Shown here in pieces: positions 1 through 64,000 of a stretch of 64,000 nt of DNA. The position numbers and the translations under genes are program-made. The stretch spans positions 1,426,001 to 1,490,000 of the forward strand of contig JAWWNJ010000025.1 of NCBI GenBank assembly GCA_037176885.1, in the 5' to 3' direction. How positions within the stretch are numbered: position 1 is the stretch's first letter; each line of letters starts with the position of its first letter. The notes under the pieces are model-generated. The model was given only the letters and a program-made list of their open reading frames with translations, made no database searches and was not told where the DNA came from. Source of the DNA: Favolaschia claudopus (Eukaryota; Basidiomycota; Agaricomycetes; Agaricales; Mycenaceae).

Positions 1-1434
1 CCAACGGAATGAAAGTCGTCAATCAAAAACTGGGTATTCGCAAAAAATACCGGTTCACGAGTCATGCAATATGGTCCCAGCGCACATGCGAAGTCATAAA
101 TGACCCGCTTTGGTGCTCTTTCCCATCGAGTGATCAGGGCAGAAAAAACATCATTGCGACCTTCGCCCTTCGGAATGCAATGAAACCCGTAGCAGATGCT
201 ATGGGTACACCAAACACACATGATTCCTCCGGTGAGTCGACGTTCTCCATATTGAGAGTAGAACTTAGAGCATTTTGCTCCCCGTTTACCCCCGACATCG
301 TTATTCAGGTCATGTTTCAACTTTGGATACCAAGGCCGTTCTCTGATCTTGGGCAAGCCATAACAGCATCCAGTCTAGCGTTCATCCAGTCAGCTACGGT
401 CGGCAAACCATACAGGCATACCTCCGTCCAAGGCTTCTCAGTGCAGTTCGCCATTGGTAGCAGCTCTGGCTTCTTGATCAGGGAGTTGAGGATCGTTCTT
501 CCTCGTTCTGAAATCCACCGGCAGATGTCAACCGTTCTCTCCGGAACCGACCGTGCACAAGCTCTTTCAAAACTCAACAATTCATGAACAGCCGGAATCT
601 CGACCAAAGCCGATGAGGTACGAGCATTCGGTGCTGCAACAAAGGCATCCAATGAATCAAGAGCTGGTTGTGTTGCCATTTGAAGCACCGACTCTTCAGC
701 GCACACCTAGGTGTCAATATTTTCAGCTGTGCGGCATCGCTTTTAATGGGAGGAGCAAACCTGGATGAAGAAGCGTCGATAAACATCAGGCGCTACCTCG
801 TTCCGGATAACCGACTCTTCCCCGAATTTAGCATTGAATAAATCTCCGAGAGAAGGACAAGCTCTTCTCAATCCCTCCACCGCATGCGGAATAGCCTCCA
901 ATCGCTCTAGCATCTCTAGCTGGACCTTGGCTGCTGCTCTCTCGGACCGAGTTCCTCGCTGAGCACTCGACTCGTCTTCTTTGTCTTCGTCTCCGTCATC
1001 ACCCTCCTCTCCAGTAGCGATATGTGCCTCTGCCTTCATCCCGTTCATTGTCAATGGCTTTCCGGTGATGACTCGGCGAACAAGACGCCTAACTGCTTGA
1101 TATGGAATCAGCTGCTGATTTTGAAGGTAACGTGTTGTATTTCGATCGATAGACTGAGGTTGCGATACAGTGGGCGGCTCGAGAGTGGGAAGCAGGTGTT
1201 TACGATTGAAAGCCAGCGTCACGCCATCCCAGATTGTGTTTTCTGGGCTCGGCCCACAACGCGGACAAGCCATACTTTCGTCCAGATACTGCAGCTGGAC
1301 ATAGGCAAACCATACACTTCTGAAAGTGTTCGCCGTTACAAATGGACGCTTTGCCCCTCCTGCGTGAAGGTCATATCGCCTGGACACAACAGTTACCCAT
1401 GCAGAGAACGGTGTCTCGGAAGAGGTATATGCGG
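1..1434 (-). pseudogene. KDZ transposase copy A, C-terminal segment (cut off by insertion and window edge)
   Basis: This is the 3' part of a KDZ-family (Kyakuja-Dileera-Zisupton) transposase gene, which would cut and paste DNA in the nucleus. Read on the minus strand it begins ETPFSAWVTVVSRRYD at the LTR junction, then gives CPRCGPSPENTIWDGVTLAF. Introns are apparent near 715-770 (after RRFFIQ) and near 389-439 (after KPWTEV). The catalytic region follows: GGIMCVWCTHSICYGFHCI, the first Asp in VIYDFACALGPYC and the second Asp in FLIDDFHSVG at the window edge. The catalytic Glu lies outside the window. It matches copy B at 37909-40956 almost domain for domain. No frameshift is visible, so the gene was probably intact until the retrotransposon inserted at 1435. 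The KDZ assignment rests on recognising the family pattern. Confidence 0.85.
1431..1434. repeat. Target-site duplication GCGG, left copy
   Basis: GCGG lies immediately left of the LTR and is repeated at 19470-19473 immediately right of the second LTR. With one copy removed, the KDZ reading frame runs across the junction as DEYTAAYTSSETPF, which aligns with DEYTSVFTTSETPF in copy B. Confidence 0.85.
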
Positions 1435-3231
1435 TGTAACGCTGACACTTGAATATATCAACTGAAGTGCTAAATATAGCGCAGCAGAGAATCTACCACC
1501 AAAATATATATATAACACAATCAACCAACACACACAACACTACAACACAAATATCTCCACAAGATACACTCAAATGTCTCTCGAAGAGTTCGTGGGGTTC
1601 GATCCGAAATCCAGATGTCACAGTGACGAGGATATAAGTCGACTTGCAAGTAGGAACCTTGCACAAAACACGCTCTCACACACCGTAGATGGAAGTGATT
1701 CCGTCCGCGGACCTTTCCTAAAAATAGGAACTATAAACGGTAGGATACAAGATACCCAACGCAGTTGAATATCAGGGCGAGATTGAAACAATGGCCACAG
1801 ACAGTTTCCGCGGCAGAATGCACAATTCTTATAGCGCCAGTTACACTATAGACCTGAACCTCCAAATTCCAGGAACCTTTGACACTCCTTTATATAGCAC
1901 AAGCCTTTCAGACGAGGACTAATCAGATCTCTTCCGGTTATGCGCCAGCAGTCCCAACGCAATGCTTCAGCAGATGGACAGTTCCACTCTTCCTCAGACT
2001 CAGGGAGATACTAGTTCACTCTCGAGCACACGTATCCTTACAATGAGATAGGCAGTCCGCGGGCAGTAGAGGCAGGCAGTTCCTAGCACACTAAGGCCAC
2101 GACAAAGCTACTCGAAAGCAAAGCCTCCGCGGGTGAACACTCTCGAAACAATGCTTAGATTCACACTTGAACTGAACTTCAACACAATTTCTATTAAGAC
2201 AAACGAGTAGACAATATCTTTATATATGCCTCTACGTTGCTGCCTGAGTTCACCAACGCTGTCCAGTAGACTGAGCGCGATGTCCTCCAGCTCAACGAGA
2301 AATACAGGTCCTTTTATACTAATGCCAAGAAATACATCACATAAATAGTACAGAGTAAGCAATGTCGATCCAATTGAGTAGAGAGATGGTATATTGGTAT
2401 TTGGGTGTCCCGGCGGACCTTCGGCAACCTCTTGGCTTGTCGATCCAACGGTAGAAAGTCAGCAATTATGACTCCCACGGTTGAATCACTGAATTGCGGA
2501 AGCCCGCGGAACGCCATCATTGGTGATCCCGTCAATCCGTCACTGGCGGCAACCCTTCCGGTGGTGCCATCAACGCCTCTAATAACTCCTAAGACTATTC
2601 TTGGGACATTCCAATTCACTCGCAAAATCACAGGCTCGTCTGTTGTCCAATTTATCAAGCCACCAAGTCATCCGCGCTGACTCCAGTATAGAAATAGATT
2701 TCTAATGAAGTTGCCGCACTGGTTCGGCTTCAGCATCACATCATCAACTCTCCTGTCAAAGACCTCATGTCTTGCCATAACTCTGCCTTCTGATCCTAGC
2801 ACCGGCATCTCCTGTATGAGATCCCTTTCCGCTGTTCCAGCCGTCTATTTATAGTCGGCAGCCCGCGGCATCTGTCCTTTGACTGATGTTGACTCTGATA
2901 GCCCCCGCGGCGCCTCCTACATCCTTGTAGACCTTCGTCTAAGTCCGTAGTACACAAGTACTTGACTCTTCGTCACTCTTCTGAGGGTTCTGTTATAGAA
3001 CAGATCCATAGTACTGCAGTAGGCTATTAATATAATGCCTTTCTCCTGTGATGGGTTTTACGGTCAACAGCTCGGAGCTCACTTTGACCCTCCTTAGTGT
3101 CACCAACAGAGGTACTGACTTCCTATTGATAGTCGAGTAAGACTATAGTCGTGGCGGGTAGTTGGGTTGTTTAGGGCCGCACTTGACTTAAAATAGCCAG
3201 ATATAACGCGCAAAAATGGCCAGTCGTTACA
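1435..3231 (-). repeat. Gypsy LTR (3' LTR of the minus-strand element)
   Basis: Direct repeat of 17673-19469 at a constant offset of 16,238. Terminal inverted heptamers are TGTAACG and CGTTACA. It contains seven CCGCGG sites (1705, 1808, 2057, 2127, 2504, 2863, 2905) and several short hairpins, e.g. TTCCTA-AAAA-TAGGAA at 1715-1730, TAGAAAT-AG-ATTTCTA at 2689-2704 and GTTCT-GTTAT-AGAAC at 2987-3001. Small open frames inside it show no protein signature, so I treat it as non-coding. Confidence 0.95.
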
Positions 3232-3241
3232 TCTCCCCTTC
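3232..3241 (-). other. Polypurine tract
   Basis: Read on the minus strand the sequence before the 3' LTR is TTTAGTGAAGGGGAGA and the LTR starts directly after it. This is the expected position and composition for the plus-strand primer of an LTR retrotransposon. Confidence 0.85.
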
Positions 3242-4071
3242 ACTAAATCTAGACCGTCCCCGGTCTATAGCCTGCACCAAAATCCGTGCTTATTTTTGGC
3301 TTTAAATCTAGTGGACCGCAAGGATGACAACTCCCGCGGACGTCTATTTTTAGACCAACTGCAAACTACTTTTCTGTCCCTTTTTCCTCGAGCGACTTGT
3401 TTTTAGTCAAGTCCTCCTGCACTACTCGCTAAGACGTTCCGTCTGTTAATTTAGACAGTTGCTTCCGCGGACGCCAATCATTACGGCATATGACGTCATT
3501 GACACTTTCTGTCTGAAATATTCGGACAGGGGTTTTTCACCTCTTTGCCTTATATTTTTCGACTCGGTCCAATTTTCGCCGTCCTGGACTTCGCCAACCC
3601 TAATCCTAAGTGCGTCTGCACTTCCGCTTTATCTAATCTGAACATCCGACTTATCTTTTGCCGCGGCCATCCCTGCCCTGGCAATCAGCCTAGGTTTTTC
3701 ATCAAACCTTAATACTAGCTTCTAATTACTGCGGCTGCGCCCCAGATTAACTTCCGTCTTCTGTGCTTCCTTCCAGGTGAGTCACAGATTGTTCAATTCA
3801 ATTCCTTGAAGGCGTGGCGACTTAGAGAAAATTTCTCTAAGTCCGTTCTGCCTTATAGACTAAGTGGGTGCGCCGTTTAGCGCCCACTTCTTCCTTCCTT
3901 TCACCACCACCACACACAGTGTTTTACACCCTGTGGCTAGCTCCTTGGTTGTCCCTCTGGCCCTTCGACGCGCTCCTCGACGCCTACGTCGCCGAGTAGC
4001 CCACTTCTTGGATTCTCTTTTCCTCTGTCATCCACAACAATCACCTCCCTCTGGTGTTCGTCGCCGGACGT
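3242..4071 (+). promoter_or_regulatory. Hairpin-rich non-coding region upstream of the first opposite-strand gene
   Basis: No gene is visible. The stretch holds several short inverted repeats: GTCTA-TTTT-TAGAC (3342-3355), GACTTG/CAAGTC (3394-3413), a near-palindrome at 3509-3529, and a perfect 12-bp-arm palindrome with a 1-nt centre at 3819-3843. A perfect CRE/ATF-type octamer TGACGTCA lies at 3491-3498. CCGCGG occurs at 3334, 3465 and 3661. By position it would be the promoter and 5' leader of the gene starting at 4072. The regulatory role is inferred. Confidence 0.5.
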
Positions 4072-6004
4072 ATGCCCGTTAAGAAAGGCACCGCCGAACC
4101 CACTCGCCGTTCCACTCGCAAGACTACCATGGCCTCTACTAAGCGTCCGCGCAAGACTAAAGCCGGTGCTAAAGTGGGCCCTGGCCGTTCCTCCGTCGTC
4201 GTCCCCAAGGACGTCGAGCCAGACCTTCCCGAATCAGAAGAGTCAGCGGCGTCGACCCCAGAGCCTCCCGCGCCGTCATCCTCTCGCAAAATCAAGTCTC
4301 CACCCGCGGAGGAGCCTGTCGTCGTTGCTGCTGGGCCGTCGACTCGTTCAGCACTGTTTGAACCGCCGCCGCAGATCCCCTCTGACGATCCTTCTGCTGT
4401 TTTCTGGGCTCCATTCGACAATTCTTTCACGCGCGACCTGATTCCTCTTTTTATCCACAAGCCGCCGCCGCCGTCGGTCGAGCAGGTCCGTAGTTTAGCG
4501 TTATTGACTCCAGTCCTCGTGCGTGAAGACCTCTTTTCATCCTCAATCCAATACTTATTATTCCTTTAGCACCCTTATCGTCGTGAACACCCCAACGTGC
4601 CGTTGAATGTCGAGGCATTCCTGTGGGCCCTCGCTCGCGCTGCTCGTCACATCGCCAAGACTATTCCCGACGTCGACGCAGCGGAGGAGTTGATCGCGCT
4701 CTACCGCGATCTTCGTCCCTCAGCTGAAATCCAGGACACCATCCTCGCCGCGGACCCGCTAGGCAAGCATTACGGTGCGGGGTTCTGCGTCCCCAGCATT
4801 GTCACCGTGCCTACACGAAAGCCCCGGGCTCCCGTTTTCTCTGATAGCGAAGATTCAGACGCCGAGGAGCCGCCTGCGAAACGTCCGCGCATGGCCATCT
4901 CTCCTTCACCTGGGCGCTCGCCGACTCCAGCTCCCGCGTCTGAGCGTTCTGCGACCCCAATGGGACCCGTCTTCGACATTACCACTCGCGCTCAGCTCAT
5001 CAATATGTTCTTTGATATTCCCGAGACCGGTAAGTCTGGAGGTTCTGTTCTCTTCGTACAATGGCTCATCTTTGGTTTCCTTTATTCCAGGTATGCCTTC
5101 TCCAGCGCATATGAAGATCCCTACGTCCTACGTCCAGACGTCCCTGGTGCCGCCCATGCTGTCCAAGATCGCCTTTCCCTGTCTGAATTGCGTTCTCAAC
5201 TACGCCGAATGCAGGCCCGTCGGGGGTCGTTCGTCCGTCTGCACTCGCTGCGCGGACCGCAAGCATCAGTGTTCTCACAACTGGACGCCTCTTGAATTCA
5301 AACGGTTCGCCGAATGCATGCGCCCCTTCATCGCTGTCGCTCCCCACACCATCGCCTCCGCACTTCAACGTCTTGTGCAGGCGTACGAGGATGCCCAGTT
5401 CACGAGCTTCGCCCACGTCCGCGCGCTCAACAATCTTCGCTTGCAAGCGCAAGACTCCGCCCTCACGATCTCCGGTGCGGAGCGCTCCCTTGCCGTCGAG
5501 CAGTTCAACGACTTCTTTGTGGATAAAGAAGGCGCGGATCTTGCTCGCGATTTTGTGGCGCATGTCTTGTCGAAGAAGCCCTTCTACGAGCTGGAACGAG
5601 ACTTCGTTGCTCATGAGGCTACTTCAAGCGCGATTCCGGTAACGAACGAGGCGGGCGACGTCGAGAGCTATATGTATCATCCCAAGTTCTCCGCGCGCAT
5701 CATTCCCGACTTAGATCTCAAAGGCGTTTTGAAGACGGTGGACCCTCAACTCGGTCCTGTTGCTTCTTTCGACGACCTTTCTGCCGCGGGACCCTCTTCG
5801 TCTAAACTTGCCCCTCCGACGTCTACACTCGCAGCCCCACCGTCTACTCCTCCTCCGCCTGCGTTTGGACCTGCGCCTTTGTTGGAGTCTTCAACTCCCA
5901 GTTCGTCAAAGGCCCATCCTTCCGCTTCCGCCAGTCCGCGCAAAGGGAAGGAGGTGGAGAAGTCTCCCAAGGTGGATAAAGGCAAGGGGGCTGATCGCGG
6001 ATGA
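4072..6004 (+). CDS. Zn2Cys6-like cysteine-cluster protein 1 of the gypsy element (595 aa, 3 exons)
   Basis: Inferred exons 4072-4485, 4570-5029 and 5091-6004 have GT-AG borders and keep frame to give 595 aa. The start is ATG 4072 (MPVKKGTAEPTRRSTRKTT), a Lys/Arg-rich N-terminus like a nuclear targeting or DNA-binding tail. A Pro/Ser-rich acidic stretch follows, then SDSEDSDAEEPPAKRPRM, which resembles an NLS. At about residues 322-352 six cysteines are spaced C-x2-C-x6-C-x9-C-x2-C-x6-C, within the fungal Zn2Cys6 spacing rule. The second half (CTRCADRKHQC) is basic; the first half lacks the usual basic residues. A helical segment and a Ser/Pro/Lys tail follow. The gene lies inside the retrotransposon, antisense to gag-pol. 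A regulator acting on the element is a guess. I recall similar clusters in hypothetical proteins of Agaricomycetes. Confidence 0.75.
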
Positions 6005-7021
6005 ACGCTCGTGCCGTACACTGAACTTTTTCCTTGCTATATCTTATTTTCTTGATCATTACGAATATCTTGTTGTGCTGTCGTCTCCAGCCGTATCGTA
6101 GACCAATTCAAAAAACCACTCTGTATATAGCTCGACTCAGTAGCCATAGCTTTAGTTTACTTTGTTTGTAAACCCGCTACTTCGAGTCCAATACACTAGC
6201 GCCCACTGGCGCCTATTGATGTCTTGATTCAACCGTGTGAACGCTTTCGTAAGACTTTTGGTCTTAAAGAAATTCACCAAGTCCACATCAACCGGCCATC
6301 ATGCCGTCATCAATCCTTTGGAGATTGCCGAAGACAGAATTTTGACCAAGTCCGTCGTCAAAACCCTTCTTCAACTTCTATTGGAATCAGTCCAATTTCT
6401 CCTGTACTTCAATCAGAAGTCATTCTTGACACTTAATTGACACTTTTCTTCAAGTCGTCAAAAAGTTTCCTCTAGTCAACTCTTCTTTCAGTTTTCCGCG
6501 GGTCTATTTATAGCACAGTTTAAACTCTCTCTCTTAAGTACCGCGGTAGATACTTAACGTAGAGTTCTGTACTCCCGCATGTATATTCCACAAGCCTCTT
6601 GCTTAATAGAATAACCACTATCATCCCTAACTGCCTCTTAAAATCGATCGTATAGGAACCGATCGACATTATTCAGCCTTAAAACTCTTCCGCAACTTGG
6701 CTTTTGCAACGCTCCAGCTCTACATCGTCTAATTTTAGCAAAACGAAAATTCCCTGTCTCTTTATGGGTAAATTTGCAAGGCCCGCGGTGGCGCAATACC
6801 CTCCCGCGGTTGTCTGTTGCTCTATATTCTCCCCCTCACTAAAGAAAAAAGATGCGTCCTCGCATATTCAATTCAGTTAGAGGTGCAACCAACAGCCTTG
6901 GCTCGTTTTTACGATCGTAGCCGGTCATTAAATTTTTAACCAAGCTCTCCTAGTCAAAACTATAAATTGACTTCTGTTCTCAGCTCATTTCTTCGTCGCC
7001 TACAGGCCTTCATCGCATGCC
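6005..7021. promoter_or_regulatory. Non-coding, hairpin-rich spacer between opposite-strand genes 1 and 2
   Basis: No convincing gene. It holds perfect short inverted repeats: GCGCC/GGCGC (6199-6212), AAGAC/GTCTT (6251-6265), CAATC/GATTG (6311-6327), TTGGA/TCCAA (6381-6395), TTAAGTA/TACTTAA enclosing a CCGCGG (6534-6557) and TCGATCG/CGATCGA (6644-6666). CCGCGG occurs at 6496, 6541, 6783 and 6804. The composition resembles the LTR. Its last part carries a second polypurine-like motif at 6828-6843 and then the leader of the gene starting at 7022. Confidence 0.5.
6828..6843 (-). other. Internal polypurine-tract-like motif
   Basis: The plus-strand sequence TCTCCCCCTCACTAAA differs by one base from TCTCCCCTTCACTAAA at the true PPT (3232-3247). 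It may be a central PPT or the fossil of an older 3' end of the element. Confidence 0.45.
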
Positions 7022-8719
7022 ATGGCACCACGCTCTGCGCTCATCGAAGCGTCCAACCTTATCCTTGAAGCTGAACGCGACTTTCAACGGGTCGTCGCCC
7101 TCAGAGACTCTCTCCCTGCGGCTGTCATTCACTCTACGCTCAGCACGTTCGCAGCCGCGGCGGTTCGTCCATATTTTTGCATGCCCAAACGCTTTCCGCG
7201 CTAACTCTGTCTATTTTTAGTCGGACTTCAAGCTATTCGCTCAGTCCCTTCAGCACCCCTCCAACGAGAAGGTCGTCAATGCTCTTACTGCCGCCTCCAA
7301 CGCTATGAGGGACGAGTACAAGATCTCCAAGTTCAAGATCCCTACTTCCCAGCTTGGCGCTATCGACCGCATGCTCAACAACTACCACAACGCCAAGAAT
7401 AGCAAGCGCGACAAGGCCGCGGCAGCCATCAAGGGCCACCGTGCTAAGGCTCAAGTTCAACAGGTGCTTTCTCGTGTTCGTCGCATGCCTCCTGGTCCTG
7501 AACTGTCCTCTATAATGCAGGGTAAGTCTGTTGAAGTCATCGACGATTCCGGGGACGACGACTCCGCGGAGGAAGCTTCCGTCGCTGATCAGGTATTCCT
7601 CAGACGTTACGAAGATTATCTATGGTATTAACCAACTCCAGATGGATCTCGACAAGGACGAAGGTAGAATCAACCCTCTCTATATCGCTGCCATGGGAGC
7701 CAACTATCGCGCAGGAGGCTCCTCTCTGCCCCCTGGTCTCTCCTTCCAGAAGAATAGTGCGCCCAAGGTCAAGAACGACACTGTGCGTCTATTTTTATCC
7801 TTCTGCACTTTCTTCTTCATTCACCCAGATTTCCGTTTGTTCGTCTTGCTCTTCTCACCAGCACGGCCAGGACAACTGCCCTGTCAAACCCAAGGACGGT
7901 ATCCCTGCCGGTAAGGCTCCTCAAGACGACGGCAAATCCGTGCGCATCATTGACGATCCCGTTCCAGAGGACATGTTCAAAAATGTTCGTAAAGTTCCTG
8001 TGCGTTCGCCTTTTCACTTTGTTCTATTTTTATAACATCGTTTTATTAGGGCAAAGGCCCCAAGGCGAAGAACTCCGACACATCTTCCACTTGTCCTGAC
8101 GAGGACGAGAAGGTACGTAACCCATATCCCACGGTTGAATTCTCGCTTAACGTTCATCAATTGTTGTAGATGGCGCCCGCGGAACCACTTATGGTGCGTG
8201 AAATATTCGTCAACTCTGTTTCTCTGCTTAATTCTCGCTCATAGCCTGCTTTGTCGTTGAACCCTGTGTCCAACCGCAGCAACAAGCGTGCCCGTACCGA
8301 ACCGGATGACGTCGACCTCGACTACGAGCCCAAAGTCCCTGGTACGAGTTCATCTTCTCCTTGATCTAATTTCGTCTAATTTTTATTATAGACTCCATGG
8401 ACAAGGACCTCATCGCCATCATGCATCCGGACGATGTCAACAAGACCTGGAAGGTTTCTCAGAACCAACTCAAGCACTTGGACGCGCAAGGTTTCAAGGC
8501 TCGGGAGCGCTACCTCCGCCGCAACATGGCCCTCGCCTCCTTCAAGTATCGCTACTGGCTTCGCGCCTACGAGGAGATGGATGACCAGCTCGAGCAGCTC
8601 ATGAAGATCCATCACGCCGACAACGAGGATCCCATTATGCGCCCTGCTAGTTCCGCGGTATGTCTCTGCGTTTTATTTTTATAGCTCTCCAGCTAAACCT
8701 TTCCGCCTTCTAGACTTGA
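7022..8719 (+). CDS. Opposite-strand gene 2 of the gypsy element (about 415 aa, 9 inferred exons)
   Basis: Exons inferred at 7022-7162, 7221-7592, 7642-7782, 7862-7999, 8050-8112, 8170-8193, 8245-8341, 8392-8657 and a tiny last exon 8714-8719 keep one frame. The start is GCCATGG. Most introns begin GTGCG/GTACG/GTATG, and several contain a CTATTTTTA-type run. The protein starts MAPRSALIEASNLILEAERD (helical). Acidic stretches include VEVIDDSGDDDSAEEAS, followed by NKRARTEPDDVD (possible NLS), and it ends with a helical, aromatic-rich domain around FKYRYWLRAYEEMDDQLEQL. I recognise no known domain. It lies antisense to the retrotransposon transcript, upstream of the cysteine-cluster gene at 9305, and may work with it or be spliced to it. 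The 3' end is uncertain; an alternative acceptor stops it a few codons earlier. Confidence 0.65.
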
Positions 8720-9304
8720 TCGTCCTTCCGCGGCCTATATACCTATGTGCCTTCGCTCTTTAGACACATAAACCGTCGACTCTCAGTGTCCCCTATCGTA
8801 TCGTCGTGCGTTCAACCGCACATATTTGCTGTTCAACCAGCAACTGTCCAAATCCCCGGGTGTCTCGTATATACTTAGCAGTGCTTGCAATACAATTGTT
8901 TTGTCAAGCCAACTTCGTCCGATTTCCCGCAGTGTCTTGGACATCTCAGGAGTGGTAAGACTCTTTTTCCGCGCTCAGAATTCTAAAAATAGAACTCCAA
9001 TCGTCCAGTTCTACCTCAACTTCTCAAGTACTTCAAGCCGCCGCGGAAGCCTTTTTGTGAACGACTCCATTGCCGTGACCACCTACATGCTCCTTGAAGC
9101 CCTTATTCTACTGGATATTTTGCGCCTCTAAGTCTTGGCAAGCCTAGACTCCCAGTCTCACTCCTTTACTTTCCTCCGTCCCGCTTATGATCAATACAAA
9201 ATCTGATTCAAATAATCACAGGCAAGACATCTCCTCAGCAGTGTTTACTATTTAAACAGTGCCTCATAGGAACGTCTTCTCCCATAATATTCTTTTCTCT
9301 TTGC
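8720..9304. other. Spacer between opposite-strand genes 2 and 3
   Basis: No gene is supported. It contains CCGCGG at 8728 and 9041 and the hairpin TTCTA-AAAA-TAGAA at 8981-8994. It presumably holds the 3' end of gene 2 and the promoter of gene 3, unless both belong to one transcript. Confidence 0.4.
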
Positions 9305-10048
9305 ATGAGCATCCACGGCTTAGACGACGAAGAGAACGACGACTACTACGATTATCTCTACGACAGCCCCGACGAAATGGATCCTGCCGCAGTCCTTGCA
9401 GCCTTCGCACGCGATATCATAGTCCCTGTCAGCGAGATCCTTCCCAAGTTTCAAGCTGCCATCTATCTTATGGAAGATAATAAGGTGCGTCCTTAGTACT
9501 TTTTACTCTCAACTTCGACTGATCTATTTTTATCACCAGCCGACTGAACAGTGCTCTTGCTGCGCCAAGAAACACAACGTCGAGCCTTGCGCTCCTACTA
9601 GTTGGGGTCCTCCTTGCCACAACTGTCTTATTCAATTCCATCCTTGCGACTTCACCAGCAAGGACAAGATGATCGAAAGTTGGAAGAAGCGCGGAGGTCC
9701 TGGTGCGTCCATTTATAGATGTCCAGACTTATTCCTCGCTAATCCTCCCCTTCAGCTATCATCTTCGGTCGCAGCACCGTCGACCTGGAGACCATGCTTA
9801 ACCAGCTTGACGAAGCTTTCGCCTACCACCATGAGTTTTCCATCAAGGCTCGCAAGGCCCAGTTCATCAAAGCGGTCAACAAGATCGATGATCTTCATGA
9901 ACTCGCCTATATGCGCAAGGAACTCATCCTTCACGGCTACGACAACTCCGCCCTCGGCTTCGTCGAGCTTCGTATGTCCAAGCTCCTTCCTCCTGGCATC
10001 TCCATTCACTCCGTCGAATCGCCTGACAAGTACGATCTCCCATTTTAA
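9305..10048 (+). CDS. Zn2Cys6-like cysteine-cluster protein 2 of the gypsy element (211 aa, 3 exons)
   Basis: Inferred exons 9305-9484, 9540-9702 and 9756-10048 give 211 aa in one frame. The N-terminus is very acidic (DDEENDDYYDYLYDSPDEMD). Six cysteines fall at about residues 65-96 with spacing C-x2-C-x8-C-x8-C-x2-C-x6-C, close to but not exactly the Zn2Cys6 rule; the second half reads CHNCLIQFHPC. A long helical C-terminal part follows (about 110 aa, ending PDKYDLPF). The cluster resembles that of the gene at 4072, and both sit inside the retrotransposon antisense to pol. It ends 57 bp from the end of the convergent pol frame. A DNA- or RNA-binding regulator is inferred, not shown. Confidence 0.7.
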
Positions 10049-10104
10049 TCCTTCCGCGGAGAAGTTCTAATTTAAGATTACAGAGGCGCATACCACCACA
10101 ATCT

Positions 10105-13100
10105 TTAATGCTTCCTGCGTTTGGACCGTCTAGGACCAACCGACTCTTTTGGCTCATCGTCCGACTCTGCTTCATCATCATCGTTCTCAGTCTCCGATTC
10201 TGAGGACTCAGCCTTTTCGAAGTCTTCAGGTGTTACCCTTATATTTACTTTATCGAAGGCTAGATCCTTTATCTTCTTTGAGCTGCGCTCCCTTGTCTTT
10301 TCCCCTTCCGCGGGAATATCGTCCACTAGCTTTTCGAGTGTCTCTGTAGATACGTCAATAAACTTTTGGATGTTGAGCGGAATTTGCATTCGGCGACGTG
10401 CTAAGTATGGAACCACACGCCCCGCGGCTATCCTGTCATGGAATAACGCGCCGTTCATTTCAGCTAGGATATACGCTCCTCCCTTGGTACGTCTTATAAC
10501 AACCATTGGGCCAAGGTATCTCCCCTTCTGATCCATTTTAGAGTTCAGAGACTTCTCTACTTCAGTGTGGCGCACGAGAACCAGATCTCCCGGTTTGAAA
10601 TCATAGTTTTTAATCGTATGTTCATTGTACCGTTCGAGTTTCCGGACTTGAACCATTTTAGCATGATCTACCCGCTTCCTCATGTGTTCAACATGGGCTA
10701 CGTGCTTTGCTAAAGCTCTGGCTCTTAGCCCTATCAGTTCCGCGGTCGTCAACACTCGACCTGGTATCTCAACCAACCAAGTAGCTTCCTCAATATCCAA
10801 CGGTAGAATTGGATGCGCTCCAGTCACCGCAAAATAAGGTGAACAACCTAATCCTTTTCTAACCGTTACTCTGTCTGACCAAAGCATAACATGGAAGAAC
10901 CAGAACCATTTGGATGGGTTCTTGCCAGTCGCTTTGAACAATGCCTGACGCATTTGGAAGTGTCCACTTTCAATCTTCCCGTTCGCTTGAGAGTTGTATG
11001 GTGAAATCTGAATATTTGGTATTCCGTATTTCTGTTTCAACCATTCCACAGCTTTCTTGAACTGCCCCGCATTATCCGTTACAATCTGCTTTGGGCAACC
11101 CCAACGGCAAATTATCTCTTCAAATAGGAACATTCCAATTGCGTGAGCCGTGTCTCTTACAAGCGGTCTCGCTTCTAACCAAGAACTCAACGAGTCCCTC
11201 GCATCAACAACTAGTCCACATTTATTGGACACTTGCCCCATTACCATTACATCGGTATGGATGACCTGAAATAGACTTGGAGTATGGGTCAAAACTGGCG
11301 GGACTTTCAACAGTGTATGTTGTCGGTTTTGGCAAGCGTCGCAAGACGCAATGTACCAAAATACATCTGCTTCTATTCCTGGCCACCAGAATCGCAGCGT
11401 AATCAATTCTCTAGTTGCATAACTTCCGCGGTGACCCAGACTGTCGTGAGCGGCCTTCATCATGTACATGCGGTGTTCCTTGTCAACAACTAACTGATTC
11501 GCAGTGCCAAAAGATTTCTTATACATCCTCCCCCCTTTCAAAAAGAAATGTGAGGCGAAGCGCATAAAACTTCTATACTCTGCATCATCATTCATTCCCG
11601 CGGGCCTTTTCATAGGGTCCGCTAGCCATTCCTTTACCAATGGTAATTTAGCATCTCGTTTTTTCATCCAATCCGAACGATGCTCTTCATCGTAAGGCTC
11701 TCGCTTCGACTCATCCCATTTCAATTCTAAATTTGGAATCAGAGGCTCCGTCATTAAAATATACTCAGGGATCTGCTTATTCTCCTTCGAGTACGCTTCT
11801 CTGCGTGCTCTTGCCAGATTAGCTTCAGTCATCCTGGCACTCTCGCAATCACGTTGGAAATCTTCCATACAAACTGCATCAACGTCCACAATCTCTGGCT
11901 GTTCCTCCTCCGACTGGAAATATCCACCTCTGGTATCAATAAGGTGTTTAAAGTCCTCGAATTCCAACGGCTGAGGGCCTTCCGCGGCAACGTCCTCATG
12001 GTCCTCGGGAGGTTCATTTTGGTCATAACCCTCTTCCGAATTTTTGAATTGTTCATCCCCAGGGAAAGGATCTCTCCTTGATAACCCGTCGGGTGCAAAC
12101 TTTTCACCAGGGACATGCTTCAGCTTAAAATGGAACATCAAGATCTTTTCAATCCAGCGGTTAATCGTGGCGTTGGGGCCCATTCCAGGGTTTTTCAACA
12201 TGCCCTTGATGTATAACGCGTCGGTTTCAACCACAAGCTTCCTTGCTCCGAAAATCCAATAATACATGGCCTCTAGAGCTCTCATCAACCCGTACAATTC
12301 TCGTTTAGGTTGCGAATAGTTCGCCTCGGTCTTCCCTAACGTTATACTCGCAAATCGTGCAAAGTATTTCTTCTTAGGATCATCTGGGTCTAGCTGGTAG
12401 ATAATAATTCCTACAGCTCTCCATGAAGTATCCACTTGAATAACTATGTCCGAATCCCAGTCGTACCGCAGGGGTTTTAAAGCTGGGCAGTTTTTCAACC
12501 TTTCTCTAATTTTGGCCTGCGCCTCATCACAGTCCGCGGTCCATACAAAGGGAACGTCCTTCTTCGTCAGCTCATTGATAGGTGCAACAATGTCGCCGTA
12601 CCCTTCAATAAAGCTCCTCAGAACACCGACGGTGCCTAGGTACGCCTTCACTTGCGTGAAAGAGTCACAGGAACCCCAGTTATTAATAACGTCCACCCTC
12701 TTAGGATCGGGAATTCTTCCGCGGTAAGAGCAAATATGCCCTACAACTTCAAACTCATCCGCACAGAGGACTAACTTCTTCCCTGAAAAAGTTCCTCCTG
12801 CATAAGCCATTCTAGTCACAACTCGATTTAAATTCTCGAGATGTTCCCAGATAAACCTTCTAATTCCAGGATTCGCAGCAATCCTTTCCCAGTCGCCATC
12901 TTTTGTCTCGTACCTCGTAGGTCCCCCGCGGACAGGTACATCGTCTATGTAAGGGATCGTTACATGCGGCATTTCATCTCTCAAGATGGTACAAACGTCC
13001 TCGTGAAACACGGGAACAGAATTGGTCCATCCCATCGGTAATTTTACTAACCTCAGTGCCCCAAACGGCGTCTGGAAGGTCGTATAATCCCTTGAAGATT

Positions 13101-14367
13101 CCGCTAAGTCCCTATTATCATATCCGACAAACATATCCAACGAAGCTCCGCACGCTCGACCAGCAAAATGTTCTGCTAGCTTCTCCGTGGCTGGAGGTAC
13201 CCCAGAGTGTTGAATTGTAACCTCATTCAACCTCTCTAACGCGTGTACAATTCTCAATGACTTTCCGTCTTTCTTTATCACCGCAAAAATAGGTGACCTG
13301 TAGGACGAGTTGGATGGTTCATACACCCCAGCATCTAATTTTGACTTGATGATGCGGCAGAACTCTTCAAAATGTCCAGGCGGAATTGGGATTTGCGAGC
13401 ATACCCATGGTGTATGTGGTACCACAGGCATATCAACGGGCGGGAAATATTCATGTTTGAATTGCCCTCGCTCATCCTCTTCCCAGGCGAAATGCTCGTT
13501 ATGCAACATCATAAAATGATGAAGCAACTTCATCTCTTCAGGCAATAAGAACCCACTGTTATGAGTCTTTTCAAATGCCTCCATTCGCTCCGCGGTATAT
13601 CTTCCTACTGGGTGAATCTCAGGAATATCCGTTTCTATTTTTGGCATATCTTTTAAAGGATCCCCCGTGATATTCCGCACGATCCTGAACTTCTCATCCA
13701 CTTTTCCAAGGATAGGCTTAATCTTTTCCGCGACCGGTTTGTACTTCTTAGTAGCAAATACTCGCTGTTTTCCCATAGAGATGCCCAAATTACCAAAAAT
13801 AAATTGCTCTCTTGGTACTTCCGGCACCGGTACTTCAAAATTCAGCTTCCCCTTCGCAGCAGGGACTGTCTTAGCTCCCTCTGCCTTCGAAGTCTTCTTA
13901 GACTTCTTCTTCTTCTTTTTCTTCTTGTATTTTCGCTTTCTACGGTTCACTTTCGGCGCACGGTCCGCCGCCTCCGCGGAACTATTTTTATCATCATTCA
14001 CGCGGGAATCTCGCTCCATGTAGGCAAACGCAGACTTAGCCGAGCTATCACCCGGATTAGGTGCATGCTTTCCACGGTTCGATTTTCTCGGGCTTCCCGG
14101 GCTTCCAGATTCCGTGAACAAGAAGACATCTGTGCCTTTATCTTTCTCTACTTGCCCCGCGTATTGATTCAACAATACACTAGCATTCTTATCTCCTGCA
14201 AATGCGTCCCTAGACGCCAATAAATATGCCATCGTCCTGTCATCCTGCGTCACAACATCCCCGTCTTTCGGTAAACCATATCCTGTGCACACCAACTCCC
14301 CATGGTCGTTGTACTCAAACGCGGCCATTACTTCTCCCCCATCTTTGAGTTCCTCGAAGACTTGCAA
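10105..14367 (-). CDS. pol: Gypsy pol: reverse transcriptase, RNase H, integrase
   Basis: About 1,420 codons are open without a break. In order: a Lys-rich N-terminal segment; reverse transcriptase with PMGWTNSVPVFHEDV and active-site YIDDVPVRG; RNase H starting around IVIQVDTSWRAVG, with a later VETDALYIKG; an integrase zinc site (HDSLGHRG...CDACQNRQ); a DDE core with Asp in VIHTDVMVMG, Asp in QIVTDNAGQFK and Glu in NGKIESGHF; a GPY/F-like segment (KGRYLGPMVVIRR); and an acidic tail ending RRSKRRKH. No chromodomain is seen. The frame is offset -1 from the protease frame, which it overlaps at 14328-14367, so expression probably needs a frameshift; no classical slippery heptamer was identified. 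The open frame suggests an active or very recently active element. Confidence 0.93.
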   Translation of the reverse strand: MQVFEELKDGGEVMAAFEYNDHGELVCTGYGLPKDGDVVTQDDRTMAYLLASRDAFAGDKNASVLLNQYAGQVEKDKGTDVFLFTESGSPGSPRKSNRGKHAPNPGDSSAKSAFAYMERDSRVNDDKNSSAEAADRAPKVNRRKRKYKKKKKKKKSKKTSKAEGAKTVPAAKGKLNFEVPVPEVPREQFIFGNLGISMGKQRVFATKKYKPVAEKIKPILGKVDEKFRIVRNITGDPLKDMPKIETDIPEIHPVGRYTAERMEAFEKTHNSGFLLPEEMKLLHHFMMLHNEHFAWEEDERGQFKHEYFPPVDMPVVPHTPWVCSQIPIPPGHFEEFCRIIKSKLDAGVYEPSNSSYRSPIFAVIKKDGKSLRIVHALERLNEVTIQHSGVPPATEKLAEHFAGRACGASLDMFVGYDNRDLAESSRDYTTFQTPFGALRLVKLPMGWTNSVPVFHEDVCTILRDEMPHVTIPYIDDVPVRGGPTRYETKDGDWERIAANPGIRRFIWEHLENLNRVVTRMAYAGGTFSGKKLVLCADEFEVVGHICSYRGRIPDPKRVDVINNWGSCDSFTQVKAYLGTVGVLRSFIEGYGDIVAPINELTKKDVPFVWTADCDEAQAKIRERLKNCPALKPLRYDWDSDIVIQVDTSWRAVGIIIYQLDPDDPKKKYFARFASITLGKTEANYSQPKRELYGLMRALEAMYYWIFGARKLVVETDALYIKGMLKNPGMGPNATINRWIEKILMFHFKLKHVPGEKFAPDGLSRRDPFPGDEQFKNSEEGYDQNEPPEDHEDVAAEGPQPLEFEDFKHLIDTRGGYFQSEEEQPEIVDVDAVCMEDFQRDCESARMTEANLARARREAYSKENKQIPEYILMTEPLIPNLELKWDESKREPYDEEHRSDWMKKRDAKLPLVKEWLADPMKRPAGMNDDAEYRSFMRFASHFFLKGGRMYKKSFGTANQLVVDKEHRMYMMKAAHDSLGHRGSYATRELITLRFWWPGIEADVFWYIASCDACQNRQHTLLKVPPVLTHTPSLFQVIHTDVMVMGQVSNKCGLVVDARDSLSSWLEARPLVRDTAHAIGMFLFEEIICRWGCPKQIVTDNAGQFKKAVEWLKQKYGIPNIQISPYNSQANGKIESGHFQMRQALFKATGKNPSKWFWFFHVMLWSDRVTVRKGLGCSPYFAVTGAHPILPLDIEEATWLVEIPGRVLTTAELIGLRARALAKHVAHVEHMRKRVDHAKMVQVRKLERYNEHTIKNYDFKPGDLVLVRHTEVEKSLNSKMDQKGRYLGPMVVIRRTKGGAYILAEMNGALFHDRIAAGRVVPYLARRRMQIPLNIQKFIDVSTETLEKLVDDIPAEGEKTRERSSKKIKDLAFDKVNIRVTPEDFEKAESSESETENDDDEAESDDEPKESVGPRRSKRRKH

Positions 14368-15713
14368 AAATCCGGTTTGGTCTCCGCGGGAGCTGTCTGG
14401 ACTGGCTTTCCTGTGTCTCGATCTATCTTGACCCCCCTCTGAGAGGTTGCAAAGGTATTTTTGTTCCCTGTGCGCGGATCCGTAATTGTGATCTCGACTT
14501 CGCCGGTTCTCTTGCTCGCAAACACAGCTTCTGACAAAATTTCGAAGGGGCGTCCCAAAAGAACTTCATAAGGCACCTCATCAATAATATGAACTTGAAG
14601 GTGCATCACTATCCCTTCAAAATTAAACGGCACATTTATAGCCAAGCCCAAAGTGGACTGAATCTGGCTATTCGCAGCAACCATCTCACAGACTATATTT
14701 GTATTCCAAGTCAAACCAATTTCCTTGGCCAACTGAGCATTCATTGATACAATCTGCGAGCCGCTATCCGTAATGGCTTCCACATACTTGCCATTCACTG
14801 ACGGATGAATGCATCTGAGCTTTGCAGAGGAGCCCGCGGCCGGGACTTTAACAGCTTTCGCTTTTTCTCCCTCTGGTAGAGACTCATAGTATTGAAGGAC
14901 AGGGTCCCCACAAATAACGCTTCCCTCCGGTAAATCATGATCATTGGAGGTAACCAATTCAGGGAACGTGTCAAACATCAACACCGACACAGTCTTTCCA
15001 TCCTCATCTACAACTTCACAAGTTGTTGTCTCAACTCGAACGTTATCCTCAGCTTCACTTTCATCATCCGCGGGGCTCTCAGAGTCTGAGTCTTCATCCT
15101 CAAGCACCCTTTGGACGACAAAGTTGTGCACCTTGGTAGGAACAATATCACCAGAAGTAGTCTTCATAAATTTAGCTTTGTTCTTCCGCGGACCCCCAAT
15201 CTCAAGAGTTTTCCGGAGCATCTCGTTACTATCCAGCAATGTGCCTATTTTGACTGGTATCACAGTTTCCCGAATAGCGTCTGCGATCTCCGCGGTAGCT
15301 TTGTCTCGCCGCTGAGTATCTTTAGGCACTCTTGTTCTTCGTGAACCTGATGACCCTTGGCCATGTTGCTCCTCTGCTGGTTTTCGCGGGAACGCGGGTC
15401 GTACGGGAGGGTCAGATAGAGGTTTCACATCCTTGAACGGAAGTTCTTCCTTCTGATTTCTATTTCTGACACCAACCGACTCGTCCTCAGAATCACTGAC
15501 TTCTTCAACGGTGACTTTCCTCGTAGGTTGAGTGGAACGCTTCGGTAGCAACACTTCAACTCTATTCTCTCTGGCTGGCTTAATGGGCACCTTCCCATTA
15601 TTTTTCTCGGCTACTGTTTCTTTTTGTTGGTTTTTCTGTTTCTCTGGAACGCGGTCTTTGGCTTTCGGATCCTCAGGAGCTTTCCGCGAGCGAGTCTCCC
15701 TCATCGGAATCAC
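14328..15713 (-). CDS. Gypsy aspartic protease frame
   Basis: The frame is about 460 codons. Its first half is charged and low in complexity (RKAPEDPKAKDRVPEKQK...). The second half is a retropepsin-like domain with catalytic DSGSQIVSMNAQLAKEIG and a C-terminal flap/strand region including VLLGRPFEIL. The first in-frame ATG is at 15704. The frame opens over the gag stop at 15710-15712 and is shifted -1 relative to gag, so a gag-protease fusion by -1 shifting or reinitiation at 15704 are both possible. It ends at 14328, overlapping pol. It would process the Gag-Pol polyprotein inside the virus-like particle. Confidence 0.85.
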   Translation of the reverse strand: MIPMRETRSRKAPEDPKAKDRVPEKQKNQQKETVAEKNNGKVPIKPARENRVEVLLPKRSTQPTRKVTVEEVSDSEDESVGVRNRNQKEELPFKDVKPLSDPPVRPAFPRKPAEEQHGQGSSGSRRTRVPKDTQRRDKATAEIADAIRETVIPVKIGTLLDSNEMLRKTLEIGGPRKNKAKFMKTTSGDIVPTKVHNFVVQRVLEDEDSDSESPADDESEAEDNVRVETTTCEVVDEDGKTVSVLMFDTFPELVTSNDHDLPEGSVICGDPVLQYYESLPEGEKAKAVKVPAAGSSAKLRCIHPSVNGKYVEAITDSGSQIVSMNAQLAKEIGLTWNTNIVCEMVAANSQIQSTLGLAINVPFNFEGIVMHLQVHIIDEVPYEVLLGRPFEILSEAVFASKRTGEVEITITDPRTGNKNTFATSQRGVKIDRDTGKPVQTAPAETKPDFCKSSRNSKMGEK

Positions 15714-17137
15714 TGAAAATCCTTCTGTGCCGCCATAAACTGCGCTATCTTTGCAACAGACTCCTCGATTCTGTCCAGTCTATCCGCGGTGGCAGGAGAG
15801 TCTGACTCTTCCCTGGATTCACTCGCAAACGACTCCGCGGCCGGTGCAGTGGGGTCACTAGCATAATAATACTCAAACGCCTCTTGGTTATAATACACCT
15901 GAGTACGATTGTTATAGTAATCCCGCACTTTGGTCATGTAACTCTTATTCTTGGGTTCCCGCGGCAAAGCCTTTCCGTCATAGAAGAACATACGCCCATC
16001 TTTCAGGATTAGCAGGCCCCCAGTAATATCATCCCTTCTGTGCTTGCAGTCCGCAACATAATGCGAAGGATCCCAACAATAGTAACAGCCCGTAGGCTTG
16101 CCTTCTCTAAGAGGCGGCCTATCCGGTGTATACGATGGTCTTTCTGGCCCGTATTCTCTTCTTTCTACAGGACGACTAGGATTATTGGAAGCCCCTTTCG
16201 ACAAAGCTTCATGCATCTTGGACATGACCTGTTTTTGGTCGGTCGTAAATTTGTCCAGATGATTAGCCAGGGTCTCTTCCATTTTGTCCTTAATCTCCTT
16301 ACTCGACTGGAGAATTTTCTCCTCTCTGGCTTTGGAATCAGCCTCAAGCTTCTCCAATCTAGCCTTCAACTTGGCAGCTTCATCTCCACCCTCTGAACTA
16401 CCCGAAAATAGAACAGCCTTCCTCTTTGTATCCGAGGGAGTTGTGAAGAAAATAGAGTCATTACTTTTGATCAACGACTTCAGTATTTCCTCAAAGTCTG
16501 CCCATTCGTACAGGTCATCAGGATGAGTGTAGGCCGGTTTATAGGCCTTTCCTTTGTTCGCAGGCAGCGCTTCATATTCAGATTTTGCTCGCTGATACGA
16601 AGTAAGTTCCGTCGGACTTCTGGCCAGCACGATATTGCGAAGAGTCTCCCTGAAGGTAGGGTGAATACCTTTCAAAAAGTCTTGCGCTAACTCGCGCCTT
16701 GAGAGCATCTCTCGGTCCTTGTTCATCACTGCAACTCGTCCGCGGAACTTTCGACAATAGTTGGCAAATTCAACTTCCTCATCTATTCTCACCGGACGGT
16801 CTGTATACTGTTTCAAGAAAGACGCCCAGCCCGCGCGGGAACCTTTCTCTACTGCACGAACTTCAGGATAAGCATCCATCAATTCCGCCTTCCATTCCTC
16901 ATACGTTCCATTCGTATAGGTGGGCAAAGCTTGCCATTCTTTCTGCACTTTACTGTTCGCATAGTGGTGTGCTATCCACTTCTTGCTCTGCTCACTAAGC
17001 TTTCCTTGCTTCGCGATGATATCTTCGATCCCTTCCAAATACTTGGGCAAATCCCCTGTTTCGTCATCGAATTTCAGGTTATGTCTCCCAAAAATATCCG
17101 GGATTTTGCTCTTATCAATCTCGTCGTAGGTAGCCAT
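15710..17137 (-). CDS. gag: Gypsy gag with CCHC zinc knuckle
   Basis: From the first ATG at 17137 (MATYDEIDKSKIPDIFG) there are 475 codons. The frame stays open upstream to 17578 without an ATG and encodes a basic, Ser-rich stretch with PVKKRRRARS, so a spliced or non-AUG N-terminal extension is possible. The central capsid-like region is helical (FLKGIHPTFRETLRNIVL). A coiled coil lies around KLKARLEKLEADSKAREEKI. A single zinc knuckle CYYCWDPSHYVADC (C-x2-C-x4-H-x4-C) lies toward the C-terminus. Gag would form the particle and package the RNA. CCGCGG sites occur in the coding sequence as elsewhere in the element. Confidence 0.85.
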   Translation of the reverse strand: MATYDEIDKSKIPDIFGRHNLKFDDETGDLPKYLEGIEDIIAKQGKLSEQSKKWIAHHYANSKVQKEWQALPTYTNGTYEEWKAELMDAYPEVRAVEKGSRAGWASFLKQYTDRPVRIDEEVEFANYCRKFRGRVAVMNKDREMLSRRELAQDFLKGIHPTFRETLRNIVLARSPTELTSYQRAKSEYEALPANKGKAYKPAYTHPDDLYEWADFEEILKSLIKSNDSIFFTTPSDTKRKAVLFSGSSEGGDEAAKLKARLEKLEADSKAREEKILQSSKEIKDKMEETLANHLDKFTTDQKQVMSKMHEALSKGASNNPSRPVERREYGPERPSYTPDRPPLREGKPTGCYYCWDPSHYVADCKHRRDDITGGLLILKDGRMFFYDGKALPREPKNKSYMTKVRDYYNNRTQVYYNQEAFEYYYASDPTAPAAESFASESREESDSPATADRLDRIEESVAKIAQFMAAQKDFQ

Positions 17138-17652
17138 AGTGTTTGTTTGTGGGGGGTTTATCTTGGCTACGGAGTTCGAAATAGCCTCGATGGTCTGATT
17201 CAAATGATCAGATAGCTCGCCGTCCGAGTGGGTTGCGTGTCCCTCAAAGGGTAATGCTGCAGAAGTATTTATAACTTCCGCGGAACGCGCTCTCCTTCTC
17301 TTCTTAACTGGTGACGAACTAGACGACCGTCCTGTACTGGAATTTTTGGTCGTACGCGGTTTTCTGCCAGACGTCGAGGGTCCCCAATTTACAGACTCGG
17401 GTATAAGACTGTTCCTTGAAGTCGACGTTTGAGCGGGTTCTTGTAGTGCAACCCTGGCTTGCTCTAGCAAACTCCTGGCACCTGCTCCTGTATTTAATGG
17501 AGACGGGCTACGCTGGTGTCTGCCTCTCCTCGACGTCTTTCTAGTACGAGGATTTGTTTGGGCTGGAATTCTCGACAACCCAGGAAAGTCCCTTCTCTAG
17601 ACTCTCCCAACTACAGCAACGCGTTTTGTTTATCAACAAATTACCACCGAAC

Positions 17653-17670
17653 CCCTCGCGGTGGGCTCCA
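17653..17670 (-). other. tRNA primer binding site
   Basis: Read on the minus strand, two bases (TC) after the 5' LTR comes TGGAGCCCACCGCGAGGG. Its complement ends ...GTGGGCTCCA, a tRNA 3' end with CCA and a U discriminator, preceded by a T-arm-like segment. U73 is typical of tRNA-Cys; that identity is a guess. It fixes the orientation of the element. Confidence 0.85.
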
Positions 17671-17672
17671 GA

Positions 17673-19469
17673 TGTAACGCTGACACTTGAATATATCAAC
17701 TGAAGTGCTAAATATAGCGCAGCAGAGAATCTACCACCAAAATATATATATAACACAATCAACCAACACACACAACACTACAACACAAATATCTCCACAA
17801 GATACACTCAAATGTCTCTCGAAGAGTTCGTGGGGTTCGATCCGAAATCCAGATGTCACAGTGACGAGGATATAAGTCGACTTGCAAGTAGGAACCTTGC
17901 ACAAAACACGCTCTCACACACCGTAGATGGAAGTGATTCCGTCCGCGGACCTTTCCTAAAAATAGGAACTATAAACGGTAGGATACAAGATACCCAACGC
18001 AGTTGAATATCAGGGCGAGATTGAAACAATGGCCACAGACAGTTTCCGCGGCAGAATGCACAATTCTTATAGCGCCAGTTACACTATAGACCTGAACCTC
18101 CAAATTCCAGGAACCTTTGACACTCCTTTATATAGCACAAGCCTTTCAGACGAGGACTAATCAGATCTCTTCCGGTTATGCGCCAGCAGTCCCAACGCAA
18201 TGCTTCAGCAGATGGACAGTTCCACTCTTCCTCAGACTCAGGGAGATACTAGTTCACTCTCGAGCACACGTATCCTTACAATGAGATAGGCAGTCCGCGG
18301 GCAGTAGAGGCAGGCAGTTCCTAGCACACTAAGGCCACGACAAAGCTACTCGAAAGCAAAGCCTCCGCGGGTGAACACTCTCGAAACAATGCTTAGATTC
18401 ACACTTGAACTGAACTTCAACACAATTTCTATTAAGACAAACGAGTAGACAATATCTTTATATATGCCTCTACGTTGCTGCCTGAGTTCACCAACGCTGT
18501 CCAGTAGACTGAGCGCGATGTCCTCCAGCTCAACGAGAAATACAGGTCCTTTTATACTAATGCCAAGAAATACATCACATAAATAGTACAGAGTAAGCAA
18601 TGTCGATCCAATTGAGTAGAGAGATGGTATATTGGTATTTGGGTGTCCCGGCGGACCTTCGGCAACCTCTTGGCTTGTCGATCCAACGGTAGAAAGTCAG
18701 CAATTATGACTCCCACGGTTGAATCACTGAATTGCGGAAGCCCGCGGAACGCCATCATTGGTGATCCCGTCAATCCGTCACTGGCGGCAACCCTTCCGGT
18801 GGTGCCATCAACGCCTCTAATAACTCCTAAGACTATTCTTGGGACATTCCAATTCACTCGCAAAATCACAGGCTCGTCTGTTGTCCAATTTATCAAGCCA
18901 CCAAGTCATCCGCGCTGACTCCAGTATAGAAATAGATTTCTAATGAAGTTGCCGCACTGGTTCGGCTTCAGCATCACATCATCAACTCTCCTGTCAAAGA
19001 CCTCATGTCTTGCCATAACTCTGCCTTCTGATCCTAGCACCGGCATCTCCTGTATGAGATCCCTTTCCGCTGTTCCAGCCGTCTATTTATAGTCGGCAGC
19101 CCGCGGCATCTGTCCTTTGACTGATGTTGACTCTGATAGCCCCCGCGGCGCCTCCTACATCCTTGTAGACCTTCGTCTAAGTCCGTAGTACACAAGTACT
19201 TGACTCTTCGTCACTCTTCTGAGGGTTCTGTTATAGAACAGATCCATAGTACTGCAGTAGGCTATTAATATAATGCCTTTCTCCTGTGATGGGTTTTACG
19301 GTCAACAGCTCGGAGCTCACTTTGACCCTCCTTAGTGTCACCAACAGAGGTACTGACTTCCTATTGATAGTCGAGTAAGACTATAGTCGTGGCGGGTAGT
19401 TGGGTTGTTTAGGGCCGCACTTGACTTAAAATAGCCAGATATAACGCGCAAAAATGGCCAGTCGTTACA
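17673..19469 (-). repeat. Gypsy LTR (5' LTR of the minus-strand element)
   Basis: Second copy of the 1,797-bp LTR, apparently identical to 1435-3231, with the same seven CCGCGG sites (17943, 18046, 18295, 18365, 18742, 19101, 19143). The gag-pol promoter should lie here. Confidence 0.95.
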
Positions 19470-19473
19470 GCGG
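19470..19473. repeat. Target-site duplication GCGG, right copy
   Basis: Matches 1431-1434 and directly follows the CGTTACA end of the right LTR. Confidence 0.85.
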
Positions 19474-20690
19474 CAGTGTATTCGTCCAAGAGATCGTGCG
19501 AGAAAAACTGACGGTTATTATAATTGAAGAGTCCATGTTCCCGCCCATCTGGGCCAATGTATCGGCGACAGGGACCGTTTGTGCAAGACTGAATTTCAAT
19601 AGAGATTTCCCAAGCTTGGAAGAGCCCATACACAGGGCATTGTATTTGAATGAATGGACGAGTAGGACTGAACAGATACCGTGATTCAGAACAGCAGCAG
19701 GATGAGGTTGAATCTAGGCGTAGAGTTTCCGGAGCATTCACTAAAGCAGGTGCTCGTTGGTAAAGCGGTGGGTCCGATGGCAGAGACGCCCAGGCAGGAG
19801 GTAGGATTGGTAGATATGACACAGATTTTTGTTCGAGGGGGCCTCGACGTTGCCGCGGCACTGCCAGTGTGAAAAGATGAGTTTGAGGTTGTCTTGCACA
19901 TCAAATGCATACCCGAGTAATCGATGTTTGAGCTGCCGTCAATGAGACCTTCGTCTATTGCTGTTGGGTCTGCCTGTACCAATTTTTGTAGCAGATCCCG
20001 ACACTTTGCGATATGCGGGCATCCTTGATTAATGGCGTCCTTTGCGCAGACCCATTGGCCAATACCTGTATCCTCTCCAGTGTGCGTCACGATCACTCTT
20101 CCCGCTAATGAACGGGTATTCGAGGAAGGCGAAGAAAAATGGTTGAGAAAAACTCCTTCCTGTAGTTCCTGACGAGAAAACAATACAGCGTTGTCACCAA
20201 TTGAAGTCATTGCCGTGTCGAAAGGAAAAACTTCGTCTCCATAATCGGTAAGAAACCGTTGATGAACGCATGGGTTGTCCGGTCGACTGAGTGGGCACTG
20301 ACAGGCATTCACCTGCAACACCCCGATAGTCGATCTTTGAAGATGGTACCAAGAAGACTGAAGTAGTGTACAAAATTCGAAGTCAATCAAGTTATTCGTG
20401 GGAGATTGACTTGCCTTTGAGACCTTTCGTTGCGCATCCCAGCCACTAACCACAAAAATATCAAGTCCAATTTGATAGAATGCCCCTCCCTCCTCTTGAA
20501 TGTTCTCACAATAGTCTCTATATCCTTGGTTGTCACCAATTTCGGTCAACGGAGTTTCGCTTCCAGCTGTCGGTGCCAGAGGCGAGTGTTCAGGACTATT
20601 CCAAGCAGGACTACTCCCAACGGCTAGTTCTGTAGCGGCTGTATCCCAGCCAGGTAATTCTTCAGGTATGGCATGAATTTCTTCAGTTCT
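19470..20690 (-). pseudogene. KDZ transposase copy A, middle segment (zinc clusters)
   Basis: This is the part of copy A between the two inserted elements. On the minus strand it runs RTEEIHAIPEELPGWDTAAT from the TIR-element junction, through GGAFYQIGLDIFVVSGWD and a SWIM-like C-x-C...C-x-H cluster (VNACQCPLSRPDNPCVHQRF), then a second cluster (QWVCAKDAINQGCPHIAKC), to RRYIGPDGREHGLFNYNN and LDEYTAA at the LTR junction. These clusters are the DNA-binding zinc modules that accompany KDZ transposases; the family name 'CxC4-like' is from memory. Corresponding blocks are in copy B (VCTCPQSSTSDSKCVHEY; KWTCLKDLNSPCGHVSMC). The gene is inactive only because of the insertions. Confidence 0.85.
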
Positions 20691-20945
20691 CACTGGGGGC
20701 AAGCCACTATTTCCGGGCCCCGGAAATGTCCCGGAAATAGGCCGGAAATATAAAATAATCCTGAAATAATCCTATTATTTCCGGACCCCGGAAATAGTCC
20801 GGAAATATAAAATGTTCCTATCATTTTCCCATCATTTCCGGGGTCCGGAAATAGTATATATTCCTATCGTTTCCGTAGAATATTCCTATTATTTCCGGGG
20901 TCCGGAAAATTACTATTTCCGGGGTCCGGAAATAATAGGAAAATA
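20691..20945 (+). repeat. Left terminal inverted repeat
   Basis: 255 bp, the inverted copy of 28828-29082. It is dominated by the palindromic unit ATTTCCGGGGTCCGGAAAT and half units (CCGGAAATA), about eight copies. Such subterminal arrays are typical transposase-binding sites in CACTA elements. Confidence 0.9.
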
Positions 20946-22021
20946 ATGAACCAAACATTCCTTATAAGGCAATAAAAGTGGCCCCATGACCTTCTAGGCT
21001 CCAATGAATCTTGCAATCCTAGGATTTACCCCTAATATGGGAACAATTCATCATATACTTTAAAAGGAAAGATTTTATTCCATTTACAATATGAGCGAGT
21101 CTAGATACAGCTATCCAGCTTCACACCCTTCGATAATGCTCACCTCAATGCACCTTGCTGCTGGCTATTTCAGAAACGGCCCAAACACAGTGAATTTATA
21201 ACAGCTGATAGGCCATAAGGTCTCACCAAGCCATAGTGAGTCGCTTTACAGACAAAATCAAGCACACTCTGCTATATGCCTATCATGCTCAAGGTAATGG
21301 GATATAAATGTTCCTAGCACACTGATCGCAACCTTTTTACTATAAGTAATTGAAGAAGTATTGAATTTGAAGACATCACAGCCTGCATGACACTCGAATT
21401 TGTGCTTGTTTTGGCAAAAGATTCAAGAGAAACAATATCAGACAGGGTTTGAATACATCTATATGAGTAGAGCAAGTAAGATGATTGTTAATGAACAAAA
21501 ACAGAGTAAATGCATTGAAGTTTGACTGCTTGCGTATTTGTGCTTCTGGATTAGGAAGGTAGTGGTTTGTTTTCTGACCAATTTAGAAGGTAGTGGTTTC
21601 CCAATCAGGAATCCTTCTTCAAACCTGACCCAAATGGTCCTGCTTTGAAAGAATGTGTCTTTGTGGTCTTTTGGTACTTGACCAAGGCAGAAAAGACAAA
21701 TGCGGTGTTTTACTGGGTTCATTTAGAACTGGTATAACGGAACTATATTTCAAGCCCTGTCAAGTAACATAAATTTACACCAAGATACAAAAAGCTTGCT
21801 GGTTGAGCAGCAGGTCCAAATTGAAAATGTGCTGGTTGAGCAGCAAAATTCAACTGGCTTCGACCAATGAAATAAACGAAAACATCAAGTAACACAAATA
21901 CATGAACGTGCAACTAGCTTGCTGGTTGAGCAGCAAGTCTGCATTGAGAATGTGCTGGTTGAGCAGCAAGTTCATCTTGTTTTGATTGATGTATTGAAAT
22001 GAACCGTTTAGAGTCCACCAC
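20946..22021. other. Gene-free stretch inside the TIR element
   Basis: No supported gene. The 15-mer GCTGGTTGAGCAGCA occurs four times (starting near 21798, 21831, 21921 and 21953), in two pairs each about 33 bp apart. Confidence 0.5.
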
Positions 22022-25000
22022 CTATGACTTAGAAACATGTAAGTATATGATTGCGACAATTCCCGAGGAGCTGGAAGGGAATACAAAGGAAACCAGTGTT
22101 GAGAACGCCGGTGGAGGTGCAGCTTCCCTTTGTGCTGTCAACAAGGAGACATGATCAGCAGCGGGGTGATGCATATTTGCAAACGGTGCCATTGCATCAG
22201 CCACTCCATCTCCAGCGGACACATATCCGAAGCCCGTCATCAGCGAGTCATCGCCAGAGAACACAAAAGAGGTGTCATAGTTGAACGTGGGATACAATGG
22301 GAAAGCGTGAAGAGCATGTTGAGGAGCCGATGGGAAAAGGAAATCGTGGCAGGGCGGAAGAAGACTGTGTAACCCCAGCACAGATTTTGGATAGGAATTC
22401 GTCGAATTCGGTGGTATTGGCAGGAAGTGAGGCATCGGGTATCACGTCGGGGGAGAGAGAAATGTCCATGGTGATGCCAGTAGGAGCTGTGAAGTCAATG
22501 ATTGATTCCCCGGGAGCCGTACTGGCAGTCGCAACTAAATTATCCTCGTGAGTAACGATACATGGGATAAATCAAAGACATACATCCATCATTTATGTTG
22601 GGTTCCGATGCTAGCAATGTACCTAGTGAGTTCTTGAAAATAATGAAGATAAATCAAGACATACATTTGTCACCGGCATCGGTATGAACTTGGGTAGTCT
22701 TTACCCGCCCACTGGAGAGAGAAGAAACAACGACTGGCTTGGTACTTTTGCGCTGAGTCATCTTATTACTCTTAGCCGCCTTCAACTCAGCCTGAAGCTC
22801 TTTTTCCATTGCCATTGATTCCTTGCGCATGGCTCGACTCGCATCGAGTTTTGCTTGAAGTTCAATGACTTGATCTTCCTGCTCGTGAGCTTCCCGAACC
22901 TTACGAGCTGCACTCGATGCACGACTGTTGTTCCGAACTAGACGGTGATATTGGGTGTTGTTAGTGTTGAGTAGAACCCCAGAATTAGTCAAGATCTCAA
23001 TTTACGGACGGTTTTGTAATCCAGTTTACGTGAACTAGGAATGGTAGTAATAAGAGAGAGACTAATTGGTATATAAATACGAAATGTACCCTTCCATACC
23101 ATCCACAAGCGGAAGATTGATCACTGTTGCCCTGTTTCTCCAAACGTGCATTCCTTTGCCAATATTTGTATTACTGTTGTGCGGTCCCAATGATGGGGCA
23201 AGATGTTGGGTTGAGATTTGATCATGCATTTCGTGATGTATTTACTGCTGAGCTTGTGGCCCCACGAATCTGAACTCCAGTGAGCGAGCGAGAATCACAG
23301 TGGAGAATGCGTACCTGAAATCTTCTTTATCCCCAAATCGGCGACAAACTGAGTGAATTCCACCCCCGCATCATGGGATTTGAGATGCTGAAAGTTTTGG
23401 AGGCACCAAAAATCTGCATCCGATACCATTCCCCTGAAGTCCTTGATTCCGCTGTTGAATTTCAGCTCTCAAGAACGGCGGTGTCGTAAAATCAACTCAC
23501 CAGAGAACGTGAACGGAGCAGAGCTTGACAAAGCATGTCGCAAACTCCGCCGGGTCTTCAGTATAGATGCCGCTGTACTTGGGCTGGTTAGTCTTAAGAA
23601 GAGACCACGATGCGCCCAAGATCTGGGCAGCCTCCATATCAACAATCATCACGAGAAGGTTCCCATATTAACGAAGGTCCTTGCCAGTCACCTGACACTT
23701 GAGCTCACATAGAGTGTCAAAGATCCACTCGAAGGTGTCCGTTGTCTCACAATTGATGTAGACCTGCGCGAGAATAAGTGCTAGATGTAAGGCTCCAGGA
23801 GTGCTCACGAGGGTGACTGTTGAATGTTATCCCTGGCGGGAGTGGAAACTACAAGGAGATGAATGCTCGTGCTCTCAGACCTCTCAAAGACGTAGTTCTC
23901 TTCAATCCTTCAAATACTTGGAGTCGACTGAGATGGTGATCTGCAAAGATCAGTGGAAATAACCATATAAATCAGAGAAATGTAGCCTTGCACCTAGTGC
24001 CTCAAATAGAACCTAGGCAAGGCAAATATCAAACCAAGGAACACCTGTGCCTCTCACAGAGCTGCGGAGTAACTCAACGTCAGCTAGGGAGGCTAAGTGG
24101 GTGATAGTTGGGGATAAAAGTGATAATAAATGTGATCTGAGTACATGTGACTTGTATCTAAAAGAGTAAAGAAAATATGTATATGATACCTTACACTAGA
24201 AATGTGTTGGAAAATTATAGCAGCCAGTACCCGAGGCTCACTGCGTTGAAGGACCTTGTAACAGATAACGAGTTTCCATTCATTCAAATCACGAAGTCGT
24301 TTGAAGGTGGTATCATCTTCAAACGAGTCGACACCAGCATCATAGAGCAGAGCTAACATTGATGTGTAGCACACAAAGATAACGACACCTTTGTCAGGGA
24401 ACTCCTGCCAACGATGATAGTATCTCGCCTCTTTGCCTTTATCGTTGAGGTATAATTGGTTCGCACCTGCGCACAACATCAAATGTGAATGCAAACTTAT
24501 ATCGTCACAGAAATAATCTAACAAAGCCGGGGTGAAAGATGACAACTTTACGAATGGTGTCATCGACTGGAACGAAATATGTCTGTTTACTTAGGCACTT
24601 GTGCTTAACGATTGGCGACTCAACTGACATTTCGTTCACCACATGGGCATACACTAGCCAAAGCAGATCAGCACAATTCAAGTGAATAAACAGAGTGAGC
24701 ATACAACATGATTTTAGTCGTTGTGGCTGTGCCGATAAGATAGATTCTGTTTGTACATAGTTGTTTTCAAGCCTTCTTCCAGCCATATTCGAGGGATTTT
24801 CCCTTTCGAGTGTTCTTCTCGACTTCCGACGCCGTAGCTCCATCGGTCGGGGCTATATCTCCCTCGCAGGAGGCCTGAGCCTCTCCATCGTTCACCTGTG
24901 TGCGGGTGAATTACATTGCTGCATGGTGTGGTGTCATTGCTACAGCTGTCAATGGGAGCTGTTGCCTTGCATTTGCCCTTGAGTTCGAGATCCAAGTAAC

Positions 25001-26270
25001 CATGTTCAACATCTATTGGTAGGGCACAAGTGCAATGGCCGTTGCGGAACAGCGTAGTCCATCCGCTGCATGCAACAAAATGGGTATGTCCACCAGATGG
25101 TCCCTGGCTGATGTTATTCGAATCATCCATGAGATTGGATAGAAACATACATTGGGCTTCTGTTTGAGGAAGTAATACTTAACCGGTGCAGCACCGGCTG
25201 CTACTGTCTTTAGCCGCACATGGATGCTGACAAAGCAGTTTCATGAATCTGAAATAATTTATGAGCAGCATGCGAGAGAAGAAAAACGGAAAAAGATGAG
25301 AATAAAAAAAAAATTGGCGTACAGTGCGAGCAGCCCAGTATCCCCACTGCCATCCTTCCTCTGAGTCTCGCGCTGCGCCTCAAGAAGAATTTCACGGGAA
25401 ACTGTTTCCAAATTGTAACGAACAACGTTGATCAAATTTCGGTCAAGCAGGTCGCAAAAATAGATGCTGCCACAGTCTGCGCGGACTTGGTAGCACTCTA
25501 CGGAATTGGCTCCAGGCTTGAAAGTAACCTGAGCCCGTGAATCACCTTGACTTGAGCTGCCGAGCGAAGATTCAATGTCCTATGCGAGTCAGAAATGAAC
25601 AAAGAATTTGTGGAAATGACCCACCACGTCTTTGAGAAGATTGTCAATGCAACCATTTGCTGCTGCCAGCGGTTCGTCCCAGATTGAGTCGCTGAAGTCG
25701 AGAATATATCCGGTCGGAAACTTCTGTACTGGCCGGCAAGTTGGAATTTGATTGTCGAGATATTTGAGCTGATGTACGCGAGTTGATTTGTGAGTTGTGA
25801 ATTGGTGGGCGATGACGCGGACCTGCGATGAAATGCCGGGGTCAAGCCACTGAGTATCCGAATTGTGAAGCTCCATCGGATCTAAATCATTTGGTTAATT
25901 TGCCAGAGTCAGCGAATTGGAAGGGCAGAATGTCAAAGGAAGGAGGCTCTGTCTTGATGATCAGGATACCACAAAAAAAACAGCTAAGTGTTCACAATGG
26001 AGAATTTGATTGCGTACCACGTCTGTAGACGGCAAACTTTTTCTCAGGTAGTTCCGTAGCGCATTGGGATCAATCCAGGAAGTCTGGACCAACTTGGAAG
26101 GGTTCGAAGTAGCAAATCCCTCACCATACAGCTGAAGAACACGTCAAGGGCGACGGATTAGGGAAGAAATGAGCAGCTCACATAGTCACAGAACCCCATG
26201 AGCTGCTGCAACGACAGCCTGTCAATGAGAGCTGTGTCACCGGCAGCATCCGACGGTGGAATTTAAACTG
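22022..26270 (-). pseudogene. Decayed transposase-like gene inside the TIR element
   Basis: Ordered pieces of one protein family can be read on the minus strand through many introns: LYGEGFATSNPSKLVQTSW (about 26100), PTGYILDFSDSIWDE (25700), HFVACSGWTTLFRNGHC (25050), TYFVPVDDTIRKVVIFHP (24570), GVDSFEDDTTFKRLRDLNEW (24320), GKDLR-stop-YGNLLVM (about 23670) and a coiled-coil tail AMRKESMAMEKELQAELKAA (22850). From memory this is a large Agaricomycete family of putative DDE transposases with a conserved DTTFKR/NEWE block, commonly left as hypothetical. Here the segment between VVIFHP and the DTTFKR block is shortened. A stop replaces a codon before YGNLL, and the Pro/Ser-rich tail near 22300 is frameshifted. 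It is non-functional. Whether this family normally drives these TIRs is inferred from position only. Confidence 0.65.
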
Positions 26271-27112
26271 ACGCGGGGATCAGTCACGTTGTCACAGTCA
26301 CGAAATTTTCCCACCACCAACTAAAACGCGGGAACGTGATAATATACCTCCAAAACTACCTTTATGCATGTAAATTATTATATATCACACAAACAATGCA
26401 CAGGTTCTGCGCAGCGGTCGGGGTCTGGGGTGGAAAACCCCAGCCTTCCGGAAAAGTTCCCCCAAATATTAAATAATTCTACTGGAAGTTGTGTAAAGAT
26501 GTGACAAAAATAAACAAATACATACTCAAAGTAAGTGTAGAAGTCATTATAAGCCGTCAGGCAAAAGGAGGGGGGGTCTGGGGGGAACAACGTTTCCCCC
26601 AGCGATGTGTTGACCAAAAAACTCGACGCGGGGAAGCCGTGGGAAGTTACGGTCACAGTGTGACATTTCCCCGCGTCTGTTTAATCTCCTCCGACGGTGT
26701 TGACACCATCATGGGGGATGAGATGCAGAGAAAAGGGCGCCATGCTCAACGGCGGCTGGGGGTGAATGTGCGGGTTAGAGCAAAGAGGGAGCAAGAGGAA
26801 GAAAAAAAAACAGCAGGCACCATCGCTTACGCTCGGCTGTAACAATTGGGTATGTGTCGGCCTTTGAGTCACTTTTGACACATTCCTTCAAGCACCCAAC
26901 ACATTCCCTCAGAATGTGCCGTGCATTGGTCCATGTGTCGGCTTTCGAACAATGTGCCGTCTGTCCCAATTTGGTGTGTCATGTCGCTTGTTGTATATAC
27001 TCGTTGGGCTTAATGAGGGCTCAGGGGTACAGCCAAAAAATTGAGCACTTTACTCAAACCATTTAGAGACCGGTTTATAAACCGGTGTTTATAAACAAGT
27101 TTACAAACTTGA

Positions 27113-27350
27113 TCAATGAAAATTCAATGGCACCTATACTGTCAAGGTGGCCAGAGATCTCCTTGATTTGTTGGAAAGCATAGTAGTTCTGTTGCTTGCT
27201 ATTAGTGATGTTTAGAAATAGAGGAATTGATGATAAAAGAAAGAAGACAAGAACTAAGAGTGTGTGATGATATTCCCATTGATCATAACTGTTGCATGGT
27301 GGCTGTGCTTAGGGGTCGGTCTACCCCTAAGCACAGCCACCATGCAACAG
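27113..27350. repeat. Direct repeat copy 1 ending in a 28-bp perfect hairpin
   Basis: AGAGATCTCCTTGA, TTGTTGGAAAGCA, AAAAGAAAGAAGACAAGAAC and other blocks recur in the same order at 27955-28170. The unit ends in a perfect inverted repeat at 27289-27350: 28-nt arms beginning CTGTTGCATGGTGGC around a 6-nt loop. Confidence 0.75.
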
Positions 27351-27954
27351 TTTTTGATTAGTGATGTTGTTCACATCAATCAGATTGAAAATTACCTCAT
27401 CTTCTACTTACTAAAAGGACTCAGTCATACCAGATTCGTTGTTACTGGCCTTTACACACTGTTCACAGAATTCCAAGAATTGAGTATATGCACTTCAGAA
27501 CCAGGTTGGCCATAAGTAAAACAACTTGCCAGTCTTTCCCAGAAACAATACCAATCTCAAGGCAACAAACACACCTCCAATCCAAAACCCACTACAGTGT
27601 GAAAACCTTCATGTTGTAGTGTCCTTCCAATGAGCCACAATACTGAAACCTGGCAAGCCAGTACATTGATGTGTTACTCGCAAGGCTCTGCACTAAGTAG
27701 TTAGCAAACTTCACTGCCTATGGTCAGGAAAAGTTTTTGACGGCCCCCACCTCACTGAAAAAGCGCCGGCAGAGGCTGATATTATTAGTTGTCTGTCTTG
27801 GGACGCTCCACAAGATAAATAAAAATAAAAATATGGGGATCAGGTACAACAAAAAGATGGGGTACTTCTGCTTGCTTATATTTTGATGACTTTACAGTTT
27901 CGAGCACTGATAATGAGCAATTGGCTATCATCTCCTCCACTAGCAAGCTGAAGA

Positions 27955-28170
27955 TAACTCAATGGCATTTATGCTGTGAAGGTGACCAGAGATCTCCTTG
28001 ACTTGTTGGAAAGCAGTGGCAGTTCTATTGGTTGCCATTGGCAGCGATATCTAGCAATAGAGGAATGGATAATAAAAGAAAGAAGACAAGAACCAAGAGC
28101 ATGTGATTGATCAGAACTGGTGATGGTGGCTGTGCTTAGGTGTAGGCCTACACCTAAGCACAGCCACTCA
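27955..28170. repeat. Direct repeat copy 2 ending in a 42-nt perfect palindrome
   Basis: Diverged copy of 27113-27350. It ends in a loop-less palindrome at 28126-28167 (arms GTGGCTGTGCTTAGGTGTAGG). The arm core GTGGCTGTGCTTAGG is shared with copy 1, while the centre differs on both sides in a compensating way. Confidence 0.75.
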
Positions 28171-28827
28171 AGGCATTCAGAGAAGCCATCGTGGTAAAAT
28201 CTTCATGTGCTGCATGAAGCTGTTGACCTGCTCAAAAAAATCATCCCTTTTCAGAAGACAAATCAACGATAGAAATTCAGGGATAGCAAAAGGTATATTG
28301 TCTAACATAGATGACATGTTCTATTTTGCTATGGTAAACAGCCTGGAATGGGCCCCTGCTGGAGAAACCTTAGATATATGGTCTGACAAGCTAATATTCT
28401 GAGCAATCAGCTCCGGGCCACTGTCTGCAGTGTTGAGCCCAAGCTGTACAAGGATAGAATGCAGTTGGAATGCTGTTTGTGCCTCCTGAGCATCCTTGCA
28501 CTTAATCACAATAGGAACAGCAGAGTTGAGACGACAATCTAGAGAGGGACTAGAAGTGACATCAATACGGCCCATCAAGCTGACAGCACTCACTAGTGTG
28601 TTGTGACTCCATAATTGGTACCTCCTAGAACTGTATAACGTCCAACTTTGGTTGTGGTAGCTGACATGAGGAAACAAGATGCATAACATTCTCACATCAC
28701 AAGTGTCAAGTGACCACAATCCAATGAATCTTAGATATCAGATCAGGATTCTGACAATGGGGAATCCTAGCAGAAATTGCCTTCTTTGGTAGGTGTTTTA
28801 TTGCCTCTTTGAGTTGTTTGGTCTTTC

Positions 28828-29082
28828 TATTTTCCTATTATTTCCGGACCCCGGAAATAGTAATTTTCCGGACCCCGGAAATAATAGGAATATTCTACGG
28901 AAATGATAGGAATATATACTATTTCCGGACCCCGGAAATGATGGGAAAATGATAGGAACATTTTATATTTCCGGACTATTTCCGGGGTCCGGAAATAATA
29001 GGATTATTTCAGGATTATTTTATATTTCCGGCCTATTTCCGGGACATTTCCGGGGCCCGGAAATAGTGGCTTGCCCCCAGTG
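28828..29082 (-). repeat. Right terminal inverted repeat
   Basis: Inverted copy of 20691-20945, 255 bp, with the same run of ATTTCCGGGGTCCGGAAAT palindromes. The one difference I see is ATCGTTTCC (left) against ATCATTTCC (right). Confidence 0.9.
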
Positions 29083-29262
29083 TCTTTGACGCTGCCGTCT
29101 GGACCGATCTGTGTCGTTGCGCCGCTTTCGATCTGGCGTCACAATGGAGAAAGATGAAGCTGACGATGGGGTATCATAGATTAGGTCTATGTGAGTTCCA
29201 GGGGAGGCAGGAGGAGTGTCCAGCGCAATATACGGTAAATCGCCATCGTTGTCAAAGTGCAT
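29083..29262 (-). pseudogene. KDZ transposase copy A, N-terminal segment
   Basis: Probable start ATG at 29262 (MHFDNDGDLPYIALDTPPAS). It continues through a Ser/Thr-rich region to a basic RKRRNDTDRSRRQRQR and meets the TIR element at the TCT duplication, in frame with 19470-20690. An upstream in-frame ATG at 29367 would overlap the divergent gene at 29345, so the shorter start is preferred. Copy B has a similar Ser/Pro-rich then basic start (SPESPSSSRIVLSQPSQS...RRPVKRARFQ). Confidence 0.7.
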
Positions 29263-29344
29263 CTGTGATTCACAACTTTCGCAGCGACATCCTGCCGCCG
29301 TCTCTCCTCCGCTCGCAAGCCTTGTGACAGAGACGGCATTCAAT

Positions 29345-30532
29345 ATGCCCCCAAGTCGAGAGAGCATCCTCGAGCAGGCTTGTCCTCAATGTCCTACACC
29401 CACCTTGCCTTCGCAGTGCATGCATACTGCTGAGGGCCGAGCATATCTCAAGGCCCAAAAGAGCGCTCACCAACTGGTATGTCTCATTGCCCTTAACGAC
29501 GAAGCCTTTATGAAGAGCCCAAGCTAATCTTGAACAGACTTCAAGCTCGAATGAGGTCTTACCTCCATGGTACCCCTGGGTTATGAATCACAATCTCTCA
29601 CCCACGCGGCAACCGGTACAAGCAGTAGCCAACATGGAAAGTCCTCAATCCCCTAGTCGTGAGTAATACACCAACTCGTTATCGTTGTCGAGATGAATTT
29701 GCCCTAATTTCCTGCCTATAGGTTTCCTAGATAACCCCGGCTCTCGCAACGCTATGCCCAACATTTCCGCTACAGAACCAACTATGAGCGAAGAGACACT
29801 GCCTAGCAACAGGATTAACGATACTTCTGCTCAAGAAAGCTCCGGCACTAGTCGTATGCGAGTCACAAAGAAAAACCAGCTTCATGGAAACGTTGTGGGA
29901 GCAATGCGAGGAGCGAAGAAGTTCGGTACGTGCAGCCCTCTTCTGTCTCAGCCCAATATATTGGATTGTTTTGTAGAAATAACTCGGATGAAACCCCTGC
30001 GTCCTCCCATTGAAAGCCAAGCAGAAGCCAGTGCTCGGTTCTTGCGGAGCGCTTCAGATATCATTGAGCGGGTATATATCATCAAGTTTTTCTTATTCGT
30101 ATTCATTCTAAACCGGCTCTTCAGTGTGAACGTCTATCCAACGAAACTGGGTGTTGGCTGTATTTCAGTACACAGCACGTCTTCGCTCAGAAACCTTTTT
30201 TGCATTATACGTCTCCTCGCCTGCTGAAGGAGGGCAAGAAAGATGCCGAGCAAATTACCAACCACTTCAACAAACTATACGCCAGCCTTATAGCCTGCCG
30301 TAACGAAGACAGCAAGCAGTTGCACAAGCGTCTGGTCTCAGCGGAGGAAGAGAAAAAGGCAGCTACCGATGCCCTTGCAGCTGCTCGCAGTGCCGAACAA
30401 GTTGCTATTCAACAGGCCGAGAGCTCACAGCAACAGCTTGACTTTCAGTCGGAAGAGTTGGCTGCACATCGGTTGGAACTCGAGGCACTCAGAGCCCAGC
30501 TTAAACTTGCTCAACGAAAAGCTCGCGTGTAG
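29345..30532 (+). CDS. Coiled-coil protein divergent from KDZ copy A (319 aa, 5 exons)
   Basis: Exons 29345-29476, 29538-29658, 29722-29925, 29977-30071 and 30125-30532 keep frame to give 319 aa. The N-terminus has a small CxxC (LEQACPQCPTPT). The conserved middle reads RMKPLRPPIESQAEASARF, then, across a phase-0 intron, CERLSNETGCWLYFSTQH. The C-terminal 80 aa are a long coiled coil rich in Glu/Gln/Ala. The gene at 41181-42607 has the same order, including the intron before C-E-x-L-x-x-E-T-x-C-W, and stands in the same divergent position beside KDZ copy B. It is therefore probably a second gene of this KDZ transposon. About 80 bp separate the two start codons, suggesting a shared promoter. 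Function unknown; a transposase partner is possible. Confidence 0.75.
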
Positions 30533-30586
30533 GCACTATGTATCCAATTTGCAGTATATTCAAATAATATACGCACGTTGACTCTA

Positions 30587-31247
30587 CTACACAGTGATGA
30601 AAACTTTCTTTTGAGCAGCAAGGTACTCCGCAATTCGAGCTCGACGATCTGCCCGAGCTTCCTCAAGTGCATTGTCTACAGCAGCCGTTTTTTCTTTACG
30701 CAAACTCTCTTCTCGCTGAATTCGATCTGCGGCAGCTGCTAATCCATACTTTGCAATATGTACCCTGTTAGATTCAAATTAGAGCGTTGAAATGAGATGT
30801 AAGAGATAGTAATTACTCTTGACGGCGGAGACACTGCTTCTGTGCAATGTATTTGGCATTCCTTCGAAGATACGAGACTTGAGAAGGGACACTATGACGA
30901 AGTTGGTTGCACACCTGGACCGATAACGGCTGTCAGACGTTTTCATACGTTCTTTGTATGTTTCCCAACAATTATCCTTCGCTTTTAGATGTTTCCGATA
31001 CCTGATTTCGAGTGAGCAAACAGGAATTGGAGGAAGGCAGCAGCCTACATACTCTGCCATTCGTATTCGAGCTTTTTCCCTGATAATGTCTATGTTTCTG
31101 GAAAGAAGAGAGGTCCAGCTATCCGGCAGACATTGCTCCAGCATACCTCTGGCGATACAAAGCATCTGCCCGACGACGTGCGTCCTGAGCATACTTGGAT
31201 TTGATTTTCGAGATTATACCATTTTCGTCATTGTCGCTGTCTTCCAT
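30587..31247 (-). CDS. Small basic Arg/Lys-rich helical protein, about 6 exons
   Basis: The start is ATG 31247 (MEDSDNDENGIISKIKSKYA). Several introns of about 35-60 nt are inferred. The spliced product reads DARRRADALYRQR, NIDIIREKARIRMAEYR, KHLKAKDNCWETYKERMK, VSYLRRNAKYIAQKQCLRR and ends KKVFITV. The repeated YR-x-R / LRRNA pattern is one I recall from small basic proteins common in Agaricomycete genomes; no function is known to me. It lies tail to tail with the coiled-coil gene, 54 bp apart, and might belong to the same KDZ unit. No counterpart was found beside copy B. Confidence 0.55.
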
Positions 31248-31852
31248 GTTGCTTGGGACTTTCCTTAGGTCAAAGAGGGCTCAGATGAGGTGTAGAGAGC
31301 AATACCTATTGGTTGAAGAAATGAGGTTAGTGATTTGAAGGCGTTCGCTCAGAATTGTAGTGGAAGAAGAAGTATGATCACAAGGAAGACATAACACACC
31401 TTTGGCATTTAACGAGACGAGCATCGGTACACAGGATTCAACCCTAAATTCTCGGAAAAAAATCAGAGACACTGCGATGATCATAGGAATGCAACGCACG
31501 GGTCAAAACTGCGCGAATTGAGCAGTGAGTCAAGCAACAGAGCAAATGATTTCAGATGTTGGCCGTAACGAGTTCACGATAGACCCGTAACGAGTTCACG
31601 ATATCCCTAGCCCAAGTCAGCGGTGTGATCTACCTGCAGATAGCATGTGCAGTGGAAACGTACCGCCATCCAGCAAACTACGCAGCGAGAACCAAGTGCA
31701 TCGTCCCGAGCTCAGAGATGCATGTACCACCTCAGAAACCCTTGTTGATTAGTTCCTGAAGTTGCCTAGCACTTGAAGTTCATGACACCACCGCTGGATA
31801 TGAGCAGTAAAATCCAGCTGCGAGTGGCGGCAGTCGAATATTGCTGCTCTGG

Positions 31853-31879
31853 GAAAACTGTCCACGGTGGACAGTTTTC
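31853..31879. repeat. Perfect 13-bp inverted repeat
   Basis: Arms GAAAACTGTCCAC and GTGGACAGTTTTC around a single G. Confidence 0.8.
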
Positions 31880-32225
31880 GACGCGCCCACGTGTTAATCA
31901 TGTGACCTCTCCGACTGTCAGGAGCACAGAGATATGTGTACCATCTTGAACCCCTTGATTACAAGTTCCTGTAGTTGCCTAGCACTTGAAGCCACAGAGC
32001 CTTGTCGTCGAGAGGAATGGTCGAGAGGAAGGAGCGCAGTGAGATGCGTCAGCCATCAAACTTGTCCTCATTCAGAAGAAATTGATCGGAAACTTGGAAA
32101 TTCTTCACAAGCGGAATAAAGCACTTTGAAAACAATCCAACTTCATAGAATATCTTATGTTTGTTCCTAAAAACCACTCCAACAAGAATTATAGCTTTAC
32201 TGTATCTCTGGAGCAAGATAAAAAC

Positions 32226-32277
32226 CGCCGTTGTGCAACTTTACCATCACAAATGATGGTAAAGTTGCACAACGGCG
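32226..32277. repeat. Perfect 24-bp hairpin with 4-nt loop
   Basis: Arms begin CGCCGTTGTGCAACTTTACC and pair exactly with 32254-32277 around CAAA. The flanks show no further pairing. Confidence 0.85.
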
Positions 32278-32701
32278 AGTTTAATAGCTACAACCACAAG
32301 TGTTAGAAAAATTCTGAGCTATAAAATGGAATCTACCTGAAAATACAAGATTTTCTATGAAGCCACATTTCCTAGAAATATGATGTGCATACAGTAAACA
32401 GCGTCGACATTTTTGTAGCTGATCCTCTCATTTTTCATGAATAATCAAGGAATTCATCCTCAAAATTTTATAGACCTATTCTTTAGGCGCATATGCTCCC
32501 TGTAGTAAATCTATACAATGCCTTCAACCATCACTGAGTCTGGGGGAACTGAAATGTATGAGCGGTCGAAACTATGATGTCACACTTGTGACTCTTGCCT
32601 CTGTGAACACCAACGACGTCTTTGAGACGGAACTCAGCATGACTTTGTTCAATATACGCTATTTCAACATAACTACCTTGCCGTCCGATACTGGCCCATG
32701 A

Positions 32702-34658
32702 CTATGCACTGTCAAACACCGGCACCAACATCTCCCGGCCCAACGGATCGATCTCCTTCCTCGCAAGAACAAGTTCTCCCTGTGCCGTTCCTCCCATCCG
32801 ATTCAAGACACCGATTATCCGCCCAACTTGCTTCCAGCGGAGAGCACTGTCATACTCAGGTGTCCCAGGTGCAAGACCGGGCAGGTAGTAATCGTTGATG
32901 TCAAGAAGCGTCCCAACAGTATAAGCTTGCGCGAAGAATGCACGGTGGCGAGAAAGCAAAGTGTCTGTCCCCATAGTTTCTTCCCGTGTGATTTTTTGGT
33001 GCGCTGACTTTACAGTCCAGGTCTTGAACCACATGAACTCCCACAGCGCCTCTGTCTCTGAGCATCCGCAATGCATGATGCCCTCCTGCTTCTCGATTCT
33101 TTTGCCGTCAACTTTGGCATACGCGACGCCAACAATCTTTGTCGGGCCATCAACCTCCTTTGCCGCCAGAGTACTTCGCTTTTCCTCGTGGAATCGGCAT
33201 TGAGTCTTCCCTGTGGTGAGTATATGCAGCGCCAATGCCCTAGAAGATGTTGCGCATTGACGCGCCAGCTCAGGAATCTTGCGCAAGAGCCTTCGGATAT
33301 CGGCAGGGATCTGATATTCTCCAGGCTTCACTGCGAGGTATTTGACGATGTGGGCTTCCGCATTTTCTATTCACTCATGTTAGCAAGGTCAACGAAGAAA
33401 CACTTTGGAAGATTTACTTTCCATTTCCGTCCTCCATGCTTCAGGCCCATTGGGGAAGGTCCTGAGCCAATTCACTGCATTCGGAGAGAAGGATTTACGC
33501 CATTTCGTCTCAACGTCTATCTTCTGACTAGCATCCAGATCGCTAAAATCATCATCACTTTCACTGCTATCTCTGCCTTCCCCTGAAGAAATAGTTATTG
33601 TCATATCTCACAGTGCTCAACACACTCACAGCTTGGGTCTTTGAGTTCAGCTTCGACTTTTTGCAACGCTTCTCTAGTTTCGGCTATCGCTGCTTCGGTC
33701 TTCTTTTTGGTCTCAGTCAAACCGTCAAACTTCTCCGACGACATTTGAGTGTTGTTGAGCTGATAGACAGCATTTTCGAGTAAGTTGTTTTGCGTTTCGA
33801 GTGTGCTTAATAACTCGGTGTGGGTCTGCTTTAGATTGGTATGCGCCTGCTTTGCGTCGGGGCGCTTCTTCTTACGTTTGCGCTTGTCATTCGGGCCGTC
33901 TGACGCATCTGACTTTTCTGCAGCAACATCAGTCAATGTTCGCTTCCCAGGCAGCTCTGTACCACAAGTGGAGTCAGTTGTGATCATTGCGGTCATATAG
34001 AACAATCCTACTGGTTTCTTTCTTGCTTGCAGTAGCATCACCGGCCTTGGCAGACGATTTGGTGGTGGATTTCGTCTTCTGTCTCGCGGGCTTTGACTGA
34101 GTGTTGGGACGCTTTTCGTCACGCCGTTTTTTCTCAGCCTCCTCCTCCTCCTCTAGTCGCTTTTTCTCCGCTGCCACTACCGCCTCGTCGTCAAGCCGTT
34201 TCTTTTCCACTGCCGCCGCTGCCTCGTCCGCCAGACGCTTCTTCTCCGCCGCCTCCTCCTCAAGTCGTTTTTTCTCTGCTGCTGCCTTTTCCTCAAGGCG
34301 TTTCTTTTCTGCTGCCGCCTCGTCCTCAATCCGTTTTGTCTCCATCACTGCCTCGTCATCAAGCTGTTTCTTCTCTGCCGCCGCCTCACCGTCAAGCTGT
34401 TTCTCCTCCTGCTCTGCGGATACTCCTTGGAGCCTTTGGTCTAGTTCTTGGGCATTGAGTTGATAGAGGCTCAATTCTTTTTCTGCTTCTGTGAGCGCGG
34501 CCTCAGCTTGGGTATGTTTCCTTCTTGCCGCCGTATATGCAGTCTGAGCTGATCGGCGGGCTAGGGGGAAAAAGATTAGATATGTTTTACTGGCTAATAA
34601 ACGCCTTACCTGTGTTTTGTTTAGCTGGAAGACTATCCAAGACTCCTTTTTTTGCCAT
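32702..34658 (-). CDS. Gene X-A: coiled-coil protein with conserved C-terminal domain (584 aa, 5 exons)
   Basis: Exons on the minus strand 34658-34610, 34560-34012, 33956-33630, 33582-33418 and 33366-32702 join in frame to 584 aa. It starts MAKKGVLDSLPAKQNT. A long charged coiled coil follows, with repeats such as EKKRLEEEA and AAAEKKRL, then a basic block DKRKRKKKRPDAK, a second coiled coil, an acidic patch DSSESDDDFSDLD and a C-terminal domain containing IPADIRRLLRKIPELARQ and a conserved GCSETEALWEFMWFKT. A decayed homologue lies at 43425-45324 beside KDZ copy B. I do not recognise the family. It could be a host gene or cargo of the KDZ units. It is divergent from PSF1. Confidence 0.7.
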
Positions 34659-35040
34659 CATATCGGTGTACGCAATAGCAACCTTCGACTTGCAATCTTC
34701 GACTTCTGTCCAGTGATTTTAGAATGGTGCATCGTGCAAATGGATATGCCAAGATACTTTGAATCAGGAGCTCATCCGCAACTATTGGTGTCAAAGGGGT
34801 CAAATTGCCGTCTGACTTTGTAGACATAATGTTCGAGGTGAAGAGCAAGTAACCTGGTGCGATCAGATCACGTCGACCATGTGCATAACTCCTAATCTGG
34901 AATCTGCAACAAACCGAATGCAGCCATATCCGCCAGCCATCTCATCCTGCAGCTATATACACCCGCCAGCCGCCTCATGCACTGCTTTCAGAATTGCCCT
35001 TCAAACCATACCACTCGGTTTTATCGTCGTCACTGTGTCT

Positions 35041-35643
35041 ATGGCAGAATCTTACGGAGAACTAGCCCATCGACTAGTTCTACAATCCAAGCAAAGCTTG
35101 AACCTAGCAAAGCTTTTACCCTATGATGGCCCGCTCGTACAATCTGTGATCCAGGAGCAGAAGGATCTTGAGCGGAGCATACAAGGCATGACTGCAGAGG
35201 GCATCTTGCCTGACCATCCGCTATGGCCAAAACTTATCATCCAGGCACGAGTGGTGCAGCAAAACAAGCGCTGTCTCCTAGCATACCACTCCCAGCGCCT
35301 TGACATCATTCGCACTACCTACTGGGCTGCGACCCGGATCCCAGACGAAGTGCAGAACAACATGTCAAAAGAGGAGGTGGAATATTTCCGTCATTACCGC
35401 GAGTCTGTCTTGCAATTTCGTGATGAATTTGCATCCGACGACATTCTCGACCTCTTGATGGACGTGGAGAATCCCCCCCGCGAATCTCCGCTCATTACAG
35501 TGGAAACGGTGGTCCCAACCGGTCCAATCCACACAGAGTCAGGGTTGATGGACTTCAAGATGGGCTCACGCTATGTAGTTTGCAAGTCGCATATCGGACA
35601 TCTTATTCTACAAGGGTATCTGCGCGAAATTGCATCAATGTAG
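35041..35643 (+). CDS. PSF1: GINS complex subunit Psf1
   Basis: Single exon, 200 aa, the usual length for Psf1. GINS joins Cdc45 and Mcm2-7 in the CMG helicase at replication origins and forks. Family signatures: N-terminal YGELAHRLVLQSKQSLNLAK; the conserved NKRCLLAYHSQRLDIIRTTYW helix; PDEVQNNMSKEEVEYFRHYR; and the C-terminal B-domain ending SHIGHLILQGYLREIASM. The start MAESYGELAH at 35041 fits the family. An in-frame extension upstream (to 34879) is hydrophobic and unlike Psf1, so it is rejected. It is tail to tail with the exonuclease gene, 70 bp apart. This is the clearest housekeeping gene here and is uninterrupted. Confidence 0.93.
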   Translation: MAESYGELAHRLVLQSKQSLNLAKLLPYDGPLVQSVIQEQKDLERSIQGMTAEGILPDHPLWPKLIIQARVVQQNKRCLLAYHSQRLDIIRTTYWAATRIPDEVQNNMSKEEVEYFRHYRESVLQFRDEFASDDILDLLMDVENPPRESPLITVETVVPTGPIHTESGLMDFKMGSRYVVCKSHIGHLILQGYLREIASM

Positions 35644-35713
35644 GAGGATCATTAAATATTATGCATGTACGGTGTGTCGAGAACATAACAATAGGAATCC
35701 GGTACCACACTAT

Positions 35714-36759
35714 CTATCTGAATGCTTCAAAACCCTCTGATGGTACAGGTGACCACCAGCGACAGTTAGCCTTCCATGCCATCCCGGTCCTTCGTTCAAC
35801 ACGTGTACGCTCGACAATGTCAAACATGTACCAGTTGTCTTCAATCGGAACTCCTCGAGATTGAATTAAATTCTGCATAGTCTGATATGCTTGGAGCGTA
35901 GCATGTGCATCCACCGCCGCGTCTGCACATAGAAATTCAGAATACGGAATTCGGCCGAGGGAAGAGTCAAAAATATACTGCTTACAGTTTTTTTGCGCAT
36001 CCGAAAGGGTCTCAGCATTCCATTCCGACATTTGAAGCTCTTTTGGAAGTTCAAAATTCAAGACATGCATAACGGTCAATGCAAGGCCAGGTTCATTGCC
36101 GTATGGCCGCCCAGTATAGATCTCTGAAGGGTAAGCAAGTCGAGCCACCAGTCCGAGGCTGGCAGCGCTGTACAGGTCTAAGCGAAAGGAATCCCATAAG
36201 CGCTGGCCATCGGCTGTACATAAACCTTTCTTTAGTTTGCTTGAATTGAAAGAAGGAGTACACACAAAATATGCCCGCCGAAACTTTCACGATGTCGGGA
36301 CTCTGACAAATGCGAACAAATTCGGTAGGCAGCTCTGTGTTGTTATGAGTACAGGGAACATAGCACTTGAGTGCGAAAGGCACCTTTGATTGCATGGAAG
36401 TTGATGACCAACACAGTACCGTCCGTAGCAATCTGTGCTAAGCATATGTCGACGTCGTTCCAGTCGATCACAAAGTTGGCCATGTCGCGCTTTTGTGACG
36501 CCAATACAGCCCTCTTTTCAGCCTTGGACAACTTCGGGCGGTCCGGTTTGTTCACAGATTCGAGATCGAACCCAATTGTACTGCCGTCCTGAATTTTTGC
36601 CAAGTGAAAATTGGCCTCCTCTAGAGACACAACGTAGATGAAATCCGGGGTTGGATAGGCCTGCAAGGGAGGCTGTGGCTGCGTTGATTCGAGGATGTGG
36701 TCCAACTGCTTAGACGGGCGCAACATGCAGGCTCGAAGGAGAGACATCACAATGCCCAT
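35714..36759 (-). CDS. 3'-5' exonuclease (DEDDy family), 293 aa, 4 exons
   Basis: Exons 36759-36384, 36334-36266, 36213-35986 and 35922-35714 give 293 aa. This is the WRN/RNase D-type exonuclease fold, which removes nucleotides from 3' ends with two metal ions. Motif Exo I is IGFDLES (Asp-x-Glu). Exo II lies in the segment after DICLAQIATDGTVLVINF. Exo III is NYAAVDAHATLQAY (Tyr-x3-Asp), assembled over the last intron. A mid-domain segment reads LVARLAYPSEIYTGRPYGNE. No helicase domain is attached. Substrate unknown. The start is the ATG at 36759; the sequence upstream is not convincing. Confidence 0.82.
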
Positions 36760-36984
36760 GGTGGTTGCGAAGCAAAAATGAAGCCAGCAGTCGGATTCTA
36801 CTGCCAATATAGTCAATGATTAAGATATGGCAGACATGAAGGGGAAAATTGAGAAAGCACACCGTTGACGAGGTAGGCATATCAAGCAAGGAATGGAAAG
36901 AAAGCATTCATATTTTCGATTCAGTACTTACCTGCACAAGTCTGAATCGGTGAAATCTGCCTATATAGGTACAACCAAAGAGAA

Positions 36985-37330
36985 GTGGCAGTGAGATATG
37001 ACCGCTATGGCGGCAGGGACATTCATCCGCAAACATAAGCCCTGTTCCTGCAGCGAAATGCTACTGCCAGCAAACGGTAGTCGCGGCTAGATACTACCGC
37101 CAGATTTGATTCGACGGCGGCAGGAAGATTCATCTGCGAAAGAAAAACCGATGCTAGCAGTGAGATGTGACTGCCGGCAAAGAGTAGTTGCGGTGAGATA
37201 CTACTGCCCGCCCCTGCCATCAGCGGTGAGATACGTCTTCCGGTGAGGGGTGGCTGCGGTGACATACTACCGCCATAGTTGACGCAAGGGCCGCAGGGAG
37301 ATCCATCCGCCAGAATAAAAATCAAGGACG
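36985..37330. repeat. Degenerate repeats of a GCGGTGAGATACTACTGCC-like unit
   Basis: Variants such as GCGAAATGCTACTGCC, GCAGTGAGATGTGACTGCC, GCGGTGAGATACTACTGCC and GCGGTGACATACTACCGCC recur at irregular spacing. Simple decayed minisatellite; no gene. Confidence 0.55.
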
Positions 37331-37537
37331 GTCGATGATGTGCAGTGAGAGTTTGCTGCAGAGCATGTATTAGCAAGTAAGGCGCGCAGTAGGATTTCAC
37401 TGTGATGGTAGTAGACAGTGTGATTCTACCGCCATCGAGCCATCATTCAGCCGGCTGCATCGTGTTCCCCGCCAAGTCCGTACGTGATACTACAGCCTGA
37501 CATAGCTGACTTAGGCCACAACACTGACTCAGCGTTG

Positions 37538-37819
37538 TTCTCAGATCTACGCACCAAGCCAGTTCCTTTTCTTTGTTCTCAAATCTGTGTACCGCGCGGG
37601 TTCCTTTTCTTTGTTCTCAGATCTGTGTACCACGGGTTCCTTTTTCCTCGTTCTCAAATCTGTGCACCGTAACACAGATTCCAGTCTTGTTCTCAGATCT
37701 ACACACCAGTCTGCACAATTGTGTTCCTAGTTCTCAGATCTGTGCACTGCGGGTTCCTTTTCCTCGTTCCCAAATCTGCGCACCATAACAAGGATTCTTG
37801 TTCTCAGATCTACATACCC
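37538..37819. repeat. Minisatellite, about 8 units of 33-40 bp
   Basis: Units begin TTCTCAGATCTRYRYACC and often continue with GGGTTCCTTTTCCTCG. Lengths and bases vary. It lies just beyond the 3' end of KDZ copy B and could mark its boundary. Confidence 0.8.
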
Positions 37820-37908
37820 ACACTATCAAAGCCCGCAACTGATCCCACCTTCCTGCTACATTCCTGCTCTCTCGTCGTTTCAATATATAACAAAATATAT
37901 TTGGGATC

Positions 37909-40900
37909 CTACACTATATCACCTGAATCTTTCATACTCCTAATTCGCTGCCTGTTCCAAATAGACAAGAATATTTTGGTGTAGACAATAGCATGATCTT
38001 GAGACATATAACTGACGGACTTGCGAATCCTCGATAGTCCACTGTTCCCACATTCCCCTGCACTTGAGTTGATATGACACAGCCTTGGATCGATTGCGGC
38101 ATATGTTTTGAGAAATGCGGCTCGAGCACATTTAGTATGGCCAACTGCATGAAAATCGTCGATGAGAAATTGAGTCTCTGCAAAGAATTCCGGCTCTCGA
38201 GTCATGCAGTATGGACCCAAGGCGCACACAAAGTCATATACAACCCGCTTAGGAGCCACCACCCATCTTGTCACCAAGGCTGAGAAGACATCGTTACGTC
38301 CCTCACCACGCGGAATGCAATGAAAGCCATAGCAAATGCTATGAGTGCACCAGACACACATGATTCCCCCTGTCAACCTCTTCTCCCCATACTGCGAGTA
38401 AAACTTCGAGCATTTTGCACCTCGTTTTCCACCTTCGTCTAGCTGTGTGTCGTTCCAAAGCTTTGGATATTTTGGTCGTTCACGGATTTTTGGTGAACCA
38501 TAGCAACATCCTGTCTGCAAAACATTTTAGACAAGAATTTTGACAGACTACAAGATTCACTTTACCTCCGTCCATGGTTTTTCAATACATTGAACAGCCA
38601 GAGTTAAAGTTGGACTGTTCACACTCAACCAGTTGTAAACCGTGCGTCCTCGCTCCAGTAGCCATGAGCAAACTGCAAGTATGTCGTTCGAGACATTCGT
38701 TGAGTGCGAAAACTCAAATAGGAGAATATCATGTAGAACTGGTATGTTCAATAATCTTGTAGCATTGTTGACCTGAGGCGCTTGCGTAAAATCTTCTAAC
38801 ACTTTCAGAGCTGGCACATTTGCCATCTGGAGCACGGATTCGTCGGAACTGATCTATTCTCGACTTCAACGTAAAGAAATATACTAGAGTGAAGTAACTT
38901 ACTTGTAGGAAAAACCGTTTATATGCTTCAGGTGCTATAATTTTGTTAACAACTGCCCCATTTCCAAAATGCTTATTGAAGACTCTGGACAAGGGAGGGT
39001 TAGTACCGGCTAAGCGATTCACTGCAAGAGGAATGGCCTCGAGGCGTTTCAATAACTCTTTGTTAGCGTTCGATCCATCCTGTTCCCCCATCCACTTCAC
39101 CATCACGAGAACCATCATCGGTTTCCTCAGTCCTGCTCCAAGAACTAGAGGCATACCTTCCACCACTTTTTGAACCAGCGAACGAGAATATGAATCTGGC
39201 AGAACCTGCTGCGAAGGAACATATACTGTTCTATCGCGTACAACGGACAACTCATTTGAATGAGTTGGTGCCTCCAATGAAGAGAGAAGATGTTTCTTAT
39301 TAAACGCAAGGGTTACACCGTCCCATATAGTGTTATCGGGAGATGTGCCACATCTTGGGCATTGCATATCGTCTTCCAAAGGGAGTAGCCGAGCATACGC
39401 AAACCACGCGGAACGAAATATATCCACGCTGCAGAATACACTGTTCCTCAGAGAATACCTCCTTGAAACTACTGAGACCCAAGCATGGAAAGGGGTTTCC
39501 GAAGTCGTGAACACTGATGTGTATTCGTCGAGGATTTTATGGGTGAAGAGAATCTTGTTGTTGTAGTTGAAAAGCCCGAGCGACAAGCAATCTGGGCCAA
39601 TGTATCTCTTCTTGCATCTGCACAGCTGAAGCTCCAGTTTAACGCATAGCGTATGAGACAAAGTGTAGATTGTGGCTTTACGCTCAATATGGGAATCTTG
39701 CGGTCGCCGGAATATCCGCTTTTGGCCTGACATACAGGCATATGACGACTCTTCGTCGAGACAAATCTTGGTTGGGAAGGAAGCAAGAGGAGGTTGAGCA
39801 CACAAGGTGTCTGCAGGAAGGGCGGCCCAGATAGGAGGTGGCCTTGGTTTGTACGGAACAGATTTCTCGCTGCCAGCTGATTTAGGTGTACGAATACTGA
39901 CGGAACCTGATAGATAGACGCAGCAGCAAAGATGAGATCAAAGGATTGAAAAGAAAAGGTTACATACCAATTGTAGAGTCTGGAACAGACTCCGATTGAA
40001 TAATGCCCAAAGCTGCTCGAGTTTCTTCCGACACATTGATACATGCCCACACGGTGAATTGAGATCCTTCAAACATGTCCATTTCCCTTGCCCAGAATCT
40101 GTTCCATCATATACAACCACAGATTGACCACCGAGTCCTCTCTTGTTAGGAGAGGGGCAAGAGAAATGGTTCAAGACCGTTTCTGAATCTCCATCCTTGA
40201 GTCGGGAGAATAAAATGATTTCATCGTCATTGCCTGTCAAATATATAAGAGTATGAACATTGGCTAAGCTCATTCAACCATACTCAGGGATAAAGCAGCT
40301 TCCTCAGGAAAAAGATCTGCTCCATACTCTTCAAGGAGATATTCATGCACGCATTTGGAGTCACTGGTGCTGCTTTGAGGACATGTACACACATTTATTG
40401 TTTCTGAGCCAACTTTGGTACTTTGAACATGATACCAGGTGTCCTAGTACAGGTTGTATCAATTATTGAGAAAAGTGGCACTGTTCTTACCTTTGAACAA
40501 TGTCTCTTTGTGTCCCATCCATTTACAATGAAAAGAGACTTCGAAATTTGCCAGAATGCAGAGCTTTCTTCAAGAACAGCATCAACGAAGTCACCGTAGA
40601 GATATCCATCAGGGACCTGTAATGAACTCGAAGTCTGGTCATCCGAAGTCTCATTGTAGGATTCATTATCGATGATGACATGCAAAAACCTCCTCCTCCC
40701 GGCCACTGCTCCTGGTGTTGTCTGTGTTGTCCTGAATATTGAGATCTGGGTTCTGAAATCTGGCTCGTTTCACAGGTCGCCTTGTTCCAGCTCCCTGTGT
40801 TGCATGCACAACGGTCCTCGACTGTTTTGTTGGAGAATGTACTGGACAATGGCTTCCTTGATCTAGTGTTATTCTGGTGATGCTCTGTGAAGGCTGGGAT

Positions 40901-40956
40901 AGAACTATTCGGGAAGAGCTTGGAGACTCTGGACTGGTAAGGGAGATACACTTCAT
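37909..40956 (-). CDS. KDZ-family transposase copy B
   Basis: Multi-exon gene on the minus strand with probable start ATG 40956. In order: Ser-rich and basic N-terminus; GDFVDAVLEESSAFWQISKS; the CxC...CxH cluster VCTCPQSSTSDSKCVHEY; FSCPSPNKRGLGGQ; KWTCLKDLNSPCGHVSMC; RYIGPDCLSLGLFNYNN; QCPRCGTSPDNTIWDGVTLAF; and the catalytic part with Asp in VVYDFVCALGPYC, Asp in FLIDDFHAVGHTKC and Glu in SSAGECGNSGLSRIRKS. Splice signals fit at each frame change I checked, though one donor (GTTTTT near 40700) is weak. It appears intact and could supply transposase. It parallels copy A and has the same divergent coiled-coil partner upstream. Transposon ends were not found. Confidence 0.85.
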
Positions 40957-41180
40957 TGTGAACGATAAAAGGACTTATGTGATTTCGTTGGTTTCTTGAT
41001 GTGACATAATCAATGTTGGTCATACCAATCTAAGATAAGATAACATGTTTCTTTTTGCGATCTTGAACTTGTCTCAAAATCTTACTACTGTGTACTCGTT
41101 CCCAAATCCACAGACCATCACTTTGCCTCCGGTGTGTGTGACGTGTCTTGTCTCTCAGCTCTTTTGGCTGACCAGGACAC

Positions 41181-42607
41181 ATGTCCATGCCTCCGACGAA
41201 GGCTCCGCGAAGGTGTGCTAGATGTCCCGGACGACCATACCTCAAAGAATGTGCACCTTCAAAACGACCTTCCAGACTACCAGTCACCGTTGACCCTTCC
41301 AGGTCACCAGTCATTGTCAACCCTTCCAACCCATCGTTGCTCTTGAGCTCGTCTTCTGTTTCTTCTGTTCCCCTTGGTCAGTCCGGTGCTCCGGATTCCA
41401 CCATCACTACTGGCCCTGTGGGGAACTATTCAACCGGTTTTATTGGTTCTTCCTTGGTATCTTACAATTTTACCTATTTTCTTGCCTTCTTGCTAACGTA
41501 TTCTAGTTTCCGGGCCAGAACATTTTTGTGAGTCTTTCAACGAGACTCAGTTGTAGGCATATGCTGAGCTTTGCCAAAGTCGGGCCAATCTTATAGTGTT
41601 GATTTCATGAATCCTTTCAGACCACCCGGACCACCTTCGATTCCCAGCTTCAACCTAAATAATGCGGCATCATCGAACTTCACTCTTGGCTCAAACCTGG
41701 CTGCAAACATAAGTTCAATGTCTCCCGCTACAACATCGACATCGACATCGTCTGTCACTCCTATCAATAGAGTAAGTCATCTCTCTATCCTTTCTATACA
41801 AAACATTGATCACATCTAGGGCTCCAGTCCGGAGGTGGACTTGGAGGATGACCCTGATAATCCTCGTAATAGTACAGGCAAAAAATTATAAACCAATTCT
41901 TCATCGCTGAGATTTATACAGCCACACCTAGCTCTACCCCAACTCCGACTCCGTCTCATTCTCATTCTCGTTCTCGGCCCTCCCGAAGAAATCCCACATT
42001 TGGTACAGTTCAAGGTGCATATCACGGAAATCGATCTTTAGGTATTACAAGCGTTTTCATTCATTACTGTGGCAATCTGACTTAGAACTGCATATTTCAG
42101 ATATTGTTCGAAAGTCGCCACTCAAACCAGCCATGAATGAACGTCGTAAGGCAGGAGCCAGATTTACAAGGAGATCTCAAGAATTCATCGAGAAAGTAAG
42201 ACGATTTTTATGTTCGATTGCAAAGCACTAATTCTCTTGCCTAGTGTGAGAATCTGGCCGAGGAAACATCATGCTGGCTTTTTATAGCAGCTCAGCATCC
42301 CAACGCAACGGAGCCTTTCTATCATTACTCGTCACCAAAGCTTATTCGGGATGCCAAGACGGATGTGGAGGATATCACCAACCTATTCAATACCCTCTTC
42401 ACCAACCTCAAAACAGCTCGTCAGCAAGACACTCTTGACTTGACCAAAAAGCTACATGATATTGAAGAAAACTTTGCAAGTACCAGCCAACATCTCACCG
42501 ACACTTTAAATGAGGTAGCAGAACATGAGAAGAGAATTGCGGAACAGGAGGAGCAGTTGAACCAGTACAAAGCTTTATTAGCACAGCAGCAGCAGCAGTC
42601 GAAATAG
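41181..42607 (+). CDS. Coiled-coil protein divergent from KDZ copy B
   Basis: Homologue of the gene at 29345. The N-terminus MSMPPTKAPRRCARCPGRP has the small CxxC. A Ser/Pro-rich middle follows, then SPLKPAMNERRKAGARFTRR, and after a phase-0 intron CENLAEETSCWLFIAAQHP, SSPKLIRDAKTDVEDITNLF and a C-terminal coiled coil ending in a Gln run (QQQQQSK). At least six introns are needed; one border near 41880 looks like GC-AG, so the exact model is uncertain. About 224 bp separate its start from that of KDZ copy B. Conservation of position, order and intron in both copies argues that it is a real second gene of the element. Confidence 0.7.
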
Positions 42608-42731
42608 CTTCCTTACCTTTTTGAAAGCAAACAGCAGCGTTACAAGTTACAAGTCAAAATAGCTTCCTTACCTTTTTGAATGCGAGACATAAACAGCGTT
42701 ACAAGTCACATTTTCGCTCTTTTTTCTTCGA

Positions 42732-43344
42732 TCACCCACTCGACAATATGGTGTGATGTTTCCAAGCCTTTTCTTTGCACTAACCTCACATGTGCGTCTC
42801 AGTTCAACATATGTGGAGATCCGGATTGTCGCAAAGAGAGCTGTTCTGAAAGACGTAGTGTCAACCTTATTGTCTATCTCAAAGACAAAATGCCATACAG
42901 GTGTGTAGTCAATGCGCATCAATGCAAACCTGTAGTTCATGCGAATTTACCAGGAAGAGCCATCCATTCAAGTGGCTAGGTCGCCTCAATACCGATGGGT
43001 CACTTATTCTGTCTAACGACAGTGCACTTTGTCATCGTCTCGGTTCTGAGACCAGCATTGAAATATACCGACCCGCACATGCTAGATTGGAGGTGATAGA
43101 GCTGAGAGATGTTATTCACACCAAGAAGCATGAAGGGACAATTATTTGCAAGGAACATTTCTTGGAGGAGGAACATTGCTTGAGTTTAGCACTCCTCATT
43201 CGTCGTCTCCATTATCGCCTCGCAGAATTCACAGGACAAGAACTGGTCACCATTCCTACATATTTTCTGGTGGATGAAGGAGAGACCGAGATGATTGAAC
43301 CCGACTACGAGCTCATAAATAGTCTAGATGAACTGAGAGGGTAA
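42732..43344 (+). CDS. Cysteine-rich hypothetical protein
   Basis: Not recognised. An open stretch gives CTNLTCASQFNICGDPDCR, and an overlapping frame from about 42901 gives CSQCASMQTCSSCEFTRKSH followed by about 120 aa without obvious motifs, ending INSLDELRG. The two parts are in different frames. An intron or frameshift around 42860-42900 is needed to join them, and I could not settle which. The paired CxxC motifs suggest zinc binding. It lies between the coiled-coil gene and the X homologue of unit B. Confidence 0.35.
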
Positions 43345-43424
43345 AAGCACCTTGAAATCTTAGCTTTAAAATTCAATAGCATTTTCGTGACAGAATGTCG
43401 AAGTCACATTTTCTTTTGTGCGCC

Positions 43425-45324
43425 ATGAGTCAAATTTCATCCAGCCCCTTGTCCAGTCCTATACAGTCTCCTGTATCGTCTCTTGTATCTGGTGAGTCTG
43501 TCTTGAATAGATACATTGTCAATGTAAGACATTTTGAGCTCTAGAAAATGGGAACAATACCGGCACTGTCTTTGACCGAGTCAGAGCTGCAGTTATCGCA
43601 CTTGAGTCAGCTGGAAGCATCCTGGCAAGAGCGGAGACTGCTGAAAAGGCTTTCATAACAATGAAGCCCAAGGCCAAAGGCAACACAATAGGTACAAGTA
43701 TTCACCGCACACAGAATTGTTACTTAGAAGCATTATAGTTGCACGCCGTGAAGCAGAGAGAACACGTATAAATGCTAGCTCAGCTTATCAGGAAGCATTG
43801 GAGCACCTCAGATCGCTACTTGAGCTTCAAGCACCTACGGCAAGCAAAGCAAAGTCTTCCCGAATTGAATCGTTTTCTCAAACCATGATCACATAGACTC
43901 CCCCTGAGTCTGAGTCAGCTTCCAGGGATCTAGAGCTTGATAGTTCCAAGAGCAATACTTTGGACAACCAGAATAATACACTCACCACCACCACCACCAC
44001 CGTTGTAAGTGTCTTCGTTGAGAGCAAGAGATTTTGACCGAGGCTTTACAACAAGATAAAGATAGAGGAAGGCTTGTCACCACCCAACCTCGGAGAGAAT
44101 CTAGGAAGAACATTTACGATTACTGACTCTGGTGATTGTCATTCTGACGACGAGAAAGGGAGAGGGCATCAGGTTCACTACACAAGCGCACCAATTTTAC
44201 GATTCATATTAACACAGTTCAGGAATTCCCAATGGACATTGACAACAACGAAGACATTGTCGTGGAAGGCGGTGATAAGAAAGACAAGCAGGAGGAAGAT
44301 CAAGGTATTGATTTTGAGAACATTCTCAGGTTTTGGTACTGACGAAGAGAAAAATACCAGAGATGAATCTTGACACTGAGGGTTTCATTGCCAACAAGCT
44401 TAAAAAGAAGAAAAAGGCAAAGGCTAAACCCTCTGCTGCGAGCATCGAAGCTGATAAACAACGACTCACAAAACACCTTGAGATTTTGCACAACTGTCTT
44501 CGTCAAGAGGGCTTGAGTCAAGAGATTATCGAGGGATTTGAGGCAGCAATCAGTGTTGCACAGGAGCAGTTGCTTCACCTGCATGAAGCATTGGAAGATG
44601 CTCAGAAGAAAACGTCCTGAAAGCAGAAGAAACTGACCGGTACTATATTTTCTTTTCTTTTCTATAGTTAGTCATTTGTTTGCACAGTGATTGACGAATC
44701 CGATGATGAAGATGGAGACGAGGGGGAAGACATGGAGATAGAGGAAGGTGTTGTCGGGTCGTCCAGCACAAAGAAGGAGGGTAAAAAGGAAGGGGGTGGG
44801 TCACATGCAATCAAAATAAAATGGCCTTTTCCAGTGAAGAGGAGAAGGCGACAAAGATCAGTTGAGTGAGACTGGTATAATCAAGAGAAATACTGACAAG
44901 TGTCCAACAGAAGCTGCGGAAAAAGCTCTAAAACTGTTTTTTGAAGGACGGAACAGATATCCCGGCAGCATCAAAGCGACTGCTCAAATTGGTGCCAGGT
45001 GTGCTGCCCCAGTGCTCCTACATCTCTCGTACATTGGCTCTCGAGATCTTCACCACTCGTCCCAAGCTACGTTCCGATCCACCCAAAAACCCCTGCGTTT
45101 ACCATAGTCTGAAGGGTAATGGTAGAAAGCGTCAACAAGATGGAAAAGGGAGCCGGTTTTCTTTGCAGGGCGTCTCGTTTGCAGTGGCTTCGACGGAGAT
45201 AAACAAGGCTCCGAATGCCTTGTCTTGCGGTTGCGACATTGAAGAAGCTCTTCTCGACTTTATTTTCTTCAAAACTGCAACGCTGATTTCTAGGAATCCA
45301 GCCCTTGCTAATATCCTAAGGTAG
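43425..45324 (+). pseudogene. Gene X-B: decayed homologue of gene X-A
   Basis: Start ATG 43425 (MSQISSSPLSSPIQSPVSS). The spliced frame gives VARREAERTRINASSAYQEA, matching the early coiled coil of X-A. Damage: an in-frame TAG at 43894-43896 with coding-like sequence continuing (TPPESESASRDLELDSSKSN), a TGA near 44618, and a frame change in a T run near 44938 (ALKLFFEG versus KDGTDIPAASKRLLKLVPG). The acidic patch DESDDEDGDEGEDMEIEE and the C-terminal GCDIEEALLDFIFFKT correspond to X-A. It stops shortly after, lacking the last 90 or so residues. Shorter internal ORFs might still be translated. Confidence 0.65.
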
Positions 45325-45635
45325 GGGACACACAAATACGGTTGTCCCACGTGATTTGATGTGACATGACCATATTGGGAAGAGGGTGGATTAAATGCGC
45401 AATAAGTAGTCTACGAGGAGCAGAATAGAAAATTTGGCTCAACAGTTCTGTGCAGATCGGTCTTCAGTTGCCCTCAAAGGTTAAATCTCGACAAAAACTG
45501 GAAAATCGAGCAAAGAGTTACCTAAATATGGAATAACCGTTAATTGGCGTGTCGCTCTCCAAGACGCGTTGCAAAGTTTCTTTGAGTATCAAGCGCTAAA
45601 AATTTTAGGATGATTCTCACCTCTGTATCTCCTCT

Positions 45636-46421
45636 ATGCCTGCCACCAAGAAGACTATACGGGATCGTCTGAGCCGTCTAAACGGTCAGTTGCCCTCTCC
45701 GAAGAAAGCCATCAAACACATTGCGGCAATCGCGTTGAGCCCCGTGAAAGCGCGTCCGCTGAAGAAGCAACGGCGGGTCAATGCCGACGGTGACCAGCGC
45801 AGTATTGTGAGAGATTTAATTCGTGCTTTTACTCAAACTTATCACAGAAACACTCTAAAGGACTCTTTCGACAAGGAAAACCGTGAAAATGTACCTTGTG
45901 CTGTTTCCTCAACCCCGGAGCCTCCCGCAGATCACTACACCGACGTATTCTATCAAGGATCGACACCAGAGACTCCGACAGCTGCGCCATTGGGTCTCAC
46001 ACTCTGGGGGAAACTTTCAACAGCCTTTTCTACTGCTCAGGCTGTTAATTCTGATGATGCCGCGTCTACCTACACATTCCCAGCTCCGCGCGTACCCTCT
46101 ATGCTGGCAGAATCTGACAATGAGAACTATGATCTAGAAAATGATCAGATCCCTCCGGAACTTGCCGAGCTTTGTGCACGCGAGGCCGGGGATTTCGCTG
46201 GTGATGGATACCCTCTGTTAGATTCGTTAATAATTTGTAAGAACCTACCGTTAATTCCTGGCGCGAGCTCAGAGCCAACTTCCGTGAATTACGCGAATAC
46301 CTCTGGAAAGCCTAGAGTATTCGCGTGTAACGTTCTTGAACGCTCTCTGGAATGCCAGATGAGCATGGTAGAACGCGTAGAGGAAGTTTCCTCTGTAGTT
46401 GCCCGCTGGCCTATTGCCTAG
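45636..46421 (+). CDS. Hypothetical protein, 261 aa
   Basis: Not recognised. Start ATG 45636 (MPATKKTIRDRLSRLNGQLP). The N-terminal 70 residues are basic, the middle is Pro/Thr/Ser-rich and acidic, and the C-terminus ends VEEVSSVVARWPIA. It resembles a disordered nuclear protein. A GT-AG pair around 45807-45855 could be a short intron. Neighbours are transposon remnants. Confidence 0.45.
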   Translation: MPATKKTIRDRLSRLNGQLPSPKKAIKHIAAIALSPVKARPLKKQRRVNADGDQRSIVRDLIRAFTQTYHRNTLKDSFDKENRENVPCAVSSTPEPPADHYTDVFYQGSTPETPTAAPLGLTLWGKLSTAFSTAQAVNSDDAASTYTFPAPRVPSMLAESDNENYDLENDQIPPELAELCAREAGDFAGDGYPLLDSLIICKNLPLIPGASSEPTSVNYANTSGKPRVFACNVLERSLECQMSMVERVEEVSSVVARWPIA

Positions 46422-46476
46422 GCTTGAGGCGACGCGCGGAGCGTAAAGTTGGGAGTAAAAAAGAGTTAGATTGATA

Positions 46477-46574
46477 TCACGCGTGACCGCTACTGTTAGG
46501 TCACGCGTGACAACGATACACTAAATACAATGTAAATACAATTTATATACAGGCACGGACACTCCGTCCGTGCC
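46477..46574. repeat. Two adjacent hairpins
   Basis: TCACGCGTGACC/GGTCACGCGTGA with a 10-nt loop (46477-46510), each arm containing the palindrome TCACGCGTGA. Then GGCACGGAC/GTCCGTGCC with a 5-nt loop (46552-46574). They lie just after the gene ending at 46421; the first could act in termination, but no run of T follows. Confidence 0.6.
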
Positions 46575-46993
46575 GCCGATAGTTCATGGTTCAGGTGAGG
46601 GGATTAAATCCTAAGTCCCTACACCCTCGGCCACCTCCGCCGGAAAGCTTTGTGGAAAGAATGGCTGCTCTCGGGGCTAGACAGATGCTGGCTGTTGCTC
46701 TGGATATCAATTCAGCCCAAGCTGCGCTCACAGATATTTCGCTCTTCCTCCGTGGCCCAAGTTGAGGTGCATGTGGTGGATATAAGCCGCCGGATTTGAG
46801 TGCTTGGGTTCGCGTCCGGATGGAAGGGATTCACAGTCATCTATCCTAATATACCAATCCAAACTCAGCTACCTACGGAAAGTGGGGCACATCAGCACGA
46901 CAAGCTGCCATTGCAGTTGGTTGAGATGTTCATTGCACACATACATTTGCGAGCCTTAGCCGAGAATATATAGCTTCTCGCAAGGTATTGCCG

Positions 46994-47374
46994 ATGAATC
47001 CTTACGGACATTGGAAAACCTCGATGCTGTCAGACGAGGATTTAGCGAATGATATCCGCAATCATTTGCAAGAACTGGGGAGGTTTATCACAGCCAATAA
47101 GCTGGTTGATTATCTTGCCCAAGAGGACATGATAGAAAAGCATGGTCTTGAGAAAACAATCAGTGTCCGAACCGCTCGAAGATATTTGGATGAACTTGGA
47201 TATCGGTAAGCTTCCATAGTAATACACCCAAGCATGAGTTAATTATTGCTCAGATTCAAGTCAGAAAAGAAGGGTCAGTACTCTAATGGCCACGAGCGCG
47301 ACGACATTGTATATTATCGGGGAAGAAGTTTACTTGCCGACTCTCAAAGGCTTCCAGGATCGTTCTTGCATTTT
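46994..47374 (+). pseudogene. N-terminal fragment of a DDE-type transposase
   Basis: Two exons (46994-47205 and 47254-47374). The product reads LSDEDLANDIRNHLQELGRF, then KTISVRTARRYLDELGYRFK and KKGQYSNGHERDDIVYYR, and then the pattern is lost and the frame ends. From memory the RTARRWL-x3-GY...KKGQY-x2-GHER-x-DVV-x-YR block precedes the catalytic domain in a widespread basidiomycete transposase-like family. The catalytic part is missing, so this is a remnant. Confidence 0.65.
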
Positions 47375-49129
47375 TGAAGCTGACGGTGATAGACCCGGTG
47401 AAACGGTGCGTGTAGGTGTAGGCGTGAAATATACCGAAATATAAAATCACAAAATCTAATCCAATACGACGTGTGTGTGTGTGTGTTCGGGGTGGCGGGA
47501 GCACGTATCGTCCCTCAGAATACTTGTGCAAGCTTCAATCAATCAAGGTCGCTACGTTTGAGTGGGACGAACTACTAGATTGTCTAGCGAGAACGTAGCG
47601 GGCAAAAACGATTCGCAGCGGGAGAAGCGAAGAGTCACTCTTTCTGAGACTTCGAAATGAGAAATTCTGAGTCTAGCGGGGAGGGTCTCCGTGCCAATAG
47701 AAAAGCGTCGCCCGGTAGTGGATCCTCAACCGGCTAGAAGCTTTCTGGATGACAACCGGCGGACAGAAGGCGCGGCTCAGCGGGACGGGGTTCTTATACG
47801 ACCGCGCGGCTCTGGCGAGAAGCGGGGCTCTTACGTCGATGGCGCGGACACTAACAGTGACCCGGGCAGTTACACCACTACGCGGCGGCGAGCTCGAACG
47901 GGGGTCTTGGTTATACCGCGGAACGGCGATAGACGGGGCTTCGTATTTCAGGAGGGCTCGGGCTCAAAGGCTGGCGGGGCTCTCAAAGTTCTGGCGGCTC
48001 GGTATGCCACAAGTCTTTCCGTATCACTCGAGTCTCTCTCAGATATCAAGTCTAGTCTCTTTCAAAGTTCAATTCAAATTCTAGAGTCCGCTACAAACTG
48101 CCCTTGTCTACGGGTAGGTAATTGACTGAGTAACAAAAAGTACACCGGGAGATTAAATACATGCAGCGGGAGCAGAAACAACCAAATAAAATCATGATGA
48201 GAGAGTGTCCAAGAGTGATGCCGCGCCAGCTGGGAACCAATGGTATATTCAGGATTGCGAGTCGTGAGTGAAAAGACTGCCTCCCGGAGAAAGTCCATGC
48301 GGGCGGGGTGGGTATTGCGCCTTATTGCAGTGCAATGGCGTGCTGGTTGCCATGTCCCCGGGAGGGGACACGAAATTCCTCCTTCATAATATGGTCTTGC
48401 CGCTGGTCGAGTTGAAGTCGAAAAGGCTTCCCGCTGAATAGTTAGTCAACGGCTCGACAGCGGTCAAGTTCGTCTCATCTTCTATCTTCAGAACAGTCTA
48501 AGTCCCAGGGGAAGTAGAGAGAGCCGAGCCGCGTTAGCGGCCCGCCACTCGCCGTTCGGGTTGTCCGCAATCAGCGGGAAATGTCCCTGGCAACTTGCCA
48601 TCTCCTTCTCATCATTCTGACAGAGCCATTGGCTGGATAGCCGCTGGCTCCGCGGTGCTCCCGCTGGCAGTCGGTTAAGTCCCAGCTGTCCGTGTTCAGC
48701 CGGCATGCTCGGTTAAAGCCTGCCGCTGATGATGTTCGTCGGTAGAGTGGCGGCCGTCCTGAGTTCGAAGTTGAACCCAGATGGTCCCCCGCTAGATCTT
48801 CTTCATGTGGGTCGGCGGGTGAGCGCCTAACCTCAGGGAGGTCGGTAATTCCTCTTGGTCGCCTCCAGCACCTCGAGATAGTAGTTTCCCACTAAGTCCC
48901 TTGGCTCGGCAGTTTAGAAATAGTCAGCGGCAGAGTCCCGCACCCATGTTTAGGGAAACGTCGCTAAGCCGTTGCTACCCGTTAGTGGCCCGCCAGCTTA
49001 TCGGCTATTCACAGCAGTAAGATACTGCCCGCGAGGTCGGGCATATCTTCTATTATCCTAGCCTCACTTCTCCCGCTGATAGGTCTCGATAAATTCTAGG
49101 CATTTCATGCCTAGCTGCTGAGCGGCCCT
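47375..49129. other. Gene-poor region with recurrent AGCGGG/CCCGCT words
   Basis: A short GT run lies near 47470. An open frame at 47691-48125 (MPIEKRRPVVDPQPARS) is Arg/Gly-rich and unsupported by any motif. AGCGGG or its complement recurs about ten times (e.g. 47596, 47617, 47777, 48163, 48432, 48574, 48657, 48788, 49071). It may be a decayed LTR or other repeat; no ends were found. Confidence 0.4.
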
Positions 49130-49690
49130 ATCTTCGAAAACCAGAAAGAACACACTTGGCGGATCATCAGGCCATGGGTATTGGGAATTGCTGTGGCTAA
49201 AGCTCCAAGTTGTGTGGCCAATTGGGGAAGTTTATGTTGTCTGAACATCCATGGCTTGAATTTTTGCACATGATGAAGCAGATCGTCCTCTCGAGAGCGA
49301 GATGCTTCCGTTTCCTCCTCAGTTAGATCACACCAGATGCCAATCACATTGAGATAGCCAGGAGGATAGAACCAGTTGAGGATAGTGATGAAGATGAACA
49401 GGTAGAGGGAGAAGAAATATCCAGCTTCAAAAATCTCTGGCATACTCTATAGTAGAAAGCATGCAGATAGGCCAGGATGAATGGCCACTGGCCATCCATT
49501 ATGTGATCCTGGATGCGATCCGTACCACTCATTTTGCCGCCTGCACACCACTTTCCTCCAGCCCATTGTCCCTCTTTGACGGAGATAGATGAGGATGCGC
49601 TGGGCATAGAGTAAGTAGAGTACCAAAAATAATTCGGTGCTTGCCACTGAAGATCACGCAAATATAACATGTCACATGTGTGACTGTTTG
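49130..49690 (-). CDS. Hypothetical protein fragment
   Basis: Not recognised. Two minus-strand pieces probably joined by an intron near 49372-49450: YLRDLQWQAPNYFWY...MSGTDRIQDHIMDGQWPFIL and NWFYPPGYLNVIGIWCDLTE...AIPNTHGLMIRQ. Aromatic-rich and probably truncated. Confidence 0.3.
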
Positions 49691-49863
49691 TGTTTGATCA
49701 GGTCCACTATAAATTAGACTTGATGTTCTGAGCTGAACCTATTTCTACAACTGGTTATGGGTGAAGGCTCATCCAACAATCCCTCTGGCCGCAATCTTCC
49801 AATCTGCTCTGTGAGTTTGCCACCTGTATTTTTGATTAATCTGCTAATTTAGTCGGTACAATA

Positions 49864-51110
49864 GTGAGCGAGCATCCCGACCTTCCAACATGGATTCAAG
49901 CATATATAGACGATGGAGTGAAGCAGTCTAACATCCCCAAGGAGCTCCAAGACGATCATGGGTGTCAATATAAGGCAAGAAAATTTCGTTACCAAACTCG
50001 GACTTGTGAAATCACTCGTAATTTCTGCAGTTTGTGTTCTGTCGAGCGCACTATCAAAACAAACAAACTCTGAACTAGACGACATTCTGGACTCACAGAT
50101 GAAGATTAAAGCTGCCGCAATTCTGGGAATCATTGAGGAAGATCCACTCTTTAAATGGGGCACTCGCAAAGTCAAGAAAAACTCTCTCTAAAGGGTTTAC
50201 ATCTCTCGAGGTACGTGCAGCATGTTATTCTCTGCACCAAACATACAAGCTATTGCTCAGAAAAATTTATTGACGATGTTCTACGCACTACTAACTTGGA
50301 TGCAAGCACGATGTGTCAACCGGGTGCTCGAAAAGTTCACACCAAAGGTTTGTGGGGAGTTGGTCCAAACGAAGAATGGTGTGTCAATGGTCGCGAGAAA
50401 ATCCTCATTTGCATGGGTATCTCGGTCTGGAGTATCATTGATGAATGGTCGCACGATGAACTTGACCTTTGCGCCCTTCCGGACTCTCGAACAGCCAACA
50501 TTCCGCGGCTTTGTGCCTAAGAACGGTACGTGATAAGAAAGGTATGATCTGTGAATCTCTCCAATCAATATCATTATCTGACACGCGAGACTCAGGAATG
50601 CCGCTCCAAACCACAAGTGACATGGGGAGCAAGACTAGGAAGCTTGCGGCTGCTCAGACCGCTTTGAGGTAAGCCAAATTTCGTTGCATTTTTCTTCCAT
50701 CTTTGCCAGGCAAGTATCTATGCCCAGCCTCAATGTGCGGGAGGTTCCTGCTCATCACTTATTGTTTCGTCAAGAGTGTTTATAATATCACATGCAAGCG
50801 CACCTGGCGTCCTATCTGAGAGAAAGAACTTTCAAATGTCAAGCATGCTTATGAAAGCGGAAAGATCACAGTGGGATTCCATTCCGAGGATCCGATTCAC
50901 AAGTAAGTCTTTTGAACTGCTTTCTTGTTGTGTTCTTGGGTGTTTATTACTTATGATTATCTTTTGCAGAGGTGTCTCTCTCTGGCTCTGGGCCAAGATT
51001 GTTCTCTCTCTGGCTCTGGGCCAAGATTGTTCAGAACTGCCTTGATGGGATCAAGAAAGAACATACTACAAACACCAGGAGCGGTGGAGTGGCCGTGATG
51101 TGATTGTCAA
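49864..51110 (+). pseudogene. Decayed integrase-core (rve-like) transposase gene
   Basis: Pieces in order: SEHPDLPTWIQAYIDDGVKQ, PGARKVHTKGLWGVGPNEEW, CVNGREKILICMGISVW, then PLQTTSDMGSKTRKLAAAQT, SVYNITCKRTWRPI-stop-EKEL and SLWLWAKIVQNCLDGIKKEH. They match, from memory, an Agaricomycete family with an integrase-like DDE fold in which GPNEEWC-V-D-G-x-EK carries the first catalytic Asp; here that Asp is Asn. The frame is broken several times, there is a stop after TWRPI, and a 31-bp stretch (CTCTCTCTGGCTCTGGGCC...) is duplicated in tandem near 50982-51043. Non-functional remnant. Confidence 0.6.
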
Positions 51111-54100
51111 GGTTGATCTTGCTGTTGTTGACCAGCTGATTGAGAAGTACGCCCCTCCTGGTCTGTTTCAGTTTGGCACACCTGTATCAGTTCAGTAGAT
51201 GATGGTGGGGGTCTCAGTATCGAAGACTTTCACGTTAAGCATGAGTGCAGTGAGATTTGCTGGCGGTTCAATTGCGACGTCGAGCGCGTACATGGCGGCT
51301 TGCTTGCAGACACGACGAGTCGGTCAGCAGTGAAAACTCGTGATAGAACTCAAGATCCGAGCTAAATTGTGGTGGTGGTGAGGTGGTGACAGTTTCACAA
51401 GAAGACTTTACAAGAAAAGCAGTGCTTATTTGCCGGGAATAGTTAAGTCGCCTATGCACACTTTCATAGGCATCTTAACAAGTATCTGAGGCCTAAATCT
51501 ACACCTTCACGCGTACCCCTGTAGAAGTGGAGACTCCGTCAGTCATGATGCGCAGGGTGTTGAGTCTGCAAGATGCTTACTAGTGACATTGACAGTCGGC
51601 GAGAGCTCAATCGAGCCAAAGGACAGCATTGTAAGTGTACAACACTCACAATGCCATTGAGCGGGCTGAGTTCAGGTCAATAGAAACAGCATGAGTTGAG
51701 GGACGAGAGAGACCTCTTGAATATGAGATTGTCTCATCAGATTCTGGAATAGGGATGATGGCAGCGACAACGCGTTCAAACGGTGCGGCAGTGTGTGCAA
51801 GTGGAGTCAGAGTGACCGGACACGTACTAGAGAAGTGTTCGTCAGATGAATATGAGAGTGGGGAAGAGAAAGTAAGGCATACCTATTATCAACGGAAAAC
51901 TGGGCAACACCAACGTGTTTCAAGCGTGTGAGCTTAGGAAGTCGCTGGAGGTGATGTCTAGCATGAGGGAGGGAAGTTATTTCAAAGCAAACGACTCCAG
52001 ATTGAGAGAAATACATACTGTTTGATGTCAACCCATTTCCGACAAAACCTGATGCAGCCCGAACACGATACTGACATTCTGCAAGCATAGAAAGGTGGGG
52101 GGAGCCTACAGCATAATGAGAGACAGCTTGTACATGGTAAAACTGAGGTAGATACTTGCCAAGTGAGTGGGGATAGTGAATTCAAGCCTGTCCATCAAAA
52201 GATCGAGGCGCTGCGGCTGTGTCCGGAGTTTCATAGCTGATTTGAGGGCCCAGAGAGCAAGGAGGAGTTGAATGGATCCTTGTGAGGCTTGAGAACGAGG
52301 CAAAAGGTGGGGAATTGGGGCAGAAACACGTACTGAGGTATTCTATGAGGTGAGGCTGAGTGCTGATCAAGGACGACCCCAGCCTCGGTGTATTTCGACT
52401 CATATCGCGTATCGAATGTTCTAGAGACCTTGGGAGAGCCTTAACGAGCGCCTGGCACACTTGGTTCATGCGAAAAGACGAAGATTTGCCGAAGATAGAT
52501 AGACTTGAAGTTGGGCTTGCAATTTGGGTTCCTGGCCAATTGAGCTTTAGAGATGTTCTAGTAGCTGAGCTAAAGCCAAGGGTAGAGAAGCAAGCAAGGA
52601 AGAACGGAGAACGCGATGAGATGGGGGCTAGGTGGTAGGAGTCAGAAGGTGATGTAAGCAATAACAAACAACCGGCTGTGAACTTATTCAATTTACTGTA
52701 CTATTCCAACTGGTTGTTTATGTAACGGGTAATGGCCAGCCGTGAACAATACATGTATTTCCTGTTGCATCCCCTCCCCTTGCAGTCTCTTTTATGAAAG
52801 GGCATGATTTGAATGTGTTTAAGCGAGAGATTCGTTCAGAGTGTGTTACTGAGTAAAATAATGGCATGTGACATAACATTGTCACATCTTCTCTCTTGCT
52901 CTCATGGTCAATGACTGCAGCCAACTTTGCCAGCTACCCCTGCCTCAACAGACCCCTGCTTTATTTTTACTCCACTCAAGGCAATGCTATCTGGAATCCA
53001 CCCCACTCTTTTAGGGTTTGCTGGGCAATAGACTGTGGAATGCCTCAAAAAGACCTGTTTTTGGATTTTCTCTACTCAGTTTCCCCATGCTCACCACTGG
53101 ATAGTGTGGAGGCTACTAAAGCTGCTGTCGCTGAATACATTGTGCCCTTGTAGATAGCAACCATTTGTGTAGAACAATATAACTGCCTTGTTGCAAAATC
53201 AATCAAGTGAACCTCTTGGTCAACAGAATTCATTATATTCACTCAAAAGCATCGGGTCTAGAGTTGCTAACTTGACTATGCCAGCTCCCGCACCCAGCAA
53301 TTCTCCTCTATAAGTTTCGCGTGACCTGCTATCCCTTTGTCAATGCCGCATATCATTCTCTTGACCGCTTGTGTTGTAGTATTGTGTGTTGATTGTGTTA
53401 TATATAGTGTTACAGCATGAATGAGGAGACATTAGGGACAGAGTTACAATTCAAAAAAAAAAATAGAAGACTTGGTAGGAAAGACAATCTTGACGCCCTT
53501 GATTCTCCAAAAGGTCGCAGGAGCGTTAGGGCACGGCACACCGTGTGTTGACAATGGGCCTCCCAAGAGGCAGGAGCAGTTGCCATTGTTGGAACTGAAA
53601 AGCAACAATAACCACTGAAGCCGCTAGTCACGATCCGCTGCAGAAGAGTCAGATTACAGACAGATAAACCAACAAGAGCGACAAGAACACACATGGTTGT
53701 ATGAATCCGGAAGGTGTGCCCTTTCGTCACAAGATAGTACCTAGCACTGGAAGAGTGGTACTTGTGGTCGACATTGGAAGTAATGAGGAGGGTACACGTA
53801 GGCGATTTTGTGGCGTTTACGGTAAAGCAGCATTCATATTGATTTGACATGCAAAACATTTTGCAACTACAGGCGAGATTTATTCAGTAAGCAAAAGTAA
53901 AACCGGGTCTCTCATCTTTCGACAGTTGTTCATCTCTCCATTTCTTTGCGGTATCTTCCAGATTCTCGTACACCCATGGCAATTTCACCTCCCAGTTGCT
54001 CCGTTCAAACAAGTATTCCAACCAGTTGGATTCCAACGGTTGCTGAATGTCGCACTACTGTTGCGTTAGAGATTTCTAAACATTGTGAGACATAAATACA

Positions 54101-54299
54101 TATCTTGTTCCATGTCAGATTGGATCTGTATCCACTGCGATGCCAGAGACTGTGATCACTGAGAAAGAAATCTGGAAACCACCGCTCTATTAGATTTTCA
54201 TCACCAACAGGTTTTGTTTGGCCCAGGAAAGCTCGGTTGACTTCCGAAACCATATGTTGTGCTGCTGTTGTCTCCATTGACAATGATCTCTTGGATGTT
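51111..54299. other. Region without a confident gene
   Basis: Open frames on the minus strand at 51807-52691 look like pieces of one decayed Leu/Ser-rich protein (for example CFEITSLPHARHHLQRLPKL and QPHLIEYLSTCFCPNSP), perhaps an F-box/LRR type. A plus-strand frame at 52914-53153 (MTAANFASYPCLNRPLLYF) and a minus-strand, Cys-rich hydrophobic frame at 53410-53859 carry no recognisable motif. None is strong enough to call. Confidence 0.3.
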
Positions 54300-56219
54300 T
54301 GAGTTATTTCTTTGACCTATACGAGATGTCCAGTGTTTCATGACGGAATTGTACAGCTCCGGGTAGGAGGCCACACAACGTGGCTGGGCGACGAGAGGAG
54401 AAGAATGGAAACATGGAGTATCTGGGTTAAGAGGTCCAGCTAGTTTCTAAGATAGAAGATTGAATCTCAGTACAAGTGTCAGAGGATGTAAAGAAACCTG
54501 TTACTTCACTACATACGTCTTGAGGGAGTGGCTTGATGTGAAGTTTGGTGGGAGAAGGAGGGAGGGATTGCCTGGCATTGCCGTACTGGAGAAGGCGAGC
54601 AGACCTTATCCTTTTCGTAACGGGTGCGCGCTCTGCTGGGGAAATGTATGTGGCAGCGCTCTCTACAGAAATGGATGATGCAGAAGAGAAGAATTGCCGT
54701 CCTCTCCTTCATTATCAGAGTCTCTAGAAGGTTCGCTTTTCGGAAACTCAATGACTAATGATAGGGTTTGAACGTGGCTTGCTAGTAGAAGGTGCCAGTT
54801 ATCTTGAAAAAGCAATGGTGTTGAAGAAGTTAGCAGCTCAGAAGGAACGAAGATTGACATTCTTGTACATAAACGGGTGGAGGATGGAAAAGAAATCCCG
54901 ACAGACATCCTGTACATAGGAGTGAAGAGTAACATGCTACAAATCGTAAGAGACTTCAAGGTTATGAGTTCTCTAGTAAAATGTCTTTACTCATGGGGGG
55001 TTGAATAGACTCATGAGCGAAGTCAGTGGCGAGAGAAATTTTTATTTACTTCAAAGGCAATACATGAGTCAAATACAAAGCTCCTGGTGTTTACCCAAAG
55101 CTTCAGTAACAACAAATATAAATATTGCAATGCCAAACCAATATGTCCCCGACACAAGGGTGTTGAAGTCTGGGGTTTAGTCCTGACTATCATCAGAATA
55201 GCTCAGTTGGATACCTTCGGGTTAGAGCATCTCACATGACATGAGACGGTCGCAGGCTTACAAAGGGCGCCATGTACTGGCAACAATCAGAACTTGAGAA
55301 TGTTAAAAGAATGCTCTCTGCTTACAGAGATGGGTGCGTACCCCACTCCTCTTCCCTTTTGCTCACTGACATTTTTTCCCTTCCAGCTCCCAACACCCCT
55401 CTTCACCTCTGCTTCACCTGTGCCTATGCCATCGTCTACAAACCGCGCGGCCACTTTCCCCTGTTGTCTCGCCTATCCGCCGCCATCGACTTAAGCCACC
55501 TGCGCTGCAAATCATTCCGCTGCTTTCCAACATCCCAATCCTTCCCCTGGGGCTGTGTCTCCGATGTCGCGCTCAATATAACGAGAAGGCGAGGATGGTG
55601 CAGGGGCTGGATAGAGCGGATAAGTCATGGAGGTGGAGATTTGTGTTGGTAGCTGGAAGGAAATGAGTAAAAAGGAAGGGGGAGAGTGGCCGCGTTTTGA
55701 CAACCCAGCTCCACCCCTGCACTCCTTTTCTTTTGCGCTTCAAGCAGGTGTGGTAATATGTTGTCACTAAGTTGGCAACAGGTTGAAGTGGAATGAAGGA
55801 AAGACAGAAAACGCACCTGACAAAGGTTTCCCCCCCGAGATTCTGGAAAGAGTGAAACGTTGTTGAACGTACTGCGGGTGGATAGGGAGAGTGAGCGCTT
55901 TGCAAACGAGCAGGCGAATTCGGTCAAGCAATGCAAGTGTGTGCGGGGAAGTCGTTCTAACATCCAGGGTGTTTTGGGAGCAACTGAAGTGTTATGCGAG
56001 TCGTCGGGGCAAGCAATGCAATGGTGGTAAGAGGGAATCCCTTTCTTCTGCAACATCTGAAACGCACTTGACTCATCAAGAGATCTAATAATGAAGACAA
56101 TGACGACATGATGGGCGCGAAAAGGTTTGACGACCACATGAACTTGGCTTGTCCGTGGGTCTTTATACACCCAATCCGGCCGGTTCAGATTGGTTCGTCC
56201 CCAAGGGGATTACCATAAA
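54300..56219. other. Region without a confident gene; tRNA-like remnant near 55200
   Basis: Minus-strand frames around 54400-54960 and 55500-56170 are Ser/Leu-rich and could be fragments of a decayed F-box-type gene (e.g. SHVQTLSLVIEFPKSEPSRD), but domains cannot be assigned. Near 55197-55265 a perfect tRNA A-box-like TAGCTCAGTTGG is followed by TCTCA/TGAGA, but there is no proper B box. Confidence 0.3.
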
Positions 56220-56392
56220 GAGAACAAAGGACATAGGATCAGTAGGATCAGGTATCAATGATAGAGGATCATAAAGGATCAGAGGGTGCATAGGATCAGT
56301 AGGATCAGATATTGATGATAGGATCAAGAAGGATCAAAGTGGTGACACTCATGAGAGTGAGAGATGTCAGAGGCAAAACCCACATTCCAACA
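56220..56392 (-). repeat. Truncated copia 3' LTR
   Basis: Matches the inner part of 61094-61475 (GGATCA cluster through CACATTCCAACA) but lacks the TGTTGAACAGGC end. Confidence 0.85.
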
Positions 56393-56418
56393 CTCCCCCG
56401 TGACGAGACAAGTCTCGC

Positions 56419-59400
56419 TCATCTCCCCCGTAATCCTATCAGACCACGCAACTTTTCCACAAGAGGACGTGCGAGGGCCTTAGTTAGGATATCTGCAAGT
56501 TGATCTCCAGTGGGAATATAGTCCACAGAGATGAACCGTTTGGCAACTTGATCTCTGAGCCAGTAAAAGGCCAAGTTGAAGTGCTTCATACGTCCATGGT
56601 GCTCAGGATTTTTAGCAACCTGGATTGCAGACTGGTTGTCCATGAGGAGAAGGGAAGGGCCAGACACTCCATAGCCCAGTTCATGGAGCAGGTTGCGCCC
56701 CCACTTGATCTCCTTTCCAGCTTCCAAGGCAGCAAGATATTCTGCCTCAGTAGTAGAAAGAGAGACAGTGGATTGCAGCTTGCTCCTCCAGCTCACTGGT
56801 CCACCACACATATTACCACGTAACCTCCAGTGCTTTTGCCAGTGTCTGGACAACCGCCATGATTGGCATCAGCATAAGTGATGGGAGGCACGGGCTGAGG
56901 TGATTTTGTGTAGGTAATGCCATAATCAAGTGTTCCTTTGATGTAACGGAACACATGCTTGACAGCCTTCCAGTGCAGTTCACCAGGATTGGAATTGAAC
57001 CGTGCAAGAACTCCAACAACATACGACAAGTCAGGACGTGTTTGAGTAGCCAAATAGATGAGGCGACCAACGGCAGAGATGTAGATGCCATGGTACTTCT
57101 TGGCTTCCTCATCTGACTTGGCACCCATCTCCTTGGTCAAAACTAGACCAGGGAGCATTGGCGTCGAAACAGGATGACAGTCTGACATGTTGAAGTCCTC
57201 AAGCATGTCCAGAGCATACTGGCGCTGAGATAGGGTAATGACTCCAGTCTGAGGGTCACGCTCGATCTTGATACCCAACAATCACTCTGTGGGACCAAGA
57301 TCTTTGAGCTTGAACTCTTTAGAGAGCTCTTCAATGACTTTCTTTGTCAATTTCAGCATCGTCTTTAGCAGCGATGGTGCTGTCATCAACATAGATAGGA
57401 ATGATGACACGCGTCAAGCCTCTAGCGAAGACGAAGCAAGAGCGGTCAGACTGGAGGCATGTGAAGCCCATCTTAACCAGCTTTGCACACAGGACCTTGT
57501 ACCATTCACGGCCAGCTTGCCTCAGACCATAAATGGTGCGATGAAGCTTAAGGAGCTGGTCATGCCGTCCCTGAGGAAAACCTGGCGGCTGAGTCATATA
57601 GACGTCCGCCTCCAAGTGACCATTCAGGTAGGCAGATGAGAAGTCAATGGAACAAAGTTTGAGGTCGTGCTGTGCAGCCAGTGCAAGGACAATGCGGAGT
57701 GTGGCAGGTTTTACAGTAGGGGAGAAAATCTCGTTGTAGTCAACACCATATTTCTGGGTGCGACCATCTGCAACGAGTCTCGCCTTGTAACGCTCAATGG
57801 AGCCATCAGACTTGTGCTTTATAACAAAGACCCATTGGGAACGAACTGGCTTAACGCCAGGGGGTGCATCCACAACTTCCCAGGTGCAGTTCTCAAGCAG
57901 AGCATTAATCTCAGCAAGAGCAGCTTCCTTCCACAAATGAGCATCCTCACGCTTAAGCGCTTCATGATAAGAGCGCGGCTCGCCAGCATGCAGAGCAGAC
58001 TCTGCAGAATGCACATGAGCAGCATTAAGCGCTTGGAGATAAGGGCTCAAAGGATCGCCTTCATGAGCAATGATAAGCGCTTTGAGAAGCAACTCATCAT
58101 CACTCTCCTCATCCTCTTGAGCAGGAGCCGGCTCTGCTGGCGCAACAGGCGGATCAGCAGGAGCGGGCTCAACTGGCCCAGGAGGTTGGTTGACTTTCCA
58201 CCACTCAGCAGCAGGCTTGTGTTCAGTGGTTTGACCATGGTACCGCCGACGTGCAGCGATTCCAATAGGAGATGGAGGTGGTGATTGCTGCTGAGGAGGG
58301 TCATTGGGAGGAGGTGAATTGTCATGAGGAGGTGGAGGTGAAGGCGAACGAGAACTGTGATTGGAAGGAGGATTTGGATTTGGGGGATTGGGAGGTGGAG
58401 CAGGAGGTGGTGCATGATAAACACCAAAGTCATCATCCTCATCATCGTCTCCCCCATGATTGCGCAACTCCTGCACAACTGGAGGAAGATCAACAAATTC
58501 AGAGGATGGACTATTAGGACAGAGTTTAAGAAGAGTTGGTTTGTTCCCAGGGTAATAGCGCTCGTCAAAGACTGCGCGTTCAGAGACAACGGTTTTGCGT
58601 GTCTCTGGATTGTAGAAGAGCCATCCCTTGTGTTGTGTGGGATATCCCACAAAGACGCACTTTTGAAAGTGGATGCCGGAATTGTCCCGTTTATCTCGCT
58701 GCACATGAACATAGGCAAGACAACCCCACACCCGAAGGTGTGTCACATCGGGCTTACGCTTGAACCACAGCTCAAACGGAGTAGTATCTCCAGGGATATG
58801 AGCTGAGGGATGCATATTGCTAACATGAACATAAGCTGCAACTGCAAGCGCTTTGAAAGAAGGCGGCAGATTGGCTTCATGTAGCATAGCCGTAGTGTGC
58901 TCATCTATCGTGCGATTAGCACGCTCTGCTGTCCCGTTCTGCTGCGGTCTATTCCTTGTCGAATGACGGCGCACAATGCCACAAGAGGTAAGGAAATCCT
59001 CAAACTCTAGAGACATGTACTCCCCACCTTCATCCTCTTGAAACTCTTTGATTTTGCAACCAAAGTGATTCTCAGCATAAGCTTTGAACACCTTGAATGC
59101 ATTGAGCGCACCACTCTTGCGCTTCATGTGCATACACACTTTGAAGCTTGTGCGATCATCAACAAAGACAATACAATGTCTCCACCCCTCACGGGTGAAC
59201 ACTTTGTACTGCTTCAGATCAGAGTGTATTAATTCAAGAGGTACAGATGCACGATGACCAGTGGAAGGAAATGGAGCCGCATTCAGCTTGCCAGCAAGGC
59301 AAGGCTCACAGATGGGATCTGGCTTCTGATTTGAAGTAAGCTTCGCACCGGTAACCAGATTCTTGCTCAAGATCTTCTGGGTGTCATTGTGATGCCCAAG

Positions 59401-60699
59401 TCGACGATGCAACAGTTCCAGATCAAGAGGCAAAGTCCCAACTGCAGCCAAAGCTGAGACAGAATCAGAAGGCACTTCTCTCACAAATGCTTGGTTCCCC
59501 TCGTCAATGTCCGCTTCAAAGAATGTTTCACCATCCTTAACAAAACAGATAGTGTTCTGCTCCATGAGAATAGAGTAGCCATGAACACGAGATAGATAGG
59601 TGGTAGAGACGAGGTTATGAGATAGATTGGGAACATACAAGACATTTGTGAGAATTACATGCTTGCTACTACGTCCGTGTATAAGTGGCCTAAGCAAGAT
59701 CTCTCCTTTTAATTCAGAGTACACTACAGCTCCATTTGCGACTTGGATGGGAACCCTGTGCGGAACGGCGTTCAGCAGAAGCCCACGTTGATGGGTCATG
59801 TGCGATGTGGCGCCTGAGTCTGAGTTCCATCGTTTATCAGCAAAAGATGAAGTGGAGGTAGTTAGAAGACTTGCATTGGAGGCCACTTGGGACGTTGCAT
59901 TTGGACCACCACCAGGTTGCTTCTTTCCAATAAGTTCAAGGAACTTGAAGCAGCGATTGAGATAGTGGCCTGGTTTCCCACACCCTGGGCAGACCGAAGT
60001 CGCAGCAGGTGCGGGAGGTGGTGCAGCAGCAAGAGCAACAGCAGGAGATGAGGGGGCAGCAGGAGCAGAGGTGGATGCAACCATGGCCAGACCAGAGAGA
60101 GGATTCTGGTTGGCATCTCCCTGATTAGCAGATCTGAATGCCTGGTCATTGGTATAGGCAAGTTCGACTTTAGTGGCATCCAGATCATCAGGGGATTGCT
60201 CAAAGGGCGCCTTAAGGATAGCAAAGCGCCCTTCATCAGGGAGAGCCATAAGGAGGACCATGGCATGCAACTCTGCATCTGCATTGTCTAGAGTGAAGTC
60301 CTTGGTGCGAGACTCTTTGAGCGCTCTCATGGCAGTGGCAGTGTGACCAACCAGAGAGATTAAGCTCTCACCCTCACCAAGACGAATAGAGGTGAGAGTG
60401 CGGTAGGCAGTGAAACGAGCGCCTGCCTTTCTAGGGGAAAAGCGCTGTTCTAAAGCTGTCCAAAGAGAGCAAGGATCATCCTCATGTTCCTTGACAAGAG
60501 GCTTGACATCATCACCCAACATCTGCCACAAGAGACCAGAGCATCTGTCTCTAGCCTCTGTGTTGATTTCTGCATCAGAAGCTGCAGGCAGACAATAAGA
60601 CCAGACACCCTTGGCTTTGAGTTTAGCCTTGGAGTCACTGGACCAGTTGGAGAATATAGACTCCTTGGTAAGGATGGGAAGCCTCTCATCATGAGTCAT
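56419..60699 (-). pseudogene. Copia gag-pol polyprotein, frame broken near its 3' end
   Basis: Start ATG 60699 (MTHDERLPILTKESIFSNWS). The order is copia-type: Gag, zinc knuckle CPGCGKPGHYLNRC, protease NSDSGATSHMTH, integrase zinc site (HRRLGHHND...CEPCLAGK), DDE residues in LIHSDLKQYK, QEDEGGEYMS and NGTAERANRT, then reverse transcriptase with IPIYVDDST, and RNase H (LSTTEAEYLAALEAGKEIKW, IPTGDQLADILTKALARP). The main frame is intact for 1,122 codons to 57331. A frameshift after AAKDDAEID, a TGA in GPTE-stop-LLGIKI (about 57290) and another 1-nt loss near 56815 (before CGGPVSWRSKLQ) break the RT/RNase H part. Confidence 0.9.
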
Positions 60700-61093
60700 G
60701 GCAGAGAGAGAATATGGGGGGATATAGGGAATGGAAAATGCGCAGGAAAGATGAATGATAAGCTAAAACCACCTGCACAAACAGATGGCGCCCTCAGGAG
60801 TGTGTGTGTGGAGAGGAAACTAAAGTAGGTATGTAACTGATGCTAAAGAACACCCAGTTGTAAGACACTTAGGCCCTAACCCCAGAATCAACAGGATTGA
60901 CTACCGTTTGTTTTCTGGTGGATCAAAGACTACCTCTCAAAGAGGATTCGTCCCAACAGTTGGTGTTCCTAACTACAAGACTTAAAGGGACTTAAACACA
61001 CACACTATAAGGGCAAAGAGAGTGAAGAGCGCAGAGGGATGAGATCTCAGGATGATAAACTCAGGAGATGTTCAAAGGCCGGGGCCCATAACC

Positions 61094-61475
61094 TGTTGAA
61101 CAGGCAAGCACAGAGGTCTGAAGTCAACAGTGAGAACTCTAGTAGATTGCAATGTGAAGTAGATACTTGCCTGAAGTCAACAGTGAGAACTGAGGACTCA
61201 AGGCACTAGCTAGGCTGTATATATATGTACAGGAACAAAGGGAATGCTACATATGGTAAGATAAAGGGAAGACCTAATTGGGCACAAAGGAACTACCTAA
61301 TTGGGAACAAGGGACATAGGATCAGTAGGATCAGGTATCAGTGATAGGGGATCATAAAGGATCAGAGGGTGCATAGGATCAGTAGGATCAGATATTGATG
61401 ATAGGATCAAGAAGGATCAAAGTGGTGACACTCATGAGAGTGAGAGATGTCAGAGGCAAAACCCACATTCCAACA
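61094..61475 (-). repeat. Copia 5' LTR
   Basis: 382 bp, inverted relative to 61887-62270. Eight GGATCA words lie in 61318-61424, which in the element's direction is the upstream (U3) part. Confidence 0.88.
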
Positions 61476-61477
61476 GC

Positions 61478-61534
61478 CTTGCAGATTACGATGATATTGT
61501 TCAATTATTCATTTCCTACGACATCGTATGCCAG
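61478..61534 (+). pseudogene. 57-bp KDZ transposase fragment
   Basis: Reads LADYDDIVQLFISYDIVCQ in frame. SYD-I-x-CQ is the first catalytic-Asp block of other KDZ transposases (a different subfamily from copies A and B). It directly flanks the copia LTR, so copia seems to have inserted in a KDZ gene whose remainder is gone. Confidence 0.6.
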
Positions 61535-62270
61535 TGAGATATTCTGCCTTGGAAGCTGGCAAGGAGATCAAGTGGGTGCGCAATTTGCTTTATGAACTGG
61601 GCTATGGAGTGTCTGGTGGCCCTTCCCTTCTCCTCATGGACAACCAGTCTGCAATCCAGGTTGCTAAAAATCCTGAGCACCATGGACGTATGAAGCACTT
61701 CAACTTGGCCTTTTACTGGCTCAGAGATCAAGTTGCCAAACGGTTCATCTCTGTGGACTATATTCCCACTGGAGATCAACTTGCAGATATCCTAACTAAG
61801 GCCCTCGCACGTCCTCTTGTGGAAAAGTTGCGTGGTCTGATAGGATTACGGGGGAGATGAGCGAGACTTGTCTCGTCACGGGGGAGTGTTGGAATGTGGG
61901 TTTTGCCTCTGACATCTCTCACTCTCATGAGTGTCACCACTTTGATCCTTCTTGATCCTATCATCAATATCTAATCCTACTGATCCTATGCACCCTATGA
62001 TCCTTTATGATCCCCTATCACTGATACCTGATCCTACTGATCCTATGTCCCTTGTTCCCAATTAGGTAGTTCCTTTGTGCCCAATTAGGTCTTCCCTTTA
62101 TCTTACCATATGTAGCATTCCCTTTGTTCCTGTACATATATATACAGCCTAGCTAGTGCCTTGAGTCCTCAGTTCTCACTGTTGACTTCAGGCAAGTATC
62201 TACTTCACATTGCAATCTACTCTAGAGTTCTCACTGTTGACTTCAGACCTCTGTGCTTGCCTGTTCAACA
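61535..62270 (+). mobile_element. Inverted copia fragment: RNase H end plus 3' LTR
   Basis: From about 61548 the frame gives ALEAGKEIKWVRNLLYELGY and ends RPLVEKLRGLIGLRGR (stop near 61858), the same as the end of the neighbouring copia pol but on the opposite strand. A polypurine tract (ACGGGGGAG) and a complete 384-bp LTR (61887-62270) follow. At the 5' junction the short AGATATTCTGCC is inverted relative to the intact copy, between GGCAG/CTGCC arms. Confidence 0.85.
61887..62270 (+). repeat. Copia LTR, inverted copy
   Basis: TGTTGGAATG...CTGTTCAACA, 384 bp, inverted relative to 61094-61475 with a few differences. Confidence 0.88.
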
Positions 62271-63687
62271 AAAGAGCCGTTCCGCTGGCTCTTCAGAACA
62301 GCTCTTCCAAAGAGCTGGGCTCTGTGATACTGTGGCAGAAACAGACCCCAGGGTGCCGCTGTGAGTCAGGCAGTCTACCATGAATGACCTGCGACTGACC
62401 GGGCTAACAAGGTGACAGATCATTAGGAGATAGTTGTTTGTGCTGCGGCCACATGCTTTGAGCATTTTTGTGATTACCACTGGCAAGATGACCATGACAG
62501 TGAGTCAATACAGATTAGCATTTCGGGAGTTCAAATTCATGGATCCCGGAGATCGTTGTCCATGAGATTTTCGAGTTTGAATATAATATGTCAGAAGCCA
62601 CACGCAACCTTCTGCCCCTTGGCAAAACGACCCCAGTGCGGGTCTAAGCCAAACCAGTGGGCTGCACTGCAGCATCACCAGTCGCCCGAGCTCGCCCACG
62701 TCCCTGTTGAAAATGTTCAGTACGTCAGTCAACCTGGATCTAGCCAGGCTCCACATGACCATATCACAAATCGGCCACAACACGCTTTGGCCGTCAGGGA
62801 AATCACTTGCCGTCGAGAATGTTGAGCATGTCTGAACAGCGAGCAAAAGCGAAGTACAAGCTGGGAGTGGCAGAGCCAATGGATCAGAACCTATTGATCG
62901 AAGATGGTACTATTCGAGGATGTAGGAACGTGTGGGTGTCTTTGGCAGATAAGAGAAGTGTGTCGTGTCCCGCCCGTTCTGGTCTTCATTCTTCCTCCTC
63001 CTCGTGTATTCCCGCAATCGGTTACACTGACCTAGTGTTTTCATTGTCCCCCGTTTCAATGTCATGGGAATCAGGTGAACGGGTAGGTGCTGTTGCAGGC
63101 TCCAATGCCGTAGATTGACATCTCTGTGTAGTGTCGAGGGTTAGTCACTTTGGTCTCATCTCCAAACAGGAATCCAACAACCATTAGTTGCAAAATTTAT
63201 TACTGACCTGCCCTCACCTATCACCCATTTGCAGCAGATATCAGAGGAGCTTGACAATCTGTGGCTTCAAGCGGTGTCTGTGGTGCACCTTCAATGGAGA
63301 GGCAAATGCGGAGACTCACCCACCTTCATGCTCAGCAGAAGTACTCATCCTCTGATCATGATGATCGTCCCGTTGGTGTACTTCATTCGAAAGTGTAAAG
63401 CTGGCTATGGTGCGCTTTTTTCTTCTTCTTCTTTTTTCTCTTCTGTTCCGCTCATTATACTTCCCTTGCACCCCGCGCTCGAGCCACTGCCCTAACAACC
63501 CGCTTTGGACACCGCACTCCAACGCAAACACTGTGACACCACCGCAGACACCACTTCACTCAAAGGCACAAACACCACCACATTTATGCACCAAACACGG
63601 CACGGGTGCCGCTGCTGCGCTATGTTCTGACTACCCCAACAAACTGAATGCGCAGCGGCGTTTGAGCCAATGGAAAGAAAACGGTGC
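62271..63687. other. Stretch without a supported gene
   Basis: Small hairpins follow the LTR (AGAGCC/GGCTCT near 62273-62292 and AGCTCTTCCAAAGAGCT near 62302-62318). Open frames at 62505-62879 (-) and 62807-63118 (+) carry no motif. Confidence 0.4.
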
Positions 63688-63786
63688 TGTCCTGTTCCGC
63701 TGCGGTCTATTCCTTGTCAAATGACAGCGCACAATGCCACAAGAGGTAAGGAAATTCTCAAACTGAGACATGTACTCCCCACCTTC
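63688..63786 (-). pseudogene. Copia integrase fragment
   Basis: Reads EGGEYMSQFENFLTSCGIVR and then RNRPQRNRT, matching the DDE region of the copia at 58.9-59.0 kb (EGGEYMSLEFEDFLTSCGIV). About 33 codons only. Confidence 0.8.
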
Positions 63787-64000
63787 GAGGTAAGTTTTCA
63801 TTATGTTCCGCCTATTCAACATTTTAATTGAAAGAAAATCCTTCTATAGGCGACTTTCATTTTGTGCCAAATAATCAGGGCAGTAGAAAATGTGTAGAGG
63901 TCAGTCTTCGAATCCCAGTCTACGGTGTGCGTTTCGAGGGCAAGACTCCACCGCGGTTCTACAACTACCTCACCTGAAACAATGACTAGGGTGTCCCAGA

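What the first reader, a model, noticed from the sequence alone, without database searches (positions are those of the whole stretch)
1435..19469. CCGCGG is scattered about 12-fold above expectation across one retrotransposon and stops at its borders
I count 53 CCGCGG sites in 18,035 bp; about 4.4 are expected for equal base frequencies. Seven lie in each LTR and 39 inside (e.g. 3334, 3465, 3661, 4304, 4748, 5784, 6496, 6541, 6783, 6804, 7155, 7417, 7564, 8177, 8653, 10054, 10308, 11426, 12534, 13974, 14384, 15068, 15784, 16740, 17278). They occur in LTRs, spacers, introns, antisense genes and gag-pol alike. In the other 46 kb I found only five (19853, 47916, 48650, 50503, 63951). A palindrome kept through coding and non-coding DNA suggests selection at the DNA level, for instance a protein-binding site spread over the element. 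No feature class describes this.
Basis: partly seen in the sequence, partly recalled or inferred. Interest (0 to 1): 0.92.

Follow-up and report, generated by a model that had tools for sequence, protein, structure and literature searches.

The report
Retrotransposon families stamped with own palindromes
In a mushroom genome, a large jumping element carries the same six-letter palindrome dozens of times along its length, its sister family does the same, and a more distant family carries a different palindrome instead, which suggests that each family marks its own DNA, perhaps for a protein it encodes itself.

Summary
In detail: 53 CCGCGG in 1435-19469, 5 in the other 46 kb. Without the second LTR there are 46, against 2-4 expected; one-letter neighbours sit near background. 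In gag-protease-pol, 20 of 37 positions where the protein permits the hexamer carry it (1.7 expected). Flanks extend the palindrome to about CTTCCGCGGAAG, in coding and non-coding sites separately.
The genome fits Favolaschia claudopus. Across ten sibling copies, site positions changed less than half as often as flanking positions. A sister family (RT 90-91% identical, antisense proteins about one third identical) has 44 sites; 10 of 21 gag-pol sites keep their place, the rest turned over. A more distant Ty3 family is not enriched for CCGCGG (4) but has 32 TCGCGA; another shows mixed TTC/AAT-CGCG words; two show only weak signals. The four families read from LTR to LTR each hold an antisense frame with a Zn2Cys6-like cysteine cluster.
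Best reading: a family-specific DNA address of everted CGG or CGA triplets, read by an element-encoded zinc-cluster protein to escape silencing or drive transcription. DNA-level selection is well supported; reader and effect are inferred. It works like VANC/VANDAL; homology was not shown.

The parts
1435..3231 (-). LTR, downstream copy relative to gag-pol (sense of the element is the minus strand); 7 CCGCGG
   Evidence: Identical to 17673-19469 over 1797 bp; TGTAAC...GTTACA ends; GCGG on both flanks reads as a 4-bp target duplication
17673..19469 (-). LTR, upstream copy relative to gag-pol; the same 7 CCGCGG
15713..17596 (-). gag-like reading frame (stop to stop); 5 CCGCGG against 0.4 in synonymous shuffles
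   Evidence: assigned by position and a CX2CX4HX4C knuckle read by eye; no Pfam gag hit
14331..15779 (-). aspartic protease reading frame; 5 CCGCGG against 0.6
   Evidence: gag-asp_proteas PF13975 E 2.3e-07
10105..14565 (-). pol reading frame of 1486 aa: RT, RNase H, integrase; 12 CCGCGG against 0.9
   Evidence: RT_RNaseH, Integrase_H2C2 above cut-off, RVT_1 below it; the 120 listed relatives are 55-75% identical
4072..6004 (+). antisense gene A, three exons 4072-4485, 4570-5029, 5091-6004, 595 aa, cluster CX2CX6CX9CX2CX6C; 3 CCGCGG
   Evidence: spliced model; annotated proteins of Favolaschia claudopus at 99, 91, 71 and 64%; cluster spacing
7022..8720 (+). antisense gene B, several short exons (rough model by eye); 5 CCGCGG in the span
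   Evidence: open frames; two exons have counterparts in the sister family, pieces of 28, 57 and 34% identity
9306..10048 (+). antisense gene C, three exons, about 211 aa, cluster CX2CX8CX8CX2CX6C; no CCGCGG in exons
   Evidence: spliced model; sister-family match 33%, E 2e-38, cysteines kept; cluster spacing; no hit in the protein collection
3334..3666 (.). three CCGCGG upstream of gene A (3334, 3465, 3661)
6496..6809 (.). four CCGCGG upstream of gene B (6496, 6541, 6783, 6804)
8653..9046 (.). CCGCGG 8653, 8728 and 9041 at the end of gene B and upstream of gene C
1470..8992 (.). second enriched word CTA(A/T)4TAG at 1470, 1718, 2845, 3344, 6504, 6729, 7211, 8983, none in the exons tested (gag-pol, A, C)
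   Evidence: 8 against 0.2 expected; 0 outside the element, where 0.2 was expected too

Best explanation
CCGCGG is a protein-binding dyad kept by selection on DNA along the whole element. The likeliest reader is a zinc-cluster protein from the element's own antisense genes (A, perhaps with C), binding as a dimer to everted CGG triplets with no spacer (TCCGCGGA), the word that yeast Pdr1/Pdr3 bind. Dispersed over LTRs, spacers and gag-pol, the sites would let the protein coat copies of its own family, most likely to counter silencing and/or activate transcription. Shown: enrichment, exactness, flank palindrome, DNA-level effect in coding sequence, conservation, turnover at nearly constant number, and a different word in another family. 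Inferred: that A or C binds, the dimer geometry, and the anti-silencing or activating effect.
For: DNA level: synonymous shuffles give 0.9/0.6/0.4 for pol/protease/gag against 12/5/5; a dinucleotide-preserving synonymous shuffle gives 2.1, maximum 8 of 300 runs, against 20; 20 of 37 permitted positions used against 1.66 expected. Binding-site shape: symmetrised flanks favour T, T, C outward from the core in 19 non-coding and 27 coding sites separately. Spacing more even than random: CV P 0.014, binned dispersion P 0.016-0.049. Conservation in 10 sibling copies (about 8 cover gag-pol): distinct changes per position 13/264 in sites, 146/1345 in flanks, 90/368 in one-mismatch hexamers, 1880/14247 elsewhere; gag-pol 0/126 against 219/6692 (the two bait sites excluded). 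Sister family: 44 sites in 16.4 kb, next palindrome 8; 10 of 21 gag-pol sites at the same place against 1209/7237 other hexamers (P 0.001) and 34/156 two-CpG hexamers (P 0.014), with 11 and 9 private sites. Family code: a more distant family has 32 TCGCGA and 4 CCGCGG, with 11 TCGCGA in pol against 1.1 in synonymous shuffles, maximum 5 of 1000; another has CGCGGAA 18 and AATCGCG 8, both strands counted. Proteins: antisense cysteine clusters in the four families read from LTR to LTR. Precedent: TCCGCGGA bound by zinc-cluster proteins Pdr1/Pdr3 (PMC11111045, passages).
Against: No binding data. Proteins A and C of the window's element give no Zn_clus hit; relative P0123 E 1, sister-family A E 7.6, family 4 cluster 16.0 bits against a 21-bit cut-off, family 3 none. 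The first cysteine loop of A lacks the basic residues that contact DNA in Gal4-type clusters (recalled). A and C are only 31-33% identical between the two families that share CCGCGG. Exons of A and C are not clearly enriched. Structure predictions failed (mean pLDDT 33.6 and 39.4). Two of six families show only weak words; in family 5 the non-palindromic words point mostly one way (CGCGGAA 8 to 2, AATCGCG 6 to 0, counted in the sites printed), which a DNA dyad does not predict. At protein level, pol homologues neither support nor refute site conservation. Families 2 to 6 rest on one copy each.
Confidence: 0.55

Rival explanations
1. The site is read by a host zinc-cluster or CpG-binding factor that the element recruits for expression or for an unmethylated state; the antisense proteins do something else.
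For: A host Pdr1-like factor could bind TCCGCGGA. The element has CpG observed/expected about 1.0 against 0.72 outside. A second, MEF2-like word CTA(A/T)4TAG suggests other regulator sites.
Against: A promoter site needs a few copies, not 20 of 37 permitted codon contexts in gag-pol. A CpG sensor would not single out one hexamer with its neighbours near background. Another family uses TCGCGA in the same genome, so the word follows the element rather than the host.
Confidence: 0.2
2. The words work in RNA: they condense, dimerise or package the genomic RNA or bind an RNA-binding protein.
For: All sites lie between the LTR ends and could be in the RNA; GC-rich palindromes serve as retroviral dimer initiators (recalled). 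In family 5 the non-palindromic words point mostly the same way (8 to 2 and 6 to 0 in the gag-pol stretch), though coding constraint could do this.
Against: Sites are no more unpaired than the same hexamer implanted elsewhere (0.25 against 0.29, P 0.27). In family 6 GTCGCGG stands 5 to 4 in the two orientations.
Confidence: 0.12
3. The sites serve integration or replication, for example tethering, target immunity or recombination, rather than transcription or silencing.
For: Whole-element spread and near-even spacing suit self-recognition. The single target duplication is GCGG, which is anecdotal.
Against: Nothing found speaks for it in particular; one insertion cannot test target choice, and I did not map other insertions.
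Confidence: 0.1
4. Base composition, codon usage, mutation bias or a spread micro-repeat makes the count.
For: An order-4 Markov model predicts 42, which is circular here.
Against: Exact word, near-background neighbours, synonymous nulls, conservation and family-specific words; flank preference fades beyond about three bases.
Confidence: 0.03

Closest known systems
VANC proteins and VANDAL target motifs, Arabidopsis (PMC5735166: abstract, Results part 1 and Discussion read; PMC10398659: abstract read)
   Same: Element family with its own extra genes; short word concentrated in its own family; related families have other words; extra proteins with highly variable parts
   Different: VANDALs are DNA transposons; VANC21 sites lie in non-coding DNA, targets often form tandem repeats, and binding is shown in vivo and in vitro. 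Here the elements are Ty3 LTR retrotransposons, the words are scattered through coding DNA too, and no binding is shown
Pdr1/Pdr3 and the PDRE TCCGCGGA, yeast (PMC11111045, passages)
   Same: Same 8-bp dyad; zinc-cluster proteins
   Different: Promoter elements of host genes, not dozens along a mobile element
LTR retrotransposons with antisense extra genes: Grande, RIRE2, Retand in plants; Boty brtn in Botrytis (PMC7264820, passages and one reference title)
   Same: Extra genes antisense to gag-pol, in plants between pol and the 3' LTR, function unknown, some products nuclear
   Different: No dispersed family-specific word is mentioned in the passages I saw
DNA uptake sequences and Chi sites of bacteria (recalled)
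   Same: Short words scattered in coding and non-coding DNA for self-recognition
   Different: Cellular genomes and other machinery

Membership tests
Ty3-type LTR retrotransposon | LTRs and protease, RT, RNase H, integrase in that order | tested here: met
VANC/VANDAL-like self-recognition (function) | Short word enriched in one element family and not in its surroundings | tested here: met
VANC/VANDAL-like self-recognition (function) | Related families have other words | tested here: met
   of 5 other families, another word clear in 2, same word in 1, weak in 2; one copy each, two of them gag-pol stretches only
VANC/VANDAL-like self-recognition (function) | Sites in non-coding DNA, often as tandem repeats | tested here: not met
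   21 of 46 sites in gag-pol, dispersed
VANC/VANDAL-like self-recognition (function) | Element-encoded protein binds the word and removes silencing marks | not testable with these tools
   needs EMSA/ChIP and methylation data
VANC protein family | Sequence homology with VANC | not tested
   no VANC sequence was compared
Fungal Zn(2)-Cys(6) cluster, PF00172 | CX2CX6CX5-12CX2CX6-8C spacing (recalled consensus) | tested here: met
   A clusters of families 1 and 2 and one cluster each in families 3 and 4; C is CX2CX8CX8CX2CX6C and does not fit strictly
Fungal Zn(2)-Cys(6) cluster, PF00172 | Pfam score above the curated cut-off (21 bits) | tested here: not met
   best 16.0 bits, E 0.013 in family 4; 9.9 bits P0123; 7.2 bits family 2; none for the window's own proteins and family 3

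The most novel reading that the evidence does not exclude
Ty3 families of this mushroom carry a half-site address code, CGG or CGA triplets around a CGCG core, written at about half of the places where the proteins permit it in the one family counted, and read by zinc-cluster dimers encoded antisense in each element: CCG|CGG in two sister families, TCG|CGA in another, and mixed TCG|CGG where two readers may pair. Address and reader change together, so that each family opens only its own copies.
Probability: 0.4. Interest if true: 0.95.

Novelty: new variant of a known kind. Interest (0 to 1): 0.88.

Why it matters
It would extend sequence-specific self-recognition of mobile elements from plant DNA transposons to fungal LTR retrotransposons, with recognition sites written into coding sequence through codon choice. 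It suggests a role for antisense extra genes of retrotransposons, an open question in the review PMC7264820 (passages seen), and offers several natural candidate site/reader pairs in one genome for testing how zinc clusters choose CGG or CGA half-sites.

Tried and rejected
Compositional explanations: rejected. RNA presentation: no difference. Site residues in pol against 120 homologues: not distinguishable from other residues (mean frequency 0.51 against 0.55 for all columns, P 0.58; rare residues 4 of 17 against 162 of 1246, P 0.17); motif-compatible peptides are not enriched in the protein. The three gene A sites across annotated paralogues P0121-P0124: compatible with conservation in most, one replaced (A to V in P0121), too few to count. 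Relatives of pol in IMG/VR: none found; GTDB contigs: none, then one remote 27% match. Gene C in the protein collection: none of 192 candidates. Structure models too poor to search. Gene C against solved structures: weak protein disulfide-isomerase matches (E 0.001) outside the cysteine cluster's first half, not pursued. Literature: no paper of the library holds Zn2Cys6, CCGCGG and retrotransposon together, nor Favolaschia claudopus with 'transposable'; searches gave nothing on such a system in the listings seen. The minus-strand ORF lines are wrong (strand not reversed) and were not used; one search repeats them correctly. I first took gene A's cysteine spacing for X5; one search gives X6.
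Full report
What is there. The element at 1435-19469 is a Ty3-type LTR retrotransposon on the minus strand: identical 1797-bp LTRs and a putative 4-bp GCGG target duplication, protease, RT, RNase H and integrase. On the plus strand, between pol and the 1435-3231 LTR, lie three intron-bearing genes A, B and C (B is a rough model). The sequences on its two sides match the two ends of a CxC4 (KDZ-transposase-associated) domain. Gene A has four hits in the protein collection, all annotated in Favolaschia claudopus, in a search that scored only the 7997 candidates sharing most words. The window's genome has 264,566,041 bases in 460 contigs, against 264.58 Mbp in 461 contigs published for that species (PMC10905254, passages). 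The species name is an inference from these facts.

The observation. 53 CCGCGG inside, 5 outside. On the non-redundant 16,238 bp: 46 sites; expected 2.2-2.4 with the motif masked; the 18 one-step neighbours total 65 against 47-50. The next palindrome has 10. The largest hexamer z in 25 Markov-2 simulations of the element is 4.7; CCGCGG has 20.3.

DNA-level selection. Shuffling synonymous codons leaves 0.9, 0.6 and 0.4 sites in pol, protease and gag against 12, 5 and 5, where the frames overlap at their ends. Keeping dinucleotides as well gives 2.1, maximum 8 in 300 runs, against 20 for non-overlapping frames. Of 37 positions where the three proteins permit the hexamer, 20 have it, 1.66 expected (pol 12/19, protease 4/9, gag 4/9); gene A 3/15 (1.38 expected) and gene C 0/2. 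Density per kb: LTR 3.9, intergenic 3.9, gag-pol 2.8, gene B span 2.9, A exons 1.7, C exons 0; non-coding against coding P 0.17.

Shape. The three bases outside the hexamer prefer T, T, C outward, giving about CTTCCGCGGAAG, in the 19 sites classed non-coding and the 27 classed coding separately (gene B's exons were only partly in the coding list). Sites are spread more evenly than random.

Conservation within the family. Ten sibling copies were fetched, of 13 places computed from the rows shown. One search scored 94 matches of the RT segment (of 1717 candidates): 66 at 98-100% identity and 28 at 90-91%. The copies were found by a pattern that contains sites 6783 and 6804, so these two were left out. 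Not all ten are complete; the gag-pol bases compared correspond to eight copies. Distinct changes per position: sites 13/264; one-mismatch hexamers 90/368 (P 4e-12); 15-bp flanks 146/1345 (P 0.001); other 1880/14247 (P 9e-6). By region: gag-pol 0/126 against 219/6692; LTR 1/42 against 86/1521; the rest 12/96 against 1575/6034. Six of 44 scored sites are lost in at least one copy, and three extra sites exist only in copies. Copies share ancestry, so events are not fully independent.

Sister family 2 (one copy, L026-L027). 44 non-redundant sites in 16,423 bp, next palindrome 8; T is preferred next to the core. In gag-pol, 21 and 19 sites, 10 at the same aligned position, against 1209/7237 other hexamers and 34/156 two-CpG hexamers; core identity 0.75 against 0.59 in flanks. 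So number is nearly kept while about half of the sites turn over. All three antisense genes have counterparts: A 31%, C 33%, pieces of B 28, 57 and 34%, with the cysteines of A and C kept, whereas the RT segment is 90-91% identical. The second word CTA(A/T)4TAG occurs only twice there.

Other Ty3 families of the genome (found with a Mycena chlorophos pol homologue; one copy each, chosen from the 33 scored matches). Family 4 (L028-L029): 4 CCGCGG but 32 TCGCGA in 12,727 bp, next palindrome 9, none in the 5.7 kb of flanks held; flank preferences extend it to about AGCTATCGCGATAGCT; even spacing P 0.008; pol 11 against 1.1 in synonymous shuffles. Family 5 (8 kb around gag-pol, L032; 72.6% identical in DNA to family 4): CGCGGAA 18 (1.1 expected), AATCGCG 8 (0.5), TCGCGGA 10 (0.8), both strands counted, so that a palindromic site counts twice. 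By place that is 14 CGCGGAA sites, 4 palindromic, 8 in gag-pol sense and 2 antisense; AATCGCG has 1 palindromic and 6 sense sites. The one-sidedness is not predicted by a symmetric DNA site and may be coding constraint. Family 6 (8 kb, L033): weak GTCGCGG 9 (0.9) and AGTCGAG 11 (1.7), z 8.3 and 7.1 against a null maximum of 7.3. Family 3 (L030-L031): CCGCGG 2; weak CGAGCTC 13 (2.1), z 7.6 against a null maximum of 6.1. Thus clear words in 4 of 6 families, weak in 2.

The candidate reader. Cysteine spacing: A family 1 CX2CX6CX9CX2CX6C, family 2 CX2CX6CX11CX2CX6C; family 4 CX2CX6CX8CX2CX7C (Zn_clus E 0.013, below the curated cut-off); family 3 CX2CX6CX8CX2CX7C; C in families 1 and 2 CX2CX8CX8CX2CX6C. 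All lie antisense, beyond pol. The family 3 and 4 clusters come from a pattern scan of all six frames and are not gene models. Zinc-cluster dimers read CGG triplets (recalled), and everted CCG|CGG within TCCGCGGA is the yeast PDRE (PMC11111045, passages). TCG|CGA and TCG|CGG are the same geometry with changed triplets. This is the reasoning for the best explanation; binding has not been shown.

Function. Coating of the family's own copies against silencing, as for VANC (PMC5735166, sections read), fits the spread over coding DNA better than a promoter role alone. Sites upstream of genes A, B and C and in the LTR, with a MEF2-like word CTA(A/T)4TAG outside the exons tested (8 against 0.2), fit an added role in transcription. 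I give 0.55 to an element-encoded zinc-cluster reader with one of these effects. After checking the orientation counts of family 5, I raised the RNA rival from 0.10 to 0.12.

Noticed in passing
20691-29082: 255-bp terminal inverted repeats, 100% complementary, packed with ATTTCCGG-type palindromes such as TATTTCCGGACCCCGGAAATA (24 of ATTTCCGG, all in the two arms): a young DNA transposon with transposase-site-like arrays.
   Followed up: partly
1470, 1718, 2845, 3344, 6504, 6729, 7211, 8983: CTA(A/T)4TAG, a MEF2/Rlm1-like box (name recalled), 8 in the element against 0.2 expected, none outside (0.2 expected); four lie within 20 bp of a CCGCGG.
   Followed up: partly
743-1492 and 19409-19900: The element interrupts a CxC4 (KDZ-transposase-associated) domain: its two parts lie on either side.
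   Followed up: partly
L027 and window 4072-10048: Antisense proteins A and C are 31-33% identical between two families whose RT segment is 90-91% identical: very fast evolution or module exchange.
   Followed up: partly
38729-39937: A second CxC4 domain reading frame.
   Followed up: no
57331-60762: Ty1/copia polyprotein (RVT_2, integrase core); inverted and direct repeats nearby at 56202-62221.
   Followed up: no
34816-35643: Host-like gene with a GINS/Sld5 helical bundle domain.
   Followed up: no
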